A stretch of 64,000 nucleotides of DNA from NCBI RefSeq assembly GCF_002159335.1, contig NZ_NFHP01000001.1, positions 186,001 to 250,000 of the forward strand. The letters are read 5' to 3'. A program made the position numbers and the translations under genes. Of the stretch, positions 1-64,000 are shown one piece after another. Source of the DNA: Collinsella sp. An7. GTDB lineage: Bacteria; Actinomycetota; Coriobacteriia; Coriobacteriales; Coriobacteriaceae. The notes beneath the pieces were generated by a model. It saw only the letters and a list, made by a program, of their open reading frames with translations, was not told the DNA's origin and searched no databases. How positions within the stretch are numbered: the first letter of the stretch is position 1; the number at the start of each line of letters is the position of its first letter.

Positions 1-573
1 AAGACGGGTGGCAAGACGGCTACGATCAAGAGCCATCACAACCTGATCCCGTTCCCCGAGGGCGTGCATTTCGACCTTATCGAGCCGCTCGACCATTTCT
101 TTAAGGATGAGGTGCGCGAGCTGGGCCTGGCTCTGGGGTTGCCCGAGCACATCGTGTACCGTCAGCCGTTCCCGGGCCCGGGTCTGGCGATCCGCATCAT
201 CGGCGCGGTGAGCCCCGAGAAGCTTGAGATCCTAAAGAACGCCGACGCCATCGTGCGCGAGGAGCTCGATGCGTACAACCAGCGGCTGTTTGAGGAGACC
301 GGCGAGCGCAACAGCGAACACAGCTGCTGGCAGTACTTTGCGGTGCTGCCGGATATCAAGAGCGTGGGCGTGATGGGCGACGAGCGCACCTACGCGCGCC
401 CGGTGATCCTGCGCGCGGTGGAGTCGAGCGACGCCATGACGGCGGACTGGGCGAAGCTGCCCTACGACGTGTTGGCGAAGATCTCGAGCCGCATCGTGGC
501 AGAGGTCCCGGGCGTCAACCGCGTGGCGTACGACATTACGAGCAAGCCCCCCGCGACGATTGAGTGGGAGTAA
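1..573 (+). CDS. guaA: GMP synthase (glutamine-hydrolysing), C-terminal part
   Basis: The reading frame is open from base 1, so the 5' part lies outside the window. GuaA converts XMP, ATP and glutamine to GMP in purine synthesis in the cytosol. What remains is the end of the ATP-pyrophosphatase domain and the dimerisation domain. The family hallmarks [10 protein letters not shown] (about residues 56-65 of this fragment) and the C-terminal [10 protein letters not shown] are present. The last codons, GAG TGG GAG TAA, are the part duplicated at the far end of the ICE. The protein end is therefore intact, and the ICE replaced only the bases after it. Confidence 0.97.
559..573 (+). other. Putative attL at the guaA 3' end
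   Basis: The last codons and stop of guaA, tgagtgggagta at 561-572, recur as tgagtgggaata at 59267-59278 in the same orientation (11 of 12 identical). The 3' end of guaA is a known integration site for tyrosine-recombinase islands. A duplicated guaA tail about 58.7 kb away, next to an integrase gene, fits attL/attR of one element. The exact crossover cannot be read from a single sequence. Confidence 0.75.
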
Positions 574-698
574 ATCATCGTACAGATGTTCGTATTTTTG
601 GACTGTCCGTATGATTAAAACTCGTACCATTCTGTATCATTCCGTCCACCGGTAACGAGCAAGCCACCGGCACATCGGAACTCAGAAAACCGCGGAGA

Positions 699-735
699 AG
701 GGCCTTCCATCAAGCGCGATGGAGGGCCCTTTGTC
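699..735 (+). terminator. Probable intrinsic terminator after guaA
   Basis: Stem agggccttccatc (699-711) pairs with gatggagggccct (718-730) with one mismatch, a 6-nt loop and a short T run at 730-732. It ends transcription coming through the guaA/ICE junction. Confidence 0.6.
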
Positions 736-903
736 CTATATATGCGCTGGTAGAGCGCCAAATCAGAAGAAAACGACACGATACGCGGCGGCACGGGGCG
801 CGACGCGGCGCGACGGCGCGGACGCCATGGGAGGGCTCCGGGACGCGCGGGACAACGTGCATTACCGAGCGGGCCGCGCGCGGGAGCTCTGGCGCGAGAG
901 TTG

Positions 904-940
904 GAACTCAATTTGAACTCAACGAGAAAAATGAACTCAA
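904..940. repeat. Integrase arm-type repeats, left end
   Basis: The octamer gaactcaa occurs at 904-911, 915-922 and 933-940. The first two are 11 bp apart, one helical turn. The same pair with the same 11-bp spacing occurs inverted at 59153-59171, inside the other end. Paired short repeats inside each end are typical arm-type binding sites of tyrosine integrases. Confidence 0.7.
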
Positions 941-1201
941 ATCTCGCCATACACGCAGGTAAATAGTACAGACGATTATTCCCCGCCCCCATACAATCGA
1001 ATTCGGAGCTGACGCAGCCGGGTCACGCGCGCCCACGTGTCCGTTCGGTGAAACCTCGACCACCGGGGACTTGCCGTGACGCGTCGCGACGGCCTCGACC
1101 ACGCCCCTCCCCCCGAGCGGCATCATCTGGCACTAGGCGGCACGCCACGGCATCCGCGGTGACGTGGCGACACGGCCAGACGCCGCCGGGAAGGAGGACG
1201 C

Positions 1202-1465
1202 ATGGGCGAGATCGACGCAGGGGCCCGGTCCGAGAAGGTCTCAAGCGCTGACGAGCTGCTGCGGGTCCGAGACGTCCAGCGGGTGCTGGACGTCTCGAGG
1301 ACCATGGCGTACAAGCTCGTGAGCGATGGGGTCATCGCCTCGGTGAGGGTCGGAAGGCTCGTGCGCGTGAGGCGCTCGGCGCTGGACGACTACATAGCGG
1401 GCAGGTCCAAGAAGGCTGAGGGCGCGGAATCGCGCCGGGAGCGTTTCGGTGGCGCCGGGGAGTAA
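1202..1465 (+). CDS. Small helix-turn-helix (excisionase-family) DNA-binding protein
   Basis: 87 aa. Residues about 20-66 form a MerR/excisionase-type winged HTH: LLRVRDVQRVLDVSRTMAYK then a wing with VRVGRLVRVRRSALDDYI. A strong site, ggaaggagg, lies 6 bases before the ATG at 1202. It is the first gene of the ICE and is followed by a second HTH gene of the same fold. Likely a regulator or directionality factor. Which of the two, or the Xis gene at the right end, drives excision cannot be told from sequence. Confidence 0.75.
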   Translation: MGEIDAGARSEKVSSADELLRVRDVQRVLDVSRTMAYKLVSDGVIASVRVGRLVRVRRSALDDYIAGRSKKAEGAESRRERFGGAGE

Positions 1466-1527
1466 CGAGGCACCTCTCGGGAGCCGTGGGGATTGCGCTT
1501 CGAATCGACTCGAAGGAGTTGCTCGAG

Positions 1528-1782
1528 ATGGCTGATTCGAACGCACGCATCGCACGCAGGGAGAAGGTTCCCATTCCGGTTCAGGACTACTACAGCGTCG
1601 ACGAGGTGGCCGCCCTGCTGAGGATCAGCAGAAACCGCGTGTACGACCTCGCGAAGGAGCGCGAGGACCCGCTGCCCCTTCGCTGCTTCCCGACCGGATG
1701 GAGAGGGTCGTTCGCCTCGCGCGAGGAGCTGCGCGAATGGGTGTCGCGCAACACGGTGCTCGTGAGGGAGCGCCGGGGATAG
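1528..1782 (+). CDS. Small helix-turn-helix DNA-binding protein
   Basis: 84 aa from the ATG at 1528, chosen over the GTG at 1486 because aaggag lies about 10 bases upstream of it. YSVDEVAALLRISRNRVYDL (about residues 22-41) is an excisionase/MerR-type HTH, followed by a wing ending in REELREWV. A second paralogue-like HTH gene directly after the one at 1202. It probably controls the downstream replication/transfer genes, but no target site was identified. Confidence 0.7.
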   Translation: MADSNARIARREKVPIPVQDYYSVDEVAALLRISRNRVYDLAKEREDPLPLRCFPTGWRGSFASREELREWVSRNTVLVRERRG

Positions 1783-1800
1783 GGGAGAGGAGCTGGCGAG

Positions 1801-2208
1801 ATGGGGAAAGCCCCTGCCGATTCCTTCCTGGTCGTGCATCGCTTCATGTGGGGACGGCTGGGGCTCTCGGGGACGACCCTTCTCGTCTTCGCCCGCATCT
1901 ACGGGTTCTGCTCCGGGGGAGGCGAGTTCTACGAGAGCAAGCCAAACACCGCCGCCTTCCTCGGCATCAGCGAGAGGACGGTGTTCAGGGCGATCTCTGA
2001 GCTGCTCGCAAGGGGGCTCATCGAGGAGATCGGGACCCGCCGCGCCCGCAGCGGTGCGACGAAGCGGTACGCGCTCACCGAGCGCGCGCTCTCCGCCCAT
2101 GACGGCCCGTCACCCCATGGCGGCGGATCGCATGACAAGGTGCCATGGCGGGGAGAGACGGCCTGTCACCCAATAAGGAAATCGGAGAACAAACACTATG
2201 AGAGCTAA
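1801..2208 (+). CDS. Winged-helix protein, replication-initiator-like
   Basis: 135 aa. The N-terminal half (SGTTLLVFARIYGFC, then AAFLGISERTVFRAISELLARGLI at about 56-79) is a winged HTH of the kind found in RepA-like and helix-turn-helix proteins of ICEs. The tail is low-complexity. It overlaps the DnaC-like ATPase gene by 11 bp. The pairing of a winged-helix protein with a helicase-loader ATPase suggests a role in replication of the excised circle. This is inferred from arrangement only. Confidence 0.6.
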   Translation: MGKAPADSFLVVHRFMWGRLGLSGTTLLVFARIYGFCSGGGEFYESKPNTAAFLGISERTVFRAISELLARGLIEEIGTRRARSGATKRYALTERALSAHDGPSPHGGGSHDKVPWRGETACHPIRKSENKHYES

Positions 2209-2989
2209 CGCGGGGCCGGGGCGCCTGCTTACCGCCTCGGACGTGGAATCCCTCGGGCTCGACGCGGAGGAGCCCCCGAGTCCGGAGTGCCCCTACTGCG
2301 GGGCCCCGCTCGAGCCGCTCGCAGTCGAGCTGGACGGGAGGGCGTACTGGGTCTCCCACCGCGACTGCGGCTGCGAGGGGGAGCGGGCGGTTCGCGAACG
2401 GCGGGAGGCCGAGGAGCGCCGCGAACGGAGGCGGGAGCTGCTGGGCAGGCTGACGAGGGCCGGCATAGGGAGGCGCTATCTCGACGCGCAGGTCAGCGTG
2501 CGAAGCTGCGCCGACTACCTCGCGGGCTTCGCCGACTCGCGCGGCGGCGGCCTTTACATCTACGGTCCCGTGGGGAGTGGGAAGACCCACGAGGCGAGCG
2601 CCCTCGCGGCACGCTTCGTGGAGGCGGGCTACACGGTGGTGATGACGGGGACCCTGAGGATGCTCGACTCGGTCTACGCGTCATACCGGTCGGACTCCGA
2701 GCGCGCCGCCGGGCTCTCCAGGTACTCGACGTGCGACGTGCTGATTCTCGACGACCTTGGCAAGGAGGGGGCGAGCGGCTGGGCGGGAACGACGCTCTAC
2801 CAGATCGTGGACGCCCGCTACAACGCGATGCTCCCGGTCATCGTCACCTCCCAGTATCCCCCGCAGTCAATCGAGCGGCGCCTCGCGCGAGGGGGCGAGG
2901 CGGAGACTGCCGCCGCGATCGCGTCGCGGCTCGCGGAGATGTGCGAGCCGGTTCCCCTGACCCACCGGGACCGCAGAAGGTGCGGATAG
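2198..2989 (+). CDS. DnaC/IstB-like AAA+ ATPase (helicase loader type)
   Basis: 263 aa. An N-terminal Cys cluster (C31, C34, C57, C59) looks like a zinc-binding knuckle. It is followed by an Arg/Glu-rich linker and a P-loop ATPase with Walker A GPVGSGKT (about 123-130) and Walker B LILDDLG (about 182-188). The fold and size match DnaC/IstB-type loaders that bring the replicative helicase to DNA. It overlaps the winged-helix gene and probably serves autonomous replication of the ICE circle. There is no transposase nearby, which argues against IstB. Confidence 0.8.
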   Translation: MRANAGPGRLLTASDVESLGLDAEEPPSPECPYCGAPLEPLAVELDGRAYWVSHRDCGCEGERAVRERREAEERRERRRELLGRLTRAGIGRRYLDAQVSVRSCADYLAGFADSRGGGLYIYGPVGSGKTHEASALAARFVEAGYTVVMTGTLRMLDSVYASYRSDSERAAGLSRYSTCDVLILDDLGKEGASGWAGTTLYQIVDARYNAMLPVIVTSQYPPQSIERRLARGGEAETAAAIASRLAEMCEPVPLTHRDRRRCG

Positions 2990-3166
2990 CGTGAATGCTC
3001 CACCTGGCGGGACCTCCCGTGACGCCGCCCTCGCGCCTCGCGCCCCCGCCCCGGCGTCCCGCGTATAACTCAGCCGAGGGGGCGCGGCGGCACGGCGGTC
3101 AAAAGCTGACCTTGGTGAACCGGGCCGATAACGCCGCCGCGCCCGGAAGGAGTCACGGGAGGTCGC

Positions 3167-3961
3167 ATGGGGACGATTGACTGGAGGGAGCGCACGCGCC
3201 CGGTCGACAGGGGGCTGCACGAGGCGCTTGTCGCCAAGTGCCAGGAGAACGGCTGGCTCAAGCGGGGCGGCTACGACTGGCAGGACGACCCCTGGCTCGA
3301 GGAGTACCCCTACGAGTTCGTCGAGGCGGAGGACGTCTCGGCGCTGAGGGGCTTCCTCGGGTGCGGGAACTGGGCCATCCGGACGGGCATCGTCTACGAC
3401 GACCTCGCGTTCATCCAGCAGGTGAACGGAGGAGATGAGTGGTGGACCCTCAAGAAAGCGCCCGACGGGTGGGAGGCGTTCGAGAGCTGGACGTTCGGGG
3501 GGATCCTCGAGCGCGGCACGGAATTCGAGCGCGCCGTCGCCTCCATGCAGATGGCGACGCCGGAGGAGTGTCTCCGACTCGACTACATGCTCCCGGAGAC
3601 GGAGTCTCCCCTGGACTGGAGGCTCGTTCGGACGGAGGGCATCGCTCCCACGGGGGAGGTCGTGCCGTGCCGCGCGTTCGTGGCGAAGACGGCCGAAGGG
3701 TACGAGGGCCGCGTCTTCGAGCGCCCCGGGCTCCCCGGGTTCTGCATGGAGGTCCGCCGGACGGACCCTCCCGCCCTCCTGCTTTGCCAGGAGGGGGTGA
3801 AGCGGCCCCTCGGAGCCGCAGCCCTCTGCGAGCGCGTGCTGCCCGCGGCGGCCGCCCCCGGATCGAGGGGCCTGTCCGACGCGGTTCGCTCCGCCCGGGG
3901 CTGCAGCGACTCGCTGCCCCAGCGGACGGCCGCGCCGGCGCGAACCGCAGAGGGGAGGTAG
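3167..3961 (+). CDS. ICE protein of unknown function
   Basis: 264 aa, first gene of the transfer operon, with aaggagtcacgggagg before the ATG. I do not recognise a family. It is soluble, acidic and Trp/Tyr-rich in the first 120 residues (GNWAIRTGIVYDDLAFIQQV, WWTLKK, ESWTFGGI), with an Ala/Arg-rich low-complexity tail. No membrane segment or nucleotide-binding motif is visible. It is followed 6 bp later by the PcfB-like gene, so it belongs to the conjugation operon by position. Confidence 0.65.
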   Translation: MGTIDWRERTRPVDRGLHEALVAKCQENGWLKRGGYDWQDDPWLEEYPYEFVEAEDVSALRGFLGCGNWAIRTGIVYDDLAFIQQVNGGDEWWTLKKAPDGWEAFESWTFGGILERGTEFERAVASMQMATPEECLRLDYMLPETESPLDWRLVRTEGIAPTGEVVPCRAFVAKTAEGYEGRVFERPGLPGFCMEVRRTDPPALLLCQEGVKRPLGAAALCERVLPAAAAPGSRGLSDAVRSARGCSDSLPQRTAAPARTAEGR

Positions 3962-3967
3962 GCGCCC

Positions 3968-4492
3968 GTGTCGAGCGACTTCGGGGACGACTCCGGGGAG
4001 GCGATGCTCCGCTGGGCGGTGCGCGTCGGCGAGCGCGGCGGCGCCCGCGCCCTCATCGAGGCGGCGGGGAGGCTCGGGGGATCGGCGGCGGAGGTGCGCG
4101 AGCGCCCCCACGGCACCTCGGCCGGGCCCGGGATGCGGGAGTGGGCGAGGCTCGACCTCGCCACGGTGGCCGACGACCCCGCGGAGCTCGAGCCGGCGCT
4201 CGTCTCAAGGCTCCGCGAGGCGGGCGTCGAGAGCATCGCCGTCGACCTCGACGGCTCCCGCGCCCTTCTCTTCAAGGTGTCCGACGCGGACCGCGTCGCG
4301 GCGGCGCTCGACGAGGCCTCCTCCGTCGCCGAGGAGGCCTCTCTGGGCGGCGACGAGCGTCCGCTCGACCTGCGCGCCGAGAAGGCGCGCGAGGCCTCCC
4401 GCGCGCTCGAGGCGGGCGCCGGGAGGGCGGCGGAGAGGGTGGCCGCGGAACCGACGCGGCTCACGGCGCGGCCCGGGCGAGCGGCCCGGTGA
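3968..4492 (+). CDS. PcfB/DUF3801-like relaxosome accessory protein
   Basis: 174 aa from a GTG start. The N-terminal region has a helix (VRVGERGGARALIEAAGRL), then a segment resembling the DUF3801/PcfB core: REWARLDL, VSRLREAGVESIAVDL and LLFKVSDADRVAAALDEA (about 55-120). The tail is Ala/Arg-rich. It lies directly before the VirD4 gene with a GTGA overlap, the usual position of pcfB before pcfC in Gram-positive conjugation operons. In that family PcfB bridges DNA, relaxase and coupling protein. The assignment rests on position and weak similarity. Confidence 0.55.
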   Translation: MSSDFGDDSGEAMLRWAVRVGERGGARALIEAAGRLGGSAAEVRERPHGTSAGPGMREWARLDLATVADDPAELEPALVSRLREAGVESIAVDLDGSRALLFKVSDADRVAAALDEASSVAEEASLGGDERPLDLRAEKAREASRALEAGAGRAAERVAAEPTRLTARPGRAAR

Positions 4493-6279
4493 GCGCGCCT
4501 GCCGTGCGGGGAATCGCGTCCGCGGCGTTGCTGTCCGCCGCGGCGTTCCTCGCCGGCGACCTCTTCGCCTCGTGCGCCGCCACCATGGGAGGGGACCCTG
4601 TCTCCGCCCTCTCCCAGGCGGCGCGCGCCCTCCCGGCGTTCGCCTTGTCGCGCGCCCTGGCCCCCGACCTCTCTCCGCTCCCCCTCTCCGTCGGCGTCAC
4701 CTGCGCCTGCGGCGTGTGGGCGGCGTGGGCCTGGAGGGCGGCGCGGGCCGGGAACTACCGGAGGGGCGAGGAGCACGGAAGCTCGCGGTGGGCGACGGCA
4801 GGGGAGATCTCCCGGTTCGCCGACCAGTCAGACCCCAGGCAGAACATCATCCTGACGAGGAGGTGCTCGCTCGCGATGAGCAGGCAGGACCACGACAGGC
4901 GCTTCGAGCGCACCCGCAACGTCCTCGTCATCGGGGGCCCGGGGTCGGGCAAGTCCCGCGGCTTCGTCGAGCCCAACCTCATGCAGATGAACGCGTCCTA
5001 CTTCGTCACCGACCCGAAGGGGACGGTCGCGGTGCACGTGAGGGGGCTGCTCGAGGACGGCGGCTACGAGGTCCGCGTCTTCGACACCATCGACCCCTCC
5101 CGCAGCGACCGCTACAACCCGATCTCGTACCTCAGGAGCGAGTCGGACATCATCCGGTTCGCCGACTGCCTCGTGCTCAACACCACCGACCCCAAGGCCC
5201 GCTCCAACGACCCGTTCTGGGAGGCAGCGGAGAAGCTGCTCTACACGGCGCTCGTGGCGTACCTCGTGTACCACTGCCCCGAGAGGGACCGGACGATCCC
5301 CGGGATGCTGACGCTGCTCGGGCTCGCGGAGGCGCGGGACGACGACGAGTCGTTCAGAAGCCCGCTCGACCTGCTCTTCGACGAGATAGAGACGGGGATG
5401 CGGTGCATCAGCGCCCCGACGGCGCCGGGAGGCGACCCGCGCGCCTACGACGAGGGGGGAGGGGTCCGGTGGGTGAGGGTCTCGGACCCTCGCTCCCCCG
5501 AGGAGGACTTCGCGCTCGGCAGGTACCGGGCCTTCCGAACGGCGGCGGGCAAGACCCTCAAGTCGATCATCGTCTCGTGCAACGCGCGCCTCGCGCCCCT
5601 GGCGGTCGAGGAGGCGAGGCGCCTCCTCTCGGCCGACGACCTCTCCATCGACAGGATGGGGGAAAGGGGGGAGCGCCGCGCCCTGTTCGCGGTCATGTCG
5701 GACACCAACCGCACCTACTCGTTCCTGCACGCGGTGCTCATGTGGCAGGCCCTCGACCTGCTCTGCGACCGCGCCCTGTCGGAGCACGGCGGGAGCCTGC
5801 CGACCCCGGTGAGCTTCATCCTCGACGAGTTCGCCAACATCGGCCGCATGCCCGACGTGGAGAAGTCCATGGCCGTCGTCCGCAGCCGCAACATCTCGAT
5901 CTCGCCCGTTCTGCAGTCCGTCGCGCAGCTCAAGGGTGCGTACGGGGACGACGCCCAGACGATCGTCGACTGCTGCGACACGGTTCTGTTCCTCGGGGGG
6001 AAGTCGACCGAGACGAACAAGGAGATCGCCGAGTCGGTCGGCAAGGAGACGGTGACCGCCGTGTCGGAGAGCGACACGCGCGGCGCGTCGCCGGGGTGGA
6101 GCTCGAGCAGGCAGGCGTCGGAGCGCGACCTCATCCAGGCAGCCGAGGTGGGCAGGCTCGACCGCCGCAAGGCGATCGTGCTCATCGCGGGCGCCGACCC
6201 GTTCCTCGACGAGAAGTACGACAAGACCATGCACCCAAGCTACCGGCGCATGGTGGAGCTCGGCCGCGAGGCCGAGTGA
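4489..6279 (+). CDS. VirD4/TraG-type conjugal coupling protein (T4CP)
   Basis: 596 aa. The GTG at 4489 overlaps the preceding stop. Upstream in-frame sequence is out-of-frame reading of neighbouring genes. Two N-terminal membrane segments (about 1-25 and 40-80) anchor a cytosolic ATPase. Walker A is GPGSGKS (about 150-156), followed by SYFVTDPKGT. The Walker B region is ILDEFANIGRMPDVEK (about 443-458), and PVLQSVAQL follows. T4CPs deliver the relaxase-DNA complex to the secretion channel at the membrane. It starts the core T4SS block of this ICE. Confidence 0.93.
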   Translation: MSAPAVRGIASAALLSAAAFLAGDLFASCAATMGGDPVSALSQAARALPAFALSRALAPDLSPLPLSVGVTCACGVWAAWAWRAARAGNYRRGEEHGSSRWATAGEISRFADQSDPRQNIILTRRCSLAMSRQDHDRRFERTRNVLVIGGPGSGKSRGFVEPNLMQMNASYFVTDPKGTVAVHVRGLLEDGGYEVRVFDTIDPSRSDRYNPISYLRSESDIIRFADCLVLNTTDPKARSNDPFWEAAEKLLYTALVAYLVYHCPERDRTIPGMLTLLGLAEARDDDESFRSPLDLLFDEIETGMRCISAPTAPGGDPRAYDEGGGVRWVRVSDPRSPEEDFALGRYRAFRTAAGKTLKSIIVSCNARLAPLAVEEARRLLSADDLSIDRMGERGERRALFAVMSDTNRTYSFLHAVLMWQALDLLCDRALSEHGGSLPTPVSFILDEFANIGRMPDVEKSMAVVRSRNISISPVLQSVAQLKGAYGDDAQTIVDCCDTVLFLGGKSTETNKEIAESVGKETVTAVSESDTRGASPGWSSSRQASERDLIQAAEVGRLDRRKAIVLIAGADPFLDEKYDKTMHPSYRRMVELGREAE

Positions 6280-6428
6280 CGGGGCGCGGCCGCCGCGCCC
6301 GAGGCGCCTGGGCCCGGCGGGATCCGACCCCCTCCGGGCTGCGGCCGCGCGTTCGCTAAGGAGCGCCGGGGCGCTCGACCGGATTCTATCACGCGGGGCC
6401 CCGGACCCCGCGGGAGGGGAGGAGCCGG

Positions 6429-6644
6429 ATGCTCCAAGAAATCATCGGACTCGTTTCCGGGTGCGTCACCTTCCTCGGGGGCTTCCTGGTCGTGTGGGGC
6501 GCGGTGTCGCTCGGGCTCGCGATACGGGAGCAGCAGGGAGGCTCCCAGATTGCGAGCGCCATATCCACCATCGCGGGCGGCGCGATCATCATCGCGGCGG
6601 CGGTCTACTTCGGGATGCTCGACACGAGCTGGCTCCCCGCGTGA
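6429..6644 (+). CDS. Maff2-family small membrane protein (T4SS channel/pilin-like)
   Basis: 71 aa with two hydrophobic helices (about 8-30 and 44-62) separated by REQQGGSQIASAI, the layout of the Maff2 family found before PrgI and VirB4 in Tn916/Tn1549-like elements. These are considered VirB2-like subunits of the conjugation channel. ggagggg lies 6-12 bases upstream of the ATG. It is separated from virD4 by a 149-bp gap with a GC-rich hairpin (6393-6413), so expression may be stepped up here, as for other pilin-like genes. Confidence 0.8.
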   Translation: MLQEIIGLVSGCVTFLGGFLVVWGAVSLGLAIREQQGGSQIASAISTIAGGAIIIAAAVYFGMLDTSWLPA

Positions 6645-6653
6645 GGCGCCCCG

Positions 6654-7082
6654 GTGCTGAGCGTCGCGGTCCACAAGGACATCTCCGAATACCAGGAAAA
6701 GATCGTCGGGAAGCTGAGCGCGAGGACGCTGGCGTGCGTCGCGCTCGGCCTCGGCGCGTCGGTCGCCGTCGCGGCGGCGCTGAACCTCGCCGCGGGCGTC
6801 GCCCCCTCCGACGCGTCGCTCCCCGTGGTCGCCTGCTCCGTGCCGTTCTGGCTCATGGGGTTCTGGCGGCCGTGCGGCATGGCCCCCGAGCGCTTCGTGC
6901 CGCTCTGGGCGAGGTGGGCCCTTGCTGAGGGGCCGGTGACCTACCGCCCTCCGAGCATCCCAGGGGGATTTAGCCCGGTCCCGGAGGACAGGGCGTACAG
7001 GAAGAGGATGAAGAGGAAGGGGGCGGAGGCCCGTGGCTATGAGAAGGCCCCGAGGGGCTCACGCGGCGCGCGACGCCGGTAG
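6654..7082 (+). CDS. PrgI-family conjugation membrane protein (VirB3-like)
   Basis: 142 aa from a GTG. VHKDISEYQEKIVGKLSARTLAC opens the PrgI fold, followed by two membrane helices (about 23-45 and 55-72) and a conserved aromatic segment (FWRPCGMAPERFVPLW). The tail is basic. PrgI/VirB3 proteins sit in the inner membrane next to VirB4, whose gene overlaps this one. Its size is typical of the family. Confidence 0.85.
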   Translation: MLSVAVHKDISEYQEKIVGKLSARTLACVALGLGASVAVAAALNLAAGVAPSDASLPVVACSVPFWLMGFWRPCGMAPERFVPLWARWALAEGPVTYRPPSIPGGFSPVPEDRAYRKRMKRKGAEARGYEKAPRGSRGARRR

Positions 7083-9498
7083 GGGCTCCGCGAAGGGGTC
7101 CATGGAGCGGCGCCTGAGGCGCCGCGAGAGGGAGCTCGCGGAGAGCTCCGAGGAGCGGCGCCGCATCCGGGCCGCCGCGCGCGACACCCGCACGGCGATC
7201 GGGTACGAGGCGATGTTCCCCGACGGGCTGTGCGAGGTGGAACCGGGGATCTTCTCGATGAGCCTCGTCCTCTCGGACGTCGGCTACCAGTCGGCGCGCG
7301 AGGAGACGCAGCGTGCGATGTTCTCGGCCTACTGCCAGCTCTGGGACTACTTCGGCGCCGGCTCGTCGGTCGAGCTCACGATTGCCAACGTCCCCCTGCC
7401 GGCGGACGAGGTGGGCAGCCGCGAGTTCTTCCGCGACCCCGGGGGAGCGGCGTCGCCGCTCGTCCGGGAGTACAACCGCATCCTCAACGACAAGATGCGC
7501 GAGGGCGTCTCGAACCTCGTCCGGACCAGGACCCTCACCTTCAGCGCCCCCGCGGCCTCGGCCGCCGAGGCCGCGCCCAAGCTCGCGCGCATGCGGGGCG
7601 ACGCGCAGCAGACGCTCGCCCGGATACGCTGCGAGGCGCGGCAGATGGACGGGGCCGAGCGGCTCGCCGCGGTGTCCTCCCTGCTTCGCCCCGGGCGGCG
7701 CGTCCCCTTCGAGTGGGGGATGGTCGCCCCTCAGACGGGGCTCTGCACGAAGGACGTCATCGCCCCCGCCTCGATCGACCTCAAGCCCTCGGGCTCCGCC
7801 TCGTGCATGCTCATCGACGGGGTCTGGGCCCAGGCCCTTCTCATGCGGAGGTTCGGGAGCGAGCTCACCGACCGCTGCATAGCGGACGTGGTGGACCTGC
7901 CGGTCCCGCTCGCCCTCTCCATCCACGCGGCGCCCATCGACAAGGCGCGCGCGGTCGCCTACGTGAAGCAGCGCATCGCGTGGATGGACAAGGAGATCAT
8001 CGACGAGCAGATGCGCGCGGTGAAGAAGGGCTACGACTACGAGATCCTGCCCTCGGAGCTGAAGTACAGCAAGGACGAGGCGGCCGACCTCCTCGACCAC
8101 CTCCAGAACAAGAACCAGAGGCTCTACCGGTACACGGGGGTCGTCGTCGTGTACGCGCGCACGCGGGAGGAGCTCGAGGACCGGGCCGTCCAGGTCGCCT
8201 CGACGGCCCGGCGCAACTCCATCGACCTCGAGCCCCTGTCGTACCGACAGCTCCAGGGCCTCAACACCGCGCTCCCCCTCGGCAACGACCACGTTGGGCC
8301 CACGAGGATGCTGACGACGGCTCAGGTCGCGGTCCAGATCCCGTTCGCCACCCAGGAGCTCTTCGACGAGGGCGGCGGGTACTACGGGCAGAACAAGCAC
8401 TCCGGCAACCTCGTGCTCTGCGACCGCAAGAGGCTCGCGAGCCCCATGGGCTACGTCGCAGGCAAGCCCGGCAGCGGCAAGTCGTTCTCGGTGAAGCGCG
8501 AGATCGAGAACACGGTGCTCGCCCATCCCGAGGACCAGGTGCTCGTCTTCGACCCCGCGGGCGAGTACTCGCTGCTGGTTGAGGCGAACGGCGGGCGCGT
8601 GGTCCGCCTCGCCCCCGGCTCGCGCTCCCGCATCAACCCGTTCGACATGTCGGACGTGGGCCACCTCGCGCCCGCCGCGCGCATGGCGTCGAAGATAGAC
8701 GCCGTGACCGCCATGGCGTCCGCGACGATGGCGGAGGGCGCGGAGGGGCTGACCGAGGCGGACAGGTCGATCATCGCGCGCTGCGTCGAGGCGTCCTACG
8801 CCCGCGCCCGCGGCGCCACGCCCACGCTCGGGGACTTCCAGCGGGAGCTCGCGGCGCAGCCGGAGCCCGAGGCGCGGGACATGGCCCTGAGGTTCGAGCG
8901 CTACGTGACGGGCGCGATGTCGTTCCTGGACGGCCAGAGCGACGCCGACCTCTCGGCGCGCGTGACGAGCGTCGACCTGAGGGAGCTCGGCGGCAGCATG
9001 CGCACCTTCGGGATGCTGTGCGCGCTCGAGGCGGCAAGAAACCTCATGTACCGCAACTTCGAGCGCGGCGTGACCACGTGGCTCTACATAGACGAGGTCC
9101 AGTCCCTCTTCTCGAGCCCCGCCGTCATCGAGTACTTCTCCCGCTTCTGGGCGGAGGGGCGCAAGTTCAACCTCATCTGCACGGGCATGACCCAGAACTC
9201 CGTCTACATGCTCGAGCACGAGGAGGCGCGCAACCTCGTGCTCAACTCCGACTTCGTCCTGCTCCACAAGCAGTCGCCCGTCGACCGGAGGAAGTGGGCA
9301 GAGCTCCTGGACCTATCGGAGCAGGAGGAGGCCCTCATCGACGAGTCCGTGAAGCCTGGGGAGGGGCTGCTCATCGCCGGGGCGGTGCGCGTACCCATCA
9401 AGGACGACTTCCCCAGGGGCATGCTCTACGACCTGTTCAACACGAAGCCCGCCGAGGTCGCCGAGAGGAAGCGGGCCGCGCTGACGGGGGGCCGATGA
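7039..9498 (+). CDS. VirB4-type conjugation ATPase
   Basis: 819 aa from the ATG at 7039, which has cggagg 9 bases upstream. The ATG at 7102, just after the end of prgI, is an alternative start. Walker A is GKPGSGKS (about 475-482), preceded by GYVAGK. Walker B is LYIDEVQSL (about 681-689). The C-terminal RecA-like core continues through ICTGMTQNS and LLHKQSPVDR. VirB4 powers assembly of the conjugation channel. It overlaps prgI and is overlapped by the hydrolase gene (ATGA), so the three are translationally coupled. Confidence 0.94.
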   Translation: MRRPRGAHAARDAGRGSAKGSMERRLRRRERELAESSEERRRIRAAARDTRTAIGYEAMFPDGLCEVEPGIFSMSLVLSDVGYQSAREETQRAMFSAYCQLWDYFGAGSSVELTIANVPLPADEVGSREFFRDPGGAASPLVREYNRILNDKMREGVSNLVRTRTLTFSAPAASAAEAAPKLARMRGDAQQTLARIRCEARQMDGAERLAAVSSLLRPGRRVPFEWGMVAPQTGLCTKDVIAPASIDLKPSGSASCMLIDGVWAQALLMRRFGSELTDRCIADVVDLPVPLALSIHAAPIDKARAVAYVKQRIAWMDKEIIDEQMRAVKKGYDYEILPSELKYSKDEAADLLDHLQNKNQRLYRYTGVVVVYARTREELEDRAVQVASTARRNSIDLEPLSYRQLQGLNTALPLGNDHVGPTRMLTTAQVAVQIPFATQELFDEGGGYYGQNKHSGNLVLCDRKRLASPMGYVAGKPGSGKSFSVKREIENTVLAHPEDQVLVFDPAGEYSLLVEANGGRVVRLAPGSRSRINPFDMSDVGHLAPAARMASKIDAVTAMASATMAEGAEGLTEADRSIIARCVEASYARARGATPTLGDFQRELAAQPEPEARDMALRFERYVTGAMSFLDGQSDADLSARVTSVDLRELGGSMRTFGMLCALEAARNLMYRNFERGVTTWLYIDEVQSLFSSPAVIEYFSRFWAEGRKFNLICTGMTQNSVYMLEHEEARNLVLNSDFVLLHKQSPVDRRKWAELLDLSEQEEALIDESVKPGEGLLIAGAVRVPIKDDFPRGMLYDLFNTKPAEVAERKRAALTGGR

Positions 9499-11072
9499 GC
9501 GCGGCGGGCGGCGCCCGGCGGCGGGTGGAGGCCTCCGACGTCGCGCGGGCGGGACGGACCGACGCGAACCGCGCGGGCATCGTCCGGGGGTCCGCCGACC
9601 GTGCGGGCCGGGCTCGGCCCCGGCCGCGCCCCCGTCGCCGGGGCCCGCGGCGGGGCCGGCGGGGCGACGGGGGCGCGCAGGCGCGCACCGACCTCCGCCG
9701 CCGGGTGAAGCTCTCCGCCCTCTCCTCCGCGGGCGCCGTCTCGGCTGCATCTCCCGCGTACGCGACCGACGAGCGGGAGACGGACCGGGCCGCGAGGGAC
9801 CGCGCCCTCTCCGCCGCGGACCGAGCGTACCGCTCAAGGTCCCGCCGACCGCGCGCCACGGCGCGCGCGGCCCGGCCCGGCGGCCCCCGCAGGGGCGCGC
9901 CGTCGGCGGCAGGGGGTCGTCGGGGGGCCGGCGCCTTCACGCGCGCCCCCGCCAGGGGGCAGCGGAAGGCCGCCGCGGCGCTCAAGGCGAAGGCCGCCGC
10001 GGCCGAAGGGGGCGCCGTCCGCGCGGCCGGGTCCGGAGCGGCGAAGGGAGCCGGGGCGAAGCTCGTCGCGGCCCTCGCCCCGGCCGCGGCCCCCGTCGCC
10101 TGGGCGGCGGGGACGGTCCTCGCGTTCGTCCTCGTCGTGCTCGCCGTCTCGCAACTCGTCTCGGCCATCTTCGGGTTCTGGACGAACGAGGACTCCAAAA
10201 GGTCCCTCGAGGGCCTGCCGCCCTACATCACCTACGAGATGGTGGAGGCCGCGCTCGAGTGCCAGGAGGAGTACGGGCACCCCGCCGGGTGCACCATCGC
10301 TCAGATCATCTGCGAGTCGGGCGTCGGGGACCACCTCTCCGGCCTCGCCGAGCAGGACAACAACCTGTTCGGCATCAAGTGGTCGGTCTCGTTCGCCGGC
10401 TGCCCCGAGGTCAAGGGCAGCTCCGAGTGGGGGACGACCGAGGAGGTCTCCGGCGAGAGCGTCCAGACGACGGCGCGGTTCACGAGGTTCAGGAGCCATC
10501 GCGACTGCATCGTGTTCCGCTCGCGCGTGCTCCTGCAGAACGAGCGGTACGCGGGGAACGCGATCATCCGGGAGGCCATCGCGGAGAGGGACTCCGACCT
10601 CATGGCCGAGGGGCTGAAGGACGCCGGGTACGCCACCGACTCGGCGTACGTCGAGAAGCTCAAGGCGGCCATGGACCAGTGGGGCCTGCGCGCGCTTGAC
10701 GGGATGACCGTGGTTGACCTCGAGGACGGCGGCCTCGGGGCGGGGTCGATCGTCGCGGCGGCGCGCACGCAGCTCGGGGTCCCCTACGTGTGGGGAGGGA
10801 CGACCCCGGGAGTCGGCCTGGACTGCTCGGGGCTCACGCAGTGGTGCTACGCGCAGGCGGGCATCTCGATACCCCGCACGGCAAACGCGCAGATGGCGGG
10901 CGGGGAGGTTGTGCCCCTCTCGTCCGCCGTCCCGGGCGACATCCTGTGGCGCCCCGGTCACGTGGCCATCTACACGGGAGGGGACTCCTACATCCACGCG
11001 CCCAAGCCGGGAGACGTGGTCCGCGAGGCGACCGGTATCAGCTACTTCACCTGCGCCGTCAGGTACCGATGA
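9495..11072 (+). CDS. Bifunctional peptidoglycan hydrolase (glucosaminidase + NlpC/P60) of the conjugation system
   Basis: 525 aa. The first about 200 residues are extremely Arg/Ala/Pro-rich and would be cytosolic. A single membrane helix follows (about 201-225, VAWAAGTVLAFVLVVLAVSQ), then a glucosaminidase/lysozyme-like domain (ICESGVGDH, putative catalytic Glu near 274, NNLFGIKW). The C-terminal NlpC/P60 domain has GLDCSGL (Cys about 444) and PGHVAIY. This is the VirB1/TcpG-type enzyme that locally opens the cell wall for the channel. The basic tract is far longer than in usual homologues. Confidence 0.88.
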   Translation: MSAAGGARRRVEASDVARAGRTDANRAGIVRGSADRAGRARPRPRPRRRGPRRGRRGDGGAQARTDLRRRVKLSALSSAGAVSAASPAYATDERETDRAARDRALSAADRAYRSRSRRPRATARAARPGGPRRGAPSAAGGRRGAGAFTRAPARGQRKAAAALKAKAAAAEGGAVRAAGSGAAKGAGAKLVAALAPAAAPVAWAAGTVLAFVLVVLAVSQLVSAIFGFWTNEDSKRSLEGLPPYITYEMVEAALECQEEYGHPAGCTIAQIICESGVGDHLSGLAEQDNNLFGIKWSVSFAGCPEVKGSSEWGTTEEVSGESVQTTARFTRFRSHRDCIVFRSRVLLQNERYAGNAIIREAIAERDSDLMAEGLKDAGYATDSAYVEKLKAAMDQWGLRALDGMTVVDLEDGGLGAGSIVAAARTQLGVPYVWGGTTPGVGLDCSGLTQWCYAQAGISIPRTANAQMAGGEVVPLSSAVPGDILWRPGHVAIYTGGDSYIHAPKPGDVVREATGISYFTCAVRYR

Positions 11073-11086
11073 GAGAGGAGAGGAAC

Positions 11087-11788
11087 ATGAGAAGGGGGAA
11101 CAGGGTCGTCGCGGCCATCGCCGTCGGCGCGCTCGCGATCGCCCTTGGATCCGGTGTCGCGCGCTGCGCGTTCCGAGGGGAGGAGCCCGCCCACGAGGTG
11201 GCGGGGGAGGAGTCGACGGACCCCGGCGAGGAGGGCGCCGAGTCGGAGGGCGCGGGGCCCCTCGCGGGGACGAGCTGGTCCTCAGGGTCGGGCGAGGCGT
11301 CCTTGACCTTCGGGGAGTCGTCCGTGCGAATCGAATCCCCCTCCGGGACGTCCGACGTGCCCTACGAGGTCCTCGGCGAGTACGAGGCGCAAAACGCCAC
11401 GGTTCTCTCCGCAAGGGTGTTCCTCGGGGGAGCCTGGGCCGACGCCTCCTTCATCCTCGAGGGGGAGGAGGGCTCCCGCAGGCTCGACTGCGACGCCCTG
11501 GACGGATCCCCCTTCACGGAGGACCCCGCGCAAGGGTTCGCGCTCTCCGAGCTCGACCCCGGGTTCGTCGAGCTCGTGGGCGGAGACCGGAGCGCCCTCG
11601 AGGCCGCGGTGGCGGAATGGGCGCGCGGGAACGCGCCGGGCGCAACCGGGGCGTCGTTCGACAGAGAGGCGTACATCGACTACGCGAGCGGACAGGTCAC
11701 GGCGACCTTCACCTGCAGCGACCCCGCGGCGACCGAGGTGACGGTCTCCTACGACGGGTCGGCCTTCTCCGTGTGGGGTATCGGGTGA
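11087..11788 (+). CDS. Exported ICE protein of unknown function in the T4SS operon
   Basis: 233 aa from the ATG at 11087 behind gagaggagagg. A hydrophobic signal or anchor (VVAAIAVGALAIALGSGVA, about 6-24) is followed by a Cys, but VARC is not a good lipobox. The rest is acidic, with a beta-rich middle (GTSWSSGSGEASLTFGESSV). I do not recognise a family. It sits between the hydrolase and the VirB6-like gene, with a GTGA overlap to the latter, so it is probably an external T4SS component. Confidence 0.7.
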   Translation: MRRGNRVVAAIAVGALAIALGSGVARCAFRGEEPAHEVAGEESTDPGEEGAESEGAGPLAGTSWSSGSGEASLTFGESSVRIESPSGTSDVPYEVLGEYEAQNATVLSARVFLGGAWADASFILEGEEGSRRLDCDALDGSPFTEDPAQGFALSELDPGFVELVGGDRSALEAAVAEWARGNAPGATGASFDREAYIDYASGQVTATFTCSDPAATEVTVSYDGSAFSVWGIG

Positions 11789-12777
11789 GGGCGCCGGCTG
11801 CCCGTGCCCGCCGGAGGGGCGCCCTGGCGGCCGGGGTCCTCGCGCTCGCCCTCTGCCTCCTCCTGCCGAGGCCCGCCTACGCGGACATCGCGGGCGACAT
11901 CAACTCGTGGCTCTGCGGCCTCCTGCGCGACCTGTGCAACTGGATCTTCTCCGCGCAGGTGGACGTGCTGTCGGGGATCGGCTACGACGGGGTGCTCTCG
12001 AGCGCCTTCGACTCCATGCTGGGCACGGCGGGCGACGTCACCATGTACGACGTCGCGCGGGGCGTCTGGGAGGCGGCGATACTCCCCATAGGGTGCGGCG
12101 TGCTGTCGCTGTCGTTCACGGTGCAGCTCATACACATCTCCCAGCGCATGGAGGGCGACGCCCGCGTCCCGGGCGTGCGCGAGGTGGTGTTCCTGCTCGT
12201 GTTCTTCGCGGTGTTCCTGTTCCTCGTGCGCAACAGCTTCGACCTCATGGGCTCGGTCTACGAGGTGGTCAGGCTCGCGATCCGCCGCGTCACGGACCTG
12301 TTCGGCGCGGGCGGCTCGCTCGACCTCTCCGAGGTGAGCATCGTGACCACGGAGGACGACGTCGCGTCGCTCCTCGCCATGGTGGTCGTCGCGCTCGTGA
12401 GCTGGGTCGTCGTCATCGCCGCCTACGTCGTCGCGCTCGTGGTGTCGTGGGCGCGCGCCCTGCAGATCTACGTCATGGCAGCCGCGGCGCCGATACCGCT
12501 CTCGGTGATGGCCCTCGAGGAGGGTCGCCAGGTGGGCGTCGGGTACCTGCGCAACTTCGCCGCGGTGTGCCTGGCGGGCCTCATCATCCTGGTCGTCCTG
12601 GTGTCGTTCCCCATCGTGCTCGGCGGCCTCAACGCCGCCTTCGCCGGGACCGGCACGCCCGTCGACTCGGTGGTGGGCGGCCTCTCCTACGCCCTCCAGT
12701 ACCTCGCCATGTGCGTGCTGCTCATCCTCGCGCTCGTGAAGAGCGGGGCCTGGGCCCGCGACATCGTGGGCGGGTGA
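11785..12777 (+). CDS. VirB6/TrbL-like polytopic conjugation membrane protein
   Basis: 330 aa. The GTG at 11785 overlaps the previous stop. It begins with a basic stretch and signal-like helix ending PRPAYA (about 12-34), then a periplasmic-type segment (INSWLCGLLRDLCNWIF). Five or six further membrane helices follow, among them VVFLLVFFAVFLFLV, MVVVALVSWVVVIAAYVVALVV and AVCLAGLIILVVLVSF. This topology and position fit the TrbL/VirB6 group that forms the inner-membrane pore. Similarity is by architecture more than by motif. Confidence 0.8.
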   Translation: MRAPAARARRRGALAAGVLALALCLLLPRPAYADIAGDINSWLCGLLRDLCNWIFSAQVDVLSGIGYDGVLSSAFDSMLGTAGDVTMYDVARGVWEAAILPIGCGVLSLSFTVQLIHISQRMEGDARVPGVREVVFLLVFFAVFLFLVRNSFDLMGSVYEVVRLAIRRVTDLFGAGGSLDLSEVSIVTTEDDVASLLAMVVVALVSWVVVIAAYVVALVVSWARALQIYVMAAAAPIPLSVMALEEGRQVGVGYLRNFAAVCLAGLIILVVLVSFPIVLGGLNAAFAGTGTPVDSVVGGLSYALQYLAMCVLLILALVKSGAWARDIVGG

Positions 12778-12859
12778 CGGGCGTGGGCGCGCTTAGCCGA
12801 GGCCCGCCGCGAGGCCCGCAGAAAGGAAATCCGAATCCGACCGCTAAGGAGATGCACAC

Positions 12860-13360
12860 ATGGAGGAATCCACCGGGACGGCCTCGAGAAAGACCGTCTA
12901 CCTCTCCCTCCACGAGAACTTCGTGAGGGAGAACATCGCGTACACCGACCGGGCGACCGGTGAGGAGCGGACCTTCAACCAGGTCAGGCTCCCCGCCGGC
13001 ACGATCGTCGACGGGGTCGACGTAGGGGGCTACGAGTTCAGCCCGCTCTTCGTCAACCCGTCGAAGTACCGGGGGGAGCACTGGAGGGACATCCCCCTCA
13101 TCGCGGACCGCGAGCTCTGGCTCAGAAAGTCGGTGCTCGACGAGGAGGGCAACCCCGTCCTCGGCGCGGACGGCAGGCCCGAACGGGACCTCGTAAAGGT
13201 CATGCCCGAGCAGGTGAAGGACGCCCTCATCGCCGCAAGGCGCGCGTACGTCGAGCGGATGAGGGAGGCCGACGGGCTGGGCGGCCGTGCCGAGGCCGCG
13301 CGCGCCGCCGCCGGCGCCGCCAGGACGGCCCCGCCCGCGCGCGGAACCCAGACGAGATAG
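12860..13360 (+). CDS. Conserved-looking ICE protein, unknown function
   Basis: 166 aa. A globular first half (KTVYLSLHENFVRENI, RTFNQVRLPAGTIVDGVDV, YEFSPLFVNPSKY, IPLIADRELWLRKSV) is followed by an Ala/Arg-rich tail. No membrane segment or enzyme motif. aaggag lies 8 bases before the ATG. It stands between the VirB6-like gene and the surface adhesin. A DNA-binding or single-strand-binding accessory role would fit its place but is not shown by any motif I can see. Confidence 0.65.
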   Translation: MEESTGTASRKTVYLSLHENFVRENIAYTDRATGEERTFNQVRLPAGTIVDGVDVGGYEFSPLFVNPSKYRGEHWRDIPLIADRELWLRKSVLDEEGNPVLGADGRPERDLVKVMPEQVKDALIAARRAYVERMREADGLGGRAEAARAAAGAARTAPPARGTQTR

Positions 13361-13368
13361 GGGGCGAA

Positions 13369-16155
13369 ATGGTTGAGAAGGAAATCGGCGTCCCGGATCG
13401 GGCTGTACGAGCGGCGCTTGTGGCGGCGCTCGCCCTCGCGATGCTGGCGCAGGCGCTCGTCTCGCCGCTCCGAGCGCAGGCGGCGGAGCAGGTGCCCGCG
13501 GTCTCCCAGGTCAGCTGGGAGGAGGCGAAGCCGAAGATCGAGTCGTACCTGGGCACGCCCTACGTGTGGGGCGGCAAGGACGACTCGGGGTGGGACTGCT
13601 CGGGGTTCGTCGGCTGGGTGATGGTCCACGTCTACGGGACCGAGTGGCCCGGCGGCTCGCCCGGCTACTGCGGCGTCTCGGCGATCAAGTCGTACGTCGA
13701 GGACTCGTGGGTCTTCCACGGCGACTCGGCCGAGGGCTACAACGCGGCGTTCGACGCCGGCACGGTGCGCCCCGGCGACATCATCGTGTTCTACAACGCC
13801 TCCGGCTCGACCGTCCACTCGGCGATCGCGGGGGAGGACCAGACGATCTACCACGCTTGGAGCGAGTACTACGGCACCTGCCAGAAGCGCTTCGACGAGG
13901 TGTGGGGCGTGAACGGCGGCCACGGCAAGGTCTACGCGAGCTTCGACGTGTACCGCGGGCTCGAGGACGCGGGGCGGATCCGGCTCCAGAAGTCCTCCGC
14001 GCTGCCCGCCGCCACGGAAGGCAACCCGAGCTACAGCCTCGCCGGCGCGGAGTACGCGGTCTACGACGACGCCGGCTCGCAGGTGGCCACGCTCGTCACC
14101 GACGAGGCGGGCGCGGCCGGCCCCACGGGCGACCTGCCCAGCGGCACCTACACGGTGAGGGAGACCAAGGCGCCCGAGGGCTTCTCGCTCGACCCGGGCA
14201 CCTACACGGTCGAGCTCGGGAGCGGCACGTGGGACGAGAGCCGCGAGGTCCTCGTGACCCCCGACCCCGAGGCGCCGCTCATGGCAGCCTCCGTCGAGGT
14301 GCGCAAGCACGACTCCGAGACCGGGGAGGGCTCGCCCCAGGGCGGCGCCTCGCTCGCCGGCGCGGAGCTCCTCGTCGAGCACTACGCCGTGGACCCCGGC
14401 GCGGTGGACGGCCCGGGGGACCTCGAGGGGCTGAAACCCGACATGAGCGCCGTGGCGGTCACCGGCGAGGACGGCCGCGCTGAGGTCTCCTCCATGGCGG
14501 CGGCCGACGGGACCGAGGTGCCGGGCGTGCCGCTCGGCGTCCTGCTCGTGACGGAGCGGAAGGCCCCGGAGGGCTACCTCGCCTCCGGCGAGGAGTTCCT
14601 GCTCAAGGTGTCGTCCGAGGATAACGCGACCGTGGAGGTCTCCAACGAGGCCGACTTCGCCGAGGACGTCGCCCGCGGCGGGGTGCGGATTGAGAAGAAC
14701 GACCTCGAGACCGGCGAGAACGCGCCCCAGGGCGGGGCGTCGGTGGACGGCGCGGTCTTCGAGGTCGTGAACGCGTCCGCGAACCCCGTGCTCGTGGGCG
14801 GGGAGGAGGTCGCGCCCGGGGAGGTAGCGCTCACGCTCGAGACCGAGGGCGGGGCCGCGGAGTCCGAGCCCGACGCCCTGCCCTACGGCGACTACCTCGT
14901 GCGCGAGGTCGAGGCGCCCGAGGGCTACCTCGGCACCGACGCCGAGCTCCCGTTCTCCATCGAGAAGGACGGCGAGGTCGTCGAGCTCACCGGGGAGCGC
15001 GCGGTGGCCAACCAGGTCAAGCGCGGCGACCTCGAGCTCGTGAAGGTCTCCGACGGCGACCTCTCCCGCATGGCGGGCGTGCCGTTCCGCATCACCAGCG
15101 CGACCACCGGGGAGTCCCACGTCGTCGTGACCGACGCCAACGGGTACGCCAGCACGGCGGCCTCGTGGAACCCGCACACCGCGTCGACCAACGCCAACGA
15201 CCAGGCGGCCGACGGCTCCTGGGACGCCTCGGCCGGCGTGTGGTTCGGGACGTCGGAGCCCGACGACTCCAAGGGGGCGCTGCCCTACGACACCTACGAG
15301 CTTACCGAGCTCCCCTGCTCGGCGAACGAGGGCAAGGAGCTCCTCGGCCCCATCGAGGTGAGGGTCTACCGCGACGCCGTCACCGTGGGCCTGGGCACGC
15401 TCACGAACGACGACCTGCCCCGCACCGTGGTCTCGAAGAAGTCGGTGACGGGCGAGGACGAGCTGCCCGGCGCGACGCTGCGCGTGTACGACTCGGACGG
15501 CGAGCTCGTGGAGGAGTGGGTCTCCGGCGAGGAGCCCCACGAGCTCACGCTGCTCCCGGGCACCTACACGCTCCACGAGGAGGCGGCGCCCGAGGGCTAC
15601 CTCGTCGCCTCCGACGTGAGATTCGAGGTCGCCGAGGGCGTCCCCGTGACGCAGGTCGAGATGGTCGACGAGCCCACCAGGGTGGAGGCCGGGAAGGTCG
15701 ACGCGGCCACGGGCGAGCCGCTCGCGGGCGCGACCATGCAGGTCGTGGACGCCGAGGGGGAGGTCGTCGAGGAGTGGGTCTCCGACGGCGAGCCCCACCT
15801 CATCGAGGCGCTCGCCCCGGGCGACTACCTCCTCCGCGAGACCGAGGCTCCCGAGGGGTACGCGCTCGCCGAGGACGTCCCCTTCACCGTGGAGGGGACG
15901 GCCGACGCCCAGGCCGTGACCATGGCCGACGAGACCCTGCCGGGGACCGCCCCGGGGACGTCGCCCGGCGGCCTGCCCCAGACGGGCGACTGGTCCTGGG
16001 CCGTGCCCGCCGCGTGCGCCGCCGGGGCCGCCGCCTGCGTCGGCGGCGCCATCGCGCTCGGCTCCCGCCGCCGCGCCAAGGCGGCCCCGGCCGCTCCCGG
16101 ATTCCGGCTCGGCGCCAAGGCCAGCGCGAAGGGAGGCAAGCGATGGAGACCGTGA
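13369..16155 (+). CDS. LPXTG surface protein: NlpC/P60 hydrolase fused to SpaA/Cna-B repeats
   Basis: 928 aa. Signal sequence at about 12-39. The NlpC/P60-like domain (about 45-200) has GWDCSGF (Cys about 77) and histidines in TVHSAI and YHAWSEY. About six Cna-B/SpaA prealbumin-like repeats follow, each closing with a version of VRETKAPEGY, the hallmark of isopeptide-forming domains. The sorting signal LPQTG is at about 869-873, with a hydrophobic helix and an unusually long basic tail (about 35 residues beyond the RRR). Sortase would fix it to the wall. Directly behind the T4SS genes, it probably acts in mating-cell contact and wall remodelling. Confidence 0.9.
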   Translation: MVEKEIGVPDRAVRAALVAALALAMLAQALVSPLRAQAAEQVPAVSQVSWEEAKPKIESYLGTPYVWGGKDDSGWDCSGFVGWVMVHVYGTEWPGGSPGYCGVSAIKSYVEDSWVFHGDSAEGYNAAFDAGTVRPGDIIVFYNASGSTVHSAIAGEDQTIYHAWSEYYGTCQKRFDEVWGVNGGHGKVYASFDVYRGLEDAGRIRLQKSSALPAATEGNPSYSLAGAEYAVYDDAGSQVATLVTDEAGAAGPTGDLPSGTYTVRETKAPEGFSLDPGTYTVELGSGTWDESREVLVTPDPEAPLMAASVEVRKHDSETGEGSPQGGASLAGAELLVEHYAVDPGAVDGPGDLEGLKPDMSAVAVTGEDGRAEVSSMAAADGTEVPGVPLGVLLVTERKAPEGYLASGEEFLLKVSSEDNATVEVSNEADFAEDVARGGVRIEKNDLETGENAPQGGASVDGAVFEVVNASANPVLVGGEEVAPGEVALTLETEGGAAESEPDALPYGDYLVREVEAPEGYLGTDAELPFSIEKDGEVVELTGERAVANQVKRGDLELVKVSDGDLSRMAGVPFRITSATTGESHVVVTDANGYASTAASWNPHTASTNANDQAADGSWDASAGVWFGTSEPDDSKGALPYDTYELTELPCSANEGKELLGPIEVRVYRDAVTVGLGTLTNDDLPRTVVSKKSVTGEDELPGATLRVYDSDGELVEEWVSGEEPHELTLLPGTYTLHEEAAPEGYLVASDVRFEVAEGVPVTQVEMVDEPTRVEAGKVDAATGEPLAGATMQVVDAEGEVVEEWVSDGEPHLIEALAPGDYLLRETEAPEGYALAEDVPFTVEGTADAQAVTMADETLPGTAPGTSPGGLPQTGDWSWAVPAACAAGAAACVGGAIALGSRRRAKAAPAAPGFRLGAKASAKGGKRWRP

Positions 16156-16262
16156 TCGCCTGCGCCGTCACCGCGGTCGTCTCCTCGACGGTCACGCTCG
16201 TCGCCTACGCATGCTGCGTGGCGGCGGGCAACGCGGACCGGAGGGAGGAGGGAGGCGAGTAG
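16143..16262 (+). CDS. 39-aa single-span membrane peptide
   Basis: The ATG at 16143 overlaps the 3' end of the surface-protein gene, with a good site (gggaggcaag) before it. It is one hydrophobic helix (VIACAVTAVVSSTVTLVAYACCVAA) with a charged tail (DRREEGGE). It closes the transfer operon. The function is unknown; small membrane peptides at this position may help assemble the channel. The main evidence is the ribosome site and the clean helix. Confidence 0.55.
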   Translation: METVIACAVTAVVSSTVTLVAYACCVAAGNADRREEGGE

Positions 16263-16268
16263 GCTGCG

Positions 16269-16289
16269 GCCATGACAGCTTGTCATGGC
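16269..16289 (+). terminator. Hairpin after the conjugation operon
   Basis: gccatgaca / tgtcatggc, a perfect 9-bp stem with a 3-base loop, 7 bases after the last operon stop. There is no T run, so it may be a Rho-dependent end, an mRNA stabiliser or an operator. The 330 bases from here to the ECF gene hold no convincing ORF. Confidence 0.4.
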
Positions 16290-16505
16290 AGGGAGCCCCG
16301 TCGAGGCGAAGCTGCCTCGGTGGGGCCCCCTTTATGTCACGGCGGACCGGTGTCCGTGGGGGGGGGTTGTCGGTTGGGTCCCTGCCCGGCTGCTCCGGGG
16401 GGCTGCGGAGTCGGTGGCGCGCCGAAACTCAGGAACGGGGCGCCGTACTGGAGCGTACAGTGGATCTTGCCAAAGCTCTCGCTGCGACCACAGCCTTCCA
16501 AAAGT

Positions 16506-16557
16506 TAGTTAACTCTATCTTTTCTTGACCAAACGGGACATACCTGACCAAATGGGC
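16506..16557 (+). promoter_or_regulatory. Control region of the ECF transporter operon
   Basis: Two features stand out in this 330-bp gap. The motif ttagttaact (16506-16515) contains the palindrome agttaact and recurs at 20520-20529 before the ABC pair. Two direct repeats, tgaccaaacggg (16527-16538) and tgaccaaatggg (16546-16557), lie 19 bp apart, as expected for an AraC-type activator. The DtxR-like and AraC regulators encoded in the same island are the obvious candidates to bind. No footprint can be inferred. Confidence 0.4.
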
Positions 16558-16623
16558 TAGAGGGTAGCCGAGAAGCGCATCATACTCGCAGAGAGTAAAC
16601 CTACTCTAACAAAGGAGCGAGCC

Positions 16624-17232
16624 ATGTCAGAAACCCATTCTGCCTCCCGCGGCCTCAAAGGCCGCGACCTCATCACCGTCGGCATCTTCACCGCGCTCTA
16701 CTTCGTCATCAACTTCCTTTTCATGCTGCTCAGCGGCCTGCACCCCTATCTATGGGTGTTCATGCCCGCCATCGACGCCCTGTTCGCCGGCATCCCGTTC
16801 ATGCTCGCCTGCGCGAAGGTGCCGAAGTTCGGGACCGTCCTCATCATCGGAATGGTTCCCTCGCTCATCTACTTCATCACCGGGATGTTCACGCCCCTCA
16901 TTCTCGGCCTCATGCTCGCTTCGTGCGTCGTCGCCGAGATCATCCGTGCCGCGACGCGCTATGAGAGCTTCGCGGGCAACGCCGTCGCCTACGCCGTGTT
17001 CGGTTTCGGCATGTGCGGAAGCCCGCTGCCCCTGTGGGCCTTCCACGACTCGTTCGTCGCGCAGATCGCCGGGCAGGGCATGGGGGCCGATTACCTCACG
17101 ACGCTCGAGACGGCGGCAAACCCGGGCATGCTCGTTGCCATGTTCGCAGCGACTTTCGTCGCGGGGCTCATCGGCGCCTACATCGCCCGCGGGATGTTCA
17201 AGAAGCACTTCGTGAAAGCTGGCCTGGCGTAA
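16624..17232 (+). CDS. ECF transporter S component (MptD/Trep_Strep family)
   Basis: 202 aa with five or six membrane helices. The opening GRDLITVGIFTALYFVINF and the segment HPYLWVFMPAIDALFAGIPFML are typical of the Trep_Strep/MptD family of putative substrate-binding ECF subunits. The gene is followed without gaps by an EcfT and a double-ATPase gene, so this island carries its own dedicated group-I-like ECF transporter. The substrate is not known. The DtxR-like regulator and ABC pair downstream suggest a metal or metal chelate. The ATG has aaaggagcg upstream. Confidence 0.88.
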   Translation: MSETHSASRGLKGRDLITVGIFTALYFVINFLFMLLSGLHPYLWVFMPAIDALFAGIPFMLACAKVPKFGTVLIIGMVPSLIYFITGMFTPLILGLMLASCVVAEIIRAATRYESFAGNAVAYAVFGFGMCGSPLPLWAFHDSFVAQIAGQGMGADYLTTLETAANPGMLVAMFAATFVAGLIGAYIARGMFKKHFVKAGLA

Positions 17233-17957
17233 TGCGGACGTCCGAAACTGATGCCCGTCGCATCCTTGGTGTTCGCAAGGGGAAGGGTCTCATAGATCCA
17301 GACCCGCGCACGCTCATGGGGGTGCTCGTCGCCGTGTCGGTAACGGCCTTCATGGGCAAATCCATCGAATCCGAGCTCCTGCTCGTCCTCACGGCCTCCG
17401 TCCTGCAGGCGCTCTGCGGCCATGTTCGCATGGCGGTCGGCTTCGCGGTCCTGTATGCCGCGCTGTGGGCGGTGCTCAACGTCGTGCTTCCCGGCGTCGG
17501 CGGGGTGGCGGCGACGATGTTCACCATCAGCCTCACGTTCGCGCGCAAGATCTACCTCTGCCTCATGGTGGGCACCCTGCTCGTGAGGGACAACACCGTC
17601 CACCGCATCGCCTCGGCCCTCGCGAAGCTGCGCGTGCCCCAGACGGTCCTCATCCCCCTGACCGTCACGATGCGCTACTTCCCAACGCTTAAGGAGGAGG
17701 CGGCTCACATCCGGGACGCCATGGCGCTCCGCGACATCCCGGCGGCAAGTCGCCTCGAATGCTTCGCGGTGCCCCTCGTCATGTCAGCGACCTCCACGGC
17801 CGAGGAGCTCTCTCGCGCCGCGACGTGCCGGGGGATTGAAAACCCGACCCCGTCCACGGACACGGAGAGGCTTTCCATGCGCGCGTCGGACTGGGCGATC
17901 CTCTCGGCGGCAGCGGCGGCGGTGGCCGCGGTTGCCTTGTGGGGAGGTGCTGTCTGA
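17232..17957 (+). CDS. ECF transporter T component (EcfT/CbiQ)
   Basis: 241 aa; the ATG at 17232 overlaps the stop of the S component (TAATG). Four to five membrane helices. The coupling-helix region MRYFPTLKEEAAHIRDAMALRDI and the second motif ELSRAATCRGIENP (about 200-213) match the two Ala-Arg-Gly signatures by which EcfT contacts the ATPases. It transmits ATP-driven movement to the S component. Confidence 0.9.
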   Translation: MRTSETDARRILGVRKGKGLIDPDPRTLMGVLVAVSVTAFMGKSIESELLLVLTASVLQALCGHVRMAVGFAVLYAALWAVLNVVLPGVGGVAATMFTISLTFARKIYLCLMVGTLLVRDNTVHRIASALAKLRVPQTVLIPLTVTMRYFPTLKEEAAHIRDAMALRDIPAASRLECFAVPLVMSATSTAEELSRAATCRGIENPTPSTDTERLSMRASDWAILSAAAAAVAAVALWGGAV

Positions 17958-19417
17958 TGGAGAGGGTTTCGCATGCGCCCCGAAGACCGCTCGGCGAGCC
18001 CGTCGTGAGGCTCGAGAACGTCTCCTGCGAGGCAGCAGGGGGCAGGAAGATTCTGGACGGAATCGACCTCGAGGTCCGAAGGGGCGAATGTCTGATGCTC
18101 GTCGGACGCTCGGGATCGGGCAAGACGACCATCACGAAATGCATCAACGGCCTGATCCCGTCGTTCGAGCCGGGCATCGAGATGACCGGCTCGGTCTCCG
18201 TCTGCGGGCTCGATCCCGGTCGCTGCGAGATGTACGAGCTCGCCGAACGCGTCGGGAGCGTGTTCCAGAACCCGAAGAGCCAGTTCTTCAACCTCACGTC
18301 CAACGACGAGCTCGCTTTCGGGCTCGAGTCGCGCGGGATTCCCGTATCGGAGATCGAGGCACGGATAAGAACCACCGTGGAAGCCCTGGACGCCCGCAGG
18401 CTGCTGGGGCGCAACGTCACCGAGATGAGCGGCGGAGAGCGCCAGAGCCTCGTCTTCGCCTCCGTCGACGTGGCGAGGCCCGACGTGTACGTGCTCGACG
18501 AGCCCACCGCGAACCTCGACACGACCGCCGTGCAGAGGCTGCATGACGAGGCGCGCTCCGTCATCGCGGAGGGCGGGACTGTCATCATCGCCGAGCACCG
18601 GCTTTATTTCGCCTCGGACCTCATCGACCGCGCCATTCTCGTCGAGAAAGGCCGCATAGTCCGCGAGTTCTCGCCGGAAGAGCTCCTCGGGCTCTCCTCG
18701 GAGGAGCGGGAGGGGATGGGGCTCCGCGCCGTCGGCGCGGGTGACGCTCTCGACGTGTGCGTGCCGCGCGCGGCGATGGACAACCGGACGGAGGCTGGCC
18801 TCGCGCTGGACGACTACACCGTGGTTCGGGGGGACGGGGCGGTGTTCGCTCCGCTGAGCGTGACGGTTCCTGCCGGCGGTGTGCTGGGCGTCCTGGGCGA
18901 GAACGGCACGGGGAAGAGCACGCTGCTCCGGGGGATCGCCGGCCTCGAGCGCAAGGACGCGGGCCGCGTCCTCGTCGGAGGGAAGCAGGTCGCGCGCCGC
19001 GCTCGGAGGCGTCTCGTCTCGCTCGTGATGCAGGACGTCAACAACCAGCTCTTCAGCGACAGCGTCTGGAACGAGTGCATGCTCTCGCTGGGCGGCAGAG
19101 AGGAGGGGGAAGCCAAGGAGAGGGCAGAGGCGACGCTTGCCTCGCTTGACCTTCTCGGTGCGCGGGACGTGCACCCCATGGCCCTGTCCGGTGGGCAGAA
19201 GCAGCGCCTCGCCGTGGCGTGCGCGCTCCTTTCTGGGAGAAGGCTGATCCTTCTGGACGAGCCCACGAGCGGGCTTGACCTCGACCACATGAAGCAGGTG
19301 GCGAGCCTGGTGCGCGACCTGTCGGCTAAGGGGGCGACCGTAGTCCTCGTCACCCACGACCGAGAATTCCTGAACCGCTGCTGCGACAGCGCGCTGGAGC
19401 TCACGCGCGCCGGGTAG
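17957..19417 (+). CDS. ECF transporter double ATPase (fused EcfA-EcfA')
   Basis: 486 aa with two complete ABC domains. The first has GRSGSGKTT (about 52-60), Q-loop FQNPKSQFF (about 106-114, a form typical of ECF ATPases), signature MSGGERQ and VLDEPTANLD. The second has GENGTGKST (about 314-322), MQDVNNQLF, LSGGQKQ and LLDEPTSGLD. ATG overlaps the ecfT stop. Fusion of both ATPases fixes a 1:1 heterodimer. Together with the two genes before it this makes a complete importer. Confidence 0.93.
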   Translation: MERVSHAPRRPLGEPVVRLENVSCEAAGGRKILDGIDLEVRRGECLMLVGRSGSGKTTITKCINGLIPSFEPGIEMTGSVSVCGLDPGRCEMYELAERVGSVFQNPKSQFFNLTSNDELAFGLESRGIPVSEIEARIRTTVEALDARRLLGRNVTEMSGGERQSLVFASVDVARPDVYVLDEPTANLDTTAVQRLHDEARSVIAEGGTVIIAEHRLYFASDLIDRAILVEKGRIVREFSPEELLGLSSEEREGMGLRAVGAGDALDVCVPRAAMDNRTEAGLALDDYTVVRGDGAVFAPLSVTVPAGGVLGVLGENGTGKSTLLRGIAGLERKDAGRVLVGGKQVARRARRRLVSLVMQDVNNQLFSDSVWNECMLSLGGREEGEAKERAEATLASLDLLGARDVHPMALSGGQKQRLAVACALLSGRRLILLDEPTSGLDLDHMKQVASLVRDLSAKGATVVLVTHDREFLNRCCDSALELTRAG

Positions 19418-19438
19418 GATGGTGTGAGGAGGTGGATC

Positions 19439-20440
19439 GTGGACATTCCGTCGGACATTTTTTCTAGCAGGGGGCTGCTGCCTGCGAGGGTGCTCGGGGA
19501 TGCGCCGGAGCGCGCCATCGAGGGCGAGGTTCGGATCGACATCAATGGGGACTCGGGCCTGCTCGAGATCGAGACCGAGTCGGGTGCCGGCTCGATGTCG
19601 CTCGTCGAGCCGCTTCCCGGGATAATGATCTCGTTCAACGACTTCCATATGGAGCGCTGCGTCTCAGGGTTCTCCACCTCGGCAGAGGTCCTTTGCGTCG
19701 ACTGGTGCGAGGAGGGGCGCCTCGAGCAGCCCATGGCGGGCGGGTCGTGCGCCTACGTCGCAGCCGGGGACATCAAGGTCGACGACAGGTCGAACCATTC
19801 CGGGGAGTTCCTGCTTCCCACGGGAAGATACCGAGGCGTCACGGTCACCTACGAGGTCGAGCGCGCCCAGAGGTCGATCCTCCGGGCGTTCGAGGGGTTT
19901 CCCGTCGACCTGCGCAGGCTTCGTCGCAGATACTGCCTCGACGGGACCCCGTTCCTGCTCCACCGCTGCGAAGGAGCCGCGCACATATTCTCGGAGCTCA
20001 GCGTGACCCCGGAAAGAATCCGGAAGAGCTACTGCCAGATCAAGGCGCTCGAGCTCCTGCTGCTGCTCCACGTGCTCGACCCGCTCCCGGCAAACGGCAT
20101 GGCGTACTTCCCGAAATCGCAGGTTGCTCGGGTCAAGCAAGTGAGGGACAGCATCGCGCGCGACCTATCCTCGACGGTGACCGTCGAGGAGGCGGCAAGC
20201 CTCGCGCACATGCCGCTCACGACGTTCAAGGCGTGCTTCAAGGGTGTGTACGGGTCCTCCCCCGCCGCGTACTTTCGGCGCCTCAAGATGGATCTCGCGG
20301 CTCAACTCCTCAGGGAGTCCGAGATGAAGGTGGCAGACATCGGGGCCGCGGTAGGCTACGACAGCCCGTCCAAGTTCTCCGCCGCCTTCAAGTCAGCGTG
20401 GGGCGTCTCTCCCGCCGGCTATCGCCGCTCATTGCGGTAG
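19439..20440 (+). CDS. AraC-family transcriptional regulator
   Basis: 333 aa. The GTG at 19439 is preferred because aggagg (19427-19432) lies 6 bases before it. The C-terminal double HTH (about 235-333) is clear: TVEEAASLAHMPLTTFKACF, then KVADIGAAVGYDSPSKFSAAFKSAWGVSPAGYR. The N-terminal part is a sensor without a familiar fold. It lies between the ECF operon and the ABC pair, as YbtA-like activators do in siderophore clusters, and likely controls both. Confidence 0.88.
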   Translation: MDIPSDIFSSRGLLPARVLGDAPERAIEGEVRIDINGDSGLLEIETESGAGSMSLVEPLPGIMISFNDFHMERCVSGFSTSAEVLCVDWCEEGRLEQPMAGGSCAYVAAGDIKVDDRSNHSGEFLLPTGRYRGVTVTYEVERAQRSILRAFEGFPVDLRRLRRRYCLDGTPFLLHRCEGAAHIFSELSVTPERIRKSYCQIKALELLLLLHVLDPLPANGMAYFPKSQVARVKQVRDSIARDLSSTVTVEEAASLAHMPLTTFKACFKGVYGSSPAAYFRRLKMDLAAQLLRESEMKVADIGAAVGYDSPSKFSAAFKSAWGVSPAGYRRSLR

Positions 20441-20456
20441 GCGCCGCCGTTTCCGA

Positions 20457-20483
20457 CCATCTGGGCGAGCGTCGCCCAGATGG
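20457..20483 (+). terminator. Perfect 12-bp hairpin after the AraC gene
   Basis: ccatctgggcga / tcgcccagatgg with a 3-base loop, 17 bases after the araC-type stop. There is no T run. It may mark the 3' end of the ECF-araC transcript and separate it from the ABC operon. Confidence 0.45.
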
Positions 20484-20519
20484 AGCTGAACCCCCTCCCG
20501 CTCTGCCCAATAATAAGCC

Positions 20520-20529
20520 TTAGTTAACT
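20520..20529 (+). promoter_or_regulatory. Motif ttagttaact before the ABC pair
   Basis: The same 10-mer as at 16506-16515, including the palindrome agttaact, and followed in both places by a ct/tctat stretch. It is placed about 40 bases before the first ABC gene. Candidate operator for the island's DtxR-like regulator; DtxR-type boxes are also T/A-rich palindromes beginning TTAGGTTA. Confidence 0.35.
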
Positions 20530-20570
20530 TCTATTGCCCGGTCATACGGGCAGGACGGGGATGTGATGCT

Positions 20571-22367
20571 ATGGCTGGAACCGGCAGGCACAGGGGCGAA
20601 GGGGGGCGTTCCTGGCTGGGGACGCTCCTCTCGTACTCCGGGAGATGCAAAGGAAAGATGGCGCTATCGCTCGCCGCGTCGATAGCGAGCGTCGGGACGG
20701 GATTCGTTCCCTTCTATGCGGTGTTCCGCATCGTAGAGGCGGCCATGGAGGGGCGGCTCACGTTCGAGATCGCAGCCCCCTGGCTCTGCCTGGCCGCGGG
20801 ATCGTATGTCGCAAGCAAGGCGCTCTTCGGCATTTCGACGCTCCTGTCCCACGTCTCCGCCTACACCATCCTTGAGACGCTACGCCGGGACTTCATCGAA
20901 AAGCTGATGAGGGCGTCGCTCGGCACCGTGCAGGGGAAGAGCATCGGTCAGATAAAGAACGTCTTCCTCGACAGGATCGAGGGGATCGAGGTCCCGCTCG
21001 CCCATATGATTCCCGAGCTTTCCGGGTCGACGCTCCTCGCCCTGGGGCTCGCGGCGTGGCTCGTGGCCATCGACTGGCGCATGGCGGCTGCCTGCCTCGT
21101 GTCCGTGCCCATAGGGCTTGGCATATTCGCGTCGAGCCTGAAGGAGTTCAACGCCAGGTACGCGGCGTACATGGCCGAGAGCAACCACGTGAACAGCGTG
21201 ATCGTCGAGTACATCGAGGGCATCCAGGTGGTCAAGGCGTTCAACCAGGCGAGCGACTCGTATCGGAAGTACGCGGATGCGGTGCGAAGCTTCAAGGACT
21301 ACACGATGGGATGGTTCCGCTCGACGTGGGTCGGCATGAACCTCATGGCAAGCATCATGCCGACGACGCTCCTGGGCGTGCTGCCCGTCGGACTCTGGAT
21401 GTACTTCGCGGGAGCGCTCGGCCCGTCGCAATTCGCGATGTGCGTGATTTTGGCGCTTGCCGTCGTTGACCCGATCATGAGGTTCACCTCGTTCGTCAAC
21501 GAGATGAAGTCCATGGAGTACGCCGTCGCGGACACGAGAGAGTTCCTCGACCTGCCCGAGCTCTCCGATCCCGCCGAGCGGGCGCTGCCGCTCGACGCGT
21601 CGATCGAGATGAAGGATGTGAGGTTCGCCTACGACGAGGGCGACGATGTCCTCCATGGGGTGTCCCTCGCGATTCCGCAGGGCTCGTTCACCGCTCTGGT
21701 GGGCCCTTCCGGCTCGGGCAAGTCGACCATCGCCCGCCTTGTCGCGCGCCATTGGGACGTGTGCGGCGGATCGGTCTCCGTTGGCGGCGTGGACGTCCGC
21801 GAGATGCCCCTCGACCAGCTGTCCGAACTCGTGAGCTTCGTCGCCCAGGACAACTACCTCTTCGATGCCACGATCCGGGAGAACATCCGTCTCGGCCGGC
21901 CGCAGGCGACGGACGAGGAGGTCGCCGAGGCCGCCAGGGCCGCTTGCTGCGACGAGTTCGTGTCGAAGCTCCCGCAAGGCTATGACACACAAGCCGGTGC
22001 GGCCGGCGGCGCCCTTTCCGGCGGGGAGCGCCAGCGCATCTCGATAGCCCGCGCGATCCTCAAAGACGCGCCGATCGTCCTCCTCGACGAGGCCACCGCG
22101 TTCACCGACCCAGAGAACGAGGACAAGATCCAGCGCTCTATCGCGAGACTCTCGGCCGGAAAGACGCTTGTGGTCATAGCCCATCGGCTCTCGACGATCA
22201 CGGCTGCGGACAACATCGTCGTTATCGACAAGGGCTCGATCGTCGACCAAGGGACCCATGACGACCTTCTCGCAAAATGCCCGCTCTACGGGCGCATGTG
22301 GAGGGCGCACATCGGGGCGAGGGACTGGGCGGCTGGATCGAGTGGCCAGAAAGGGGGCTCCCGATGA
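20571..22367 (+). CDS. ABC transporter, fused permease-ATPase (half of a heterodimer, YbtP/IrtA-like)
   Basis: 598 aa: an exporter-fold membrane domain with six helices (about 25-300), then an ABC domain with GPSGSGKS (about 378-385), Q-loop FVAQDNYLF, signature LSGGERQ and VLLDEATAFTDPENE. The ATPase D-loop position reads AFTDPEN. It overlaps the next gene by ATGA. Such pairs next to AraC and DtxR regulators are seen in siderophore uptake clusters, where the exporter fold works as an importer (YbtPQ, IrtAB). Drug or peptide export remains an alternative. Confidence 0.88.
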   Translation: MAGTGRHRGEGGRSWLGTLLSYSGRCKGKMALSLAASIASVGTGFVPFYAVFRIVEAAMEGRLTFEIAAPWLCLAAGSYVASKALFGISTLLSHVSAYTILETLRRDFIEKLMRASLGTVQGKSIGQIKNVFLDRIEGIEVPLAHMIPELSGSTLLALGLAAWLVAIDWRMAAACLVSVPIGLGIFASSLKEFNARYAAYMAESNHVNSVIVEYIEGIQVVKAFNQASDSYRKYADAVRSFKDYTMGWFRSTWVGMNLMASIMPTTLLGVLPVGLWMYFAGALGPSQFAMCVILALAVVDPIMRFTSFVNEMKSMEYAVADTREFLDLPELSDPAERALPLDASIEMKDVRFAYDEGDDVLHGVSLAIPQGSFTALVGPSGSGKSTIARLVARHWDVCGGSVSVGGVDVREMPLDQLSELVSFVAQDNYLFDATIRENIRLGRPQATDEEVAEAARAACCDEFVSKLPQGYDTQAGAAGGALSGGERQRISIARAILKDAPIVLLDEATAFTDPENEDKIQRSIARLSAGKTLVVIAHRLSTITAADNIVVIDKGSIVDQGTHDDLLAKCPLYGRMWRAHIGARDWAAGSSGQKGGSR

Positions 22368-24166
22368 TCAAGGCTCTCATGAGAATCGTCCGCTGGACCG
22401 GCCCTCACAAGAAAAGACTCATCCTTGGCTGCGTCTGCTCGTTCTTCATGACGTGGGCAACGGCCGCGCCCGTGATGCTCGCGGCCTGGCTGCTCGCCTG
22501 CGTCGCGGAGGATGCGCGCGGCACCCAGGAGCTCGACCCGTCGTGGGTCTGGTGGTCGCTTCTGGCGCTCATCGCCTGCATAGGCTTGCGCTTCATCCTG
22601 ACATACGGGAAGAACCGGTTGCAGGAGTCAATCGGATACGAGGTGGCGCCTGAGGATCGCATCAAGATTGGCAACGTCTTGAAGCGCGTCCCACTCGGCT
22701 ATTTCGACGAGGTCAAGACGGGCGACATACTGGCGACGGCGACCACGGAACTGGGCATCTTGGAGCTTCAGGGCATGAAGATGGTCGACGCAGTGATCAA
22801 CGGCTACGTAAACCTTGCCGCAGTTGTGGCGTTCCTCTTCATCCTCGAGCCGATGGCCGGATTTGCCGCCCTCGCCGGCACCGTCGTATCCTGCCTCGCG
22901 CTCACGGCGGTGAATAGGGTCTCGAAGCGCCTGACGCCGAGGGCGCATACGGAGACCGAACAGCTCGCCGGGGATATCGTCGAGTACGTCCGGGGGCTCG
23001 GAACGGCGAAGTCGTACGGCCATGGAGGGGCCGCGATGCGACCCATCCTGGCAACGATAAGGAGGCTGAAGGAGGCGCGCATCGCGATCGAGTTCGGCTT
23101 CACGCCTCGCAATCTCGTCCACCTCATTGCGTTCAAGTTGGCGAGCGTCGGCGTCGTGGCGTCTGCCGTGTGGGGATATGCGAACGGCGACATCGAGCTC
23201 TGGATGCTCCTTGCCCTCTGCGCATTCTCGTTCACCGTGTTCTCCGGCGTCGAGCGCGTGAACGATTCCGCCCACATGCTCGGCGATCTCGATGACATCA
23301 TGAACCGTATCGACGCCATAGAGAACGCCCCCTACATCGATTCCGACGGCCGAGACGTCCCCCTTACTGAGCACGGTATCGAGCTGCGAGGCGTATCGTT
23401 CTCGTACGGTCGCGAATCGGGCGCGAAGGTACTGTCGGACGTGTCGTGCGACATTCCGGAGAAGACGACGTGCGCCATCGTGGGCCCGAGCGGATCGGGC
23501 AAGACAACGATCGCCAACCTCATGATGCGCTTCTGGGATGTCGACGAGGGCTCGGTCCTCGTCGGGGGGCATGACGTGCGAGAGCTGACCTGCGACAGCC
23601 TTCTGAGGAACTTCTCGGCGGTGTTCCAGAACGTCTACCTGTTCAACGACACCATCGAGAACAACATTCGCTTCGGGCGCCCGGGCGCCACGCGCGAAGA
23701 GGTCGTCGAGGCGGCGCGCAGGGCGCGGGTCGACGAGTTCGTCCGCGAGCTTCCGGATGGCTACGAAACCTTGGTGGGCGAGGCCGGAAGCGCCCTCTCC
23801 GGTGGCCAAAAGCAGCGCATCTCCATCGCCAGGGCGCTGCTCAAGGACGCCCCGATCGTCATCCTCGACGAGGCGACGGCGAGCATCGACCCAGAGAACG
23901 AGTCCCTCATACAGGAGGCTCTCTCCGAGCTCACGCGGGGGAAGACGGTGGTCGTCATCGCGCACAGGCTCGCGACCATCGAGCATGCCGACCAGATCCT
24001 CGTCGTCGAGGGCGGCAGAATCGTGCAGCGCGGCACGCACGAGGAGCTACTCGGTCAGGAAGGGACGTATCGCCGCTTCGTCGAGATTCGCAGCCGCGCG
24101 GAGGGCTGGCGCATAGGCGAGGAGACCGTCGCCGGCGTGAGCGGGGAGGCGATCGATGCTTCATGA
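22364..24166 (+). CDS. ABC transporter, fused permease-ATPase (partner half, YbtQ/IrtB-like)
   Basis: 600 aa; the ATG at 22364 overlaps the previous stop. Six membrane helices (about 20-300) and an ABC domain: GPSGSGKT (about 373-380), VFQNVYLF, LSGGQKQ and VILDEATASIDPENE. Its composition parallels the first half, so the two form a heterodimer. Translational coupling to both neighbours (the DtxR-like gene overlaps its 3' end) puts regulator and transporter in one transcript. Confidence 0.88.
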   Translation: MIKALMRIVRWTGPHKKRLILGCVCSFFMTWATAAPVMLAAWLLACVAEDARGTQELDPSWVWWSLLALIACIGLRFILTYGKNRLQESIGYEVAPEDRIKIGNVLKRVPLGYFDEVKTGDILATATTELGILELQGMKMVDAVINGYVNLAAVVAFLFILEPMAGFAALAGTVVSCLALTAVNRVSKRLTPRAHTETEQLAGDIVEYVRGLGTAKSYGHGGAAMRPILATIRRLKEARIAIEFGFTPRNLVHLIAFKLASVGVVASAVWGYANGDIELWMLLALCAFSFTVFSGVERVNDSAHMLGDLDDIMNRIDAIENAPYIDSDGRDVPLTEHGIELRGVSFSYGRESGAKVLSDVSCDIPEKTTCAIVGPSGSGKTTIANLMMRFWDVDEGSVLVGGHDVRELTCDSLLRNFSAVFQNVYLFNDTIENNIRFGRPGATREEVVEAARRARVDEFVRELPDGYETLVGEAGSALSGGQKQRISIARALLKDAPIVILDEATASIDPENESLIQEALSELTRGKTVVVIAHRLATIEHADQILVVEGGRIVQRGTHEELLGQEGTYRRFVEIRSRAEGWRIGEETVAGVSGEAIDAS

Positions 24167-24518
24167 GTCGGGAGAAGACTACCTCGAGGCCATCCTCGTG
24201 ATCCGCCGCCTGCGCGGGTCGTGCCGCAACGTTGACATCGCCGGGCGCCTCGGGCGCTCCAAGCCGAGCGTGACGAAGGCGCTCTCGAACCTCGCCGCGG
24301 CCGGCCTCGTCCGGATGTCCGGGCGCGACGTGCTCCTCACCGAGGAGGGCGAGCGCGCCGCGTCGGCGACGCTCGAGCGGCACCGCTTCTTCGAGCGGCT
24401 GCTCGTCGAGTCCGGCGTGGACGCGAAGACCGCCTCGGCGGAGGCCTGCCGCATGGAGCACTGCCTGTCGGAGGACTCGTTCCGCAAGCTCGCCGACCGC
24501 CTGGCGCCAGAGGGCTGA
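24156..24518 (+). CDS. DtxR/MntR-like metalloregulator
   Basis: 120 aa. The start LHESGEDYLEAILVI is the canonical DtxR/MntR opening. It is followed by a winged HTH (NVDIAGRLGRSKPSVTKALSNLAAAGLV) and part of the dimerisation/metal-binding domain (ERHRFFERLLVESGV, CRMEHCLSEDSFRKL). E, H and C residues typical of the metal sites are present (H near 74, C near 94, E-H at 97-98). It lacks the SH3-like third domain, as MntR does. Overlap with the ABC gene argues that it senses the metal moved by this island. Confidence 0.85.
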   Translation: MLHESGEDYLEAILVIRRLRGSCRNVDIAGRLGRSKPSVTKALSNLAAAGLVRMSGRDVLLTEEGERAASATLERHRFFERLLVESGVDAKTASAEACRMEHCLSEDSFRKLADRLAPEG

Positions 24519-24678
24519 GCAACATAGGCGAGCGAGTCTCCCAACGGGTGGTTTTCAGGGCGGCTCTTTTTCCGGGCGGCGCAGGCAACATTTCAAACGG
24601 GATGAAGAGTCCCGGTGGGAGGGGGCTCTCCCGAGCCCCCTCCCGACCGTCGACGAAGCGCACGCGCGGCCGGCGGTC

Positions 24679-24740
24679 GGGAGGGGCCGTCCCGCCGATT
24701 AATCCCCACGGACGGCCCCTTCCACCAGCCAATCATACCG
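24679..24740. repeat. 62-bp terminator-like repeat, copy 1
   Basis: From gggaggggccgt to aatcataccg. The inverted arms gggccgtc and gacggccc flank a loop with aatccccac. Copies at 29499-29560 and 43709-43770 match over the full 62 bp with only a few changes, mostly inside the stem. It follows the DtxR-like gene, consistent with use as a terminator. Confidence 0.8.
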
Positions 24741-24758
24741 CGGGCGCCGCGGGTGCTC

Positions 24759-24793
24759 CGCTCCCTCACCCCGCACGGGAGGCGAGCGCCCGC
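24759..24793 (-). pseudogene. Duplicated 3' tail of a DUF4313-like gene
   Basis: 35 bp identical to 29569-29603, which there encode the last residues (ALASRAG and stop) of the DUF4313 gene on the minus strand. The segment lies at nearly the same distance from the 62-bp repeat in both places (18 and 8 bp). Copy 1 thus looks like the remains of a duplicated repeat-plus-gene block whose coding part is gone. Confidence 0.5.
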
Positions 24794-24992
24794 GGATCTT
24801 CTCGGCCATGTCGAGCGTGACCATATCGGCTCCAATCTTCCGTTACCCGGCGGCGCGCCGCTTCTGCCTTCCTGAGCTCGCCTTTATTGTCCCGTGGGAC
24901 ACGGCGGGCGGAAAGCGAGCGCGACTCCTGTTTTTGGCCCGCGGCCCGAAGCGGTATTCCGCCCGCCGTGAAAGCTGGGGCTCGCTACAAGG

Positions 24993-25418
24993 CTAGAATC
25001 CCCTGTATTCGTGCAGCAGGCTCGAAAGCCGTTCGTTCTTCTCGAGGAACGACACGAGATAGTCCTCTGTGATGCGGAACTGCTCGTGCGTCTTTTTGAC
25101 CTTGGTGGCGAGCATCTGCGTGCTATCCTCTGCGGTTATCTGGAAGCTGTGGATGATACGGTTTCGCATGGAGACGACCTCGTTGAAGAGGTCCGCTACG
25201 GCGCTGTCGCCAGACTCCTTCGTGATGGTGCGTGCGACGTGGGGCTTTAACTGACCGGACTCGAGGTCGATGAGGTCGTGCCAGGCCAAGGTTGACCTGT
25301 CTGTTCTGAGGATGTTCTCGATGACGAAGGCGTTGTTAGAGTTGAAGACGCAGAGTGACGCGCCAAGAAGGATTAGGTAGCTTTCGGGTGGAAGCGCCTG
25401 TCGAGTTGGAATGTTCAT
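24993..25418 (-). CDS. HEPN-like domain protein
   Basis: 141 aa from the ATG at 25418, which has aaagga 7 bases upstream. All-helical, with the motif RNRIIH at about 85-90, the R-x4-H signature of HEPN ribonucleases (MRNRIIHSFQIT). Base composition is clearly more A/T-rich than its neighbours, suggesting separate acquisition. HEPN proteins act as RNases in toxin-antitoxin and abortive-infection systems. No MNT partner or other antitoxin gene lies next to it. Proteins of this look are often left as hypothetical, so the call rests on the motif. Confidence 0.6.
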   Translation of the reverse strand: MNIPTRQALPPESYLILLGASLCVFNSNNAFVIENILRTDRSTLAWHDLIDLESGQLKPHVARTITKESGDSAVADLFNEVVSMRNRIIHSFQITAEDSTQMLATKVKKTHEQFRITEDYLVSFLEKNERLSSLLHEYRGF

Positions 25419-25557
25419 ACTTGTCCTTTCGCATGATTTGGCCATTTCATTTTGCTGCAGGCGCGCAGACCGAACCGTTCCCATCTAGAATCGAGCGCAC
25501 ATCTGAATACTGTGGTTGCGCGATTACGTTTCACCGCGCCGCCCCGCCGGCGCCCCG

Positions 25558-25586
25558 TTGTCATCAGCTGGGCGTGAGGGTAGAAT
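25558..25586 (+). promoter_or_regulatory. Promoter of the MATE leader
   Basis: ttgtca (25558-25563), a 17-base spacer, then tagaat (25581-25586): a near-consensus sigma-70-type promoter. A start near 25593 gives a leader of about 200 nt before the terminator at 25767. Confidence 0.6.
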
Positions 25587-25619
25587 GCACGCGTGTCCCA
25601 CTGATGGAGGGAATCTCCC

Positions 25620-25694
25620 TTGTACCTCGAGATCGGCGAGTTCCAGATTGGAACCGCTCCCCGTGATGCTTGGCAGGAAGTCGCGAGGAGCTGA
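25620..25694 (+). CDS. Possible 24-aa leader peptide before the MATE gene
   Basis: The TTG at 25620 follows ggaggg by 8 bases and opens a frame reading LYLEIGEFQIGTAPRDAWQE and four more residues, then TGA. Its composition is protein-like and richer in A/T than the shadow frames. It lies between the promoter at 25558 and the terminator at 25767. It could be a leader peptide that senses ribosome stalling, or the remnant of a larger gene. Confidence 0.35.
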   Translation: MYLEIGEFQIGTAPRDAWQEVARS

Positions 25695-25766
25695 CGGTAC
25701 AACCTGCGCACGCTGACGACCAGTCTCCGCTGGCCGATGTGTTCGCGCGTGCACGGTTCGAGCCCA

Positions 25767-25798
25767 GGGGCCGCGGCTTCGCTGCCGCGGCCCTTTTC
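25767..25798 (+). terminator. Intrinsic terminator just before the MATE gene
   Basis: gggccgcggc (25768-25777) / gccgcggccc (25784-25793), a 6-base ttcg-containing loop, then tttt. It sits downstream of a promoter and 27 bases before the MATE start, so readthrough must be controlled if the gene is to be expressed: a probable attenuator. Confidence 0.7.
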
Positions 25799-25824
25799 GT
25801 CTCGATCGTGCAAAGGAAAACCCA

Positions 25825-27168
25825 ATGAGGGAAATAGACTTCCTCCGCGGCCGCCCGGCCGCGAACCTCGCGCGCTTCGCGCTGCCGGCGCTCGGCGCCA
25901 ACCTCCTGCAGTCCGCCGACCAGGTCGTGGACATGCTCGTCGTGGGGGCGTTCGTCGGGGAGCGGGGGCTCGCCGCGCTCGCCAACGCCACGATGGTCGG
26001 CTTCGTCGCCAACTCGCTCTCGCTCGGCCTTTCCGTGGGCGCCACGGTGCTCGTCTCGCGCCGCGTCGGGGCGGGCGACCCCCGCGGCGCCTCCCGTGCG
26101 GAGGGGGCGGCGCTCCTCGCGGCGCTCGCGCTCTCTGCCGCCGTCGCGCTGCCCTGCGCGCTCCTCACCGGCCCGCTCTACGGCGCGCTCGGGGTGCCGG
26201 CCGACGCGCTCGCGGACGCAGCGGCGTACACGCGGGTCTGGGCGGCGGGGCTGCCCGGAGCGTTCCTGCTCTCCGCGGCCGGCGCCGTCATGCGCGCCCG
26301 CGGCGACGCCCGCACCCCGATGTGGCTCGCCGTCGCCGTCGCCGCGGTGAACTGCACGGGCGGCGTCGCGCTCGTGCCCGCGCTCGGCGTCGCCGGCACG
26401 GCGTGGTCCTCGACGGCGGCCTCCTCGCTCGCCGCGGCGCTCTCCCTGGCGGTGCTCGCCGGGAGGCGCGGCTCGGCGCTTCCGGCGCGCCCCCGCGCCC
26501 GAGACCTCGCGGCGCTCGCCCGCGTCGCCGCGCCGGCGGCCTTCCAGCAGGTCGTCGTGAACCTCTCGTACCTCGCGATCACCTCCATGACCAACGCCTT
26601 CGGCACCGCGGTCGTCGCCGGCGCGGGGGCGGCTACCAAGGCGAACACGCTCGCGGGGATGCCCGTGTGGTCGGCGGGACAGGCGGTGTCAGCCGCCGCG
26701 GCGCGCTGCGAGGGGGCCGGCGACCGGCGGCGCGCGCTCGCCTACGCCCAGGCCGGCCTCGCCGTCTCGGTGGGGGCCACGGCGCTCGTGGTCCTTCTCG
26801 TCCAAGCGTCTGCCCCACAGGTCATCGGGCTCTTCGCCGACGACCCGGACGCGAAGGCCGCGGGCGTGCTCTACCTGCGCGCCTGCTGCTCCGCCAACAG
26901 CCTCGCCTACGCCGCCATGTACTCGCTCGACTCCTTCGCCCAGGCGACGGGCGCGCCGAGGCTCGCGGCGGCGAACGCCCTGCTCGACGCCGTGGTGGTC
27001 CGCGTGGGGCTCGCCGTCCTTCTCGTGCCCGCCCTCGGCTACCCGGGCGTCCTTGCCGCGCAGGCTCTCTCCCCGGTGCTGCCATGCGCTGTGGGCGCGG
27101 CGTACCTGCGACGGTACGCCCGCGGGGCGAGGCCCGGGACGGGCGCCGGCGAGAGGGCGGCCTCGTGA
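25825..27168 (+). CDS. MATE-family efflux transporter
   Basis: 447 aa, twelve membrane helices in two similar halves. The opening LPALGANLLQSADQVVDMLVVGAF is the conserved first MATE helix with its D; the second half repeats it at about 238-265 (APAAFQQVVVNLSYLAITSM). MATE pumps expel drugs or cationic metabolites using Na+ or H+. It is preceded by a leader with promoter and terminator (25558-25798) and followed by an overlapping small regulator-like gene. Confidence 0.9.
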   Translation: MREIDFLRGRPAANLARFALPALGANLLQSADQVVDMLVVGAFVGERGLAALANATMVGFVANSLSLGLSVGATVLVSRRVGAGDPRGASRAEGAALLAALALSAAVALPCALLTGPLYGALGVPADALADAAAYTRVWAAGLPGAFLLSAAGAVMRARGDARTPMWLAVAVAAVNCTGGVALVPALGVAGTAWSSTAASSLAAALSLAVLAGRRGSALPARPRARDLAALARVAAPAAFQQVVVNLSYLAITSMTNAFGTAVVAGAGAATKANTLAGMPVWSAGQAVSAAAARCEGAGDRRRALAYAQAGLAVSVGATALVVLLVQASAPQVIGLFADDPDAKAAGVLYLRACCSANSLAYAAMYSLDSFAQATGAPRLAAANALLDAVVVRVGLAVLLVPALGYPGVLAAQALSPVLPCAVGAAYLRRYARGARPGTGAGERAAS

Positions 27169-27455
27169 GATACGTGAACGCACGCGAGGTGCTCCCGGAG
27201 CCGCTGGTCAGGGAGCTTCAGAAGCTCGTTCCGGGAGGCTGCCTATACGTCCCGAGGGACGAGGGCAGCAAGAGGAGGTGGGGCGAGGCGAGCGGATACA
27301 GGGACGAGCTCGAGAGGAGGAACCGGCTGATCCGCGAGGAGCGCTCCGAGGGCGCGTCGATCGCGGACTTGGCGGACCGGCACGGGCTGAGCGTCCATGC
27401 CATCAAGAAGATCGTCTACCGCCCACGGGGCGGCGACCCCTCCGCGGGCGCATGA
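27165..27455 (+). CDS. CD3324-like small helix-turn-helix protein
   Basis: 96 aa. The GTG at 27165 overlaps the MATE stop. VRYVNAREVLPEPLVRELQKL, then GGCLYVPR, SGYRDELERRNRLIREE and a C-terminal HTH (SIADLADRHGLSVHAIKKIVYRP). This pattern is that of the CD3324 family, small proteins of Firmicutes and Actinobacteria with a Trp/Lys-rich middle and an HTH end. The role is unknown. Coupling to the MATE gene suggests a linked regulator. Confidence 0.75.
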   Translation: MRYVNAREVLPEPLVRELQKLVPGGCLYVPRDEGSKRRWGEASGYRDELERRNRLIREERSEGASIADLADRHGLSVHAIKKIVYRPRGGDPSAGA

Positions 27456-27528
27456 CCGCTGCTACGAATCCGTTCTGTCGGAATCGTTACCCGGGCCGTC
27501 GCGCGGCGCGGCGATACGATTGCGCCGC

Positions 27529-27566
27529 AGGGCCGCCCAACAGATCAGTCCCCACGGGCGGTCCCT
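27529..27566 (+). terminator. Terminator-like hairpin related to the 62-bp repeat
   Basis: agggccgccc / gggcggtccct around a loop with tccccac. Stem and loop resemble the 62-bp repeat family, but the conserved tail is missing. It lies between the convergent MATE operon and the AbrB-like gene. Confidence 0.55.
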
Positions 27567-27622
27567 CTCTGTCGGCCGGTAGCAATAGTCGTCGCGAGGC
27601 TGTTGCTGGGGCTGGGCGAAGA

Positions 27623-28093
27623 TTAGAAAACTTCAATCTGGCCAGGGTATCCGTTCCCTTTTTCGATGAGCGGGCCCCTCGCCCCCATCGTGAAGGCGAT
27701 GTCGCTGCTCCGAATGGACATCAGCCTGTCTCCCACCCTCAGCCCGAGGGTCTCCAGGGTGTGTTGCGGGAATCGCACGCTCCCCTCCCTCGACAAGGGG
27801 AGCCAGGCATAGCTCCTCCCCTTGTAGGGGAGGAGCCGCCCGAGGTCAGCCGGGCGCCCTTCCGTCAGCTCCGGCAGGGCTTCTAAGATGTGCCCGAGCT
27901 TCGAGGGCGATAGCAGTCTCTGGCTCGTGACGCAGAACCCCCCTGTCGACCTGCTTCCCGTGAAGATGATCACGCTCCGGTCGTCAGGCAAGCCGTACTC
28001 CGCCATCGCCTCCGGCGGAAACCGGACCGTCCCGCCCGCCCTTATCAACGACCACCCGAACACGTACTTCCCGCCTTTGTTCAGTTGGGGCAT
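27623..28093 (-). CDS. AbrB/SpoVT-like two-repeat protein
   Basis: 156 aa from the ATG at 28093, with ggggagg 7 bases upstream. Two similar halves: GGTVRFPPEAMAEYGL and EGSVRFPQHTLETLGLRVGD. Each has the swapped-hairpin pattern of AbrB/MazE-type DNA-binding proteins. Proteins of this shape are common beside PadR genes in gut Firmicutes and Actinobacteria. It is transcribed away from the PadR gene across a shared control region (28094-28220). Confidence 0.6.
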   Translation of the reverse strand: MPQLNKGGKYVFGWSLIRAGGTVRFPPEAMAEYGLPDDRSVIIFTGSRSTGGFCVTSQRLLSPSKLGHILEALPELTEGRPADLGRLLPYKGRSYAWLPLSREGSVRFPQHTLETLGLRVGDRLMSIRSSDIAFTMGARGPLIEKGNGYPGQIEVF

Positions 28094-28167
28094 CGTCCGC
28101 CTCCCCTGCGTTTCGGCACAGAGGTTCCGCGTAGAGATGGCGTGAAGAAACCAACTGTGCAACTGGA

Positions 28168-28207
28168 TACTATCTCTGATAGTATATAGGTACTATCAGA
28201 GATAGTA
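28168..28207. promoter_or_regulatory. Tandem palindromic operator of the PadR gene
   Basis: tactatctctgatagta (28168-28184) and its exact inverse complement tactatcagagatagta (28191-28207), 6 bases apart. Each half is itself a 7-bp-armed palindrome. They lie just before the PadR start and match the tactatc-type sites used by PadR regulators for autorepression. The AbrB-like gene in the other direction could be controlled too. Confidence 0.8.
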
Positions 28208-28220
28208 CAGGGGAGGCACT

Positions 28221-28850
28221 ATGGCGAAGCCGAGCATCGACCTGATGATCCTCGGGGCGCTCAAGGAGCGTCCCATGAGCGCGTACGAGATGGACCGGCT
28301 GTTCGAGGCGCGCGCGGTGCGGCGATGGGTGCGCGTCAGCGCCCCCTCGATTTACCGGAACCTGCTCAGGCTCCGCGAGGAGGGCCTCGTCGACGGGAGG
28401 GAGGAGAAGGGGGAGGCCGCCCCGCCGAGGACCGTGTACGCCATCACGGAGACGGGGGAGGCGCGCTTCGGGGAGCTCGCCGACGAGCTCGCCGGACTCG
28501 ACGCCCGGGTCGACTTCGACTTCACCCCGGTCATCGCGAACCTCTACGTCATGGGCGAGGACGAGGGCCGCGAGCTGCTCGGGAAGATTAAGGAGCGCTA
28601 CCTCGAGGGCGCGGAGAGGCTCGAGAGGGTCCTGCCAAAGGTGGCCCGCCTGGAGGCCAAGGCGAACATGGAGCTCAGGCTGGGGACCTACCGGCTGGTG
28701 GCAGGCTGGGTCGAGCGCTTCGAGCGGGACTTCTACGCCGCGCCCGAGGGCGTGCGCGGTTGGGTCCTGGGCGCGGACGGGTCCCCGTCGACCCCCGACG
28801 AGGCTCCCTTCTCGACGTTCGACTGGACGGCCCTCGGAGGTGGCGCCTGA
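28221..28850 (+). CDS. PadR-family transcriptional repressor
   Basis: 209 aa with aggggaggc before the ATG. PadR winged HTH: LMILGALKERPMSAYEMDRLFEA, SAPSIYRNLLRLREEGLV, TVYAITETGEARFGELA (about 6-90). The C-terminal helices (RELLGKIKERYLEGAERLERVLP) form the dimer and ligand part. PadR proteins respond to drugs or phenolics and repress transporters; here the next gene, coupled by an overlap, is a DUF998 membrane protein. Autoregulation through 28168-28207 is likely. Confidence 0.88.
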   Translation: MAKPSIDLMILGALKERPMSAYEMDRLFEARAVRRWVRVSAPSIYRNLLRLREEGLVDGREEKGEAAPPRTVYAITETGEARFGELADELAGLDARVDFDFTPVIANLYVMGEDEGRELLGKIKERYLEGAERLERVLPKVARLEAKANMELRLGTYRLVAGWVERFERDFYAAPEGVRGWVLGADGSPSTPDEAPFSTFDWTALGGGA

Positions 28851-29482
28851 TGGGCGGCATCCCGGCTCGGGCCCTGTGGGGAGCCCTTCTGCTCACCATC
28901 GTCGGGGAGTTTGCGGTCTGCGCCGTCCTCGAGAGGGGCGTCCCCGGGTACGACCCGAGGCTCCAGGCGATGAGCGCCCTCGGCGCCGGCGACAGCCCCG
29001 TCCGGCTCTGGTACCGCGCCTGGCTCGTGTGGCTGGGCCCGGCCTTCGCCGTCGGGGCCCTCCTCGTCCACGGCGAGGTGCTCCGGGCGTCCTCGAGCCC
29101 GCCCCTCGCGGCGGCGTCGGCCGCGTGCCTGGTCGCGTTCGGAACAGGGGCCGGGGTCGTTGCGGGCGCCTTCCCCGGCTCGGGGTCGGGCCGCCTGCCG
29201 GCGACGCTTCATGGCGCAGGCTCGGCCCTGGGCTTCATGGCGCTTGTCGCGGTCCCCATGCTGCTCGGGATCGCGTTCAAGACGCAGGAGCCGGCCTTTT
29301 CCCTCCTGTCCTTGGTATGCTTCACCGCTTCCACGGCCTTCTTCGTCCTATTTGTCATGGCCGACAAGGCCGCGTTCGCGGGAACCTGGGTCTCATGGGG
29401 CGGATGGTGGGAGCGCGCGTGCCTGGCGTGCGCATACCTCCCCGTCGCAGTCCTCTCGGCGGCGAGGGTCTTGGAAGCTTGA
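28850..29482 (+). CDS. DUF998 integral membrane protein
   Basis: 210 aa; the ATG overlaps the padR stop. Six membrane helices; YDPRLQAMSALGAGDSP after the first helix is the DUF998 signature. No catalytic motif. The gene is translationally coupled to padR, so it is the regulated target. Function unknown; membrane stress or drug response is inferred from the regulator. Confidence 0.8.
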   Translation: MGGIPARALWGALLLTIVGEFAVCAVLERGVPGYDPRLQAMSALGAGDSPVRLWYRAWLVWLGPAFAVGALLVHGEVLRASSSPPLAAASAACLVAFGTGAGVVAGAFPGSGSGRLPATLHGAGSALGFMALVAVPMLLGIAFKTQEPAFSLLSLVCFTASTAFFVLFVMADKAAFAGTWVSWGGWWERACLACAYLPVAVLSAARVLEA

Positions 29483-29498
29483 CCAGAGCTTTACACAT

Positions 29499-29560
29499 GG
29501 GAGGGGCCGCCCAACCGATCAATCCCCACGGACAGCCCCTCCCACCAGCCAATCATACCG
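29499..29560. repeat. 62-bp terminator-like repeat, copy 2
   Basis: Same unit as at 24679 and 43709, from gggaggggccgc to aatcataccg. It lies between the convergent DUF998 and DUF4313 genes, where a bidirectional terminator is expected. Confidence 0.8.
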
Positions 29561-29575
29561 CGGACGCCCGCTCCC

Positions 29576-30007
29576 TCACCCCGCACGGGAGGCGAGCGCC
29601 CGCACGGTCTCCTCGTAGCCGCGGAGCCTCTCGAGCACGTCCTGCGGGACGCCGGCGAGGGGGTACGAGCAGAAGCCGGAGCGGACCGAGCGGCCCGCGA
29701 GCTCGACGACGCCCGCGCCGACGAGCGCCTCCACGAGCACCGCCGGGACGTTGTTGGCGTCCAGGACCACGTGACCCTCCTCCGAGCACCACGCCGAGGC
29801 GACGGGGTCGCCCGGGAGGTTCACGGTGAGGGAGCACCAGAGCTCCAGGAACTCGTCCTCGTCGCCCGGGTCGGTCGCGTCGAGCGCGAGCAGGGCGAAC
29901 GCGCCGCCCCGCTCGTAGCGGTCGGCGCACACCGCGAGCCTCACGCGCTCCCCCCAGCTGGTCTCGTACCCGACCGTCACCGCGCCCTTCGTGATGAGCT
30001 CCTCCAT
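29576..30007 (-). CDS. DUF4313-family protein
   Basis: 143 aa, acidic, alpha/beta. GYETSWGERVRLAVCADRY, FALLALDATDPGDEDEFLELW, LTVNLPGDPVASAW and DANNVPAVLVEALVGAGV are the core of the DUF4313 family, small proteins common on mobile elements of Actinobacteria and Clostridia. It has no known activity. Its final 35 bp are duplicated at 24759-24793. Confidence 0.75.
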   Translation of the reverse strand: MEELITKGAVTVGYETSWGERVRLAVCADRYERGGAFALLALDATDPGDEDEFLELWCSLTVNLPGDPVASAWCSEEGHVVLDANNVPAVLVEALVGAGVVELAGRSVRSGFCSYPLAGVPQDVLERLRGYEETVRALASRAG

Positions 30008-30376
30008 GCCAGCCCCCTTTCCGGGCCCTCAGGCCCCAAGCGTCTCGCCCCCTGCGGGCAAAGCCGAATGGCGACGCCGCGCGTCGTCGTCGGCTTTGCT
30101 CCCCGAGGAGCCGCGCCGGAGCGGAGCGGGGTCAAGGGCGTCTGCAAAGGGCGCCGGGCGCCCGCAACCTCCACCAACCGGAGCCGCGCGGAGGTTTGTG
30201 CGAGGTTTTGCATGCGCCCTTGAGGCTGCGAAGCGAGGGCGCCACCCGGTCGGCGACGGGCCGACCGCCGCTCCGGCCGCCGGCCGGGCATGAGGGCGCC
30301 CGCGCCCCGGCGGTTCGTCCGGGGCGCGGGCGCCTGGGGGGTCAGGCCTCCTGCGGTGACGAGCTGGCCGCACGCC
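30008..30376. other. Noncoding region of stacked inverted repeats
   Basis: About 370 bp with no convincing gene. Three strong inverted repeats: gcaaagccga / tcggctttgc (30058-30067 and 30090-30099), gggcgccgggcgccc (30148-30162), and a perfect 16-bp stem at 30295-30310 / 30319-30334 with an 8-base loop. The last serves as terminator of the leftward operon that ends at 30377 or of rightward transcription. The region may also fold as a structured RNA or ssDNA site. Confidence 0.5.
30295..30334. terminator. 16-bp perfect hairpin
   Basis: Arms ggcgcccgcgccccgg and ccggggcgcgggcgcc with an 8-base loop. No T run; the stem is strong enough to block polymerase or protect RNA ends. Confidence 0.5.
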
Positions 30377-31489
30377 CTACCTGAGCAGGACCTCGACCAC
30401 CGCGACGAACGCCGCGACCGCCGCGACGAGCAGGGCGACGATCCCCCACGACTTGGGGTTGCCCCAGTTCATCGCCCAGCCCACGCCGAAGCGCCGGGGC
30501 ACCACGACGGAGGGGTCCTCGCGGCTCACGTAGAAGACGCCGAGGTGCCACCGTTCGTCGTCATCGTAGTCGAGCGCGTTCGATGCGGTCATGCGCCGCA
30601 GGAGGCGCGAGCCCGCCTGCCCGTAGACGAGCGAGACGGCGAGGTTGGGGAGGATCGCGCCGATGATGATCGCGACGAGCGCCACGATGGACTGGTCCGA
30701 GCTGATCACACCGGCGAAGGCGAGTGGCATGATCGCAATCGACATGGTGATTACCAAGCCCGTGACGAGGAGCGCCGTGCTCTGGGCGCGGGCGAACGCG
30801 CCGTAGGCGATGGCGGAGGCGACGGGGTGCTCGGGCGAGGCCGGCCGGCGGCTCCTCAAGATCTGCCAATGCGACATGGTGAGGCAGAGTGCCATGAACG
30901 CTTGGATGGCGAGCGGCATGGCGATGATCTGCCAGCCCTTGGCCATGTAGTCGTCGGCGATGCCTGCAGTGTTGAAGTGCACGGGCACGGGGTCGGGCAT
31001 GGCGGGATAGAGCGCGAGCGAGAGGGCGAGCGTTGCCAAGATCACGGGCACATAGAGGAGATCCCACGTAAGCGGAAGCGGACGGGGTGCGTTCGCCTCG
31101 GCAATACCGACGACAGCGGAAAGCCGGGCTGCGTGCGTCTCCCAGCCCTCGGCGCGCTTGATGGCCTGCACGCGGGCGCGGAAGACGAGCATGAGCGCGA
31201 AGCCCGTCGCGACCGGCACGCACACCACTGCCGCCATCGCGAGCGGAAACGTGGAGGAAAGCGCCAGCGTGGCGACGGCGGATGCGGCCGAGATGGCGAG
31301 GACGCTGGCGAGAAAGATCCAGCGCATGCGATGGATGCGCGGGTCTGCCTGCGCGGTTTCCGGCACGCTCACCGCGAAGGCCTCGCGCCCGCGGGTGAGC
31401 CAGGGCGTCGCGGCGATGAGGCAGCCGGAGAGGAAGGTGATGAGCGCCATCGACGCGTTGGTGATGAGTGCTATGAGGTCAGGGGACAT
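30377..31489 (-). CDS. DUF1648/DUF5808 membrane protein (SdpI-like)
   Basis: 370 aa with eight or more helices. The DUF1648 signature is at about 168-185 (LYPAMPDPVPVHFNTAGIAD). The C-terminal DUF5808 segment is DDDERWHLGVFYVSREDPSV, then VPRRFGVGWAMNWGNP. SdpI-type proteins give immunity to membrane-acting toxins and can signal to small regulators. It is co-transcribed with the GntR gene 9 bp upstream, a widely seen YhcF/DUF1648 pairing. Confidence 0.85.
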   Translation of the reverse strand: MSPDLIALITNASMALITFLSGCLIAATPWLTRGREAFAVSVPETAQADPRIHRMRWIFLASVLAISAASAVATLALSSTFPLAMAAVVCVPVATGFALMLVFRARVQAIKRAEGWETHAARLSAVVGIAEANAPRPLPLTWDLLYVPVILATLALSLALYPAMPDPVPVHFNTAGIADDYMAKGWQIIAMPLAIQAFMALCLTMSHWQILRSRRPASPEHPVASAIAYGAFARAQSTALLVTGLVITMSIAIMPLAFAGVISSDQSIVALVAIIIGAILPNLAVSLVYGQAGSRLLRRMTASNALDYDDDERWHLGVFYVSREDPSVVVPRRFGVGWAMNWGNPKSWGIVALLVAAVAAFVAVVEVLLR

Positions 31490-31498
31490 GTGCGTTCC

Positions 31499-31876
31499 TT
31501 AGTCCAGGTTCTGTGCGGCGCGTTTGGCAGCCGCGAGAAATGCGTGCCGGGTGCCGCCGGACGCCTTGAATTCGGTGGCGAGCTTGGCGAGGGCCGCTTC
31601 GAGCGCGGTTTCGTCCATGCCGGCGGCGGGGTTGGCGGGAACGTCCGCCACGTAGGCGCCGCGTCGGCCGAGCATGATGACGTAGCCCTCGTCGCGCAGC
31701 GTCGCATAGGCCTTGTTGACGGTGTGCAGGTTGATGCCCAGGTCCTCGGCGAGCGAGCGCACGGAGGGCAGGGCGTCGCCGGGGCGTAGCTCGCCTGAGG
31801 CGATGCCTGCGATGACGGCGTCGCGCAGCTGCAGGTAGAGCGGGGTATCCGATAGCTTGTCGACGGTGATGACCAT
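31499..31876 (-). CDS. GntR-family (YhcF-like) regulator
   Basis: 125 aa. Winged HTH of the short GntR type: PLYLQLRDAVIAGIASGELRPGD, LPSVRSLAEDLGINLHTVNKAYATLRDEGYV (about 11-70), with only a short helical tail and no ligand domain. It is first in the leftward operon with the DUF1648 protein and faces the ABC operon at 32003, so it probably controls both through the shared 127-bp gap. Confidence 0.88.
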   Translation of the reverse strand: MVITVDKLSDTPLYLQLRDAVIAGIASGELRPGDALPSVRSLAEDLGINLHTVNKAYATLRDEGYVIMLGRRGAYVADVPANPAAGMDETALEAALAKLATEFKASGGTRHAFLAAAKRAAQNLD

Positions 31877-31899
31877 AGCGTGACCGTTTCCGAAAATTG

Positions 31900-31972
31900 T
31901 TCTATATGAACTATAGCAAATGGATCAGATGAGTGGTAGCATGCCGTCAACTGTTATAGCTGCCCTATAGCA
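31900..31972. promoter_or_regulatory. Divergent control region, GntR operators
   Basis: ctata-N5-tatag (31902-31916) is an inverted repeat, and ttatagc and ctatagc recur at 31955-31961 and 31965-31971. These CTATA/TATAG elements, in an otherwise GC-rich region between the gntR gene and the ABC operon, fit the sites of YtrA/YhcF-type GntR repressors. Confidence 0.55.
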
Positions 31973-32002
31973 GAACTAACAAACCGAACGAAAGGAGGGG
32001 CC

Positions 32003-32749
32003 ATGGAGACCCCCGTCCTCGAGGTGAGCCACTACCGGAAGGAGTATCGCGGCAAGGTCGCCGTGCGCGACCTCTCGCTCGCGGTGGCGCCCGGCGAGAT
32101 CTGCGGCTTCATCGGCCACAACGGAGCCGGCAAGACCACGCTCATCCGCTCGGTGGTGGGCGCGCAGCCGCCCACGTCGGGCACGGTCCGCGTCTGCGGC
32201 CGCGACGTGTGGCGCGAGCCCGTGGCGGCCAAGCGCCTCATGGCCTACGTGCCGGACAACCCCGACGTGTACGACTTCCTCACGGGCATGCAGTACCTGG
32301 ACCTCGTCGCCGACGTGTTCGGCGTGGACGCGGCGATGCGCCGCAAGCGCGTGAGCGAGCTCGCCGCGCGCCTGGAGCTCGCGGACGCCCTCGGCGACCC
32401 CGTCTCCGCCTACTCCCACGGCATGCGCCAGAAGCTCGTGCTCACAGGCGCGCTCCTGCACGACCCGACGCTCCTCGTGCTCGACGAGCCCTTCGTGGGG
32501 CTCGACCCGAGCGCCTCCCACGAGCTCAAGGCCATCCTGCGCGAGCGCGCGGCGGCCGGCGGCGCGGTGTTCTTCTCGTCCCACGTGCTCGAGGTCGTGG
32601 AGCGGCTCTGCGACACCGTGGCGGTGATCCGCCGCGGCGAGCTCGTGGTCTCCGGCCCCACCGACGAGGTGCGCGGCTCGGCCTCGCTCGAGGACGTGTT
32701 CCTCGAGCTCGTGGACGAGAAGGACGCCGCCATCCCGTCGCGCCGCTAG
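32003..32749 (+). CDS. ABC transporter ATP-binding protein
   Basis: 248 aa. GHNGAGKTT (about 41-49), Q-loop region AYVPDNPDVY, signature YSHGMRQK (a variant of LSGGQ found in ABC-2 type ATPases), LVLDEPFVGLDPSAS. SD aaaggagggg. It is followed by a small DUF1648 protein and a large permease, so the operon encodes an ABC-2-like system, probably for a peptide or antibiotic, under the divergent GntR regulator. Confidence 0.9.
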   Translation: METPVLEVSHYRKEYRGKVAVRDLSLAVAPGEICGFIGHNGAGKTTLIRSVVGAQPPTSGTVRVCGRDVWREPVAAKRLMAYVPDNPDVYDFLTGMQYLDLVADVFGVDAAMRRKRVSELAARLELADALGDPVSAYSHGMRQKLVLTGALLHDPTLLVLDEPFVGLDPSASHELKAILRERAAAGGAVFFSSHVLEVVERLCDTVAVIRRGELVVSGPTDEVRGSASLEDVFLELVDEKDAAIPSRR

Positions 32750-32779
32750 ACCCGCTCCCGAGACCAAGGAGGAACAGCC

Positions 32780-33088
32780 ATGAAGTCCGCTAAGACCCAC
32801 GTCGTCGCCAGCACCGTCCTGTGCGCGCTCACCCTCGCCGTGACCCTCGCCGCCCGCGGCGCCCTGCCCGAGCAGGTCCCCATGCAGTGGGGCCTCACGG
32901 GCGAGGCGAGCTCGTTCTGGCCGCGGGACGCCGTGGTGTTCGGCGTGCCCGCCGCCTGCGTCGCGATCGGCCTCCTCGCCTCGGCGAGGCTCGCGGGCAG
33001 GGGCGAGGGGCGCGCCGCCATGTACTACATAGCCCCCGCCGTCGCGCTCCTCGCGACCGCCGCCATCGTGTTCCTGGGGACGAGGTGA
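32780..33088 (+). CDS. Small DUF1648 membrane protein
   Basis: 102 aa, three helices. ALPEQVPMQWGLTGEASSFW (about 28-47) is the DUF1648 signature. It sits between the ATPase and permease genes; the permease ATG overlaps its stop. Possibly an immunity or accessory subunit, as DUF1648 also occurs in the neighbouring leftward operon. Confidence 0.8.
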   Translation: MKSAKTHVVASTVLCALTLAVTLAARGALPEQVPMQWGLTGEASSFWPRDAVVFGVPAACVAIGLLASARLAGRGEGRAAMYYIAPAVALLATAAIVFLGTR

Positions 33089-34761
33089 TGGCGATGCCCG
33101 CCCTTCGTCCTGGTCATGCGCTCCGCCCGCTGCTCTCGCTGCAGGCGCGCTCGCTCCTCTACGGCCTCGGCTTCCGGGGCGGGAGGGGCCGCGCGCGGCT
33201 GCTCGGCGCCGCGGCGCTCGTCGTCCTGCTCGCCGGCATGGCGGCGGCCTACATGTGGGTGCTCGGGGGTAGCATGGTCGCCGTCGGCGCGGCCGAGGCG
33301 ATCCCGGCGCTCGCCGCGCTTGCGGGCTCGCTGGCCGCGGTCGCGCTCGTGTTCGTGAAGGCCCCGGGCACGGTCTTCGGATGCCGGGACTACGACCTCG
33401 TGGCGGCGCTGCCGGTCCCCGTGCGCACGGTGGTGCTCGCGCGGACGGCACCCCTATACGGGTTCGGCGCCGCGCTCTCCGCGCTGCTGTCGGCGCCGCT
33501 CTACGTCGCGTACTTCTCGGCGGTGTCTCCGACCCCGGGAGCGGTCGCGACGGCGGTCGTCGTGTCCGTGCTGGCGCCGCTCGCGCCGGCGGCGGTGGCC
33601 ACGCTCGTGTCGCTTGCGCTCACGTCGGTCGCGGTGCGGTTCCGGCATGCGGGGGCGGTGCAGTTCGTGCTCTCGGTGCTCGTGGTGACGGGCGTCGTCG
33701 TCGGGTCGTTCGCGCTCGGCGGCGCCTCTTCGGGGGCGGATGACGCCGCCGCCCTCGCCGCGATGGGCGACGTCGCGGGCGTGCTCTCCACAGCAGTGGC
33801 CTCTGCCTACCCGCCGGCAGCGTGGGCTGCCTCGGCGGTGGGCGAGGGCTCGGTTGCGGGCTTTGCCGCCTTCGTGGTGCTCTCGCTTGCGCTTCCGGCG
33901 CTTGTCACTGGGGCCCTCGCGGCGTGCTATCCGCACGCGAACGCCGTGGCGACCTCCGGGCCGCACCGCCGTGCGCATGCGGCTGAGGCATCTCGTTCGG
34001 CTGCGAGCCCGCTGCGCGCCCTCACGGTCAAGGAGCTCCGCCGCATCGGCTCCATGCCCTTCTACGCGCTGAACTGCTGCGCGGGGCTCATCTTCATGGT
34101 CGTGGCCGCGGGCGCGGTCGCGCTCTTCGGCGCGGATGCGCTCCTCGCCTCGGGAATCATCAACGGCGTGCAGCTCGACGCGCGGGCTGTCGCGGCCCTG
34201 CGCGGCCAGATCGACGCCGCGCTGCCGTGGGTCTTCGGGTTCTGCGGCGCGATGTCGCTCACCGCCGCCCCCTCGGTCTCGCTCGAGGCGCGCGCGAGCT
34301 GGCTCATGCTCACGGCACCGGTGGGCGCAGGGACGGTGCTCGGCTCCAAGCTCCTCGCCAACCTCGTGCTCGGCGGGGTGGCGATTGCGGCCTCCGCCGT
34401 CGCGCTGCTGGCGGGCGGCGCCGCCCCGCTCCTGGTGCTCCAGTGCGTCGTGACGGCTGCCGGCATGCTCACGGGCTTCGCGGCGCTCGCGCTCGCCATC
34501 GACGCCTCGCGCCCCAACCTCTCCTGGACCACGCCCGCCGAGGTCGTCAAGCGCGGCCTGCCCATGATGGTCGGGGCGCTCTGCGGGGCCCTCGCCTCGC
34601 TCGGCCTCGGGCTCCTCTCGGCGACCGCCGCCGGCTCCCTCGGGCCCGCCGCGTCGGCCGCGATCAACCTCGCCGCCCCCGCCGCCTGCGCGCTCGCCGG
34701 CCTGGCCGCACTCCGTGCGGTCGCCCGCCGCGGTCTCCCGGGCCCGGGCTGGGGCGAGTGA
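33088..34761 (+). CDS. ABC-type permease (large, 12+ helices)
   Basis: 557 aa, highly hydrophobic, with two similar halves (helices at about 35-190 and 320-550). PGTVFGCRDYDLVAALPVPVRTVVLAR is the cytosolic coupling region seen in ABC permeases that resemble ABC-2/YtrF types with a doubled layout. ATG overlaps the DUF1648 stop. It pairs with the ATPase at 32003. Substrate unknown. Confidence 0.8.
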   Translation: MAMPALRPGHALRPLLSLQARSLLYGLGFRGGRGRARLLGAAALVVLLAGMAAAYMWVLGGSMVAVGAAEAIPALAALAGSLAAVALVFVKAPGTVFGCRDYDLVAALPVPVRTVVLARTAPLYGFGAALSALLSAPLYVAYFSAVSPTPGAVATAVVVSVLAPLAPAAVATLVSLALTSVAVRFRHAGAVQFVLSVLVVTGVVVGSFALGGASSGADDAAALAAMGDVAGVLSTAVASAYPPAAWAASAVGEGSVAGFAAFVVLSLALPALVTGALAACYPHANAVATSGPHRRAHAAEASRSAASPLRALTVKELRRIGSMPFYALNCCAGLIFMVVAAGAVALFGADALLASGIINGVQLDARAVAALRGQIDAALPWVFGFCGAMSLTAAPSVSLEARASWLMLTAPVGAGTVLGSKLLANLVLGGVAIAASAVALLAGGAAPLLVLQCVVTAAGMLTGFAALALAIDASRPNLSWTTPAEVVKRGLPMMVGALCGALASLGLGLLSATAAGSLGPAASAAINLAAPAACALAGLAALRAVARRGLPGPGWGE

Positions 34762-34769
34762 CGCCGGTT

Positions 34770-34812
34770 GGAGGGGCCGCCACGAGAAGTCCCCACGGCG
34801 GCCCCTCCCCGT
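34770..34812. terminator. Hairpin terminator after the ABC operon
   Basis: ggaggggccgcc (34770-34781) / ggcggcccctcc (34797-34808), a perfect 12-bp stem, loop with gtccccac. Stem and loop resemble the 62-bp repeat family. It separates convergent genes. Confidence 0.7.
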
Positions 34813-34831
34813 CGCCTCCCGCCGCCGGCTC

Positions 34832-35218
34832 CTACCTCACGAAGAGGCCCCCGCTGAGAACCCCGTAGGCAACCACCAGGGCGAAGAGCGCCAGGACTAC
34901 GCACCCGACGACGAGGAACGCCCGCCAGGCCCTGAGCGCCGCCTCCTTGCCCCGCTCGACGTCCGAGTAGATCGAGGAGATCTGCTTCTCGGACTCGTTG
35001 AGCGCGCGCACGTCGCCCACGTCGACGCCCCTCACGAGCTCGTCGAGGCTCATCTCGTAGTAGTCGGACAGCAGGACGAGCCTCTGGAAGTCGGGATATG
35101 ACTGCCCGAGCTCCCACTTTGACACCGTTTGCCTCGAGACGCCGAGCTCGTATCCCAGCTGCTCCTGCGAGAGCCCCCTCTTCCTCCTGAGGTCGGCGAG
35201 CCTGTCGTTGAAGTTCAT
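34832..35218 (-). CDS. XRE-family regulator with C-terminal membrane helix
   Basis: 128 aa from the ATG at 35218 behind aaagga. N-terminal HTH (LADLRRKRGLSQEQLGYELGVSRQTVSKWELGQSYPD) followed by a helical linker and one membrane helix at about 98-120 (FLVVGCVVLALFALVVAYGV). Membrane-anchored XRE regulators of this plan often respond to cell-envelope stress. Confidence 0.85.
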   Translation of the reverse strand: MNFNDRLADLRRKRGLSQEQLGYELGVSRQTVSKWELGQSYPDFQRLVLLSDYYEMSLDELVRGVDVGDVRALNESEKQISSIYSDVERGKEAALRAWRAFLVVGCVVLALFALVVAYGVLSGGLFVR

Positions 35219-35354
35219 GGTCGTTCCTTTCGGTCGGTCCTGCGGTCCGCACCGCCTGGGTGCGAGACCATGGAACCGTGCGGCGGGCCCTGGCGCCACC
35301 AACGACGGTTGGCGATCCGTCAACCAAAGGCGGCATTGGGCGAGGTTGCGGCGG

Positions 35355-35741
35355 CTAGGGCGCGGACACAGGGCGCCCGGTCTCGATGAACGCGATCAGC
35401 TCCTCGAGGTCGTCGAAGTCGTCGTAGTCGCCCGTGATGCCCTCGCGGTGGTAGACGACCCCCGCAGCCTCGTTCCGCTCGAGGCAGTCCAGGAGGCGCC
35501 CCTCGCCGAACCTGCGCGCGAACTCGCCGAAGGCGCGCGCCTTGAGCTGGGCGCCCGCCATGGCGTCGCAGGCGCTCGGGCACTCGTAGCAGTGGGCGAG
35601 CCCCCGCCCCGTCGAGCACGACCTCACCTCGCAGGTGGCGGCGTCCGGGCAGGACTCGGACTCGCAGCCGTCGCACCCGTCGTTCTCCGAGCACAGGCAG
35701 CAGGCGAGCCCGCACCGCGCGATCCCCAGCTCTCTCCTCAT
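35355..35741 (-). CDS. DUF3795 cysteine-rich protein
   Basis: 128 aa. Eleven or more Cys in the first 60 residues (CGLACCLC, CDGC, C-x5-C, YECPSACDAM), the DUF3795 pattern, probably binding zinc or an Fe-S cluster. The C-terminal part is helical and acidic. It is transcribed divergently from the GyrI-like gene; the pair shares an SOS-box-like site. DUF3795 and GyrI-like genes are often found near each other in gut bacteria. Confidence 0.8.
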   Translation of the reverse strand: MRRELGIARCGLACCLCSENDGCDGCESESCPDAATCEVRSCSTGRGLAHCYECPSACDAMAGAQLKARAFGEFARRFGEGRLLDCLERNEAAGVVYHREGITGDYDDFDDLEELIAFIETGRPVSAP

Positions 35742-35759
35742 GAGAACCCCCCTTGTTAA

Positions 35760-35773
35760 CGAACGTATGTTCC
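35760..35773. promoter_or_regulatory. LexA (SOS) box-like operator
   Basis: cgaacgtatgttcc matches the Gram-positive LexA consensus CGAAC-RNRY-GTTC in all fixed positions (R=g, N=t, R=a, Y=t). It lies 40 bases before the GyrI-like start and 19 bases before the divergent DUF3795 start, so it could repress both. Confidence 0.6.
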
Positions 35774-35812
35774 TGTATCATGATGCTACCACGAGCGAGG
35801 ACGGAGGCCACG

Positions 35813-36523
35813 ATGGCATACGACTTCAAGAGGGAGTTCCGCGACCTGTACCAGCCCAAGACGGCCCCGGCGCTCGTCGACGTTCCGGCGATGACCTTCG
35901 CCGCCGTCGCCGGCGCGGGGGACCCCAACGAGGAGGGGGGCGCCTACAGGCGTGCCCTCGAGCTCCTGTACGCCTTCTCCTACACGGTCAAGATGTCGAA
36001 GATGGGCGACTGGCAGCCCGAGGGCTACTTCGACTACGTGGTGCCGCCGCTCGAGGGCCTGTGGTGGGGCGGAGGGGGCGCGTTCGACGGGACGGGCGTC
36101 GCCGACAAGGCGGCCCTCTCGTGGGTGTCGCTCATCCGCCAGCCCGACTTCGTGACGCCCGGGACCCTCCCCGCGATTCGCGAGATGGCTGCCGAGAAGA
36201 AGCCCGACCTGGCGGGCGCCCTCGAGTCGGGCGAGCTCCGCCTCGTGCGGTTCTCGGAGGGGCGCTGCGCGCAGTCCATGCACAGGGGCCCCTACGACGA
36301 GGAGGGTGCCACGATCTCGAAGCTCGCCGCCTTCGTCGGTGCGCAGGGCCTTCGCCTCGACATCGGCGAGGCGGGAGGCTCGCGCCCGAGCGACGTCCTC
36401 GGCGCGCTCGACTGCGACGGCGGCGTCCCCTCCGTCCGCCTCCACCACGAGATCTACCTGGGCGACCCCAGGCGCACGAAGCCCGAGAACCTCAGGACCG
36501 TCATCCGGCACCCGGTCGCTTAG
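35813..36523 (+). CDS. GyrI-like small-molecule-binding protein
   Basis: 236 aa from the ATG at 35813 with ggagg upstream. PAMTFAAVAGAGDPNEEGGAY, FSYTVKMSKMG, QPEGYFDYVVPPLEGLWW and RCAQSMHRGPYDEEGATI are typical of the GyrI-like/SbmC fold of this longer type, which binds drugs or regulates gyrase. It has no DNA-binding domain. The SOS-box-like site upstream recalls E. coli sbmC (gyrI), which is DNA-damage inducible. Confidence 0.85.
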   Translation: MAYDFKREFRDLYQPKTAPALVDVPAMTFAAVAGAGDPNEEGGAYRRALELLYAFSYTVKMSKMGDWQPEGYFDYVVPPLEGLWWGGGGAFDGTGVADKAALSWVSLIRQPDFVTPGTLPAIREMAAEKKPDLAGALESGELRLVRFSEGRCAQSMHRGPYDEEGATISKLAAFVGAQGLRLDIGEAGGSRPSDVLGALDCDGGVPSVRLHHEIYLGDPRRTKPENLRTVIRHPVA

Positions 36524-36531
36524 GGACGACC

Positions 36532-36711
36532 ATGGACCTCTCGCGCATAGACGCCCGCCTGCTCTCGCGCCCCGGCGCCACGAAGGCCCTCCACGAGAAG
36601 TGGGGCTGGATGGTCTACTGGGTCGGCGGCAGGCAGTTCGCCTGCGAGTTCATCGTCTCGCCCGACGCCTCGACCATGCCCGCGGCGTCGCGCGCCACGA
36701 GCGTGCGGTAG
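36532..36711 (+). pseudogene. MmcQ/YjbR-family gene, 5' fragment
   Basis: Starts 8 bp after the GyrI-like stop. DLSRIDARLLSRPGATKALH, then EKWGWMVYWVGGRQFACEF, is the N-terminal third of an MmcQ/YjbR protein (usually about 110-120 aa). After about residue 45 similarity stops, because the sequence runs into a response-regulator fragment on the other strand. The remaining frame reaches a chance stop at 36711. Confidence 0.6.
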
Positions 36712-36815
36712 CCCTCGAGCCTGAAGTGCGACTCGAGTATGTCGGCGATGTCAGCCTCGTCGTCCACAATGAGGGCGAGGGGCGCGCCCCTGTTCCCGTC
36801 GAGCGTCACGTCCAT
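36615..36815 (-). pseudogene. Response-regulator gene, 5' fragment
   Basis: Minus-strand ATG at 36815. LALIVDDEADIADILESHFR, then LEGYRTLVARDAAGMVEA, is the first 45 residues of an OmpR-type receiver (DD pair present, phosphoacceptor Asp missing). It then breaks at about 36670-36680 into the MmcQ-like fragment. The phosphorylation site and DNA-binding domain are absent, so it cannot work. Confidence 0.65.
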
Positions 36816-36944
36816 GGCTCCCTTCTATCCAGCCCGGAACCCGTCAATGTTGCCCAGACAAGGTCAAGAAGCCCTCAACTCAAAACGGGGGCGGACCCCG
36901 CGGGACCCGCCCCCTCAGGAGCCCCCCTGAGAAGGAGCTCGGCG

Positions 36945-37037
36945 TCAATCCCTATCCTGCCAGCGCCGGATGAGGTAGTTGCGCACCAGCACTGCCACGA
37001 TAATCAGTCCGATTACGAAGAGCACCGTGAGGTCCAT
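36945..37037 (-). CDS. 30-aa membrane peptide
   Basis: MDLTVLFVIGLIIVAVLVRN, then YLIRRWQDRD and stop. A clean single helix with a basic C-terminal end. It starts 10 bases after the stop of the ABC permease gene in the same direction, with aggggg upstream. Probably the last gene of the GntR-ABC operon. Too short for similarity to decide, but the organisation is convincing. Confidence 0.5.
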   Translation of the reverse strand: MDLTVLFVIGLIIVAVLVRNYLIRRWQDRD

Positions 37038-37046
37038 CCCGTCCCC

Positions 37047-37772
37047 CTAAAGCTCGCGCGTCTCGTAGAGCTTGAGGGAGATCGCGGCGGACGCGGCGAG
37101 GATTGCGACGGCGGCCGCCACCATGCCCGCGCAGCCCACGGCCAGGCCCTCGGGGGTCTCGATGTAGGCGAGGAACGCCGAGATCTGCTCGAGGCCCGGA
37201 AGCGCCCCGTCGAGAAGCCCGCTGTTGCCGAGGAAGACCACGGGCAGCACGAAGATCATGACGATGATCGTGGGCAGGAGCTGGGTGGCCTTGGTCTGGC
37301 CGAGGCGGAAGTAGATCGGCGTCACGACGGAGGCCACAACGACGCCGATGAGCAGGCAGAACGTCGTGGCGAAGGCCATTGCTGAGAGCGTGTCGGCGTC
37401 AAGGGCGAGGGCCTGGGAGAGCTCGCCGGGGAGCTCCACCGCGGAGGCCACGGCGCTGATCGCGAACGCGGCGAGCAGGCCGACCGCCATGCCGCCCAGG
37501 CCCAGCGTCACGATGGCGCCGTAGCGGCCGAGCACCACGTCGCGGCGGGAGAGCGGCAGCGTCAGGCGGAAGCGGCCCCAGTCGTTCTGCTCGTCGTAGG
37601 CGGCCGCGCCCATCGCGCCCATCATGAAGAACATGCAGGTGATGATCGAGGGGGCGGCGAGGACAGTCTGCATCCCGCAGCCCACGAGCACCGCCACGAG
37701 GAACCCGAGGGCCAGGAGCTGCCTGCCGTAGTCGCGGAAGATGGTGAGCTCGATGAGGTATGCGCGCTTCAT
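37047..37772 (-). CDS. ABC-2 type permease
   Basis: 241 aa, six helices. It begins KRAYLIELTIFRDYGRQLLA; the cytosolic loop YDEQNDWGRFRLTLPLSRRDVVLGRY is the signature of the ABC2_membrane_5 family. ATG overlaps the stop of the ATPase gene. Such GntR-ATPase-permease operons in Gram-positives respond to cell-wall antibiotics or peptides. Confidence 0.88.
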   Translation of the reverse strand: MKRAYLIELTIFRDYGRQLLALGFLVAVLVGCGMQTVLAAPSIITCMFFMMGAMGAAAYDEQNDWGRFRLTLPLSRRDVVLGRYGAIVTLGLGGMAVGLLAAFAISAVASAVELPGELSQALALDADTLSAMAFATTFCLLIGVVVASVVTPIYFRLGQTKATQLLPTIIVMIFVLPVVFLGNSGLLDGALPGLEQISAFLAYIETPEGLAVGCAGMVAAAVAILAASAAISLKLYETREL

Positions 37773-38674
37773 TATCGGACACCGCCCTTCAGGGTGAGAG
37801 ACATGTAGTCGTCTATGGTCATGTGGTCGCACGGGATGTCGGGGAACATCTCGGCGAAGGCGAAGCGGTCGGGAACGAGCACGTCGATGCCGTAGTCGTG
37901 GCGGAGGTAGCGGAGCTCGGAGTCGGGAATCATGCCGGAGGAGGCAATCCTCTCGAGGTCGGCCACGCGGCACCGGGCGACGCCAGCCGAGTCGGTTATG
38001 GCGTCCTTCTCGAGGTCGAAGACGATGCGGCCGGCGTCGATGCAGACGATGCGGTCCGCGATGCGCTCGAGGTCGCTCGTGATATGGCTGCTCATGAGGA
38101 TGGCATGCCCCGGCTGGGCCACGAAGTCGCGCAGGCGCTCGAGCGCCTCGTCGCGCGCCATCGGGTCGAGCCCCGCGGTGGCCTCGTCGAGGATGAGGAC
38201 CTGCGGGTCGTGCGCGAGCGCGCAGGCGAGGCTGAGCTTCATGCCCATGCCGCGCGAGAGGTCCTTCACGGCCTTCTTGGGGTCGAGCCCGAGGTCGTGG
38301 GTGAGCTGTGAGAAGCGGTGCGCGTCCCAGGAGGCGAAGGCGCTCGCATAGATGCGCCCGACGTCTGCCACCCTGAGGTGCCCGGGCAGCGAGACGGTGT
38401 CGAAGACGACGCCGACGCGCTCCTTCGTCGCCGCGCCCGATGCGCGGGTGAGCTCGTCGCTCGGGGTGCCGAGGACGCTCCCCTCGCCGCCGTCGACCCG
38501 GATGAGGCCGAGGAGAGCCTTGATGGTGGTGGACTTGCCGGCGCCGTTCTGGCCGACGAACCCCACTACCTCGCCCTCGTTCACGGCGAGGTTCACCCCC
38601 TCGAGGGAGAAGCCGTCGTAGTGCTTGGTGAGCCCGCGGGCCTCGATGAGAGCCGCGCTCGAGCCTTTGGTCAT
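37772..38674 (-). CDS. ABC transporter ATP-binding protein
   Basis: 300 aa from the ATG at 38674 (gaaggga 10 bases upstream); a GTG at 38683 is possible. GQNGAGKST (about 40-48), signature LSRGMGMKL, LILDEATAGLDPMAR. The C-terminal 60 residues (RVADLERIASSGMIPDSELRY) form the extra domain of BcrA/YtrB-type ATPases. It pairs with the ABC-2 permease downstream. Confidence 0.9.
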   Translation of the reverse strand: MTKGSSAALIEARGLTKHYDGFSLEGVNLAVNEGEVVGFVGQNGAGKSTTIKALLGLIRVDGGEGSVLGTPSDELTRASGAATKERVGVVFDTVSLPGHLRVADVGRIYASAFASWDAHRFSQLTHDLGLDPKKAVKDLSRGMGMKLSLACALAHDPQVLILDEATAGLDPMARDEALERLRDFVAQPGHAILMSSHITSDLERIADRIVCIDAGRIVFDLEKDAITDSAGVARCRVADLERIASSGMIPDSELRYLRHDYGIDVLVPDRFAFAEMFPDIPCDHMTIDDYMSLTLKGGVR

Positions 38675-38711
38675 GATATTCACGTCCCTTCTTGCGCGCC
38701 CGTCGCGGGCG

Positions 38712-39080
38712 CTACTCCAGTACCAGGGCGAGCATCTCGGTGAGCTCGTCGTCGGTGAGGCCGACCGAGCGGCCCTTCTCGACCGCCCTCGCCATGAGGC
38801 CCTCGACCTCCCTCATCTGCTCCTCGCGGATGAGCTCGGCGTTCCCGCCGGCGACGAAGCTCCCCTTGCCCTGCACCGTCTCGATGAGCCCCGTTGCCTC
38901 CAGGTCCGCGTAGGCGCGCTTGGTGGTTATGGCGCTCACGCGCAGGCTGTTGGCCAGCGCCCTGATCGAGGGGAGCTGCTCGCCCTCGGCCAGCTCGCCC
39001 TTGACGATCGCGGCCTTGATCTGTTCCGTGATCTGCTCGTAGATGGGCTTGCCGCTCGAGTTCGAGATGATGATGTCCAA
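38712..39080 (-). CDS. GntR/YtrA-family repressor
   Basis: 122 aa from the TTG at 39080, which has aaggat 8 bases upstream. Winged HTH at about 10-70: PIYEQITEQIKAAIVKGEL, LPSIRALANSLRVSAITTKRAYADLEATGLI; short helical tail. First gene of the leftward ABC operon. Palindromes at 39191-39230 in the promoter region are the likely operators. Confidence 0.88.
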   Translation of the reverse strand: MDIIISNSSGKPIYEQITEQIKAAIVKGELAEGEQLPSIRALANSLRVSAITTKRAYADLEATGLIETVQGKGSFVAGGNAELIREEQMREVEGLMARAVEKGRSVGLTDDELTEMLALVLE

Positions 39081-39190
39081 GTTCCGATCCTTCCTGCTCG
39101 CCCCTCGGGCGTCCCCTCGGGGGGTTGCCGCCGCGGGGCGTCCCCCTCGGCGGCGCGGGGCGGCGGCGGACGTCTTCGCGCCTCCCCGTC

Positions 39191-39230
39191 GGGTATATAC
39201 CGTATATACCCGATAGCTACAGTATATACT
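39191..39230. promoter_or_regulatory. YtrA-type operators
   Basis: gggtatata-N3-tatataccc (39191-39211) is a perfect inverted repeat; agtatatact (39221-39230) is a second palindrome with the same GTATA/TATAC core, 10 bp on. They stand out in GC-rich DNA about 115-150 bases before the gntR start and match known YtrA-type operator form. Confidence 0.7.
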
Positions 39231-39300
39231 CACCTATACACAGTGCAAGGGAAATTTCCGACTTTTTCGAATCGCGGCCCCGGGACGGCCCTCAGCTGGG

Positions 39301-39319
39301 AAGCTAACCGTAAGCTAAC
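39301..39319 (+). promoter_or_regulatory. Direct repeat, response-regulator site
   Basis: aagctaac twice, at 39301-39308 and 39312-39319, period 11, about 50 bases before the response-regulator start. Direct repeats one helical turn apart are the usual binding form of OmpR-type dimers, suggesting autoregulation. Confidence 0.5.
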
Positions 39320-39369
39320 GCCCGCGCGGTATGGTTCCCGCGGGGTCGGACGAGAGAGGGGTGGCGGCC

Positions 39370-40068
39370 ATGGCGGAGAGGGTGCTCGTGGTCGAGGACG
39401 AGCCAGACGTTCTGGACGCGCTCGTGCAGCTGCTCGCGCACGCGGGCTACGAGGCGCGCGGGGAGGCGGACGGGCTCGCGGGCCTCCGCGCGTTCCAGGC
39501 GGCGCTCGGGGCTGAGCCCTTCGACCTCGTCATGCTGGACGTCATGATGCCCAAGATCGACGGCTTCACGCTCTGCGAGGCGATCAGGTCCTCCTCCGAC
39601 GTCCCCGTCATGGTCCTCACCGCCCTCGACGGGGAGGACGACCAGCTCCGCGCCTTCTCCCTGCTCGCCGACGACTTCGTCCCCAAGCCCTTCTCGCTGC
39701 CCGTGGTCCTCGAGCGGGTGCGCGCGCTGCTGAGGAGGTCCGCCCCCGGGCGCGGCGGGGAGGCGGGGGTCGTCGCCTGGCGCGACGTCGTCCTCGACCC
39801 CGCCTCGCGCGAGGCCGTGCGGGCCGGCGCGCCCGTGGGGCTCACCAGGACCGAGTTCGACGTCCTCCTCGCCCTCATGGCCCGGCCGGGCCGGGTGCTC
39901 TCCCGCGCCGAGCTCGCCTCCGCCGGCGGGCAGGCCGACCCCGCCGACCCCACCGCCGGCGAGTCGGCGGTGAAGCTCCACGTCATGAACATCCGCCGCA
40001 AGCTCGGCGCCGACGTCGTCGAGACCGTGAGGGGGGTGGGCTACCGTGTGCCGCGCGATCGCTCGTAG
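39370..40068 (+). CDS. OmpR/PhoB-family response regulator
   Basis: 232 aa from the ATG at 39370, with gagagaggg upstream; the GTG at 39361 is possible. Receiver domain with EDEPDVLDAL, phosphoacceptor in MLDVMMPKIDG (about 56), T in VLTALDG, K in PKPFSLP. C-terminal winged helix (GLTRTEFDVLLALMARPG, ESAVKLHVMNIRRKL). It overlaps the kinase gene by 23 bp. It probably controls the FtsX-type ABC genes downstream. Confidence 0.92.
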   Translation: MAERVLVVEDEPDVLDALVQLLAHAGYEARGEADGLAGLRAFQAALGAEPFDLVMLDVMMPKIDGFTLCEAIRSSSDVPVMVLTALDGEDDQLRAFSLLADDFVPKPFSLPVVLERVRALLRRSAPGRGGEAGVVAWRDVVLDPASREAVRAGAPVGLTRTEFDVLLALMARPGRVLSRAELASAGGQADPADPTAGESAVKLHVMNIRRKLGADVVETVRGVGYRVPRDRS

Positions 40069-41419
40069 CCTCTCCGCGAAGGTGTTCCTGCTCACGGCGG
40101 CGCTTCTCGCCGTCGGGTGCCTCGCCCTCTACGTCGCCGTGGCCCTCGCGCTGCCGGGCGGCTACCGCGCCCTCTCCGCCGCCCGAGCCGAGGAGGCGGC
40201 CGCCGCGCTCGCCGCCGAGCTCTCCGGGGCCGACGCGGGGGAGGCCTCCGACATCGTCGAGCGCTTCGCCGCGGAGAACGGGGCGGCGGTGACGCTCTCC
40301 GGCGAGCCCGGCGCCGCGTCCGCCGGGGAGGGGGCGCCGGAGGGCTCCGCCTACACCGTCTCCGTCGCCGTCGAGCTCGCCGACGGGTCGAGCGAGCTCG
40401 TCACCATCACCGACTCCTCGGGGTCGCTCGGGATCATCGCCGACGCGCTCCTGCGCCTCTTCCCGGCCGCCGCGGCCCTCATCCTCGCGGTCTCCGCCGC
40501 CGGCGCGTGGGTCTGCGCCCGCCTCGTGGCGCGCCCCGTCGTCGAGATCGCGGACGTCTCCGAGCGCCTGTCGCGCCTCGACATGACGTGGTCCTGCGAC
40601 GAGCGCCGCGCGGACGAGGTGGGCGTGCTCGCGCGCAGCCTCAACGTCATGGCGGCGCGCCTCGAGCGCACCATCGGCGAGCTCAGGGGCGCGAACGAGC
40701 GCCTGCGCTCAGAGGCCGAGGAGGCCGCCGCCCGGGAGCGGGAGCGCCGCGACTTCCTGGCGGCGGCGTCCCACGAGCTCAAGACCCCGCTCGCCGCGGC
40801 GCGGGCGCAGGTGGAGGGCATGATGCTCGGCATCGGCGACTTCGCCGACCACGGCGCCCACCTGCCCCGGGCGCTCGCGGCCCTCGACCGCATGGACGCC
40901 CTCGTGCGCGAGATGCTCGCGGCGGCGCGGGCCGAGTCCGCCCCCGCCGCGGCCCCCGAGGCCCTCGACGCCCGCGAGGTCGCGGCCTCGGCGGTGGCGG
41001 CGTCGCGGGAGCTCGCCTCCTCGCGCGGCGTGGAGCTCGCGCTGCTCCCCGGCGCGCCCTGCCCGGTGGTGGCCGAGCGCGCGCAGCTCGAGCTGGCCGT
41101 CTCCAACGCCGTCTCCAACGCCGCCCGCCACGCCCTGCCCGGGACCCGCGCGACCGTCTCGCTCGAGGGCGGGCGCCTGCGCGTGGAGAACCGCTGCGAG
41201 CCGCTGCCGCCCGAGGCCGCGGCCCGGCTCACCGAGCCCTTCTTCCGCGCGGACGCCTCGCGCTCGCGCGACGGCGGGGGCTCCGGGCTGGGTCTCCACC
41301 TCGCAGCGCGGGCCCTCGACCGCCTGGGGGCGCCGCTCTCGGTCTCCTGCGAGGGAGGGGCCTTCGCCTTCGAGGCCGACCTCTCCGGCCTCGCGGCGCC
41401 CGCGCGAACGGAAGACTAA
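40046..41419 (+). CDS. Sensor histidine kinase
   Basis: 457 aa from GTG. Two membrane helices (about 10-32 and 138-160) flank an extracytosolic sensor of about 100 residues, then HAMP. H-box ASHELKTPLAAARAQVEGM (about 238-256), N-box NAVSNAARHAL, G-box GGGSGLGLHLAARAL. The layout is that of kinases that sense cell-wall-active peptides, paired with ABC genes. It partners the regulator upstream. Confidence 0.9.
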   Translation: MCRAIARSLSAKVFLLTAALLAVGCLALYVAVALALPGGYRALSAARAEEAAAALAAELSGADAGEASDIVERFAAENGAAVTLSGEPGAASAGEGAPEGSAYTVSVAVELADGSSELVTITDSSGSLGIIADALLRLFPAAAALILAVSAAGAWVCARLVARPVVEIADVSERLSRLDMTWSCDERRADEVGVLARSLNVMAARLERTIGELRGANERLRSEAEEAAARERERRDFLAAASHELKTPLAAARAQVEGMMLGIGDFADHGAHLPRALAALDRMDALVREMLAAARAESAPAAAPEALDAREVAASAVAASRELASSRGVELALLPGAPCPVVAERAQLELAVSNAVSNAARHALPGTRATVSLEGGRLRVENRCEPLPPEAAARLTEPFFRADASRSRDGGGSGLGLHLAARALDRLGAPLSVSCEGGAFAFEADLSGLAAPARTED

Positions 41420-41509
41420 CCGAACGAGGACCGCGCGCGAACGGGCGCGAGCCACCATCGGGGTCGCACGGGCGGCCCCGGCCGCCGAACCCGACGGAAA
41501 GGTGGCACC

Positions 41510-42979
41510 ATGCCGTTTCCCAGACGCGCGCTCCTCTACCTCGCGCGCAAGAGGGGCAAGACCCTCACGCTACTCGCACTGCTCTTCGTCGTCGCAGCCC
41601 TCGCCCTCACGAGCTGGTCGATTCGCGGCGCCGCCCAGACGGCGCAGCTGAACGTCCGGCAGGCGCTCGGCGGCACGTTCACCGTAGAGCCCGACTCCTC
41701 CAACATGTCCAACTGGGGCAGCTCGAGCGTGGGCTCGGGCTCGCAGATAACGTTCCAGGGCGACCCGCTCACGGCCGACTTCGTGAGCGAGGTCGTGGAG
41801 GGGGTCGACGGCGTGCGCGGAGGCTCCGGCAGCGTGTCCAACGTCCTCATCCCCGAGACCACGGACGGCTCGGCGGCGCTCGAGCTCGTGGAGGGCGCCG
41901 ACGGGGACTCCTCGCTCGCCGCGGCCTACGCGGGCGACGACTTCGGGCGCACGGTGCAGTTCTACGCCGTGAGCGACAGCGCCTTCGACTCCTACTTCGC
42001 CAACGGCTACCTGCGCCTCGTCGAGGGCGACCCCGTCACCGAGGACTCCGGCGACGGGGTGCTTGTGAGTCGGGACTTCGCCGAGAGGAACGGACTTGCC
42101 GTCGGCGACGAGTTCAGCGTGCGCCGCGCGACCGTCCACGCGCAGATGGCGGGCATCGACGTGGAGGACACCCGCACGCAGGTTAGGGTGGCCGGCATCT
42201 TCGAGCCCACGGCCAAGTCCCAGGCCGACCTCGCCAGCTGGTCCATGGACAACGCCATCTTCGGCACCATCTCCACGCTCGACCACGCCCGCGAGGGCAC
42301 CGCCGAGCAGGGCTACGACCGCGTGACCTTCCAGGTCGACGACCCCGCCGAGCTGGATCGCATCGTGAGGGAGGTGGAGGGGCTCGACGCCCTCGCGGGC
42401 AAGGGCTACCGCGTCTCGGCGGACACCTCCGACGTGGACGCCGTGAGCGCCCCGCTCGAGAACATGGACCGCCTCGTGACCGCGCTCGCCGCCGCGGCGG
42501 TGGCCGTGGGCGCCGTGGTCCTCTACCTCGTGCTCTCCGGCCGCGTCCGCGACCGTCTGCACGAGAGCGGCGTGCTGCTCTCGCTCGGCCTCACGCGGGC
42601 ATCGGTGGTGGGGCAGTACCTCTGCGAGGTGCTGCTCGTGGCCGCGGTCGCCTTCGCCCTCGCCGTGCCGGCGAGCTCGCTCGCGGCGCGCACGATGGGG
42701 GGCGCCCTGCTCGGCTCGGCGTCCGAGAGCGTCCAGACGGGCGGCGGCGACGGAGGGGTCAGCACCGCAGACGGCGTGTCCACCGTCTCGGGCGACCCCT
42801 TCGCCCCGACCTTCGAGGTCGACGGCGCCTCGTTCACCGACATCGAGGTCGAGGTGGGCCCCGAGTCCGTCGCGGCGCTCTTCGGCGTGGGGCTCGCCGT
42901 CTCGGCCGCCGCGGTGCTGCTCGCGAGCCTGCCGCTCAGGCGCATGGGCCCCCGAGAGATCCTGTCCACGCTCAGCTAA
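41510..42979 (+). CDS. FtsX/MacB-type ABC transporter permease
   Basis: 489 aa. N-terminal helix (KTLTLLALLFVVAALALTSW), a large MacB-like extracytosolic domain (about 45-320) and three C-terminal helices with the FtsX pattern (LHESGVLLSLGLTRASVVGQYLCEVLLVA; AALFGVGLAVSAAAVLLASLPLRR). With the ATPase 11 bp downstream and the two-component genes upstream it forms a sensing-resistance module for peptide antibiotics. Confidence 0.88.
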   Translation: MPFPRRALLYLARKRGKTLTLLALLFVVAALALTSWSIRGAAQTAQLNVRQALGGTFTVEPDSSNMSNWGSSSVGSGSQITFQGDPLTADFVSEVVEGVDGVRGGSGSVSNVLIPETTDGSAALELVEGADGDSSLAAAYAGDDFGRTVQFYAVSDSAFDSYFANGYLRLVEGDPVTEDSGDGVLVSRDFAERNGLAVGDEFSVRRATVHAQMAGIDVEDTRTQVRVAGIFEPTAKSQADLASWSMDNAIFGTISTLDHAREGTAEQGYDRVTFQVDDPAELDRIVREVEGLDALAGKGYRVSADTSDVDAVSAPLENMDRLVTALAAAAVAVGAVVLYLVLSGRVRDRLHESGVLLSLGLTRASVVGQYLCEVLLVAAVAFALAVPASSLAARTMGGALLGSASESVQTGGGDGGVSTADGVSTVSGDPFAPTFEVDGASFTDIEVEVGPESVAALFGVGLAVSAAAVLLASLPLRRMGPREILSTLS

Positions 42980-42990
42980 GGAGAAAGACC

Positions 42991-43662
<672 letters not shown>

Positions 43663-43708
43663 AGCGACTGCAGCCCAGGCAAAGAGCGTCGGATGCCGTC
43701 TCAAGTAT

Positions 43709-43770
43709 GGGAGGAGCCGCCCAACCGATCAATCCCCACGGACGGCCCCTCCCACCAGCCAATCATACCG
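43709..43770. repeat. 62-bp terminator-like repeat, copy 3
   Basis: Nearly identical to copy 2 (29499) over 62 bp. It lies between the ABC genes and the convergent mobilisation operon; hairpin arms gccgccc...gggcggc are partly weakened (one arm reads gagccgccc). Confidence 0.8.
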
Positions 43771-43830
43771 TGGCGCAGGCGCGTTCACTACATCCAGCGA
43801 AATACTGCGCGGAACAGCCAGCGCGCCGCC

Positions 43831-44346
43831 CTAAGCAAGATCCTCATAGTCCTCCTCCCCGAGCGCCTCGGCGGCGAGCGCCGCGGCGTCCCTCATCTCG
43901 GGCGTCACCCCCATGGCGGCGCACCGCTCCTCCAGGGGCGCGGACGGGTTCGCCCGCTCGAGGAGCGCGTCGACCTTGAGGACCCTGCCGATGGCGCTCC
44001 CGCCCCCGTGCTCGAGCCACTTGCGGTCCGCCGCCTCGAGGAGCCTGTCGTCGACGAAGCCGTCGCCGAGCCTCCACCATGCCGCCCTCCCGTCGCGGAT
44101 CACCGCCTCCGCAGAGGAGAGCTCCTCGGCGCTCGCGGCGAGGAGGCGCCACCAGCGCCGCCGCACCGCCACCGGCGCGGTCCCGTCCCCCGCGGCGCCC
44201 ATCTCGTAGCGGTCCGCCTCGATCCACAGCCCGTCGGGCTCGAGCGACAGCCTGGTCTCGGTTGCGATGCACGCATCCGCATGTCCCGGAGGCTGCACCT
44301 CGAACACGCTGTGGGGCTTGTCGCGGTAGACGATCTCGACGATCAA
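43831..44346 (-). CDS. Unrecognised protein coupled to the relaxase
   Basis: 171 aa from the TTG at 44346, preceded by gggaggagg (5-base spacing) and overlapping the relaxase stop (TTGA). The first half is beta-rich (VEIVYRDKPHSVFEV, CIATETRLSLEPDGLWIEADRYE), the second helical and acidic. I know no family. Tight coupling to the relaxase gene suggests a relaxosome or mobilisation partner. Confidence 0.7.
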   Translation of the reverse strand: MIVEIVYRDKPHSVFEVQPPGHADACIATETRLSLEPDGLWIEADRYEMGAAGDGTAPVAVRRRWWRLLAASAEELSSAEAVIRDGRAAWWRLGDGFVDDRLLEAADRKWLEHGGGSAIGRVLKVDALLERANPSAPLEERCAAMGVTPEMRDAAALAAEALGEEDYEDLA

Positions 44347-45524
44347 CGCTGCCTCCTCCCTTCGTCTCGATTCCGCTCGGGGTCCCTGCCCCGTGTCGTC
44401 TGCCGGCACGGGGCGCCCGCCTCGCCCCCGCCGCGGGCGGGGCTCCTCCGCGACCGCTCTGACCTCTGGGGGAGGAGGCCCTTCTCGGCGGCGAACTCGC
44501 GGGCGCGCCTGAGCGCCTCCGCCTCCCCGTAGCGCCCCGCCCTCTCCGCGGCGGCGGCCATGCCGTCGAGCGCCGCCAGGCTGCGCGCCCTGCGCCTCCA
44601 TATGGTGGAGGCGGCGTCGGCGAGCCGGTCGAGCTCCGCGCGGCCGCCCACGGCGACCGCCTCCCTCGCCGCGCGGATCGCCGCGCCGCGGTCGATGGGA
44701 GGGGCTCCGCCGATGACGGCGGCGCAGACGGACGCCCTTCCGTAGTCGAGGCCGAGGCGCTCCCCGCGGATGCGCCGCGAGGGGCTGTCGGCGAGGGAGT
44801 ACACCCAGTCCCTCCTGGGCCCTCTCCTGGCGGCGTCGGCGAGCTCGACCCCCATGGCCGCGAGGAGCGAGCGGTACTCCGCAGGGGATGCGGCGAGGGC
44901 CCTCGCGACGTCGGCCCTCGCCCGGATGTCGGCGACCCACGACCTCTCTCCCCGCGCCTCCGCCGCGCGCTCGCCGCGGCTCCGTCTGGCCCGCGCCGTG
45001 GGCCGGGCGAGGGGCTCGTTCGAGAGGTGGGGGAGGCCGCGCTCCGCCTCGAGCCGCTGGAAGGAGCGATTGAGCTCGAGGGGGTCGGGGACCTGGAGCC
45101 GCCTCCCCGTCTCGAGCGAGGTGTTGTTGACCACGACGTGCGCGTGGGGGATGCGCCCCCCGTTGTCGTCGTGGTAGACGATGGCGACCTGGTGGTCGGG
45201 GAAGTGCTCCGACGCCCACTCGACGGCGAGCCCCCTCAGGGTGGCAAGGTCGACGCGGGAGCCGGGGTCGGGGGAGAGGACGTAGTGCTTCCACGTCCTC
45301 GCGGCCCGCCCGCGCCACGCCCTCCCGTTTCCGGCGGCCTCCCTCACCGAGTCCATCTCCGCGGCCCAGTCGCAGGCGCCGTAGCGCGGGAGATCGCCCT
45401 CCCAGCCCTCTATGGGCGCCCCGATGTTCAGGAAGTCGCGGGCGAGCGCCCTGCCGTCCCTCTCGAGGTAGCGCATGACCCCGCGGGCCCCGGTGTGCCC
45501 GCTTATCGCTTTGACGATTCCCAT
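44343..45524 (-). CDS. MOBP-type relaxase (mobilisation nuclease)
   Basis: 393 aa. MGIVKAISGHTGARGVMRYLERDGRA supplies the N-terminal Tyr (about Y19). The metal-binding motif is HDDNGGRIPHAHVVVNNT (about 141-158), the HxDxxx-PHxH pattern of relaxases of Pfam PF03432. The C-terminal half is Arg/Ala-rich helical. It nicks at oriT, stays bound to the 5' end and leads the strand through the T4SS. The operon order mobC-relaxase is typical. Confidence 0.9.
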   Translation of the reverse strand: MGIVKAISGHTGARGVMRYLERDGRALARDFLNIGAPIEGWEGDLPRYGACDWAAEMDSVREAAGNGRAWRGRAARTWKHYVLSPDPGSRVDLATLRGLAVEWASEHFPDHQVAIVYHDDNGGRIPHAHVVVNNTSLETGRRLQVPDPLELNRSFQRLEAERGLPHLSNEPLARPTARARRSRGERAAEARGERSWVADIRARADVARALAASPAEYRSLLAAMGVELADAARRGPRRDWVYSLADSPSRRIRGERLGLDYGRASVCAAVIGGAPPIDRGAAIRAAREAVAVGGRAELDRLADAASTIWRRRARSLAALDGMAAAAERAGRYGEAEALRRAREFAAEKGLLPQRSERSRRSPARGGGEAGAPCRQTTRGRDPERNRDEGRRQR

Positions 45525-45534
45525 CCGTCACCCC

Positions 45535-45966
45535 CTACAGGAAGAGGGCGGGGCGACCGGTGAGCGTCGCCATGTCGGATCGCATGCCCCGGGCGGCGGC
45601 CTCGGTCTCCTCGAGGAGCGCGGCCGCCCGCTCGACCGCCTCCAGCATGTCCGTGAAGTCGCGGTCCCCGTGGCGTATGCGGAGCGCGACGGTGTTGAGC
45701 GCGTGGATGCCCTGGTTGTAGTGGACGCCCCACTTCCTCAGCTCCCTGGCCATGCGCAGGGCGCACCCGGTGTCGAGCAGGATGGGGCGGGACGCCGCGA
45801 CCGCCCTCGCCGCGTCGTCGGGCTCCGCCGCGGCGAGGCGCACGAGGGAACGGACGAGGTCGGAGAGGCTGATGCTGAGCGCGTCGGCGACCTCTTGTGC
45901 CCCCGTCTTGTCCTCGGGGGCGATGCGGACGAAGAGCCTCTCGGGATACCGTTCCACGTCGCTCAC
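45535..45966 (-). CDS. MobC-like relaxosome accessory protein
   Basis: 143 aa. An RHH-like start (RLFVRIAPEDKTGAQEVADALSISLSDLVRSLVRLA) and the MobC motif WGVHYNQGIHALNTVALRI (about 86-104). MobC binds near oriT and helps strand opening for the relaxase encoded 10 bp downstream. The oriT is expected in the 500 bp before this gene. Confidence 0.82.
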   Translation of the reverse strand: MSDVERYPERLFVRIAPEDKTGAQEVADALSISLSDLVRSLVRLAAAEPDDAARAVAASRPILLDTGCALRMARELRKWGVHYNQGIHALNTVALRIRHGDRDFTDMLEAVERAAALLEETEAAARGMRSDMATLTGRPALFL

Positions 45967-46471
45967 GCCCCTTCGTTCTCGACGGCGGCCGGCGCAGCCG
46001 ACCCCTGAGGGGAGCGGGGGATCCCCCGCAGCCCAGCCGGCGCGCCCGCGGGGCGCGGCTGCCGGCGGGGCTCCCGCGGGTCCGGGCGAGCGCCCGGCTC
46101 GGTGCCCGGGCGGGCGCCGAGGGAGGGCCGCGGGCCGCTGTTCCTGGCGCTGTGCGCACGGAACAGGCTACTTGCTAACCCAGTGGCTAACGTCCCTCCC
46201 TGGCTTTCGATTTCAGCTGTCGCGTCGTGGGTGTGCCGCGCGCATCACGGCGCGGCGGGCGTCCTCCTTCATGGCGTTCTCCTTAGCGTCAGGTCGCCCC
46301 GGCCCATCCGGGGCGTTTGCGCGGGTCGGATCCGCGTGGCGACAGTCTACCATCGCGCGGGTGTGGCCGCGACCGCCCGTTCATCAAAATCTCGCACAAT
46401 CCGACCCGCACAAGCGAGGACTGCGCTACTGTGTTGCCCCATGCTCTTCATCTCGGAAGGACGGTGACCCC
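45967..46471. other. Probable oriT region
   Basis: About 500 bp without a gene, upstream of mobC. Rich in inverted repeats: gcgggggatcccccgc (46014-46029, perfect), GC stems between 46030 and 46135, and gccgcgc / gcgcggc (46235-46241 and 46250-46256). Direct repeats gctaac at 46174 and 46187. Location and structure are those of an oriT; the nic site cannot be named. Confidence 0.5.
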
Positions 46472-47359
46472 ATGGGCTGGATCGAGGGTCTCAACGACGC
46501 GATGGACTACATAGAGAGGAACCTCGAGGGGGACCTCGACGTCGCCTGCGCGGCGCGCCTCGCCGCCTGCACAGAGGGGCAGTTCCGCAGGATGTTCTCC
46601 TACGTCGCAGGCATCGGTCTCGGGGAGTACGTGCGCCGCCGCCGCATCTCCTGCGCGGCCCTCGACCTCTCGAGGGGCGAGCGCGTTGTGGACGTCGCGG
46701 TGCGGTACGGCTACGGGTCGCCGACGGCGTTCACCCGCGCGTTCCGGGACGCCCTCGGCGTCTCGCCCAGCGAGGCGAAGCGCCCCGGCGCCCGCCTCTC
46801 CCTCTTCCCGCGGCTCTCGTTCTCCCTCACCGTCACGGGCGCCGAGCCCCTGTCGTGGAGGGTCGTCCCGCGGGGCGGCATGCGCCTCGTCGGGGTGTCC
46901 CTCCCGTGCGGGCCGTCCGAGGCGGGCGTCCTCGCCCAGATGGGCGACGAGGGGAGGAGGGAGCTCGGGAGGTTCTGGGGAGGTGCCTCGCGCTCCGGGA
47001 GCATCGAGGCCCTGCTCGCCCTCGCCGACGGCTCGGGTCCCGAGGGGGTCCTCGGGGTCAACGTGTCCGAGGGCGGGGAGTCGAGCTACCGGATAGCGGT
47101 GGCGTCCTCGGGGGAGGCTCCCGGCTGGGCGGATGAGATCCACGTTCCTGCCGGCACGTGGGCCGTGTTCGACTGCACCGGGCCGTGCGACGTCGCGACC
47201 GCCGAGCACTACCGCAGGATCTTCTCCGAGTGGCTCCCGTCCTCGGGCTACGAGCTCGCCGGGGACGTCAGCCTCGAGGTGTACCCGCGCGGCGACTTCT
47301 CGTCGAGAGGGTACCGCAGCGAGATCTGGATGCCCGTGGCGAGGAGGCCCAAGGGGTGA
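46472..47359 (+). CDS. AraC-type regulator with GyrI-like effector domain (Rob-like)
   Basis: 295 aa from the ATG at 46472. N-terminal double HTH (LDVACAARLAACTEGQFRRMFSYV; VVDVAVRYGYGSPTAFTRAFRDALGVSPSEAKR), then a GyrI-like effector domain (about 135-290; WRVVPRGGMRLVGVSLPCG, HVPAGTWAVFDCTGP, SLEVYPRGD). This is the Rob/BmrR-like plan for drug-responsive activators. The MFS pump gene follows after 78 bp and is the likely target. Confidence 0.9.
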   Translation: MGWIEGLNDAMDYIERNLEGDLDVACAARLAACTEGQFRRMFSYVAGIGLGEYVRRRRISCAALDLSRGERVVDVAVRYGYGSPTAFTRAFRDALGVSPSEAKRPGARLSLFPRLSFSLTVTGAEPLSWRVVPRGGMRLVGVSLPCGPSEAGVLAQMGDEGRRELGRFWGGASRSGSIEALLALADGSGPEGVLGVNVSEGGESSYRIAVASSGEAPGWADEIHVPAGTWAVFDCTGPCDVATAEHYRRIFSEWLPSSGYELAGDVSLEVYPRGDFSSRGYRSEIWMPVARRPKG

Positions 47360-47437
47360 TCCGTCCTTCCTTTTGTCCGACGCGGGGGATGCCCCGCGGC
47401 GCCCGCGCGGGCGGGCGCTGAGGAGAGAGGAAGAAAC

Positions 47438-48814
47438 ATGCAGGAAAAACCGATGGCCGCTCCCGTGCCAGGGGCGGTCGGTAAGTCGACCGTGGTGGGC
47501 CTCATGCTCGCCCTGTTCGTCGCGGCGCTCGACTCGACCGTGGTGGCCACCGCCATGCCGACGGTCGCCGCGGCGCTCGGAGGGGAGGCCCACTACGCCT
47601 GGCCGATGACCGCCTACCTCGTGGCGAGCACCGTGTCCACCCTCCTGTGCGGCGGGCTGGCGTTCTCGTTCGGCCTCAGGAGGGTGTACGTGGCAGGGCT
47701 CGCGCTCTTCGCCGCTTCGTCCGTCCTGTGCGCCCTCGCGCCGACGATAGAGGCGCTGGCGGCGTTCCGCCTGCTCCAGGGCGTTGGTGGCGGCGTGCTC
47801 GAGGCAGGTGTGTTCATCGCCGCGGCGATGATGCTCGCGCCGAGGGACAGGGGGCCGTATCTCGGGGCGGCTTCGGCCATGTACGGGATCGCGAGTGTCG
47901 TGGGACCCGTCATCGGCGGTGCCGTCGCCCAGGGGCTTTCCTGGCACGTCATCTTCGTCGTCAACCTCCCCATCTCGATCGTCGCCCTGCTCCTGTCGGG
48001 GCGCTGCCTGCCCGGCAGGGCTCCCGGGGCCCCTGCGGTTGGCTTCGACGTCTCGGGGAGCGTCGTCGCCTCGCTGTGCGTCCTGAGCCTCGTCCTCGCC
48101 TTCAGCCTGGCGGGCAGCGCCTTCCCCATGGCCTCGCCGCAGTTCGCGGCCCTCGTCGCGCTGTTCCTCGTCTTCGCGGCCGCGCTCGCCCGCGTGGAGA
48201 GGGGCAAGGTCGCCCCGACCGTGCCCACGGGCCTGTTCCGACGCGGGCAGGTCGTGGCGGGGTTCGCCTCCGGCTTCTGCGTCCAGTTCGCCCTCATGGC
48301 GGGCGTGACCTACCTGCCGCGGCTCCTCCAGGAGGGGCTGGGCATGGCCGCGGCCTCGTCCGGCGCGGTTCTCATCCCCATGACGCTCGCCCTCATGGTC
48401 GGCAGCAACACATCCGGCGCGGCGTTCCGCGCGACCGAGCGGCTCCGCGCCATCGCAGCGGTGTCGTCCGTCGTCGTCCTCTCAGCGGCGGCAGCGTTCT
48501 CAGTGATGTCCCCGATGCTGGCGGTCGCCTCCTGCGCCGCCGTCGCGGCGGCGCTGGGCCTCGGCGTCGGCATCGGCATGCCCGTGTCCAACCTCGCCGC
48601 CCAGACGGGCGCCGACCCGGCCGACGCCGGGCGCGCCACCTCCATGGCCATGTTCTTCAGAGGCTTCGGCGGCACCGTCTCGACTGCGGCGTGCGGCATG
48701 CTCGCCCCCGCCGCGACCGCTGCGGGCACGTCGGCGGTGTTCGGCGCGGTGTGCGTGGCGGCCGTCGCCGGCCTGGTCGCGTCGCGGTTCATCCCGAGGG
48801 AGATCGCCTCGTAG
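47438..48814 (+). CDS. MFS drug efflux transporter (DHA2-like)
   Basis: 458 aa with about 14 helices. Motifs of DHA2 pumps: LDSTVVATAMPTVAAALGG (motif D1 in helix 1), FRLLQGVGGGVLEAGVFIAA, and GPVIGGAVAQGLSWHVIFVVNLPI (motif C). Antibiotic or biocide export by proton exchange is the usual role. Organised with the AraC/GyrI regulator, it forms a resistance cassette. Confidence 0.9.
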   Translation: MQEKPMAAPVPGAVGKSTVVGLMLALFVAALDSTVVATAMPTVAAALGGEAHYAWPMTAYLVASTVSTLLCGGLAFSFGLRRVYVAGLALFAASSVLCALAPTIEALAAFRLLQGVGGGVLEAGVFIAAAMMLAPRDRGPYLGAASAMYGIASVVGPVIGGAVAQGLSWHVIFVVNLPISIVALLLSGRCLPGRAPGAPAVGFDVSGSVVASLCVLSLVLAFSLAGSAFPMASPQFAALVALFLVFAAALARVERGKVAPTVPTGLFRRGQVVAGFASGFCVQFALMAGVTYLPRLLQEGLGMAAASSGAVLIPMTLALMVGSNTSGAAFRATERLRAIAAVSSVVVLSAAAAFSVMSPMLAVASCAAVAAALGLGVGIGMPVSNLAAQTGADPADAGRATSMAMFFRGFGGTVSTAACGMLAPAATAAGTSAVFGAVCVAAVAGLVASRFIPREIAS

Positions 48815-48855
48815 GCGCGGCCTCTTCTAGGCTCTTTCGCAATCGGGATGGGGAT

Positions 48856-48935
48856 GCAAGGGGGCGGGCCCCCTTGCCCGGGGCCGGGGCGGGGAGCCCC
48901 GGTCGCCGAGGGCGGCCCGGCGTCGCCGCCGGGCC
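48856..48935. terminator. Cluster of three hairpins
   Basis: gcaaggggg / cccccttgc (48856-48864 and 48869-48877), a ggggc/gccccgg stem at about 48881-48902, and ggcccggcg / cgccgggcc (48914-48922 and 48927-48935). They lie between the convergent MFS and amidotransferase-like genes and would end transcription from both sides. Confidence 0.6.
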
Positions 48936-48945
48936 ATCCCCCCTG

Positions 48946-49716
48946 TCAGGACGTCATGCCCGACACCTCCTCGGCCTCCTCGGCGTCCCCGCACCACGGC
49001 CCGAGGTCGGAGCACTCTCCCGCGAGCGGGCAGCCGCCGCACGCCGGGAACGGCCCCGGGGGCCATGCTCCCGCCGCCAGCCATCCCGGAGCGTCGAATA
49101 GCGACGCCTGAGCGCCCCGGCGTCCCGTCCGCCCGCGCCCTCGGAAGCTCTCGTTCGAGTAGAGGCAGCCCCCGTCGGCGACCCAGCGCCCGAACGTGAG
49201 GACGCGCGCGTCCCCGGACATGAGCAGGAAGCGCGAGCCCTGTGCGGTTGCCTCGACGATGCGTCGCTGGGCCGCGCCCGAGAGGCCGCCGCGCATCCCC
49301 TTGAGCGGGGCGAGGACGTTGCGGGCGTACGCCATGCTGTCGGACACGTCCGGCGAGGTGTCGAGCCCGGCCAGCGTCCCGTTGTGCATGAACCCCGCGG
49401 CGGCGCTGGCGGATTCCGCGCGCATGGCCCTGTAGTCCTTGCACACGGCGAACGGGTGACAGCACCCGGGCTTGACCCTTCCGTGCGTAGCGATGCGGAA
49501 GTGCAGGGCGACGGGGAGCCCCCGCGCGTCGCGCGGGAGCTCGCTTGAGAGCGCCGACTCGAGGTCGCCCCACCCCATGAACCCCTTTCGGAGCTGGACG
49601 CGGCCCCTCTCGGGCCACATGAAGCCCGCGCCGTCCGGGTTCTCCTCGAAGCAGCGGCGCAGGGTGTCGGTCGAGGGCATTGTCGCGCCCTCCGGCTTGT
49701 AGACGATGATGCACAT
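48946..49716 (-). CDS. Class II glutamine amidotransferase-like (Ntn hydrolase) protein
   Basis: 256 aa from the ATG at 49716, overlapping the region of the amidoligase stop. M-C-IIVYK exposes Cys2 as an N-terminal nucleophile after Met removal. NPDGAGFMWPERG, LHFRIATHG and GFMHNGTLAG are the class II GATase pattern (RxxxHG, NG). The last 40 residues hold a Cys cluster (CGGCPLAGEC, C). It probably liberates ammonia from, or hydrolyses, a gamma-glutamyl amide made or used by the adjacent amidoligase. Confidence 0.8.
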   Translation of the reverse strand: MCIIVYKPEGATMPSTDTLRRCFEENPDGAGFMWPERGRVQLRKGFMGWGDLESALSSELPRDARGLPVALHFRIATHGRVKPGCCHPFAVCKDYRAMRAESASAAAGFMHNGTLAGLDTSPDVSDSMAYARNVLAPLKGMRGGLSGAAQRRIVEATAQGSRFLLMSGDARVLTFGRWVADGGCLYSNESFRGRGRTGRRGAQASLFDAPGWLAAGAWPPGPFPACGGCPLAGECSDLGPWCGDAEEAEEVSGMTS

Positions 49717-49717
49717 G

Positions 49718-51001
49718 CTAGGCTCCCATCGCGGTCGCGGTGCCCGACGGCGGGGCGGCGTTGGCGAGCCCCCTGTCGGCGAGGTACGCCGCCAGCTCGC
49801 CCGCCCCATCCGGGCACCTCTCCAGTATTTCGTCGCACAGCGCGTACCACGTGAGCCGGTCGAGCTGGCCGGGGGTGAGCTCCCTCACCACGGCGCACAT
49901 CCCCGCGACGAGCGCGAACGTCGCGAACAGCGTCTCCGGCCTGAGCGTCCCCCGGAACATTCTCAGCTCGATGGTCGCCTCGTTCTGGATGTTCACCGCC
50001 TGATAGCGGTCGTGGCGGGCCGTCCTGTGGACGAGGCGCGCGGTCTCTATCCACCCATCGTTGCCCACCGGTGCGTCCGGGCGCCTCGCCCATCGGTTCA
50101 GCTGCTCGCGCCTCCTCCGGCTGAAAATCGCGAGCGGTTCGAACAGCCGGTCGACGAGGGCGAGCATCTTGTACTCGGCGAGCGCCTGCGCGGTCGGGCT
50201 CTGTCCGAAGTACGCCCGGCTCACGTGCACGTGCAGGCCGCACGTCCTCGTGTCGTGGCTCCTCATGCCCGCGGCCTCGGCCGTCCTGCATATCGAGCGC
50301 CAGAGCTCCTTGCCCTCCGGCGACAGGAGCACGGTCGGGCTCACCGGGTGCGTGACGAGTTCGGCACCGTCCTCGAGGCTCGAGTCCCGCTTGAAGTAGA
50401 GGTAGTCGCTCCCTGCGAGCGCGAGGATGCCCCTCGCCGCCCGTTCCGGCGAGCCCCCGTCCATCTCCAGTTCGATTCCCAATGCGAGCGCGTTCGCTTC
50501 CTCCCCCTCGGCACGATGGAATATCGGCTCCGGCTTGTACGAGTAGGGGTGGATGAGCCTGCTCCCTCGTCTCGCGGCGCACCTCCGGCAGAGGCGCTCG
50601 TCCGCGTCTTCTCCCTCTTCGAGGTCGTCTGCGGGGAAGTACTCCCCGCACTCCGAGCACGCATCCCAGTCGTCCCAGCACGACGAGCAGATGGTCCTGC
50701 CGTAGGCGTCCACGAGGAAGTCGGTCGAGGACCGCTCGTGCAGCTCTCCGCACTCGCGGCAGGTGTAGCAGAGGCGTTCGGCGCACTCGCGGCAGAGGGT
50801 CCGGCCCGACGACGGGCGGCGCGCGTCCGCCGCCGGCACGGTCGCGCCGCACTCGTCGCAGCGCGTGTAGAGGCGCTGCGCGCACTCCGGGCAGACCCCC
50901 TCGATGCCGTCCTCCTGAGGCGTGTAGTCGCCGCCGCAGTGACGACAGAAGTGGAAAAGGGGCTCGATGTCGGATGGGGGCGTGAATCTTCTCCTTGGCA
51001 T
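49718..51001 (-). CDS. Amidoligase-family protein with N-terminal zinc ribbons
   Basis: 427 aa. Residues 19-141 carry at least six CxxC pairs (C19/22, 37/40, 48/51, 70/73, 105/108, 115/118, 138/141). The C-terminal part is a COOH-NH2 ligase of the glutamine-synthetase-like amidoligase family: GIELEMD (175-181), DSSLEDGAELVTHPVS (206-221), GLHVHVS (255-261), NEATIELRMFRGTL (340-353). These enzymes make amide bonds to peptides or cell-wall material using ATP. Pairing with a class II GATase is a recurrent theme of the family on phages and ICEs. Confidence 0.85.
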   Translation of the reverse strand: MPRRRFTPPSDIEPLFHFCRHCGGDYTPQEDGIEGVCPECAQRLYTRCDECGATVPAADARRPSSGRTLCRECAERLCYTCRECGELHERSSTDFLVDAYGRTICSSCWDDWDACSECGEYFPADDLEEGEDADERLCRRCAARRGSRLIHPYSYKPEPIFHRAEGEEANALALGIELEMDGGSPERAARGILALAGSDYLYFKRDSSLEDGAELVTHPVSPTVLLSPEGKELWRSICRTAEAAGMRSHDTRTCGLHVHVSRAYFGQSPTAQALAEYKMLALVDRLFEPLAIFSRRRREQLNRWARRPDAPVGNDGWIETARLVHRTARHDRYQAVNIQNEATIELRMFRGTLRPETLFATFALVAGMCAVVRELTPGQLDRLTWYALCDEILERCPDGAGELAAYLADRGLANAAPPSGTATAMGA

Positions 51002-51161
51002 AGTTTCCTCCTTCCCGCCGCGCTTGGCGGCGGTCCCGCGCCCGGCGCGCTGCCGGGCGCATGTCCTTTGCGGTCGTATGCTGCTGTCAAGGTGCGCGTC
51101 CCCTCGGCGGGGTAGAATGCTGGGAACAGGAGTTTGGCGGCGGCCTCGGAAGGGGGACGAG

Positions 51162-51434
51162 ATGGGCGTCTTCGAGCATTTCAGGGAGCATCCCGGCGAC
51201 CGTCCCTACCGGCGCTGTCCCGCGTGCGGCGGGGAGCTCCGCATGTTCCGGTACTCCCGCCGCCCGGGGGAGATTGCGTTCTACTGCCCGGGGTGCGACT
51301 GGAACGCTTCGGTCACCGACGTGGACGAGGCGAGGGGCGTTCCCTCCGGCGGGCCCCTGCGGTACCTCGACGGGGACGCGCTCGTGACGCTCGGGGCCCG
51401 CTTCGGCCTCGTGGAGAACACGGCCGACCTCTAG
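51162..51434 (+). CDS. Small zinc-ribbon protein
   Basis: 90 aa with gaaggggga before the ATG. YRRCPACGGELRMF and IAFYCPGCDWN give one CxxC...CxxC zinc ribbon (about 19-48), then an acidic helical part. Divergent from the amidoligase gene. Function unknown; a nucleic-acid or protein adapter is possible. Confidence 0.65.
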   Translation: MGVFEHFREHPGDRPYRRCPACGGELRMFRYSRRPGEIAFYCPGCDWNASVTDVDEARGVPSGGPLRYLDGDALVTLGARFGLVENTADL

Positions 51435-51807
51435 GCTCTCCCTCATCGTCCTCACGCTCCTTCCGTAACCGGCTATGCCTCGTTAGCTGCCGACCGCCCG
51501 GAGCGGGAGCGGAGGGCGCGCGGGATCCCGCGCGCCGCAAGGGGGGAAGCGAAGGCGGAGCCGCTGGTTTTCCGGCAGGGAGGCGCCGCCGACCGGTTGT
51601 TTCGGGCGAGCTTCGCCGGCACCGCTCTGAGCGGGGGCGGCCGAGCTCGAAAGAAGCCGGAAAAGCATCGCGGCCCTTGCGGGGAAAGCGGGGCCCGTGA
51701 CAGGCTGCGCGCACGAGGAATAACCGGCATCCGCCGGATTCGGCTCAGCACAACAAGCAACGTGTCAGACTGATGGAAGCTACGGAACCATAAAGGTCGG
51801 AGGCCAC
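51435..51807. other. Noncoding region before Gabija
   Basis: About 370 bp. It contains a perfect 22-bp palindrome at 51515-51536 (ggcgcgcggga and its complement) and several GC-rich stems, then from 51700 becomes A/T-richer. An open frame on the minus strand has no protein-like composition. The left boundary of the defence insert probably lies here. Gabija's promoter should be within the last 100 bases. Confidence 0.45.
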
Positions 51808-53532
51808 ATGAGGATTGTCGAATTGAAGATCGAGAACTACCGGAACCTCGATGGCGTGTCGATAAAGTTTGACGAGGACGTAAACTATATCGTCGGGGAG
51901 AACAACCTCGGCAAATCGAACGTGCTCGACCTGCTCAATACAATCTTCAATCAAGCAATGCTCAGCGAAGAGGATTTCGCTGACGTCGGAAAGCGGTCAG
52001 GGGCTGTAGTCACTCTAAAGATGGACGAGGACGAGCTCGGAACGACGGGGCTCGACGTCGACCCCATGACCGGAGACACCATTACCGTGCGCGCCTTTGC
52101 CGACGACCCGGATTCCCGAATAGAATTCGAACTCGAGGGAAGCGGGGAAAAGATCCCTCCTTCACTGATGAGGTCCGTTCACATGTTCAGGTATTCGACG
52201 GCATCATTCAACAGGGGAGACCTGGCGTTTGACGGTACCCGAGGTGTCGGTAAGGTTCTCACCAAGGGCATCGCGCTTTATCTTGAAAAAGAGGGTAAGG
52301 GAGTTTCCGACTTTCTCGACGAAGAGGAGCTTGAGGGTCTTGCTACAGAGCTCAATGCAATCGTCGACGACGTCCCCATCTTGTCGTCGTATGGGGTGAA
52401 GACGGGCGTCGATGCGTCGGATGGCGGATCGCTTGGAAGCTTGGTTACCTTGCTGGATAAAAGAGGCGTCCATTTCAAAAAGGCGGGGGTAGGCCTGCAG
52501 TACCTCGCCATCGCCTCTCTCTCGATAGTCGAGAGCATTATGCGCCTCTCGCCAACACGCCTTTCAGAGAGCCTCTGCTTGGGTGCCAACGGCAAGCTTG
52601 TGCTGCATGCCGTGCTGGCATACGACGAGCCCGAGGCCCACCTCCACCCGTATATGCAGAGGCGACTCTCGAAGAGCCTGCACAGGATTTGCGAGGGGAA
52701 GGACAACAAGTTCAACGCCCTTCTTAAGGCCTATTTCGGAATCGATTCAATCAGGGCCCAGCTCATAATGGTGACGCATTCCCCAAACATTCTGGCTCGC
52801 GGCTACAAGAACATCGTGCGATTTGGACAGGGCGAAGGTTCCCCGACGGTCAAGTGCGGAACGGAGATCACCTTGCCCAGAAAGGCGGAAAAGCACCTCA
52901 TGTTGGGCTTTGATTCGATACGGGAGGCCTTTTTCGCCCGGTCTGTCCTGGCCTTTGAAGGGGAGGCGGAGTCCGGCGCCATTCCGGTCTTCGCGCGCAG
53001 CCTTGGGATGGATTTGGACGATTGTGGAGTTGTGGCAATCAGGGCCGGAGGGAAAGAAAACGTGGGACCGCTCTGCGAGCTTCTAGATGAGTTTGAGATA
53101 CCAAACTATTCCATTGTCGACAGAGACGACGGGGAGCCAATCGCTTCAGGAGATCACATAACGACAACGGATTGGGATTTCGAGTCCGAGGTCATCGACG
53201 CTCTCTTCGCCAAAGGCAGCCAGAGTACGTTCATAACATTCCTCGAATCAGAAGAGCGCCGGAAGAGGGCCGTGGTTATCAAAGGTAACAGCAGAGCTCT
53301 GAAAAAGGCATGTGCGACTTACAACGTAAGCCTAATGGATTCTGAGTACGATTTTCAGGGAGAGGAGTTCGAGGGGGAGTTCGCGGACACGCCCAGATCG
53401 CGAGCTCTCATGTATGCCTGGCTCTCGTCGAACAAAGGCGTCAGATTTGACGTTGCCCTGGCGGAGGCGCTCGGTGTCGACGGCATTCCCGCATGCTATG
53501 AGAACATCATTCGCAGGGCGGCGGGACTCTGA
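51808..53532 (+). CDS. gajA: GajA: OLD-family ATPase/TOPRIM nuclease of the Gabija system
   Basis: 574 aa. N-terminal ABC/SMC-like ATPase: IENYRNLDGVSIKF, Walker A GENNLGKS (30-37), and the signature/Walker B region VLAYDEPEAHLHPYMQRRL, then VTHSPNIL. C-terminal TOPRIM domain with LAFEGEAESGAI (about 381-392) and IVDRDDGE (about 435-442), the catalytic acids. Size equals that of known GajA. The next gene is a UvrD-like helicase, overlapped by TGATG, giving the two-gene Gabija layout. Gabija cuts or nicks invading phage DNA when nucleotide pools fall. Lower GC than neighbours. Confidence 0.9.
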   Translation: MRIVELKIENYRNLDGVSIKFDEDVNYIVGENNLGKSNVLDLLNTIFNQAMLSEEDFADVGKRSGAVVTLKMDEDELGTTGLDVDPMTGDTITVRAFADDPDSRIEFELEGSGEKIPPSLMRSVHMFRYSTASFNRGDLAFDGTRGVGKVLTKGIALYLEKEGKGVSDFLDEEELEGLATELNAIVDDVPILSSYGVKTGVDASDGGSLGSLVTLLDKRGVHFKKAGVGLQYLAIASLSIVESIMRLSPTRLSESLCLGANGKLVLHAVLAYDEPEAHLHPYMQRRLSKSLHRICEGKDNKFNALLKAYFGIDSIRAQLIMVTHSPNILARGYKNIVRFGQGEGSPTVKCGTEITLPRKAEKHLMLGFDSIREAFFARSVLAFEGEAESGAIPVFARSLGMDLDDCGVVAIRAGGKENVGPLCELLDEFEIPNYSIVDRDDGEPIASGDHITTTDWDFESEVIDALFAKGSQSTFITFLESEERRKRAVVIKGNSRALKKACATYNVSLMDSEYDFQGEEFEGEFADTPRSRALMYAWLSSNKGVRFDVALAEALGVDGIPACYENIIRRAAGL

Positions 53533-55349
53533 TGCCGGGGAGCCAAGGCGACTTGAGGGATAGCGTTAGGGTCGTAATCGAGGGGCGCTGCGGTGGGGAC
53601 GAATCGCAGCTCTTGGCGATCCTCACGCGATCGAGGAGGGTCTTCGTGGAAGCGCCGGCGGGCTATGGGAAGACGACGGCGATGACCGGACGGGCATGCT
53701 GGCTGCTGGCATCCGGTGAAGTCCCACCACCAAAAAGGGTCATGGCCCTGACCTTTAGCGTCGCCGCGGCGCGGAGGATGCGAGCGGACATGAGCGCCGC
53801 TTTGTCGGCGCTTCCCGGTCCCGCGGCACGGCGCTTCGAGGGCAGAGTCATGACAACCAACTTCCACGGCCTCGCATGGGCTCTGCTGCGAAGGTACTGG
53901 AGATCGCTCTCTCTGCCAGCCTGCGTCGACGAGCTTTCCATGCTTGATGACAACGGTTCCGTCGGCGAGCTGATTTCGCGAGGCGGCGGCATGACTTACG
54001 ATGAAAAGAATGTCGTCGACAGCTTTCTCAGCTCCATGAGACGCGGTCGAGACGAAGACTTGAGGCGCTTGATTTGCCCCTTTAATAAAGTCATCAGGGA
54101 TAGATTCGTGCCGAATGGCATCTTGCCATACTCCGCGATGATCTCCCTTGCAATCGAATTGCTTGCCCTCTGTCCGAAGCTGAGGTCCTATCTGTCGGCA
54201 GCTTATCCTGTCGTGCTTGTCGACGAGGCGCAGGACACAAATGCCCTGTGCTATATCTTCCTAAACGGTCTGCTTTCAGAAGAGTCGGGAATCTGCATGT
54301 TCGGCGATCCCATCCAGCGCGTCTACGGCTTTATTGGCGCGATGACGGGACTAAAGGAAAAGGCATCTACCGACCTACGCCTCTTGCCGCTTGAACTCGA
54401 GCATAACCATAGGTTTTCCGAAGGATCTATCATCGGAGAGCTCGGTGCCGCGATTCGCTCCAACATGAAGGGAGGCCCTGTCGGCGGAACACCCCGACTG
54501 CCCGTCCTCATCAGCTCCACGCAGCAAGGCGAAGCGGCTGCCATCGTTTCCAAAGTCGCAGAGCTTGCGCAAGGCGAGGGAGGGAGAACCGCAATTCTCG
54601 TTCGCAAACGCGGCCCCCTTGCCGACCTCATCATGGACGGGCTAGACGAAGAGGGCGTCTCGTACTTCAACGGACTCTTCTCGGATACAAGCTCGGAATT
54701 CATGGCGTTCAACGCGCTTGCCCTCTCCAAGATTGCCGATGCAGCACCTGGTGAAAAAGGCGTCAGTCGGTCCGCTGCGAACAGAATCATCGAGTCCGTT
54801 TCCGAAGAGCTCCTTTCCGGCTCCAAGGGATTCGAGTACGGGCGGTCCTACGCCATGCTTCTCGGAGCGTTGAGGAAACACCTTGCGGCAGATTGCGCGG
54901 CGATGAGCCCTTCGGAGCGGCGCGACTATATCTTGAGCATCTTCTCCGAGGGCTCCCTGCGGCGCTTCTCGGATTACCTCGATGCCGGCGTCTCGATGAT
55001 GACCGTTCATTCCGCCAAGGGGCTCGAGTGGGACAGCGTTTTCATCCCGGGCGTCACGCGTTTAGATTGGCCCGGAGGAATGTGCATTCAGTGCGACAGG
55101 GCTGGTATGTGCTCACGTTCCGCGCAAAGTTGCCGGATTGTCGATATGAGGAGAATGCCAGACGGGCTTATCGAAGAAATCGGCCTGCTGTACGTCGGCG
55201 TCACTCGCGCTCGAAAGGCGGTGTACGTCTCCGCCTCGATGCAACGCAGGACAAAATCCGGGGACTATCAGCCCACCTGTCCCTCTTGTCTGATGTCTCT
55301 TCCGGGTATTGCGCCTGTGAGCTGGGCGGCGATGGATGCGGAGAGCTGA
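53532..55349 (+). CDS. gajB: GajB: UvrD/Rep-like helicase of the Gabija system
   Basis: 605 aa. Walker A APAGYGKTTA (about 40-49), ALTFSVAAARRMR, Walker B VVLVDEAQDTNA (about 226-237), FGDPIQRVYGF, LELEHNHRF and MTVHSAKGLEWDSVFIPG (about 490) are motifs I-V of SF1A helicases. A Cys cluster (CIQCDRAGMC, C) near 518-535 is an extra zinc site. Somewhat longer than the prototype GajB (about 490-500 aa). It senses DNA ends and activates GajA. Confidence 0.9.
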   Translation: MPGSQGDLRDSVRVVIEGRCGGDESQLLAILTRSRRVFVEAPAGYGKTTAMTGRACWLLASGEVPPPKRVMALTFSVAAARRMRADMSAALSALPGPAARRFEGRVMTTNFHGLAWALLRRYWRSLSLPACVDELSMLDDNGSVGELISRGGGMTYDEKNVVDSFLSSMRRGRDEDLRRLICPFNKVIRDRFVPNGILPYSAMISLAIELLALCPKLRSYLSAAYPVVLVDEAQDTNALCYIFLNGLLSEESGICMFGDPIQRVYGFIGAMTGLKEKASTDLRLLPLELEHNHRFSEGSIIGELGAAIRSNMKGGPVGGTPRLPVLISSTQQGEAAAIVSKVAELAQGEGGRTAILVRKRGPLADLIMDGLDEEGVSYFNGLFSDTSSEFMAFNALALSKIADAAPGEKGVSRSAANRIIESVSEELLSGSKGFEYGRSYAMLLGALRKHLAADCAAMSPSERRDYILSIFSEGSLRRFSDYLDAGVSMMTVHSAKGLEWDSVFIPGVTRLDWPGGMCIQCDRAGMCSRSAQSCRIVDMRRMPDGLIEEIGLLYVGVTRARKAVYVSASMQRRTKSGDYQPTCPSCLMSLPGIAPVSWAAMDAES

Positions 55350-55374
55350 CTTCTGATGCTACGAGGCGTGTCCG

Positions 55375-56520
55375 CTATGGGAGCGAGAGCCGGCCGGCCG
55401 CCCTGTCCATGACCTCGCTGAGCATGGCTAGGCCGTTCTTCAGCTCGCCCTGCTTGGAGAAGTAGTCCCTGTGCGCCGTGAATCGCCTGCGCAGGGCTCG
55501 GAGCTTCTCCGCGGCGTCCCCTCTCGCGTCCTCGCTCTTGACCAGGTGCATGTAGCAGAGGGCGAGGGCGGTGAAGTCGTGGATGATGGGCGCCCTCTTG
55601 GTGAGCGACACGAGCTCGCGGTCGATTCCCAGCTCCTCGACCGCCATCCTCGAGATGGAGCCGACAGGCTTCCTCAGCTTCGAGCTGAGCGTGCTGAGCA
55701 TGTTCCCGTTGTGGGCGGCGGCGTTCCTCAGCGCCTTCGTCGGGAAGAGCAGGCCCTTTACCTCCTCCTCGTCCTTCATCGCTCGCCGCTCGAAGACGTA
55801 GTACTTGTAGAGCGAGATGACGCCCCCGAAGGACGCGAGCTCGAGGTAGCTCCAGACCGCCATGTGCCCGGGGTCCCCGTACTTCTCGACGAGCCCACGG
55901 GTGTAGGAGGACCCGCCCAGCCCGGCAAGGCTCCTCTCGGTGTGGTCGGGGTCTATCCCGCCGAGCGCGTCCGATGCCAGGTGCAGCAGGGAGGCGAGGG
56001 CGGAGATGACGGATCTGGCGTCCGATGTCGCCAGGTCTCCGGACAGGCTTCTGACCACCGGGGCCTTCGACCGAATGGAGCAAAGGTCGACCCTCTTCTC
56101 GAGCACCCTGACCTTCCTCTCGCGCTCGGAGTCGAAGAAGGACGCCATGAGCTCGTAGGGGTCGTCTCCCGCGTCCATGATCATCCTGTTGAGCTCGACC
56201 TTCATGTAGTGCTCGATGTCGAGCGTGAGGGAGAGGACCGTCTCGCGGAGGTGGTGGTCGAGCCTCGTGAGCTCGGCGAGGTGGGCGAAATCGAGGTTGA
56301 TGTAGGAGCCGAAGCGCTCCGAGCCGGGGTTGGTGTAGCGGGAGAAGCACTTCGCGAACGCCTTCACCTTGAAGAAGAAGTTGCTCTCCCGCAGGAATCG
56401 CTCGGCCTCCCGCTCGTCCGTCAGCTCGAAGCGGACCCCTCGCTCCTTGAGGTGGCGGACCTGCTGGGCGGCGTCGATGAGCGGCCGTTCCTTTGTTGTC
56501 GCGGTGCCGGGATCTTCCAT
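55375..56520 (-). CDS. Abi_2 (AbiD/AbiF) family abortive-infection HEPN protein
   Basis: 381 aa. QQVRHLKERGVRFELTDEREAERFLRESNFF and FGSYINLDFAHLAELTRLDHHLRETVLSLTLDIEHYMKVELN are the classical Abi_2 blocks (about 18-125). The HEPN ribonuclease motif is LRNAAAHNGNML (R about 265, H about 270). Convergent to Gabija, forming a defence pair. In the family, AbiF-like toxins are checked by a short structured RNA encoded just upstream; such an RNA with a terminator is visible at 56541-56600. The 3' end meets GajB within 26 bp. Confidence 0.88.
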   Translation of the reverse strand: MEDPGTATTKERPLIDAAQQVRHLKERGVRFELTDEREAERFLRESNFFFKVKAFAKCFSRYTNPGSERFGSYINLDFAHLAELTRLDHHLRETVLSLTLDIEHYMKVELNRMIMDAGDDPYELMASFFDSERERKVRVLEKRVDLCSIRSKAPVVRSLSGDLATSDARSVISALASLLHLASDALGGIDPDHTERSLAGLGGSSYTRGLVEKYGDPGHMAVWSYLELASFGGVISLYKYYVFERRAMKDEEEVKGLLFPTKALRNAAAHNGNMLSTLSSKLRKPVGSISRMAVEELGIDRELVSLTKRAPIIHDFTALALCYMHLVKSEDARGDAAEKLRALRRRFTAHRDYFSKQGELKNGLAMLSEVMDRAAGRLSLP

Positions 56521-56540
56521 ATCGGCTCCAAAAGATAAGA

Positions 56541-56600
56541 AAAATGCGGCTGAAGGTACAGGTACCCGCAGCCGCTAAAAGCCCTAGGGCTTTTCACAAT
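56541..56600 (-). ncRNA. Candidate abiF-type RNA (RNA antitoxin) with terminator
   Basis: Read on the minus strand: -10 tatact (56607-56612), then aaaagccctagggctttt (56577-56594, a perfect palindrome), then gcggctg (56569-56575) paired with cagccgc (56546-56552) around an inner ggtac/gtacc stem, then atttttct. The Abi gene starts 20 bases later. A short, structured transcript closed by an intrinsic terminator directly before the toxin is the layout of abiF RNA and type III toxin-antitoxin loci. No -35 box is clear. Confidence 0.55.
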
Positions 56601-56741
56601 GACTGAAGTATACCCGATTGAGGCGAACGGGGGAAGCGCTCGGGAAGTGTGGGCCATCCATCGGAAGGGCTCCATAATCTCGGCACAGAGGGTCTGCGCG
56701 CGGCGGAGGCGCTGGCGTCGACTGGGGCGGGGAACGTGTCC

Positions 56742-57110
56742 TCACCTCCGGGACATGCCGAAGATGAGGGCGTCCTCCCGCTCGACGTCCGAGGGCTCCG
56801 CCTCGCCGCGCATGGCGGAGAACTCCCGCGCGAGGAAGTCGACCGTCCAGGCGAGCCCCTCGTCGACCTCGTCGGCGGACCGTATGCGCCTGAGCTCCCG
56901 GTACACGCGCGCCATCTCGTCCCGGAGCATCTTGTAGACGCGCACGTCGGGCTTGACGACGACCTCCTCCTCGAGGGCTCGCTTGTAAAGGTAGTCCTGC
57001 TTGGTCATGCCCGAGGCGCGCGCCATGAGGTCGATGCGCCTCGCCTGCTCGGGCGTGACGCGGAAGCCGATGGTGACGCTCCTCTCGCGGGCGGAGTTGG
57101 GGCAGGGCAT
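56742..57110 (-). CDS. Ribbon-helix-helix/MobC-like protein beside the integrase
   Basis: 122 aa. SARERSVTIGFRVTPEQARRIDLMARASGMTKQDYLYKRA is an RHH/MobC-type DNA-binding start (about 6-46); the rest is helical and acidic. Stop and start are 1 bp from the integrase gene, in the same direction. It could help recombination or be a second relaxosome protein. The former is favoured by position. Confidence 0.65.
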   Translation of the reverse strand: MPCPNSARERSVTIGFRVTPEQARRIDLMARASGMTKQDYLYKRALEEEVVVKPDVRVYKMLRDEMARVYRELRRIRSADEVDEGLAWTVDFLAREFSAMRGEAEPSDVEREDALIFGMSRR

Positions 57111-57111
57111 G

Positions 57112-58185
57112 TCAGTTCTCCCTTCTCGCCCCGTCCAGGGCGCGGGCCATGTCGGCCTGGACGCTGGGGAACAGGTGGGCGTAGCGGTAGGTGATGTCGG
57201 CCGCCTCGTGGCCCATGCGGTCCGCGATGGCGAGCGCGGTGAAGCCCATGTCGATGAGCAGCGACACGTGGCTGTGCCTGAGGTCGTGGATGCGGATGGG
57301 CTCGAGGCCGGCCGCCTTGCTCCCGCGCGCCATCTCGTGGCTGAGGAAGTACTTGGTCACGGGGAAGATCCGCTCGTCGGGGTCGAGGCCGCGCCCGGAG
57401 AGGAACGCCTCCATCTCCTCCGCGTAGAAGTGCGGCATGGCGATGACGCGCTTCGACTTCGGGGTCTTCGGGTCGGTGAGGACGTCCTGCCCGTCGATGC
57501 GCTGGTAGGACTCCGCGACGGTGAGGGTCCCCCGCTCGAAGTCGAACCTCCGCGGCTTCAGGGCGAGCAGCTCCCCCTCGCGCACGCCGCACCAGTAGAG
57601 CGTCTCGAAGGCGTGGAAGGAGAGCGGCTTGTCCATGATCTCGTCCGAGAACCTGAGGTACTGGTCCTTGGTCCAGAACCTCATCTCGCCGGCGGACTTC
57701 GAGCCCATGGATTCGGCCCTGCGGCACGGGTTCGACGAGAGGCCGTAGAAGCGCACGGCGTGGTTGAAGAGTGCGCAGAGCTGGTTGTTGACGGTCTTGA
57801 GGTAGGTCGCGGAGAACCCGCCCCCGCTCGGCTTCTCGAGGGCCATCAGCTCGTTCTGCCACCTCACGATGTCGACCGGGGCGATCTGGTTCATGCGCTT
57901 CTCGCCCAGGTAGGGGAGGATGCGCTTCGTGATGATGGACTCCTTGGTCTTCCAGGTGTTCAGGCGCAGGCGCGGCCCCATGTCCTTCTTGTAGAGCTCG
58001 AGGAAGTCGACGAGCTTCATGTCCATGTCGCCCGCCTGCACGGCGTAGAAGTCGCGCTCCCACGAGAGCGCCTCGGGCTTGGTCTTGAAGCCCCGCTTCA
58101 CCTTGTGGGCGCGCTTGCCGTCGTAGGTCTTGTACCAGGCCTGGACGTACCAGGTGCCGTTCCGCTTATCCCTTGTCACCGACAT
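57112..58185 (-). CDS. int: Tyrosine recombinase (ICE integrase)
   Basis: 357 aa from the ATG at 58185; it overlaps the xis gene by 20 bp. An AP2-like arm-binding N-terminus (RDKRNGTWYVQAWYKTYDGK), core-binding domain (about 65-170), and catalytic domain with CGVREGELLAL (R about 202), HDLRHSH (H about 299, R about 302), MGHEAADITYRYAHL (H, and nucleophile Tyr about 333). It catalyses insertion at the guaA tail and, with Xis, excision. Arm sites at 904-940 and 59153-59171. Confidence 0.95.
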   Translation of the reverse strand: MSVTRDKRNGTWYVQAWYKTYDGKRAHKVKRGFKTKPEALSWERDFYAVQAGDMDMKLVDFLELYKKDMGPRLRLNTWKTKESIITKRILPYLGEKRMNQIAPVDIVRWQNELMALEKPSGGGFSATYLKTVNNQLCALFNHAVRFYGLSSNPCRRAESMGSKSAGEMRFWTKDQYLRFSDEIMDKPLSFHAFETLYWCGVREGELLALKPRRFDFERGTLTVAESYQRIDGQDVLTDPKTPKSKRVIAMPHFYAEEMEAFLSGRGLDPDERIFPVTKYFLSHEMARGSKAAGLEPIRIHDLRHSHVSLLIDMGFTALAIADRMGHEAADITYRYAHLFPSVQADMARALDGARREN

Positions 58186-58369
58186 CGGAATCCCCCTCGC
58201 CCTCGAACAGGCGCTTCTCGAAGTACGCGCGGCTGACCCGCCCGGGCACGGTGATGCACCCCCGCTCCTCCATCTCCTTGTTGAGCCGGCGGATGAGCTT
58301 GTAGGCGTAGGCGCGCGACATGCCGAGGGCCTCGGCGACCTCGTCCGCGCCGATGGTTCTGCTCTCCAT
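58166..58369 (-). CDS. xis: Excisionase-like HTH protein
   Basis: 67 aa from the ATG at 58369 (ggagagag upstream); a GTG at 58393 lies inside a palindrome and is unlikely. RTIGADEVAEALGMSRAYAYKLIRRLNKEM is an excisionase-type HTH, then a wing (CITVPGRVSRAYFEKRLF). Placed directly before the integrase in the same transcript, as Xis usually is. Confidence 0.8.
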   Translation of the reverse strand: MESRTIGADEVAEALGMSRAYAYKLIRRLNKEMEERGCITVPGRVSRAYFEKRLFEGEGDSDVGDKG

Positions 58370-58386
58370 CTCTCTCCAATCTCGCG

Positions 58387-58408
58387 ACAGCACGAAAACG
58401 TGCTGTCA
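58387..58408. promoter_or_regulatory. Palindromic operator before xis-int
   Basis: gacagcac-N6-gtgctgtc, a perfect 8-bp-armed inverted repeat, with a further cagcacgaaa at 58422-58431. It lies between the divergent xre and xis genes. Probably the site through which the XRE regulator silences integrase/Xis. Confidence 0.6.
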
Positions 58409-58521
58409 GTTCGGATACTAGCAGCACGAAATCGAACGGTCAACATGACAATCCTTCATATCCTGATGCGTTATCCTGAGATAAGCAGGTACACCAGATA
58501 TACGAGAGAGACAGGGGAGAC

Positions 58522-58950
58522 ATGGCGGACGGCAGCAGGATACGCGAGCTCCGGACGAGGCGCGGCCTCCTGCAGCGCGAGCTCGCCGAGATGGCTGGCG
58601 TGACCGAGTCCGCGGTGCGCAACTACGAGCTCGGGCTCAGGACGCCCCGGCCGCAGCACCTGGAGGCCCTCGCGAGGGCGCTCGGGGTCGCCCCCGCCGC
58701 GCTCGCCGACTACGGGGTCGAGACGGCGCGCGACGCGATCGAGGTCCTGTTCCGGCTCGAGGAGAGCTTCGGCGCGAGGCCCGAGGCGGACGCAGACGGC
58801 GCGCGGGTCGCCGTGGACCCCGCGGCGCCCGGCGCCCAGAAGCTCGACGCGGCGGTCAGGGCGTGGGCCGCGATGCGCGCGAGGCGGGACTCCGGGGAGA
58901 TCTCCGAGGAGGAGTACCTCGACTGGAAGCGCGGGTTCACCGGAAGGTAG
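58522..58950 (+). CDS. XRE-family regulator of the ICE
   Basis: 142 aa with aggggag 4 bases before the ATG. HTH at about 6-60 (RIRELRTRRGLLQRELAEMAGVTESAVRNYELGLRTPRPQHL); C-terminal part helical, ending EISEEEYLDWKRGF. Divergent from xis-int. Tandem tatcctga repeats at 58458-58476, overlapping its own promoter, may be autoregulatory sites. A cI-like master repressor is the natural reading. Confidence 0.85.
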   Translation: MADGSRIRELRTRRGLLQRELAEMAGVTESAVRNYELGLRTPRPQHLEALARALGVAPAALADYGVETARDAIEVLFRLEESFGARPEADADGARVAVDPAAPGAQKLDAAVRAWAAMRARRDSGEISEEEYLDWKRGFTGR

Positions 58951-58960
58951 ATTTCGGCGG

Positions 58961-59015
58961 TTAAAGGGGCATTCTTTGCCGGAACGCGAGCAGATGCCCC
59001 CTTAACGAAGTTTTT
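58961..59015 (+). terminator. Terminator after the XRE gene
   Basis: ttaaaggggcat (58961-58972) / atgcccccttaa (58994-59005) with one mismatch, followed by gttttttc at 59010-59017. It closes the regulator transcript at the ICE right end. Confidence 0.6.
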
Positions 59016-59152
59016 TCGACGGCTGGGTGCGCGATCGGTCCCGCGGCGCCGGCTTGACCCCCCCTTTTGATAAAATCCCTAATGGGCGTTTCCTTGTGGT
59101 GTCGGCTTTTTTGCATATTTCTGCCTGGAAGCCCCCGGCCGATAGAACGGCG

Positions 59153-59171
59153 TTGAGTTCAATTTGAGTTC
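59153..59171. repeat. Integrase arm-type repeats, right end
   Basis: ttgagttc at 59153-59160 and 59164-59171, the reverse complement of gaactcaa, with the same 11-bp spacing as at 904-922. Over 21 bases the two ends match (inverted) at 20 positions. Confidence 0.7.
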
Positions 59172-59263
59172 AACTCGGAGATGCGAAATGCGGTTCATTT
59201 CGGTTAATTGGAAGACGACGGTACACCACGTAGACGAACGGTGATGAGAGTGCACATTTTGAT

Positions 59264-59280
59264 TACTGAGTGGGAATAGG
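59264..59280 (+). other. Putative attR (displaced guaA tail)
   Basis: actgagtgggaatag reads T-E-W-E-stop, like the guaA end I-E-W-E-stop at 559-573. It is probably the chromosomal guaA 3' end displaced on insertion, or that of an earlier element. About 95 bases separate it from the arm repeats. Confidence 0.7.
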
Positions 59281-59399
59281 AGAATATGGATAACACAGGG
59301 AAAGAAACGGCAGGTAGATAGCCTGTTTTCATCTCGACACACGGCGCGGTGATGACAAAACGATGCCGCGCGTCCGATTGCGTCTCATATGTATCAGGG

Positions 59400-59438
59400 G
59401 GAGCCCCGGCGAGCGGTCGCCGGGGCTCCTTTGTTTTT
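59400..59438 (+). terminator. Strong intrinsic terminator
   Basis: ggagccccggcga (59400-59412) / tcgccggggctcc (59417-59429), a 13-bp perfect stem with gcgg loop and tttgttttt. About 120 bases after attR: either the original guaA terminator or that of the second element. Confidence 0.85.
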
Positions 59439-59683
59439 GCGCGACCGAGGAGGCTAGATCGATGGGGCGTATGGAGAGAGCGCGCCGGGCGGCAGGGCCG
59501 TCGGCGACCCCTCGCGTGCGGTTGGCGCGGCAGAGGCGCCGCGCGCCCCCTCTGCCGGGGGAACGGGCGGTGCGGACGGCGAGGGGATGCGCCCGTTCCC
59601 CGCTGCACCGGGCGGTCGGGGGCCTCGGCCTCCTCGCTCGGAGGGCGTTGCCGTATCTGAGTCCAAAGACAATCGGAAGGAGC

Positions 59684-60517
59684 ATGGGAACCATGTGCCC
59701 GTGCAAGGTCCTGGCGATAGCGAACCAGAAGGGAGGGACGGGCAAGACCACGACGGCGGCGAGCCTGGGCGTCGCCCTCGCGATGCGCGGCAGGCGCGTC
59801 CTGCTCGTCGACGCGGACCCGCAGGGGGACCTCACCACATCGCTCGGGTGGAACCCGGACGAGCTCGAGGTGACGCTCGCCACCCATCTCGAGCGAGCGG
59901 TCCTCGACGAGCCGTTCCCCTGCCGCGCGGGCATCCTGAGCCATGCGGTGGGCGTGGACCTGATGCCCGCCAACATCGAGCTTTCGGGGACGGAGGTGGC
60001 GCTCGTGAACGCCATGAGCCGCGAGCACGCCATGCGCTCGTGGCTCGACCGTGCGAAGCGCGGGTACGACTTCGCGATCATCGACTGCCCGCCGTCGCTC
60101 GGGATGATGACCATCAACGCGCTCACGGCGGCGGACGGGGTGGTCGTCCCGGTGCAGGCCCAGTACCTCCCGGCGAAGGGGATGACCCAGCTCGTCAAGA
60201 CCGTGGGCCGCGTGCGGAGGCACATCAACCCAGGCCTGCGCATCGAAGGAATCGTGCTCACGCTCGTCGACGCGCGCACCAACCTCGCCCGCCAGGTCGA
60301 GAGGAGCATCCGGGGCTCGTACGGGGAGGCCCTGCGCGTGTACGAGGCAACCGTCCCCGTCGCCGTAAAGGCCGCCGAGAGCAGCGCGCACGGGAAGAGC
60401 GTGTTCGCCTACGACGCCTCGGGAAAGGTCGCGTGGGCCTACGCACGCCTCGCGAGGGAGGTGAGCGGGGTTGGCCCGAAGTCGAGAGATTCCCATCAGC
60501 CTCTCGTCGGTCGATGA
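59684..60517 (+). CDS. parA: ParA-family partition ATPase
   Basis: 277 aa from the ATG at 59684 (ggaagg just upstream). Deviant Walker A KGGTGKTT (16-23), LLVDADPQGDLTTSLG (A' motif), FAIIDCPPSLG. Usual length for Soj/ParA proteins of mobile elements. It overlaps parB by 47 bp. It partitions or stabilises plasmid or ICE circles; with a broken ParB it may no longer work. The region 59440-59683 before it holds no clear gene. Confidence 0.9.
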   Translation: MGTMCPCKVLAIANQKGGTGKTTTAASLGVALAMRGRRVLLVDADPQGDLTTSLGWNPDELEVTLATHLERAVLDEPFPCRAGILSHAVGVDLMPANIELSGTEVALVNAMSREHAMRSWLDRAKRGYDFAIIDCPPSLGMMTINALTAADGVVVPVQAQYLPAKGMTQLVKTVGRVRRHINPGLRIEGIVLTLVDARTNLARQVERSIRGSYGEALRVYEATVPVAVKAAESSAHGKSVFAYDASGKVAWAYARLAREVSGVGPKSRDSHQPLVGR

Positions 60518-60878
60518 CCTGTTCACCACGCAGGAGGAGCGGGACGAGGCGGCGCGCGAGAAGGTCTCCGAGCTCCCCCTCGGCGCCATAGACCCGTTCC
60601 CCGACCATCCGTTCCGGGTTCGCGGCGACGAGGAGATGGCCGACCTGGCCTCCAGCGTCGCCGAGCGCGGCGTGCTCACGCCCGTCGTGGTGCGCACGAA
60701 GGGGGACGGCCGATACGAGCTCGTGAGCGGCCACCGCCGCAAGCGCGCGGCGGAGCTCGCGGGGCTCTCGGAGGTTCCCGCCATAATACGGAATATGAGC
60801 GAGGACGAGGCGGTCGTCGCCATGGTGGACGCGAACATGCAGCGGGAGCTGGTGCTCCCGAGCGAGAAGGCGGCGTAG
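60471..60878 (+). pseudogene. parB: ParB, truncated after the nuclease-like domain
   Basis: 135 aa from TTG. ParB/Srx-like domain: LPLGAIDPFPDHPFRVRGDEEM, ERGVLTPVVVRTKGDGRYELVSGHRRKRAAEL, ADMVDANMQRE-type segment (VAMVDANMQRELVLPSEKA). In intact proteins PSEKA is followed by FAYKM and the HTH domain; here it ends in A-stop. HTH and dimer domain are missing, so it cannot bind parS. The break coincides with the start of the truncated zinc-ribbon gene 36 bp on. Confidence 0.75.
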
Positions 60879-60914
60879 GGGTGTAAACGGAATCGGGGTA
60901 GATTCAGATTCAGC

Positions 60915-61517
60915 ATGATGTTCACCGCTCCCGGTCAGCACGGTCATGAGGCGGACGGTTCCGAGGCCGAGGATTTCTGTCGCTGGTGCTACGAGAACGG
61001 TGTCTACACGTACGAGATCTCGATGGATGAGATGATCGAAGACTGCGCGCCGCGCATGGCCGAGGTGATGGGTTGGACTGTGGACGAGGCGGCGTCGCTT
61101 CTGGGCGCGGTGCTGTCGACGCTTCGCCGCTGGCGTGAGGTCGCCGAGAACGAGAAGGCCTACGGCGAGGAGACCCGCGCGGCCTACGGCGACGAGGTGG
61201 TGGATGCCTCAAACAAGTAATACCTGGAGGTGGGCGAGGCGGCGCACCTGCAGGCAGAAGAGCTGGCGGTCGCCATCAACGAGCAGCTGCGCCGTGCGAT
61301 GGAGGCGGGCGACCCGGCGGGCTCCGAGGCACGAAAACTCGTGGCGATGCGCGCCCGCTGGCTGCGCATGTACTGGCCGGAGGGTACCTACACACCCGAG
61401 GCGCACAAGGGTCTGGCGGACGGCTATGTTGCCGACGAGCGGTTCCAAGCCTATTACGGAAAGGTTGCGCCGGGGGCGGCGCAGTTCCTGCGCGACGCGA
61501 TCCGTGCGTGCGCGTGA
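60915..61517 (+). pseudogene. Zinc-ribbon/TipAS-domain gene, 5'-truncated and with an in-frame stop
   Basis: One frame with a TAA at 61218-61220. Part 1: FTAPGQHGHEADGSEAEDFC, CYENGVYTYEISMDEMIEDC is the second half of a zf-ribbon_2 domain whose first Cys pair is missing. Part 2 (61221-61517): YLEVGEAAHLQAEELAVAIN, YTPEAHKGLADGYVADERF, AAQFLRDAI is a TipAS drug-binding domain. The two would be one protein but for the stop. Both the lost N-terminus and the stop mark it as a decayed chromosomal gene. Confidence 0.7.
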
Positions 61518-61894
61518 TCGTCTTGCGTGGCTGTCTTTAGGGTTGCCTGTATCAGTACATGTGGGAAACGGTTAGTATCTGATCACACTTTGAGCGATCG
61601 CCGCAGATGAGCTCGTCGCGGGCCTTGCCACGATGGCGGTGCGCTTCCCGCTGCGCGGGTTGAAGCAACAGGATTGGCTGGTAAACGTTCCGCTCTACGT
61701 CGTCAACGCCTTTCCGGGCATCCTCGAATGTGAATGCTCCACCTATCGGGTATAGGCGGGACATGGCGTGTGTTCAGGGTCGTCAAAAGGGGGCCGTAGC
61801 AGGACGAAGACCATCTGCGATGCGCTGTCCGGCCCGGCGCGCTATGATGGCGGAAAGGTTTTGGTAATCGCGCGCGGCGCGGAGAGGGGATGCG
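61518..61894. other. Noncoding with a small coding-like remnant
   Basis: About 375 bp. The frame 61633-61755 (+) reads MAVRFPLRGLKQQDWLVNVP, LYVVNAFPGILECECSTYRV, stop, which looks protein-like, and the same frame is open upstream without a start. No ribosome site or known family. Probably a gene relic. No promoter for the CsoR gene stands out. Confidence 0.35.
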
Positions 61895-62170
61895 ATGAGG
61901 CAGTGCATGGATGCGGCGAACCTTCACAGGCGTCTGCACAAGATCATCGGCCAGGTGCAGGCCATCGATCGCATGATTGACGAAGACGTGCCGTGCGAGG
62001 ACATCCTCTCGCAAATCAACGCAGCGAAGAGCGCCCTGCACCGATGCGGCCAGGTTGTGCTCGAGGGGCACATCCAACACTGTGTGCGCGACGGTATCGA
62101 GCACGGGGACGCGGACAAGACCGTTGCCGACTTCACCAAGGCCGTCGAGCGTTTCGCCAACATGATTTAG
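61895..62170 (+). CDS. CsoR/FrmR-family metal-sensing repressor
   Basis: 91 aa, all helical. HRRLHKIIGQVQAIDRMIDEDVPCEDILSQINAAKSALHR, then EGHIQHCV: the C-H-C set (C about 34, H about 59, C about 63) that binds Cu(I) in CsoR. Helix 3 continues KTVADFTKAVERF. It faces the P1B ATPase gene 106 bp downstream with a CsoR-like operator between them. Confidence 0.9.
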   Translation: MRQCMDAANLHRRLHKIIGQVQAIDRMIDEDVPCEDILSQINAAKSALHRCGQVVLEGHIQHCVRDGIEHGDADKTVADFTKAVERFANMI

Positions 62171-62220
62171 TACCTCAGCTGAAAAAAGAACTTCGGCTTG
62201 ACTCCTCTTCCTCAAAGCAT

Positions 62221-62238
62221 TATACCCATAGGGGTATA
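62221..62238. promoter_or_regulatory. CsoR-type operator
   Basis: tatacccataggggtata has the TACCC-N-GGGTA symmetry of CsoR operators. It lies 39 bases before the ATPase start and in an A/T-rich pocket that would form the promoter. Confidence 0.7.
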
Positions 62239-62276
62239 GGTATCAAAACGCGCCGGCGAGAAGGACGGGGGAGCCC

Positions 62277-64000
62277 ATGGTCGAAGGTCTCGAGAAGCTG
62301 CTGGAGTGGGGCGGCGCTAAGCGCGACATCGCGTTTCTCGCCATCTCGGGCGCGGCGCTCGCGCTCTCGCTCGCTGGCGTTGAGCCGTTTCCGTTCTCGA
62401 TCGCGTGGGTCGCCATCATCCTGTGCGGCGTGCCCATCATCCTGGAGGCCGTCATCGGCCTCGTGACGGAGTTCGACATCACGGCCGACGTGCTCGTCTC
62501 GCTCGCCCTCATCGCGAGCGTCTTCATCGGCGAGGACTTCGCCGCGGGCGAGGTCGCCTTCATCATGCAGCTCGGCGGGCTGCTCGAGGAGCTCACCGTG
62601 GCGCGCGCCCGCGCCGGCATCGAACGGCTCGTCCATCTGACGCCGCGCACGGCACGGCGCATCGCTCGCGCAACGGCCGAGGGCGGGGAGCCGCGCCCCG
62701 TGGCGGAGGAGACCATCGCGGCGGAAGCCGTTCAGGTGGGCGACATCCTACGCGTGCTGCCCGGGGAGGCCGTGCCCGTAGACGGCGTCATCGTCTCCGG
62801 TCAGACCTCGGTGAACCAGGCGGTCATGACCGGCGAGAGCCTGCCGGTGGACAAGGGCCCGGGGGACGAGGTGTCGTCCGGCACGGTCAACCAGTTCGGC
62901 TCGTTCGACATGGCCGCGACGCGCGTAGGCGAGGACTCGTCCATCCAGCGGATGATTCGCCTCGTGCAGTCGGCAGACGCCGACAAGGCCAAGATCGTGA
63001 ACCTCGCCGACCGCTGGGCGGTGTGGATCGTCGTCATCGCCCTTGTGGCAGCAGTTCTCACCTATCTCGTGACGGGCGAGATCATCCGCTCGGTCACCAT
63101 CCTCGTCGTCTTTTGCCCGTGTGCGCTCGTGCTCGCCACACCCACGGCCATCATGGCGGCGATCGGCAACGCCACCAGGCACGGCTTTCTGGTGCGTGAG
63201 GGGGACGCGCTCGAGCGCCTGGCGCAGGTCAGGCGCGTGTGCTTTGACAAGACGGGCACGCTCACCACGGGGGAGCCGCACGTGGTTGCCGTGTGCGCGG
63301 GCGAGAAGGACGTGAGCGAGGACGCGTTGCTCGCGGTTGCCGGCGCGGCCGAGAAGCGATCCGAGCACCCCCTCGGGCGCGCCATCGTGGCCGCGGCCAC
63401 GGAGCACGCCGGAGCGGCGCCGAAGGACCCAACGTCCTTTGCCATGGTGCCCGGTCGCGGCGTAGTGGCCGAGGTGGGCGGGCGCACGGTGTACGCCGGC
63501 AGCGCTGCGCTGCTGGCGGAGCACGGTCTGACTATACCGGACGCACTGGGGAGGCGCGTGGACGCTACGCGCGCCGAGGGGGCAACGATCACCTATCTCG
63601 GCTGGGGCGACACGGCAGCGGGGTTCATCGCACTCGCCGACCGCGTGCGCGAGAACGCCACCGCTACGCTTTCGGCAGTGTGGGAGACGGGCGTGGAGCC
63701 GGTGCTCCTCACGGGGGACCACGAGGCGGCGGCCGCCCACGTGGCTGCCGAACTCGGCATCACCACCTACAAGGCCGCCTGCCTGCCCGAGGACAAGCTC
63801 TCCTTCATCGATGACTCGGAGCGCGCGGGCAAGGGCGTTTGTATGGTCGGCGACGGCGTCAACGACGCGCCTGCGCTCAAGCGCGCGCTTGTGGGCATCG
63901 CCATGGGAGGCGTCGGCAGCGATATCGCCGTTGACGCGGCGGACATCGCGCTCGTGAACGATGACATCGCCGAGCTGCCGCACCTCCTGCGCCTCTCCCG
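62277..64000 (+). CDS. P1B-type metal-transporting ATPase (partial, runs off the window)
   Basis: 575 residues visible, 3' end outside. No N-terminal metal-binding domain; starts with hydrophobic helices. TGES (VMTGESLP), CPC in VVFCPCALVLATPT (about 280-282), DKTGTLTTG (about 323-331), SEHPLGRA, GDGVNDAPALK. The CPC motif marks monovalent Cu/Ag or divalent Zn/Cd transport; the CsoR partner favours copper, while the text after CPC (TAIMAAIGNATRHGFLV) resembles Zn/Cd pumps. It exports toxic metal from the cytosol. Confidence 0.92.
   Translation, partial: MVEGLEKLLEWGGAKRDIAFLAISGAALALSLAGVEPFPFSIAWVAIILCGVPIILEAVIGLVTEFDITADVLVSLALIASVFIGEDFAAGEVAFIMQLGGLLEELTVARARAGIERLVHLTPRTARRIARATAEGGEPRPVAEETIAAEAVQVGDILRVLPGEAVPVDGVIVSGQTSVNQAVMTGESLPVDKGPGDEVSSGTVNQFGSFDMAATRVGEDSSIQRMIRLVQSADADKAKIVNLADRWAVWIVVIALVAAVLTYLVTGEIIRSVTILVVFCPCALVLATPTAIMAAIGNATRHGFLVREGDALERLAQVRRVCFDKTGTLTTGEPHVVAVCAGEKDVSEDALLAVAGAAEKRSEHPLGRAIVAAATEHAGAAPKDPTSFAMVPGRGVVAEVGGRTVYAGSAALLAEHGLTIPDALGRRVDATRAEGATITYLGWGDTAAGFIALADRVRENATATLSAVWETGVEPVLLTGDHEAAAAHVAAELGITTYKAACLPEDKLSFIDDSERAGKGVCMVGDGVNDAPALKRALVGIAMGGVGSDIAVDAADIALVNDDIAELPHLLRLS

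Follow-up and report, generated by a model that had tools for sequence, protein, structure and literature searches.

A surface protein encoded behind T4SS genes in Collinsella sp. An7 combines a predicted NlpC/P60 enzyme, an isopeptide-type stalk and a sorting signal

The window, i.e. the whole stretch of 64,000 nucleotides from Collinsella sp. An7 that was analysed (contig NZ_NFHP01000001.1), contains a T4SS operon followed by the gene of a large surface protein, with a relaxase and an integrase gene further along. The features are the following:

4504..6279, + strand: VirD4/TraG-type coupling protein (Pfam)
6654..7082, + strand: PrgI family protein (Pfam)
7039..9498, + strand: VirB4/TraC-type ATPase (Pfam)
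9705..11072, + strand: VirB1-like hydrolase, glucosaminidase plus NlpC/P60 (Pfam)
11087..11788, + strand: secreted or lipoprotein-like protein of the T4SS operon
11785..12777, + strand: VirB6-like polytopic membrane protein (named from position and hydrophobicity; no Pfam match)
12860..13360, + strand: small conserved protein of 166 aa (no Pfam match), the marker gene of the slot census
13369..16155, + strand: surface-protein ORF, 928 aa, with signal peptide, NlpC/P60 head, about six SpaA/CnaB-type domains and LPQTG sorting signal
13489..13968, + strand: NlpC/P60 head, about residues 41-200 (Pfam, conserved C77/H150/H162, model, PDB matches)
13969..15970, + strand: stalk of about six beta domains (Pfam, PDB matches, near-full-length model)
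15022..15411, + strand: stalk core module, 130 aa, also present in TED-headed surface proteins
15973..16155, + strand: LPQTG, membrane helix and basic tail, the final codons overlapping the ribosome-binding site and start of the next gene
16143..16262, + strand: single-helix membrane peptide, 39 aa
44343..45524, - strand: relaxase, MobA/VirD2-like (Pfam)
57112..58185, - strand: tyrosine recombinase, integrase (Pfam)

The first-pass annotation had placed the surface-protein gene immediately after T4SS genes. The T4SS assignment holds (VirD4-type, PrgI, TraC/VirB4-type and glucosaminidase-NlpC proteins), with the refinement that the 166-aa gene separates the VirB6-like gene from the surface-protein ORF, whose start codon lies 8 bp past its end. 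The surface-protein gene is co-oriented with the operon. Its end had been set at 16262, where the overlapping 39-aa ORF stops. As to the right end of the element, no repeat of the guaA 3' end was found within the window. The glucosaminidase-NlpC protein is a separate candidate for the usual VirB1-like job. VirB1 proteins of the PrgK/Orf14 type combine a glycosidase or transglycosylase with a peptidase; by Pfam, this architecture is found in the 9705-11072 product and not in the surface protein (13369-16155), which has no glycosidase domain.

The surface protein runs from a signal peptide through NlpC/P60, about six isopeptide-type beta domains and LPQTG to a membrane helix and a basic tail, so that, as had been proposed, a predicted hydrolase, an isopeptide stalk and a sortase signal do lie in one chain. 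In Pfam, NLPC_P60 (PF00877) covers residues 62-163 with 37.2 bits (curated cut-off 23). C77, already singled out in the first-pass annotation, forms with H150 and H162 a Cys-His-His set that is invariant in 13/13 aligned heads, which excludes the inactive core lacking its His that had been envisaged as a refutation. The AlphaFold model of the head is a papain-like NlpC/P60 fold (pLDDT 92.9); its top Foldseek match is the SagA NlpC/P60 domain, a Bacillus NlpC/P60 protein aligns with it with a Z of 15.7, and RipD, a non-catalytic NlpC/p60 protein, is also among the structural matches. The head is under purifying selection: among matching heads, the two closest pairs give dN/dS of 0.03 (L047/L048) and 0.09 (window/L045), other pairs up to 0.59. 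We conclude that the head is a predicted peptidoglycan-directed cysteine enzyme with its Cys-His-His set intact. An inactive or decayed enzyme was rejected for now, given the intact triad and the low dN/dS of the closest pairs.

In the stalk, SpaA (PF17802) matches with E 5.5e-67 over five stretches, the isopeptide bonds themselves being predicted. The number of repeats first suggested, about six, agrees with the near-full-length model, which, at a modest mean pLDDT of 70.4, has about six beta-domains behind the head, and with the six K...E...N/D sets readable in the sequence by itself. Residues 208-543 match PDB 7k1u (E 3e-44), and the last stalk domains resemble SpyCatcher/FbaB-type domains. 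Neither a thioester domain (TED) nor the TQ/VaFE ester-bond domain (PF18202) was matched in the protein by Pfam. A sortase-assembled major pilin was also considered and is unsupported, NF033902 (SpaH/EbpB major pilins, NCBIfam) reaching 51.6 bits, under the cut-off of 95.

LPQTG occupies residues 869-873; a hydrophobic stretch comes next, then a basic tail some 30 residues long. This is the arrangement of a sortase-anchored wall protein, so that anchoring is predicted. Two sortase genes were found in the genome, none of them within the window. The 39-aa membrane peptide was indeed found to overlap the 3' end of the surface-protein gene, by 13 nt, and its gene occurs in close relatives only. 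The tail is unusually long, as had been remarked, but its length is partly imposed: the last codons contain the overlapping gene's GGAGG and start, and tails are shorter in relatives that do not have this gene.

The survey for the fusion in other ICEs, proposed in the first-pass annotation, showed that it is conserved in other integrative elements. It was found in 15 named loci with 47-93% identity, including Olsenella, Thermophilibacter, Adlercreutzia, Gordonibacter, Paraeggerthella and Bifidobacterium merycicum; a chance fusion in one genome is therefore rejected. Apart from B. merycicum, the fusion is borne by integrative elements of two kinds in Coriobacteriia. Its operon position is kept in the elements of G213, G276, G316, G265 and G073, and the commensals Thermophilibacter provencensis and Olsenella profusa also have this operon form; in the second type the gene lies outside the T4SS operon, behind ParA/ParB, and a VirD4 gene in the same orientation is found 16.7-18.2 kb further downstream. 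Individual copies are altered: L046 kept the head but, through an in-frame deletion, is without LPQTG and the greater part of the membrane segment; the L051 head carries an insertion of about 2.4 kb that has no match in Rfam; the copy of G008 (L245) has a stalk core of 92% identity and no head, and looks like a 5'-truncated remnant. A scan of viral contigs gave only matches of E 3e-9 or weaker, none at family level.

We then considered the position after the conserved T4SS operon, here called the slot, in a census anchored on the 166-aa marker gene. It comprised 83 places (84 rows, two being one place), of which 79 were examined; the other four, G099:C2, G278:C27, G223:C33 and G249:C3, are all at or near contig ends. 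Among the 79 loci, many of which are near-identical elements and thus not independent rows, 60 have a thioester-type head (five, of the L247 type, assigned by a local profile, Pfam giving no TED match for L247), 6 have the present NlpC head, 6 a second papain-like head and 7 another or unreadable one. The hydrolase tip is thus a minority in the slot, 6/79, or 12/79 if the second papain-like head is included. In the last group, L325, L360, L362 and L379 have a YCID/YCIQ/YCIDV-like motif but match no profile confidently, L324 is a truncated copy, the ORF picked automatically at L358 lacks the head and L382 is an unrelated gene; L364 was partly masked. For the separate head counts at stalk loci, 40 loci were fetched, minus L245, L250, L255, L258 and L273, whose N terminus was unreadable; L250 was read later, in another frame, for the slot census.

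A sorting-like motif, by a loose pattern, is present in 71/79 slot proteins, so that this operon almost always includes an anchored surface protein. Stalk and anchor define the slot, and since most loci lack a hydrolase tip, the enzyme is not required for slot function. Heads are exchanged in the same slot of related elements: between L254 and L249 the flanking DNA is 84-93% identical, the signal peptides 69% and the stalks 76%, whereas the heads do not match, a head cassette of about 0.9 kb having been replaced. The homologues without hydrolase that had been named as a refuting case do exist, yet they signify tip exchange, not simple loss. The 166-aa gene, whose quick tree has many open forks, may recombine together with the head. 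Thioester heads were also considered as distant relatives of NlpC heads; hhalign of NlpC against TED_2 heads pairs up the signal peptide only and provides no evidence for this.

Taken together, we favour, with moderate confidence, an ICE surface attachment protein built like the thioester-isopeptide mating adhesins known from Gram-positive conjugative elements, its tip exchanged for a papain-fold NlpC/P60 enzyme acting outward. This reading draws on pLS20, where the donor needs the thioester-headed TIE adhesin (gene 34 product) for efficient conjugation and the thioester-forming Cys is essential (PMC8092201). The Collinsella protein would be secreted, a host sortase probably fixing it to the wall, and the stalk would hold the tip beyond the donor wall. 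There, we infer, the tip would engage the stem peptides of a neighbour cell's peptidoglycan and probably cut them, helping the donor to dock with the recipient or thinning the recipient wall where the two cells touch; the donor's own wall would be handled by the separate glucosaminidase-NlpC protein. The anchor loss in L046 and the gene position outside the T4SS operon in the second element type were counted against this explanation. A bolder version, which we put forward only tentatively, regards the slot as an exchangeable mating-adhesin tip cassette, in which covalent thioester tips and papain-fold hydrolase tips would be functional alternatives and the NlpC tip would dock to and open the recipient wall in trans, the tip influencing the partners used.

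Because thioester adhesins also serve host attachment, the pLS20 parallel alone does not fix the target as a recipient cell. The enzyme-tipped stalk might be colonisation or antagonism cargo that targets host glycans or proteins, or competitors' walls, with no role in transfer. Collagen-binding adhesin is the name given to related stalk proteins, one of which is carried by C. difficile GI1, and most tested GI1-bearing C. difficile strains form collagen-dependent biofilm (PMC7747571); the stalk core also occurs in more class genomes (150/396 at E<=1e-15) than does the slot marker gene (62/396). We nevertheless consider cargo rather unlikely: the gene starts 8 bp behind a conserved transfer-operon gene, an anchored protein is near-constant there, and the corresponding pLS20 protein works in conjugation (PMC8092201).

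The NlpC domain might also act on the donor's own wall, e.g. opening a passage for the stalk or the channel. Many NlpC/P60 enzymes are autolysins and the gene points the same way as the T4SS operon, but the glucosaminidase-NlpC protein already fits this role, and a domain topping a long anchored stalk, in a slot otherwise taken by thioester adhesins, fits outward display better; we regard this as very improbable. Slightly less so, though still improbable, is a non-cutting tip that serves as an affinity adhesin for peptidoglycan, a role suggested for certain VirB1-like adhesins: a T4SS review cites VirB1 homologues that lack activity and have been proposed to be adhesins (PMC12857230), overexpressed TraAd/TrsAd hydrolase-domain proteins cause clumping (PMC11067333) and RipD is among the structural matches of the head, whereas the invariant Cys-His-His set and the low dN/dS of the closest pairs argue against it.

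How a Gram-positive conjugation machine passes through the recipient wall is an unsettled question on which this element bears: its transfer operon encodes a second predicted hydrolase, placed on a stalk tip exactly where related elements have thioester adhesins. Should the recipient be the target of the tip, one exchangeable domain would couple partner contact to wall opening, and a simple genetic test would be possible in gut commensals.

Among the papers listed by a literature search, none describes, judging from title and abstract opening, a conjugative-element protein that joins an NlpC head to SpaA/CnaB domains and LPXTG. The VirB1-like hydrolases (PrgK, Orf14 and the 9705-11072 product) likewise have a papain-like wall-hydrolase domain tied to a Gram-positive T4SS, but they are not displayed on an anchored stalk, and one is present additionally in this element. 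TraAd and TrsAd of lactococcal conjugative plasmids are also peptidoglycan-hydrolase-domain proteins proposed as conjugation adhesins; they are the sole VirB1-like proteins of their systems and, unlike the window protein, membrane-anchored PGH plus CHAP proteins without stalk or LPXTG (PMC11067333). The stalk is kin to SrtB-anchored collagen-binding adhesins, namely the PDB 7k1u fragment and a protein of C. difficile plasmid NZ_CP149680, alignable over residues 200-681 with 39.5% identity. The latter also adjoins conjugation genes (annotated YdcP, FtsK, MobT, ArdA), but has a thioester-like head (TED E 0.0028, under cut-off), TQ ester domains and no NlpC. Of the TIE family features, the window protein has the isopeptide CnaB/SpaA stalk (PF17802) and neither the N-terminal thioester domain nor the TQ ester domain; TQ domains (PF18202) are present in the relatives L055, L058 and L060. 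Its LPXTG signal is absent from the pLS20 TIE adhesin (PMC8092201), with which it shares a signal peptide, an N-terminal cysteine-based tip, a CnaB-type stalk and a gene in the conjugation operon, the tip being a thioester domain there and NlpC/P60 here.

The first-pass annotation had proposed, directly after the T4SS genes, a surface protein joining a hydrolase domain to an adhesin stalk. The protein is real and conserved: NlpC/P60 and SpaA matches and an LPQTG motif lie in a single reading frame. The proposed span 13369-16262 has the correct start, whereas its end closes a second reading frame, the surface-protein gene itself stopping at 16155. The features concerned are as follows:

64-640: start of the window, 3' end of what we take to be a guaA-like gene
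12860-13360: gene for a 166-aa protein
13369-16155, plus strand: surface protein (928 residues; hydrophobic signal segment)
16143-16262: 39-residue single-helix peptide, overlapping the preceding gene by 13 nt
16624-19417: transporter genes just 3' of the surface-protein region, presumably of ECF type by gene order
44343-45524: relaxase
49718-51001, minus strand: putative amidoligase (PF12224), on the relaxase side of the element
57112-58185: tyrosine recombinase
59693-60878: ParA gene and neighbouring ParB-like gene, beyond the integrase

Pfam NlpC/P60 matches residues 62-163 of the surface protein (37.2 bits against a cut-off of 23), SpaA matches strongly in five stretches, and LPQTG occupies residues 869-873. 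A model of residues 38-928, built from nine sequences (mean pLDDT 70.4), contains the head followed by roughly six domains resembling beta-sandwiches, which agrees with the earlier estimate of about six isopeptide-type repeats. As read from the sequence, each stalk domain has a candidate set of Lys, Glu (in AP-G-[YF] or an equivalent strand) and terminal Asn/Asp that could form the isopeptide. PDB entry 7K1U, described as a fragment of a SrtB-anchored collagen-binding adhesin of C. difficile (PMC10586155), matches residues 208-543 (E 3e-44), and SpyCatcher/FbaB-type domains match the last stalk domains. The sorting motif differs between relatives (LPQTG, MPSTG, FDKTG, LPKTG); the genome has two sortase genes, none of them within the window.

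Modelled alone from 21 sequences, the head reached a pLDDT of 92.9 and a pTM of 0.90. Its best PDB match was the SagA NlpC/P60 domain (Foldseek, E 1.2e-8), and it superposed on a Bacillus cereus NlpC/P60 protein with Z 15.7 and rmsd 2.1 over 125 residues (VIA-align). C77, already named for the NlpC/P60 domain, is invariant in 13/13 aligned heads together with H150 and H162, so that the missing His that would have spoken against the hydrolase was not observed; D76, F175, D176, W179, G184, H185 and K187 are equally invariant. In the alignment, the head family differs from canonical NlpC domains in having an insertion that follows the first helix and an extended C terminus. The dN/dS of the head is 0.03 between loci L047 and L048, 0.09 between the window and L045, and 0.18 to 0.59 in the remaining pairs.

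Upstream, on the same strand, we found in order a VirD4-type coupling protein, a small hydrophobic protein, PrgI, a TraC/VirB4-type ATPase, a glucosaminidase-NlpC hydrolase, a VirB6-like membrane protein and the 166-aa protein, whose stop lies 8 bp before the surface-protein start. No terminator-like site was detected on the plus strand in 12600-16700. The 166-aa gene lies between the VirB6-like gene and the surface protein; it gave no match in a Pfam search and is conserved in 62 of the 396 Coriobacteriia genomes. Since the glucosaminidase-NlpC gene is encoded separately, this VirB1-like hydrolase is a protein distinct from the surface protein, and its NlpC domain resembles the head solely around the active-site Cys (14/27 identical). 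Matches to most related genomes end at the stop codon of the guaA-like gene, which suggests that the element is inserted there; a second copy of that 3' end was not found within the window. The transporter genes look like element cargo, as their DNA is mostly 92-100% identical to that of genome G213.

The long basic tail was also reported as unusual, and relatives lacking the 39-aa peptide do have shorter, often acidic tails. In the window and 4/5 close relatives, GGAGG and the start codon of the 39-aa frame fall within the closing codons of the surface-protein gene (the fifth, L048, was missed by the search pattern), hence the terminal GGKRWRP or similar is constrained. The peptide itself is 82-97% identical in L045, L046, L047, L048 and L245. 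It shows about as many synonymous as non-synonymous codon differences, so its frame is likely to be coding.

Is the fusion found in other integrative elements, as the earlier note asked? Among the 396 genomes, 15 besides the window's own have a head match of E 1e-50 or better; in the window's family (65 genomes) no further genome matched at that level and six others matched weakly. In the named collection we found 15 fusion loci (47-93% identity), carried by Olsenella, Thermophilibacter provencensis and other Atopobiaceae, one Coriobacteriaceae MAG, and Eggerthellaceae (Adlercreutzia hattorii, Gordonibacter, Paraeggerthella hongkongensis and others). Bifidobacterium merycicum, of the class Actinomycetes, outside that of the window, also carries it. 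The SpaA stalk follows the head wherever the frame runs far enough, the frame being broken in L088 by an insertion and in L090 by the contig end. Two arrangements were seen. In the first, the gene follows a window-type T4SS operon (genomes G213, G276, G316, G265 and G073, with just the operon end present on the stretch or contig in G276 and G316). In the second (G220, G233, G362, and two copies each in G177 and G281), the same strand carries a VirD4 gene 16.7-18.2 kb downstream, counted start to start, and ParA/ParB lie shortly upstream in 6/7 loci, the contig of the seventh ending there. A pair like that at 59693-60878 stands a short way before the NlpC-headed gene in this second kind. G356 has ParA/ParB and no VirD4 match in the whole genome.

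Three further observations concern particular loci. About 13.7 kb of element DNA, with the T4SS operon and the NlpC-headed gene, is 97% identical between L087 (Bifidobacterium merycicum) and L055 (G265, of the window's class). L046 (6182-8635) has lost its final stalk domain, the LPQTG motif and the greater part of its membrane segment through an in-frame deletion between repeats, which spared the head and the 39-aa gene. In L051 (about 1198-3657), an insertion of about 2.4 kb without an Rfam match splits the hydrolase head.

The same slot carries differing tips. The 130-aa stalk core occurs in 150/396 genomes (E<=1e-15); of 40 fetched loci without the window-type head, 35 had readable N termini, with Pfam heads TED_2 (12), TED (7), NLPC_P60 (2) and CHAP (2). 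L249 has an NCBIfam TQXA domain, which we take to be another name for the thioester domain, with VaFE repeats. In L261, L266, L269 and L270, the same stalk bears a head of a fourth type, whose start lies near NPFENGD or a similar sequence; L261 and L269, the two searched, gave no Pfam match. To avoid selecting loci by their stalk, we used the preceding 166-aa gene as census marker and examined 79 of 83 places: 60 slots were thioester-type (51 TED_2-like, 4 TED-like, 5 tied to TED solely via a local profile), 6 had the window-type head, 6 a second papain-like head, and 7 were unreadable or of another kind. In hhalign, the second papain-like head proved related to the NlpC head (probability 98); it keeps Cys and two His in 5/5 aligned sequences, and occurs in G052, of the window's genus.

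The head classes differ by exchange, divergence alone not being enough. Between the closely similar elements of L254 (papain-like) and L249 (TED), aligned DNA blocks are 93%, 87% and 84% identical, and the match is interrupted for about 0.9 kb from within the part of the surface-protein gene that codes for the signal peptide. Identity is 69% for the signal peptides and 76% for the stalks, whereas the heads gave no significant match. Between the window and G213, DNA identity is 95-98% in VirB6 and mostly 92-100% in the downstream genes, but falls to 72-78% across the 166-aa gene and the signal-peptide region; the head, at 79-92%, has a synonymous divergence of 0.32, against 0.16 in the stalk. 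The window head is 94-98% identical to that of G220, which has the other element kind. A quick tree built from the 166-aa gene, with many open forks, requires at least 5 changes among the three classes, the least possible being 2; this gene may travel together with the head. In the literature searched by title and abstract start, we found no tip exchange in stalked conjugation adhesins.

What the tip does can be read in several ways: it may cut, may bind without cutting, or may have a target other than the wall of a recipient cell. That it acts on the recipient wall is a hypothesis. TraAd and TrsAd, which cause clumping and for which the authors put forward such action as possible (PMC11067333), are precedents for hydrolase-domain proteins serving as conjugation adhesins. 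Inactive VirB1-type adhesins are proposed according to a review (PMC12857230), and only one of three predicted hydrolase domains of PrgK is reported active (PMC11323569). Host attachment remains a live rival, since C. difficile GI1, linked to collagen-dependent biofilm, encodes a protein named like a stalk relative (PMC7747571). The economical reading is an adhesin, for mating or attachment, with a predicted enzyme at its tip, because place and stalk correspond to those of the pLS20 TIE adhesin.

On this reading the surface protein is a variant within a kind already known, the stalked conjugation adhesins. The pLS20 protein is described as encoded in the conjugation operon, with a thioester tip on CnaB domains; efficient conjugation needs it in the donor, not in the recipient, and changing the thioester-forming Cys abolishes its function (PMC8092201). 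The two proteins share a corresponding gene place and the same kind of stalk, and differ at the tip, a thioester domain in pLS20 and NlpC/P60 in the window.

Follow-up and report, generated by a model that had tools for sequence, protein, structure and literature searches.

The closest described counterpart of the locus analysed here is the RCd22/AbiFCd pair of C. difficile prophages, in which a structured RNA with its own promoter and an intrinsic terminator precede the gene of an Abi_2 HEPN toxin. AbiFCd is toxic, and its upstream RNA neutralises it both in cis and in trans; repression in cis by RCd22 has been shown to proceed through early termination, and the catalytic residues of the toxin are R202 and H207 (PMC12373285). 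RCd22 contains two RF03085 motifs and a separate terminator in ~100-130 nt. The RF03085 abiF RNA, a small hairpin RNA, precedes Abi_2 genes; its asymmetric hairpin, CCCGCCAAGC...GCUCAAAUCGGCGGG, has a CAAAUC bulge. PbAbiF-AbiFr (PDB 8VZ6; Zilberzwige-Tal et al., as cited in PMC12373285 and PMC12737573) is reported to be a HEPN RNase bound by its associated ncRNA. AbiF has also been proposed as the ancestor of Cas13 (PMC12737573).

The window, i.e. the whole stretch of 64,000 nucleotides that was analysed, harbours on its minus strand an abi gene (55375-56520, ATG at 56520) that codes for an Abi_2/AbiD-like HEPN protein of 381 aa, a candidate RNase toxin. A GGAG sequence at 56526-56529 is its likely ribosome binding site. 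Upstream, on the same strand, lies a structured RNA of 66 positions (56537-56602, covariance model R1), with a predicted transcript of about 60-66 nt that ends 16 nt before the gene. It is preceded by a TATACT -10 box (56607-56612). Hairpin 1 (56577-56594) is the palindrome AAAAGCCCTAGGGCTTTT, with an A-rich stem. Hairpin 2 (56546-56575; GCGGCTG-C-GGGTA-CCTG-TACCT-T-CAGCCGC on the minus strand) has a 7-bp outer stem, a C.U mismatch, a 5-bp inner stem and a CCUG loop, and is followed by the U-tract ATTTTTCTT (56537-56545), which is conserved in A3. The initial annotation had listed a TATACT box, an 18-bp palindrome, a second hairpin and a U-rich tail on this strand, and all of them are present at 56612-56537. 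The palindrome is indeed perfect over 18 bp, but when folded it forms a stem of 7 bp around a loop of 4 nt. Likewise, the terminator placed between the promoter and the toxin gene is there by sequence and fold, but it is hairpin 2 itself rather than a separate element. Together with the U-tract, hairpin 2 thus reads as an intrinsic terminator, and it is also a candidate protein-binding element. The TATACT hexamer and its spacing are the same across the window clade. Nevertheless, the window promoter appears weak by consensus, with no clear -35 box, since its best two-box score has 4 mismatches (shuffle P 0.09).

The Abi protein matches PF07751 (Abi_2) with 51.9 bits against a curated cut-off of 25.6 (E 1.5e-13), and PADLOC assigns it to AbiD (E 3.5e-16). 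It carries the HEPN motif R(N/H/D)xxxH, as RNAAAH throughout its clade, and the R, N, A and H of the motif do not vary in a set of 19 Abi proteins that includes AbiF of phiC2. Residues R265 and H270 align with R202 and H207 of AbiFCd, and hhalign related the window clade to AbiFCd-type proteins with a probability of 96.8% (E 2.7e-10). The comparison with PbAbiF was made via the protein only: a mixed Abi profile that included the window clade matched 8VZ6 with E 3.8e-35, whereas the profile of the window clade alone found no match in the PDB, 8VZ6 included. An AlphaFold model of the window Abi had a pLDDT of 63; the PDB fold search started from it was meaningless and was discarded.

The locus thus shares with RCd22/AbiFCd an Abi_2 HEPN toxin with conserved catalytic R and H, an upstream structured RNA with its own promoter, and an intrinsic terminator before the toxin gene. 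The RNAs themselves differ, as that of the window is made of two dissimilar hairpins in about 60-66 nt, the second of which is the terminator. The check that had been proposed, a search with the covariance model of the abiF RNA, was negative: RF03085 found no match in 56300-56800 at E up to 10, while the phiC2 positive control scored 37.6 bits. It found none in 40 relatives either, a search that was also silent in every control genome. The window RNA, with two hairpins and no CAAAUC bulge, thus belongs to a different class from RF03085, and its binding to Abi cannot be deduced from RNA homology. Nothing convincing emerged when other Abi_2 genes of Coriobacteriales were inspected for nearby GCTCAAA motifs like those of RF03085, and for 20 related loci not one Rfam family gave a match. 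The RNA family is absent from Rfam. The order of RNA, terminator and RNase toxin, as judged from sequence and fold, is also that of the type III systems (ToxIN, AbiQ, TenpIN, CptIN), in which an RNA gene adjoins the toxin gene with an intrinsic terminator in between. However, tandem repeats make up the classical type III antitoxins, whereas the window has a single copy of two unlike hairpins, and tandem copies, two in number, occur only at 18 loci of a sister clade. The toxins of type III systems have a fold unrelated to that of Abi. The AbiF RNA covariance models of Zilberzwige-Tal et al., named AbiF5_iter3.CM and diverse_rna_xinsi.CM (PMC12804078), may already cover the family.

The 72-nt segment has a folding energy of -28.8 kcal/mol, compared with -16.5 +/- 2.6 after dinucleotide shuffling (z -4.6; 0/200 shuffles as good). 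As the same 66 nt precede related abi genes and show compensatory changes there, the segment is more than a chance structure. Among 29 distinct sequences, 99.1% of the cells are paired, compared with 92.6% in shuffles and 39-53% for slid structures. Double changes were found in 51 cells, compared with 16.2 +/- 4.6 after shuffling (0/500), and affect eight pairs, a number reached by 14/500 shuffles; these counts come from an alignment fitted to the structure and are therefore biased in its favour. The MAFFT-only alignment A1 yields seven pairs with double changes. Both hairpins contribute, with double changes in 3/7 pairs of hairpin 1 (98.5% of cells paired) and in 5/12 pairs of hairpin 2 (99.4%). 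Covariation, whose absence had been named as grounds for giving up the antitoxin proposal, was thus searched for and found. Conservation is not confined to the stems: it covers hairpin 1, linker and loop, and among unpaired positions the UGUGAA 5' end and the CCUG loop are conserved beyond the stems. Between the window and locus L014, identity is 73% for the RNA, 55% for the nucleotides of the ORF and 22-30% upstream. The RNA is conserved above the gene and far above the flanks, and beyond the -10 box distant loci are close to random in sequence similarity.

A protein search of 84,980 species genomes collected 17 loci, all from Coriobacteria, 16 of which have the same RNA just 5' of abi. At the last one (L002) the RNA is intact (1340-1405) but located ~1.4 kb away, and on inspection the sequence directly 5' of abi reads like a transposase. 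R1, which was built on nine sequences, recovers the left-out locus L017 (33% identical) at 61.7 bits; it scores the window RNA, which is part of the model, at 96.8 bits. In 299 Coriobacteriales genomes, R1 detected 34 copies that score 53 bits or more, spread over 33 genomes. In the same genomes, A4, a protein profile of the window Abi clade, identified 12 full-length members, one with a stop codon and one frameshifted, and the RNA directly precedes abi in all 12. Truncated, frameshifted or fused abi copies also retain it (G264, G006, G009, G200, G041, G234). In intact loci, the distance from the terminator to the abi start codon is constant at 15-24 nt. Two deeper relatives (L118, L119) have the same upstream plan in diverged sequence. 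Viral contigs, scanned both for the RNA pattern and for the protein, contained no relatives, plasmid and phage records yielded only distant Abi proteins (<= 38% identity), and the collection of papers that was searched contained none on abortive infection, toxin-antitoxin systems and noncoding RNA in Coriobacteria.

In a sister clade of Abi proteins of about 310-340 aa, a two-hairpin RNA is found immediately 3' of the abi stop codon. Weak R1/R2 matches (15-24 bits) at gene ends had been considered chance terminators, an explanation discarded when inspection revealed this downstream RNA class. A covariance model of seven downstream RNAs (R3), with no upstream RNA included, has matches in 86 of the 299 genomes. 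Of the 89 Abi matches listed, 59 have an R3 RNA nearby, always on the same strand and at the 3' end of the gene, starting ~870-1080 nt past the point where the matched N-terminus begins; two R3 RNAs lie in tandem at 18 of these loci. Near the remaining 30 there is no R3 match, but G024:C2 and G290:C51 carry the upstream type, and L126, L129, L133 and others carry a downstream RNA that was seen only on inspection. No R2 or R3 matches were detected outside Coriobacteriales in 296 genomes sampled over the phylum. No two-hairpin RNA was seen 3' of canonical Abi_2 genes (L050-L079, L088, L089); the last two are further Abi_2 genes of the same genome as the window (G000), on contigs C13 and C12, respectively, with no R3-type RNA directly 3'.

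The downstream RNAs usually seem to have a near-consensus sigma-70 promoter within the 3' end of abi. Of 20 unlike sequences upstream of R3-type RNAs, 17 contain a TTGACA-N16-18-NATAAT-like promoter with <= 3 mismatches, ending 10-14 nt 5' of hairpin 1; the exceptions are the second tandem copy of L136, the lone copy of L138, and L133, which has a -10 box only. Since the window RNA is matched in register by R3 (56539-56599, 31.6 bits, E 1.8e-4, a score that comes in part from the shared plan of hairpin, hairpin and U-tract) although no upstream RNA went into the model, the two RNA classes are probably related. A maximum-likelihood tree places the clade with upstream RNAs as sister to the one with downstream RNAs (union 100/100), apart from canonical AbiF. 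Two near-identical relatives of the window abi (L003, L004) have both the upstream RNA and a downstream-type RNA, the latter at about 6190-6290 (+) with a TTGACA-containing promoter-like sequence. Unlike these two, the window abi has no second, downstream-type RNA.

The RNA also occurs away from abi genes. Fourteen R1 copies lack a recognisable Abi within about 5 kb per side, or less at contig ends, and a fifteenth (G258) adjoins a 22-codon abi remnant. Orphan R1 copies retain a -10-like hexamer at the same spacing. Five of them (G073, G250, G079, G081, G131) are convergent to a gene for an ATPase of 421-422 aa, 74-204 nt away; two of these ATPases are typed as AAA_14/DUF4143, and the other three share their N-terminal sequence. 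The outer neighbours differ among the loci with orphan RNA and ATPase (L090, L091, L093, L095, L101). In G202 (L092), R1 and R3 RNAs, both of which have a -10-like box, lie in tandem at 4814-4990 (-), without an Abi gene within about 4.5 kb of them. At L105 (5705-7218), SocA/Panacea antitoxin-like and RelA/SpoT-domain genes lie beside an RNA that keeps only an abi remnant. The decay of toxins at several loci and the 14 copies without recognisable Abi indicate that the RNA may have a further job.

We propose, with a probability of about 0.72, that the segment encodes a small RNA that acts as antitoxin to the neighbouring Abi_2 (AbiD/AbiF) HEPN RNase. The candidate RNA antitoxin of the initial annotation is thus supported, at the sequence level, by covariation, the HEPN RNxxxH motif and the RCd22/AbiFCd-like layout. 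One alternative is that the RNA itself is functionless and that the hairpins form a leader-terminator acting in cis only, to limit or regulate read-through into abi. In agreement with this, a terminator separates the promoter from abi and keeps a constant distance of 15-24 nt to the start codon in intact loci, and RCd22 represses in cis by early termination. Hairpin 2 and the U-tract probably do limit read-through into abi as well. However, the sister clade has its RNA 3' of abi with a separate promoter, orphan copies exist, and a terminator would not need all the conservation seen in hairpin 1, linker and loop, so that we regard attenuation as the sole function as unlikely. Still less can be said for plain transcription termination, by two hairpins that happen to lie beside a gene and have no specific partner. 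Hairpin 2 with its U-tract is a textbook intrinsic terminator, and the downstream copies lie on the abi strand as expected of gene terminators, but 66 nt conserved above the ORF, covariation in both hairpins, promoters directly 5' of the RNA, tandem duplicates at 18 loci and a clade-specific presence, with canonical Abi_2 genes lacking a downstream RNA, make this very improbable.

The RNA might alternatively license or direct Abi as a guide or sensor, in the manner of crRNA and Cas13, with for instance the loop sensing a phage product. The proposed ancestry of Cas13 and the conservation of the unpaired UGUGAA 5' end and CCUG loop beyond the stems would be in line with such a role; nevertheless, the RNA has no variable, spacer-like segment, and the characterised AbiF RNA neutralises its toxin. 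We consider this option improbable, slightly more so than pure attenuation. A separate, trans-acting RNA gene, serving as antitoxin as in AbiF/RCd22, fits best, because 5' attenuation is not open to an RNA that lies downstream of the gene or stands alone, and because a plain terminator needs neither two covarying hairpins nor a promoter. The downstream copies with their own promoters and the orphans argue for trans action more strongly than the upstream layout does. For this antitoxin, RNA polymerase would start 6-8 nt past TATACT and mostly stop at the U-tract, yielding an abundant RNA of about 60-66 nt, while occasional read-through would give the abi mRNA. The folded RNA would bind the Abi dimer and block its RNase site; if it were lost or outcompeted, e.g. 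on phage infection, the toxin would be freed and the cell arrested.

A complete Gabija pair, gajA (574 aa, PADLOC E 8.5e-160) and gajB (605 aa, E 1.7e-131), lies at 51808-55349 (+), convergent to abi. Directly 5' of the RNA, 56742-58446 (-) codes for a NikA-like mobilisation protein and a tyrosine integrase. This neighbourhood suggests that the RNA and abi are defence cargo of an integrative element.

Cas13 has been proposed to descend from AbiF-type toxins and their RNAs, yet RF03085, the sole Rfam family for such RNAs, does not reach a large clade found in common gut Coriobacteria. A partner RNA as compact as ~65 nt, with natural upstream, downstream, tandem and orphan arrangements, would make it possible to test directly for trans action, for the RNA features that Abi reads and for the way in which one antidote becomes an array. 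Tentatively, Coriobacteriales might host a lineage of trans-acting RNAs for HEPN Abi toxins that has switched sides of the gene, come to stand behind a sigma-70 promoter of its own, given rise to tandem duplicates and spread in the form of toxin-free orphans and arrays, as in G202, although we hold this scenario to be rather doubtful. If it is true, the orphans may serve as stand-alone antidotes when Abi toxins come in, or control other genes. The arrays would then offer a natural counterpart to the formation of arrays that has been proposed en route to Cas13 crRNAs.
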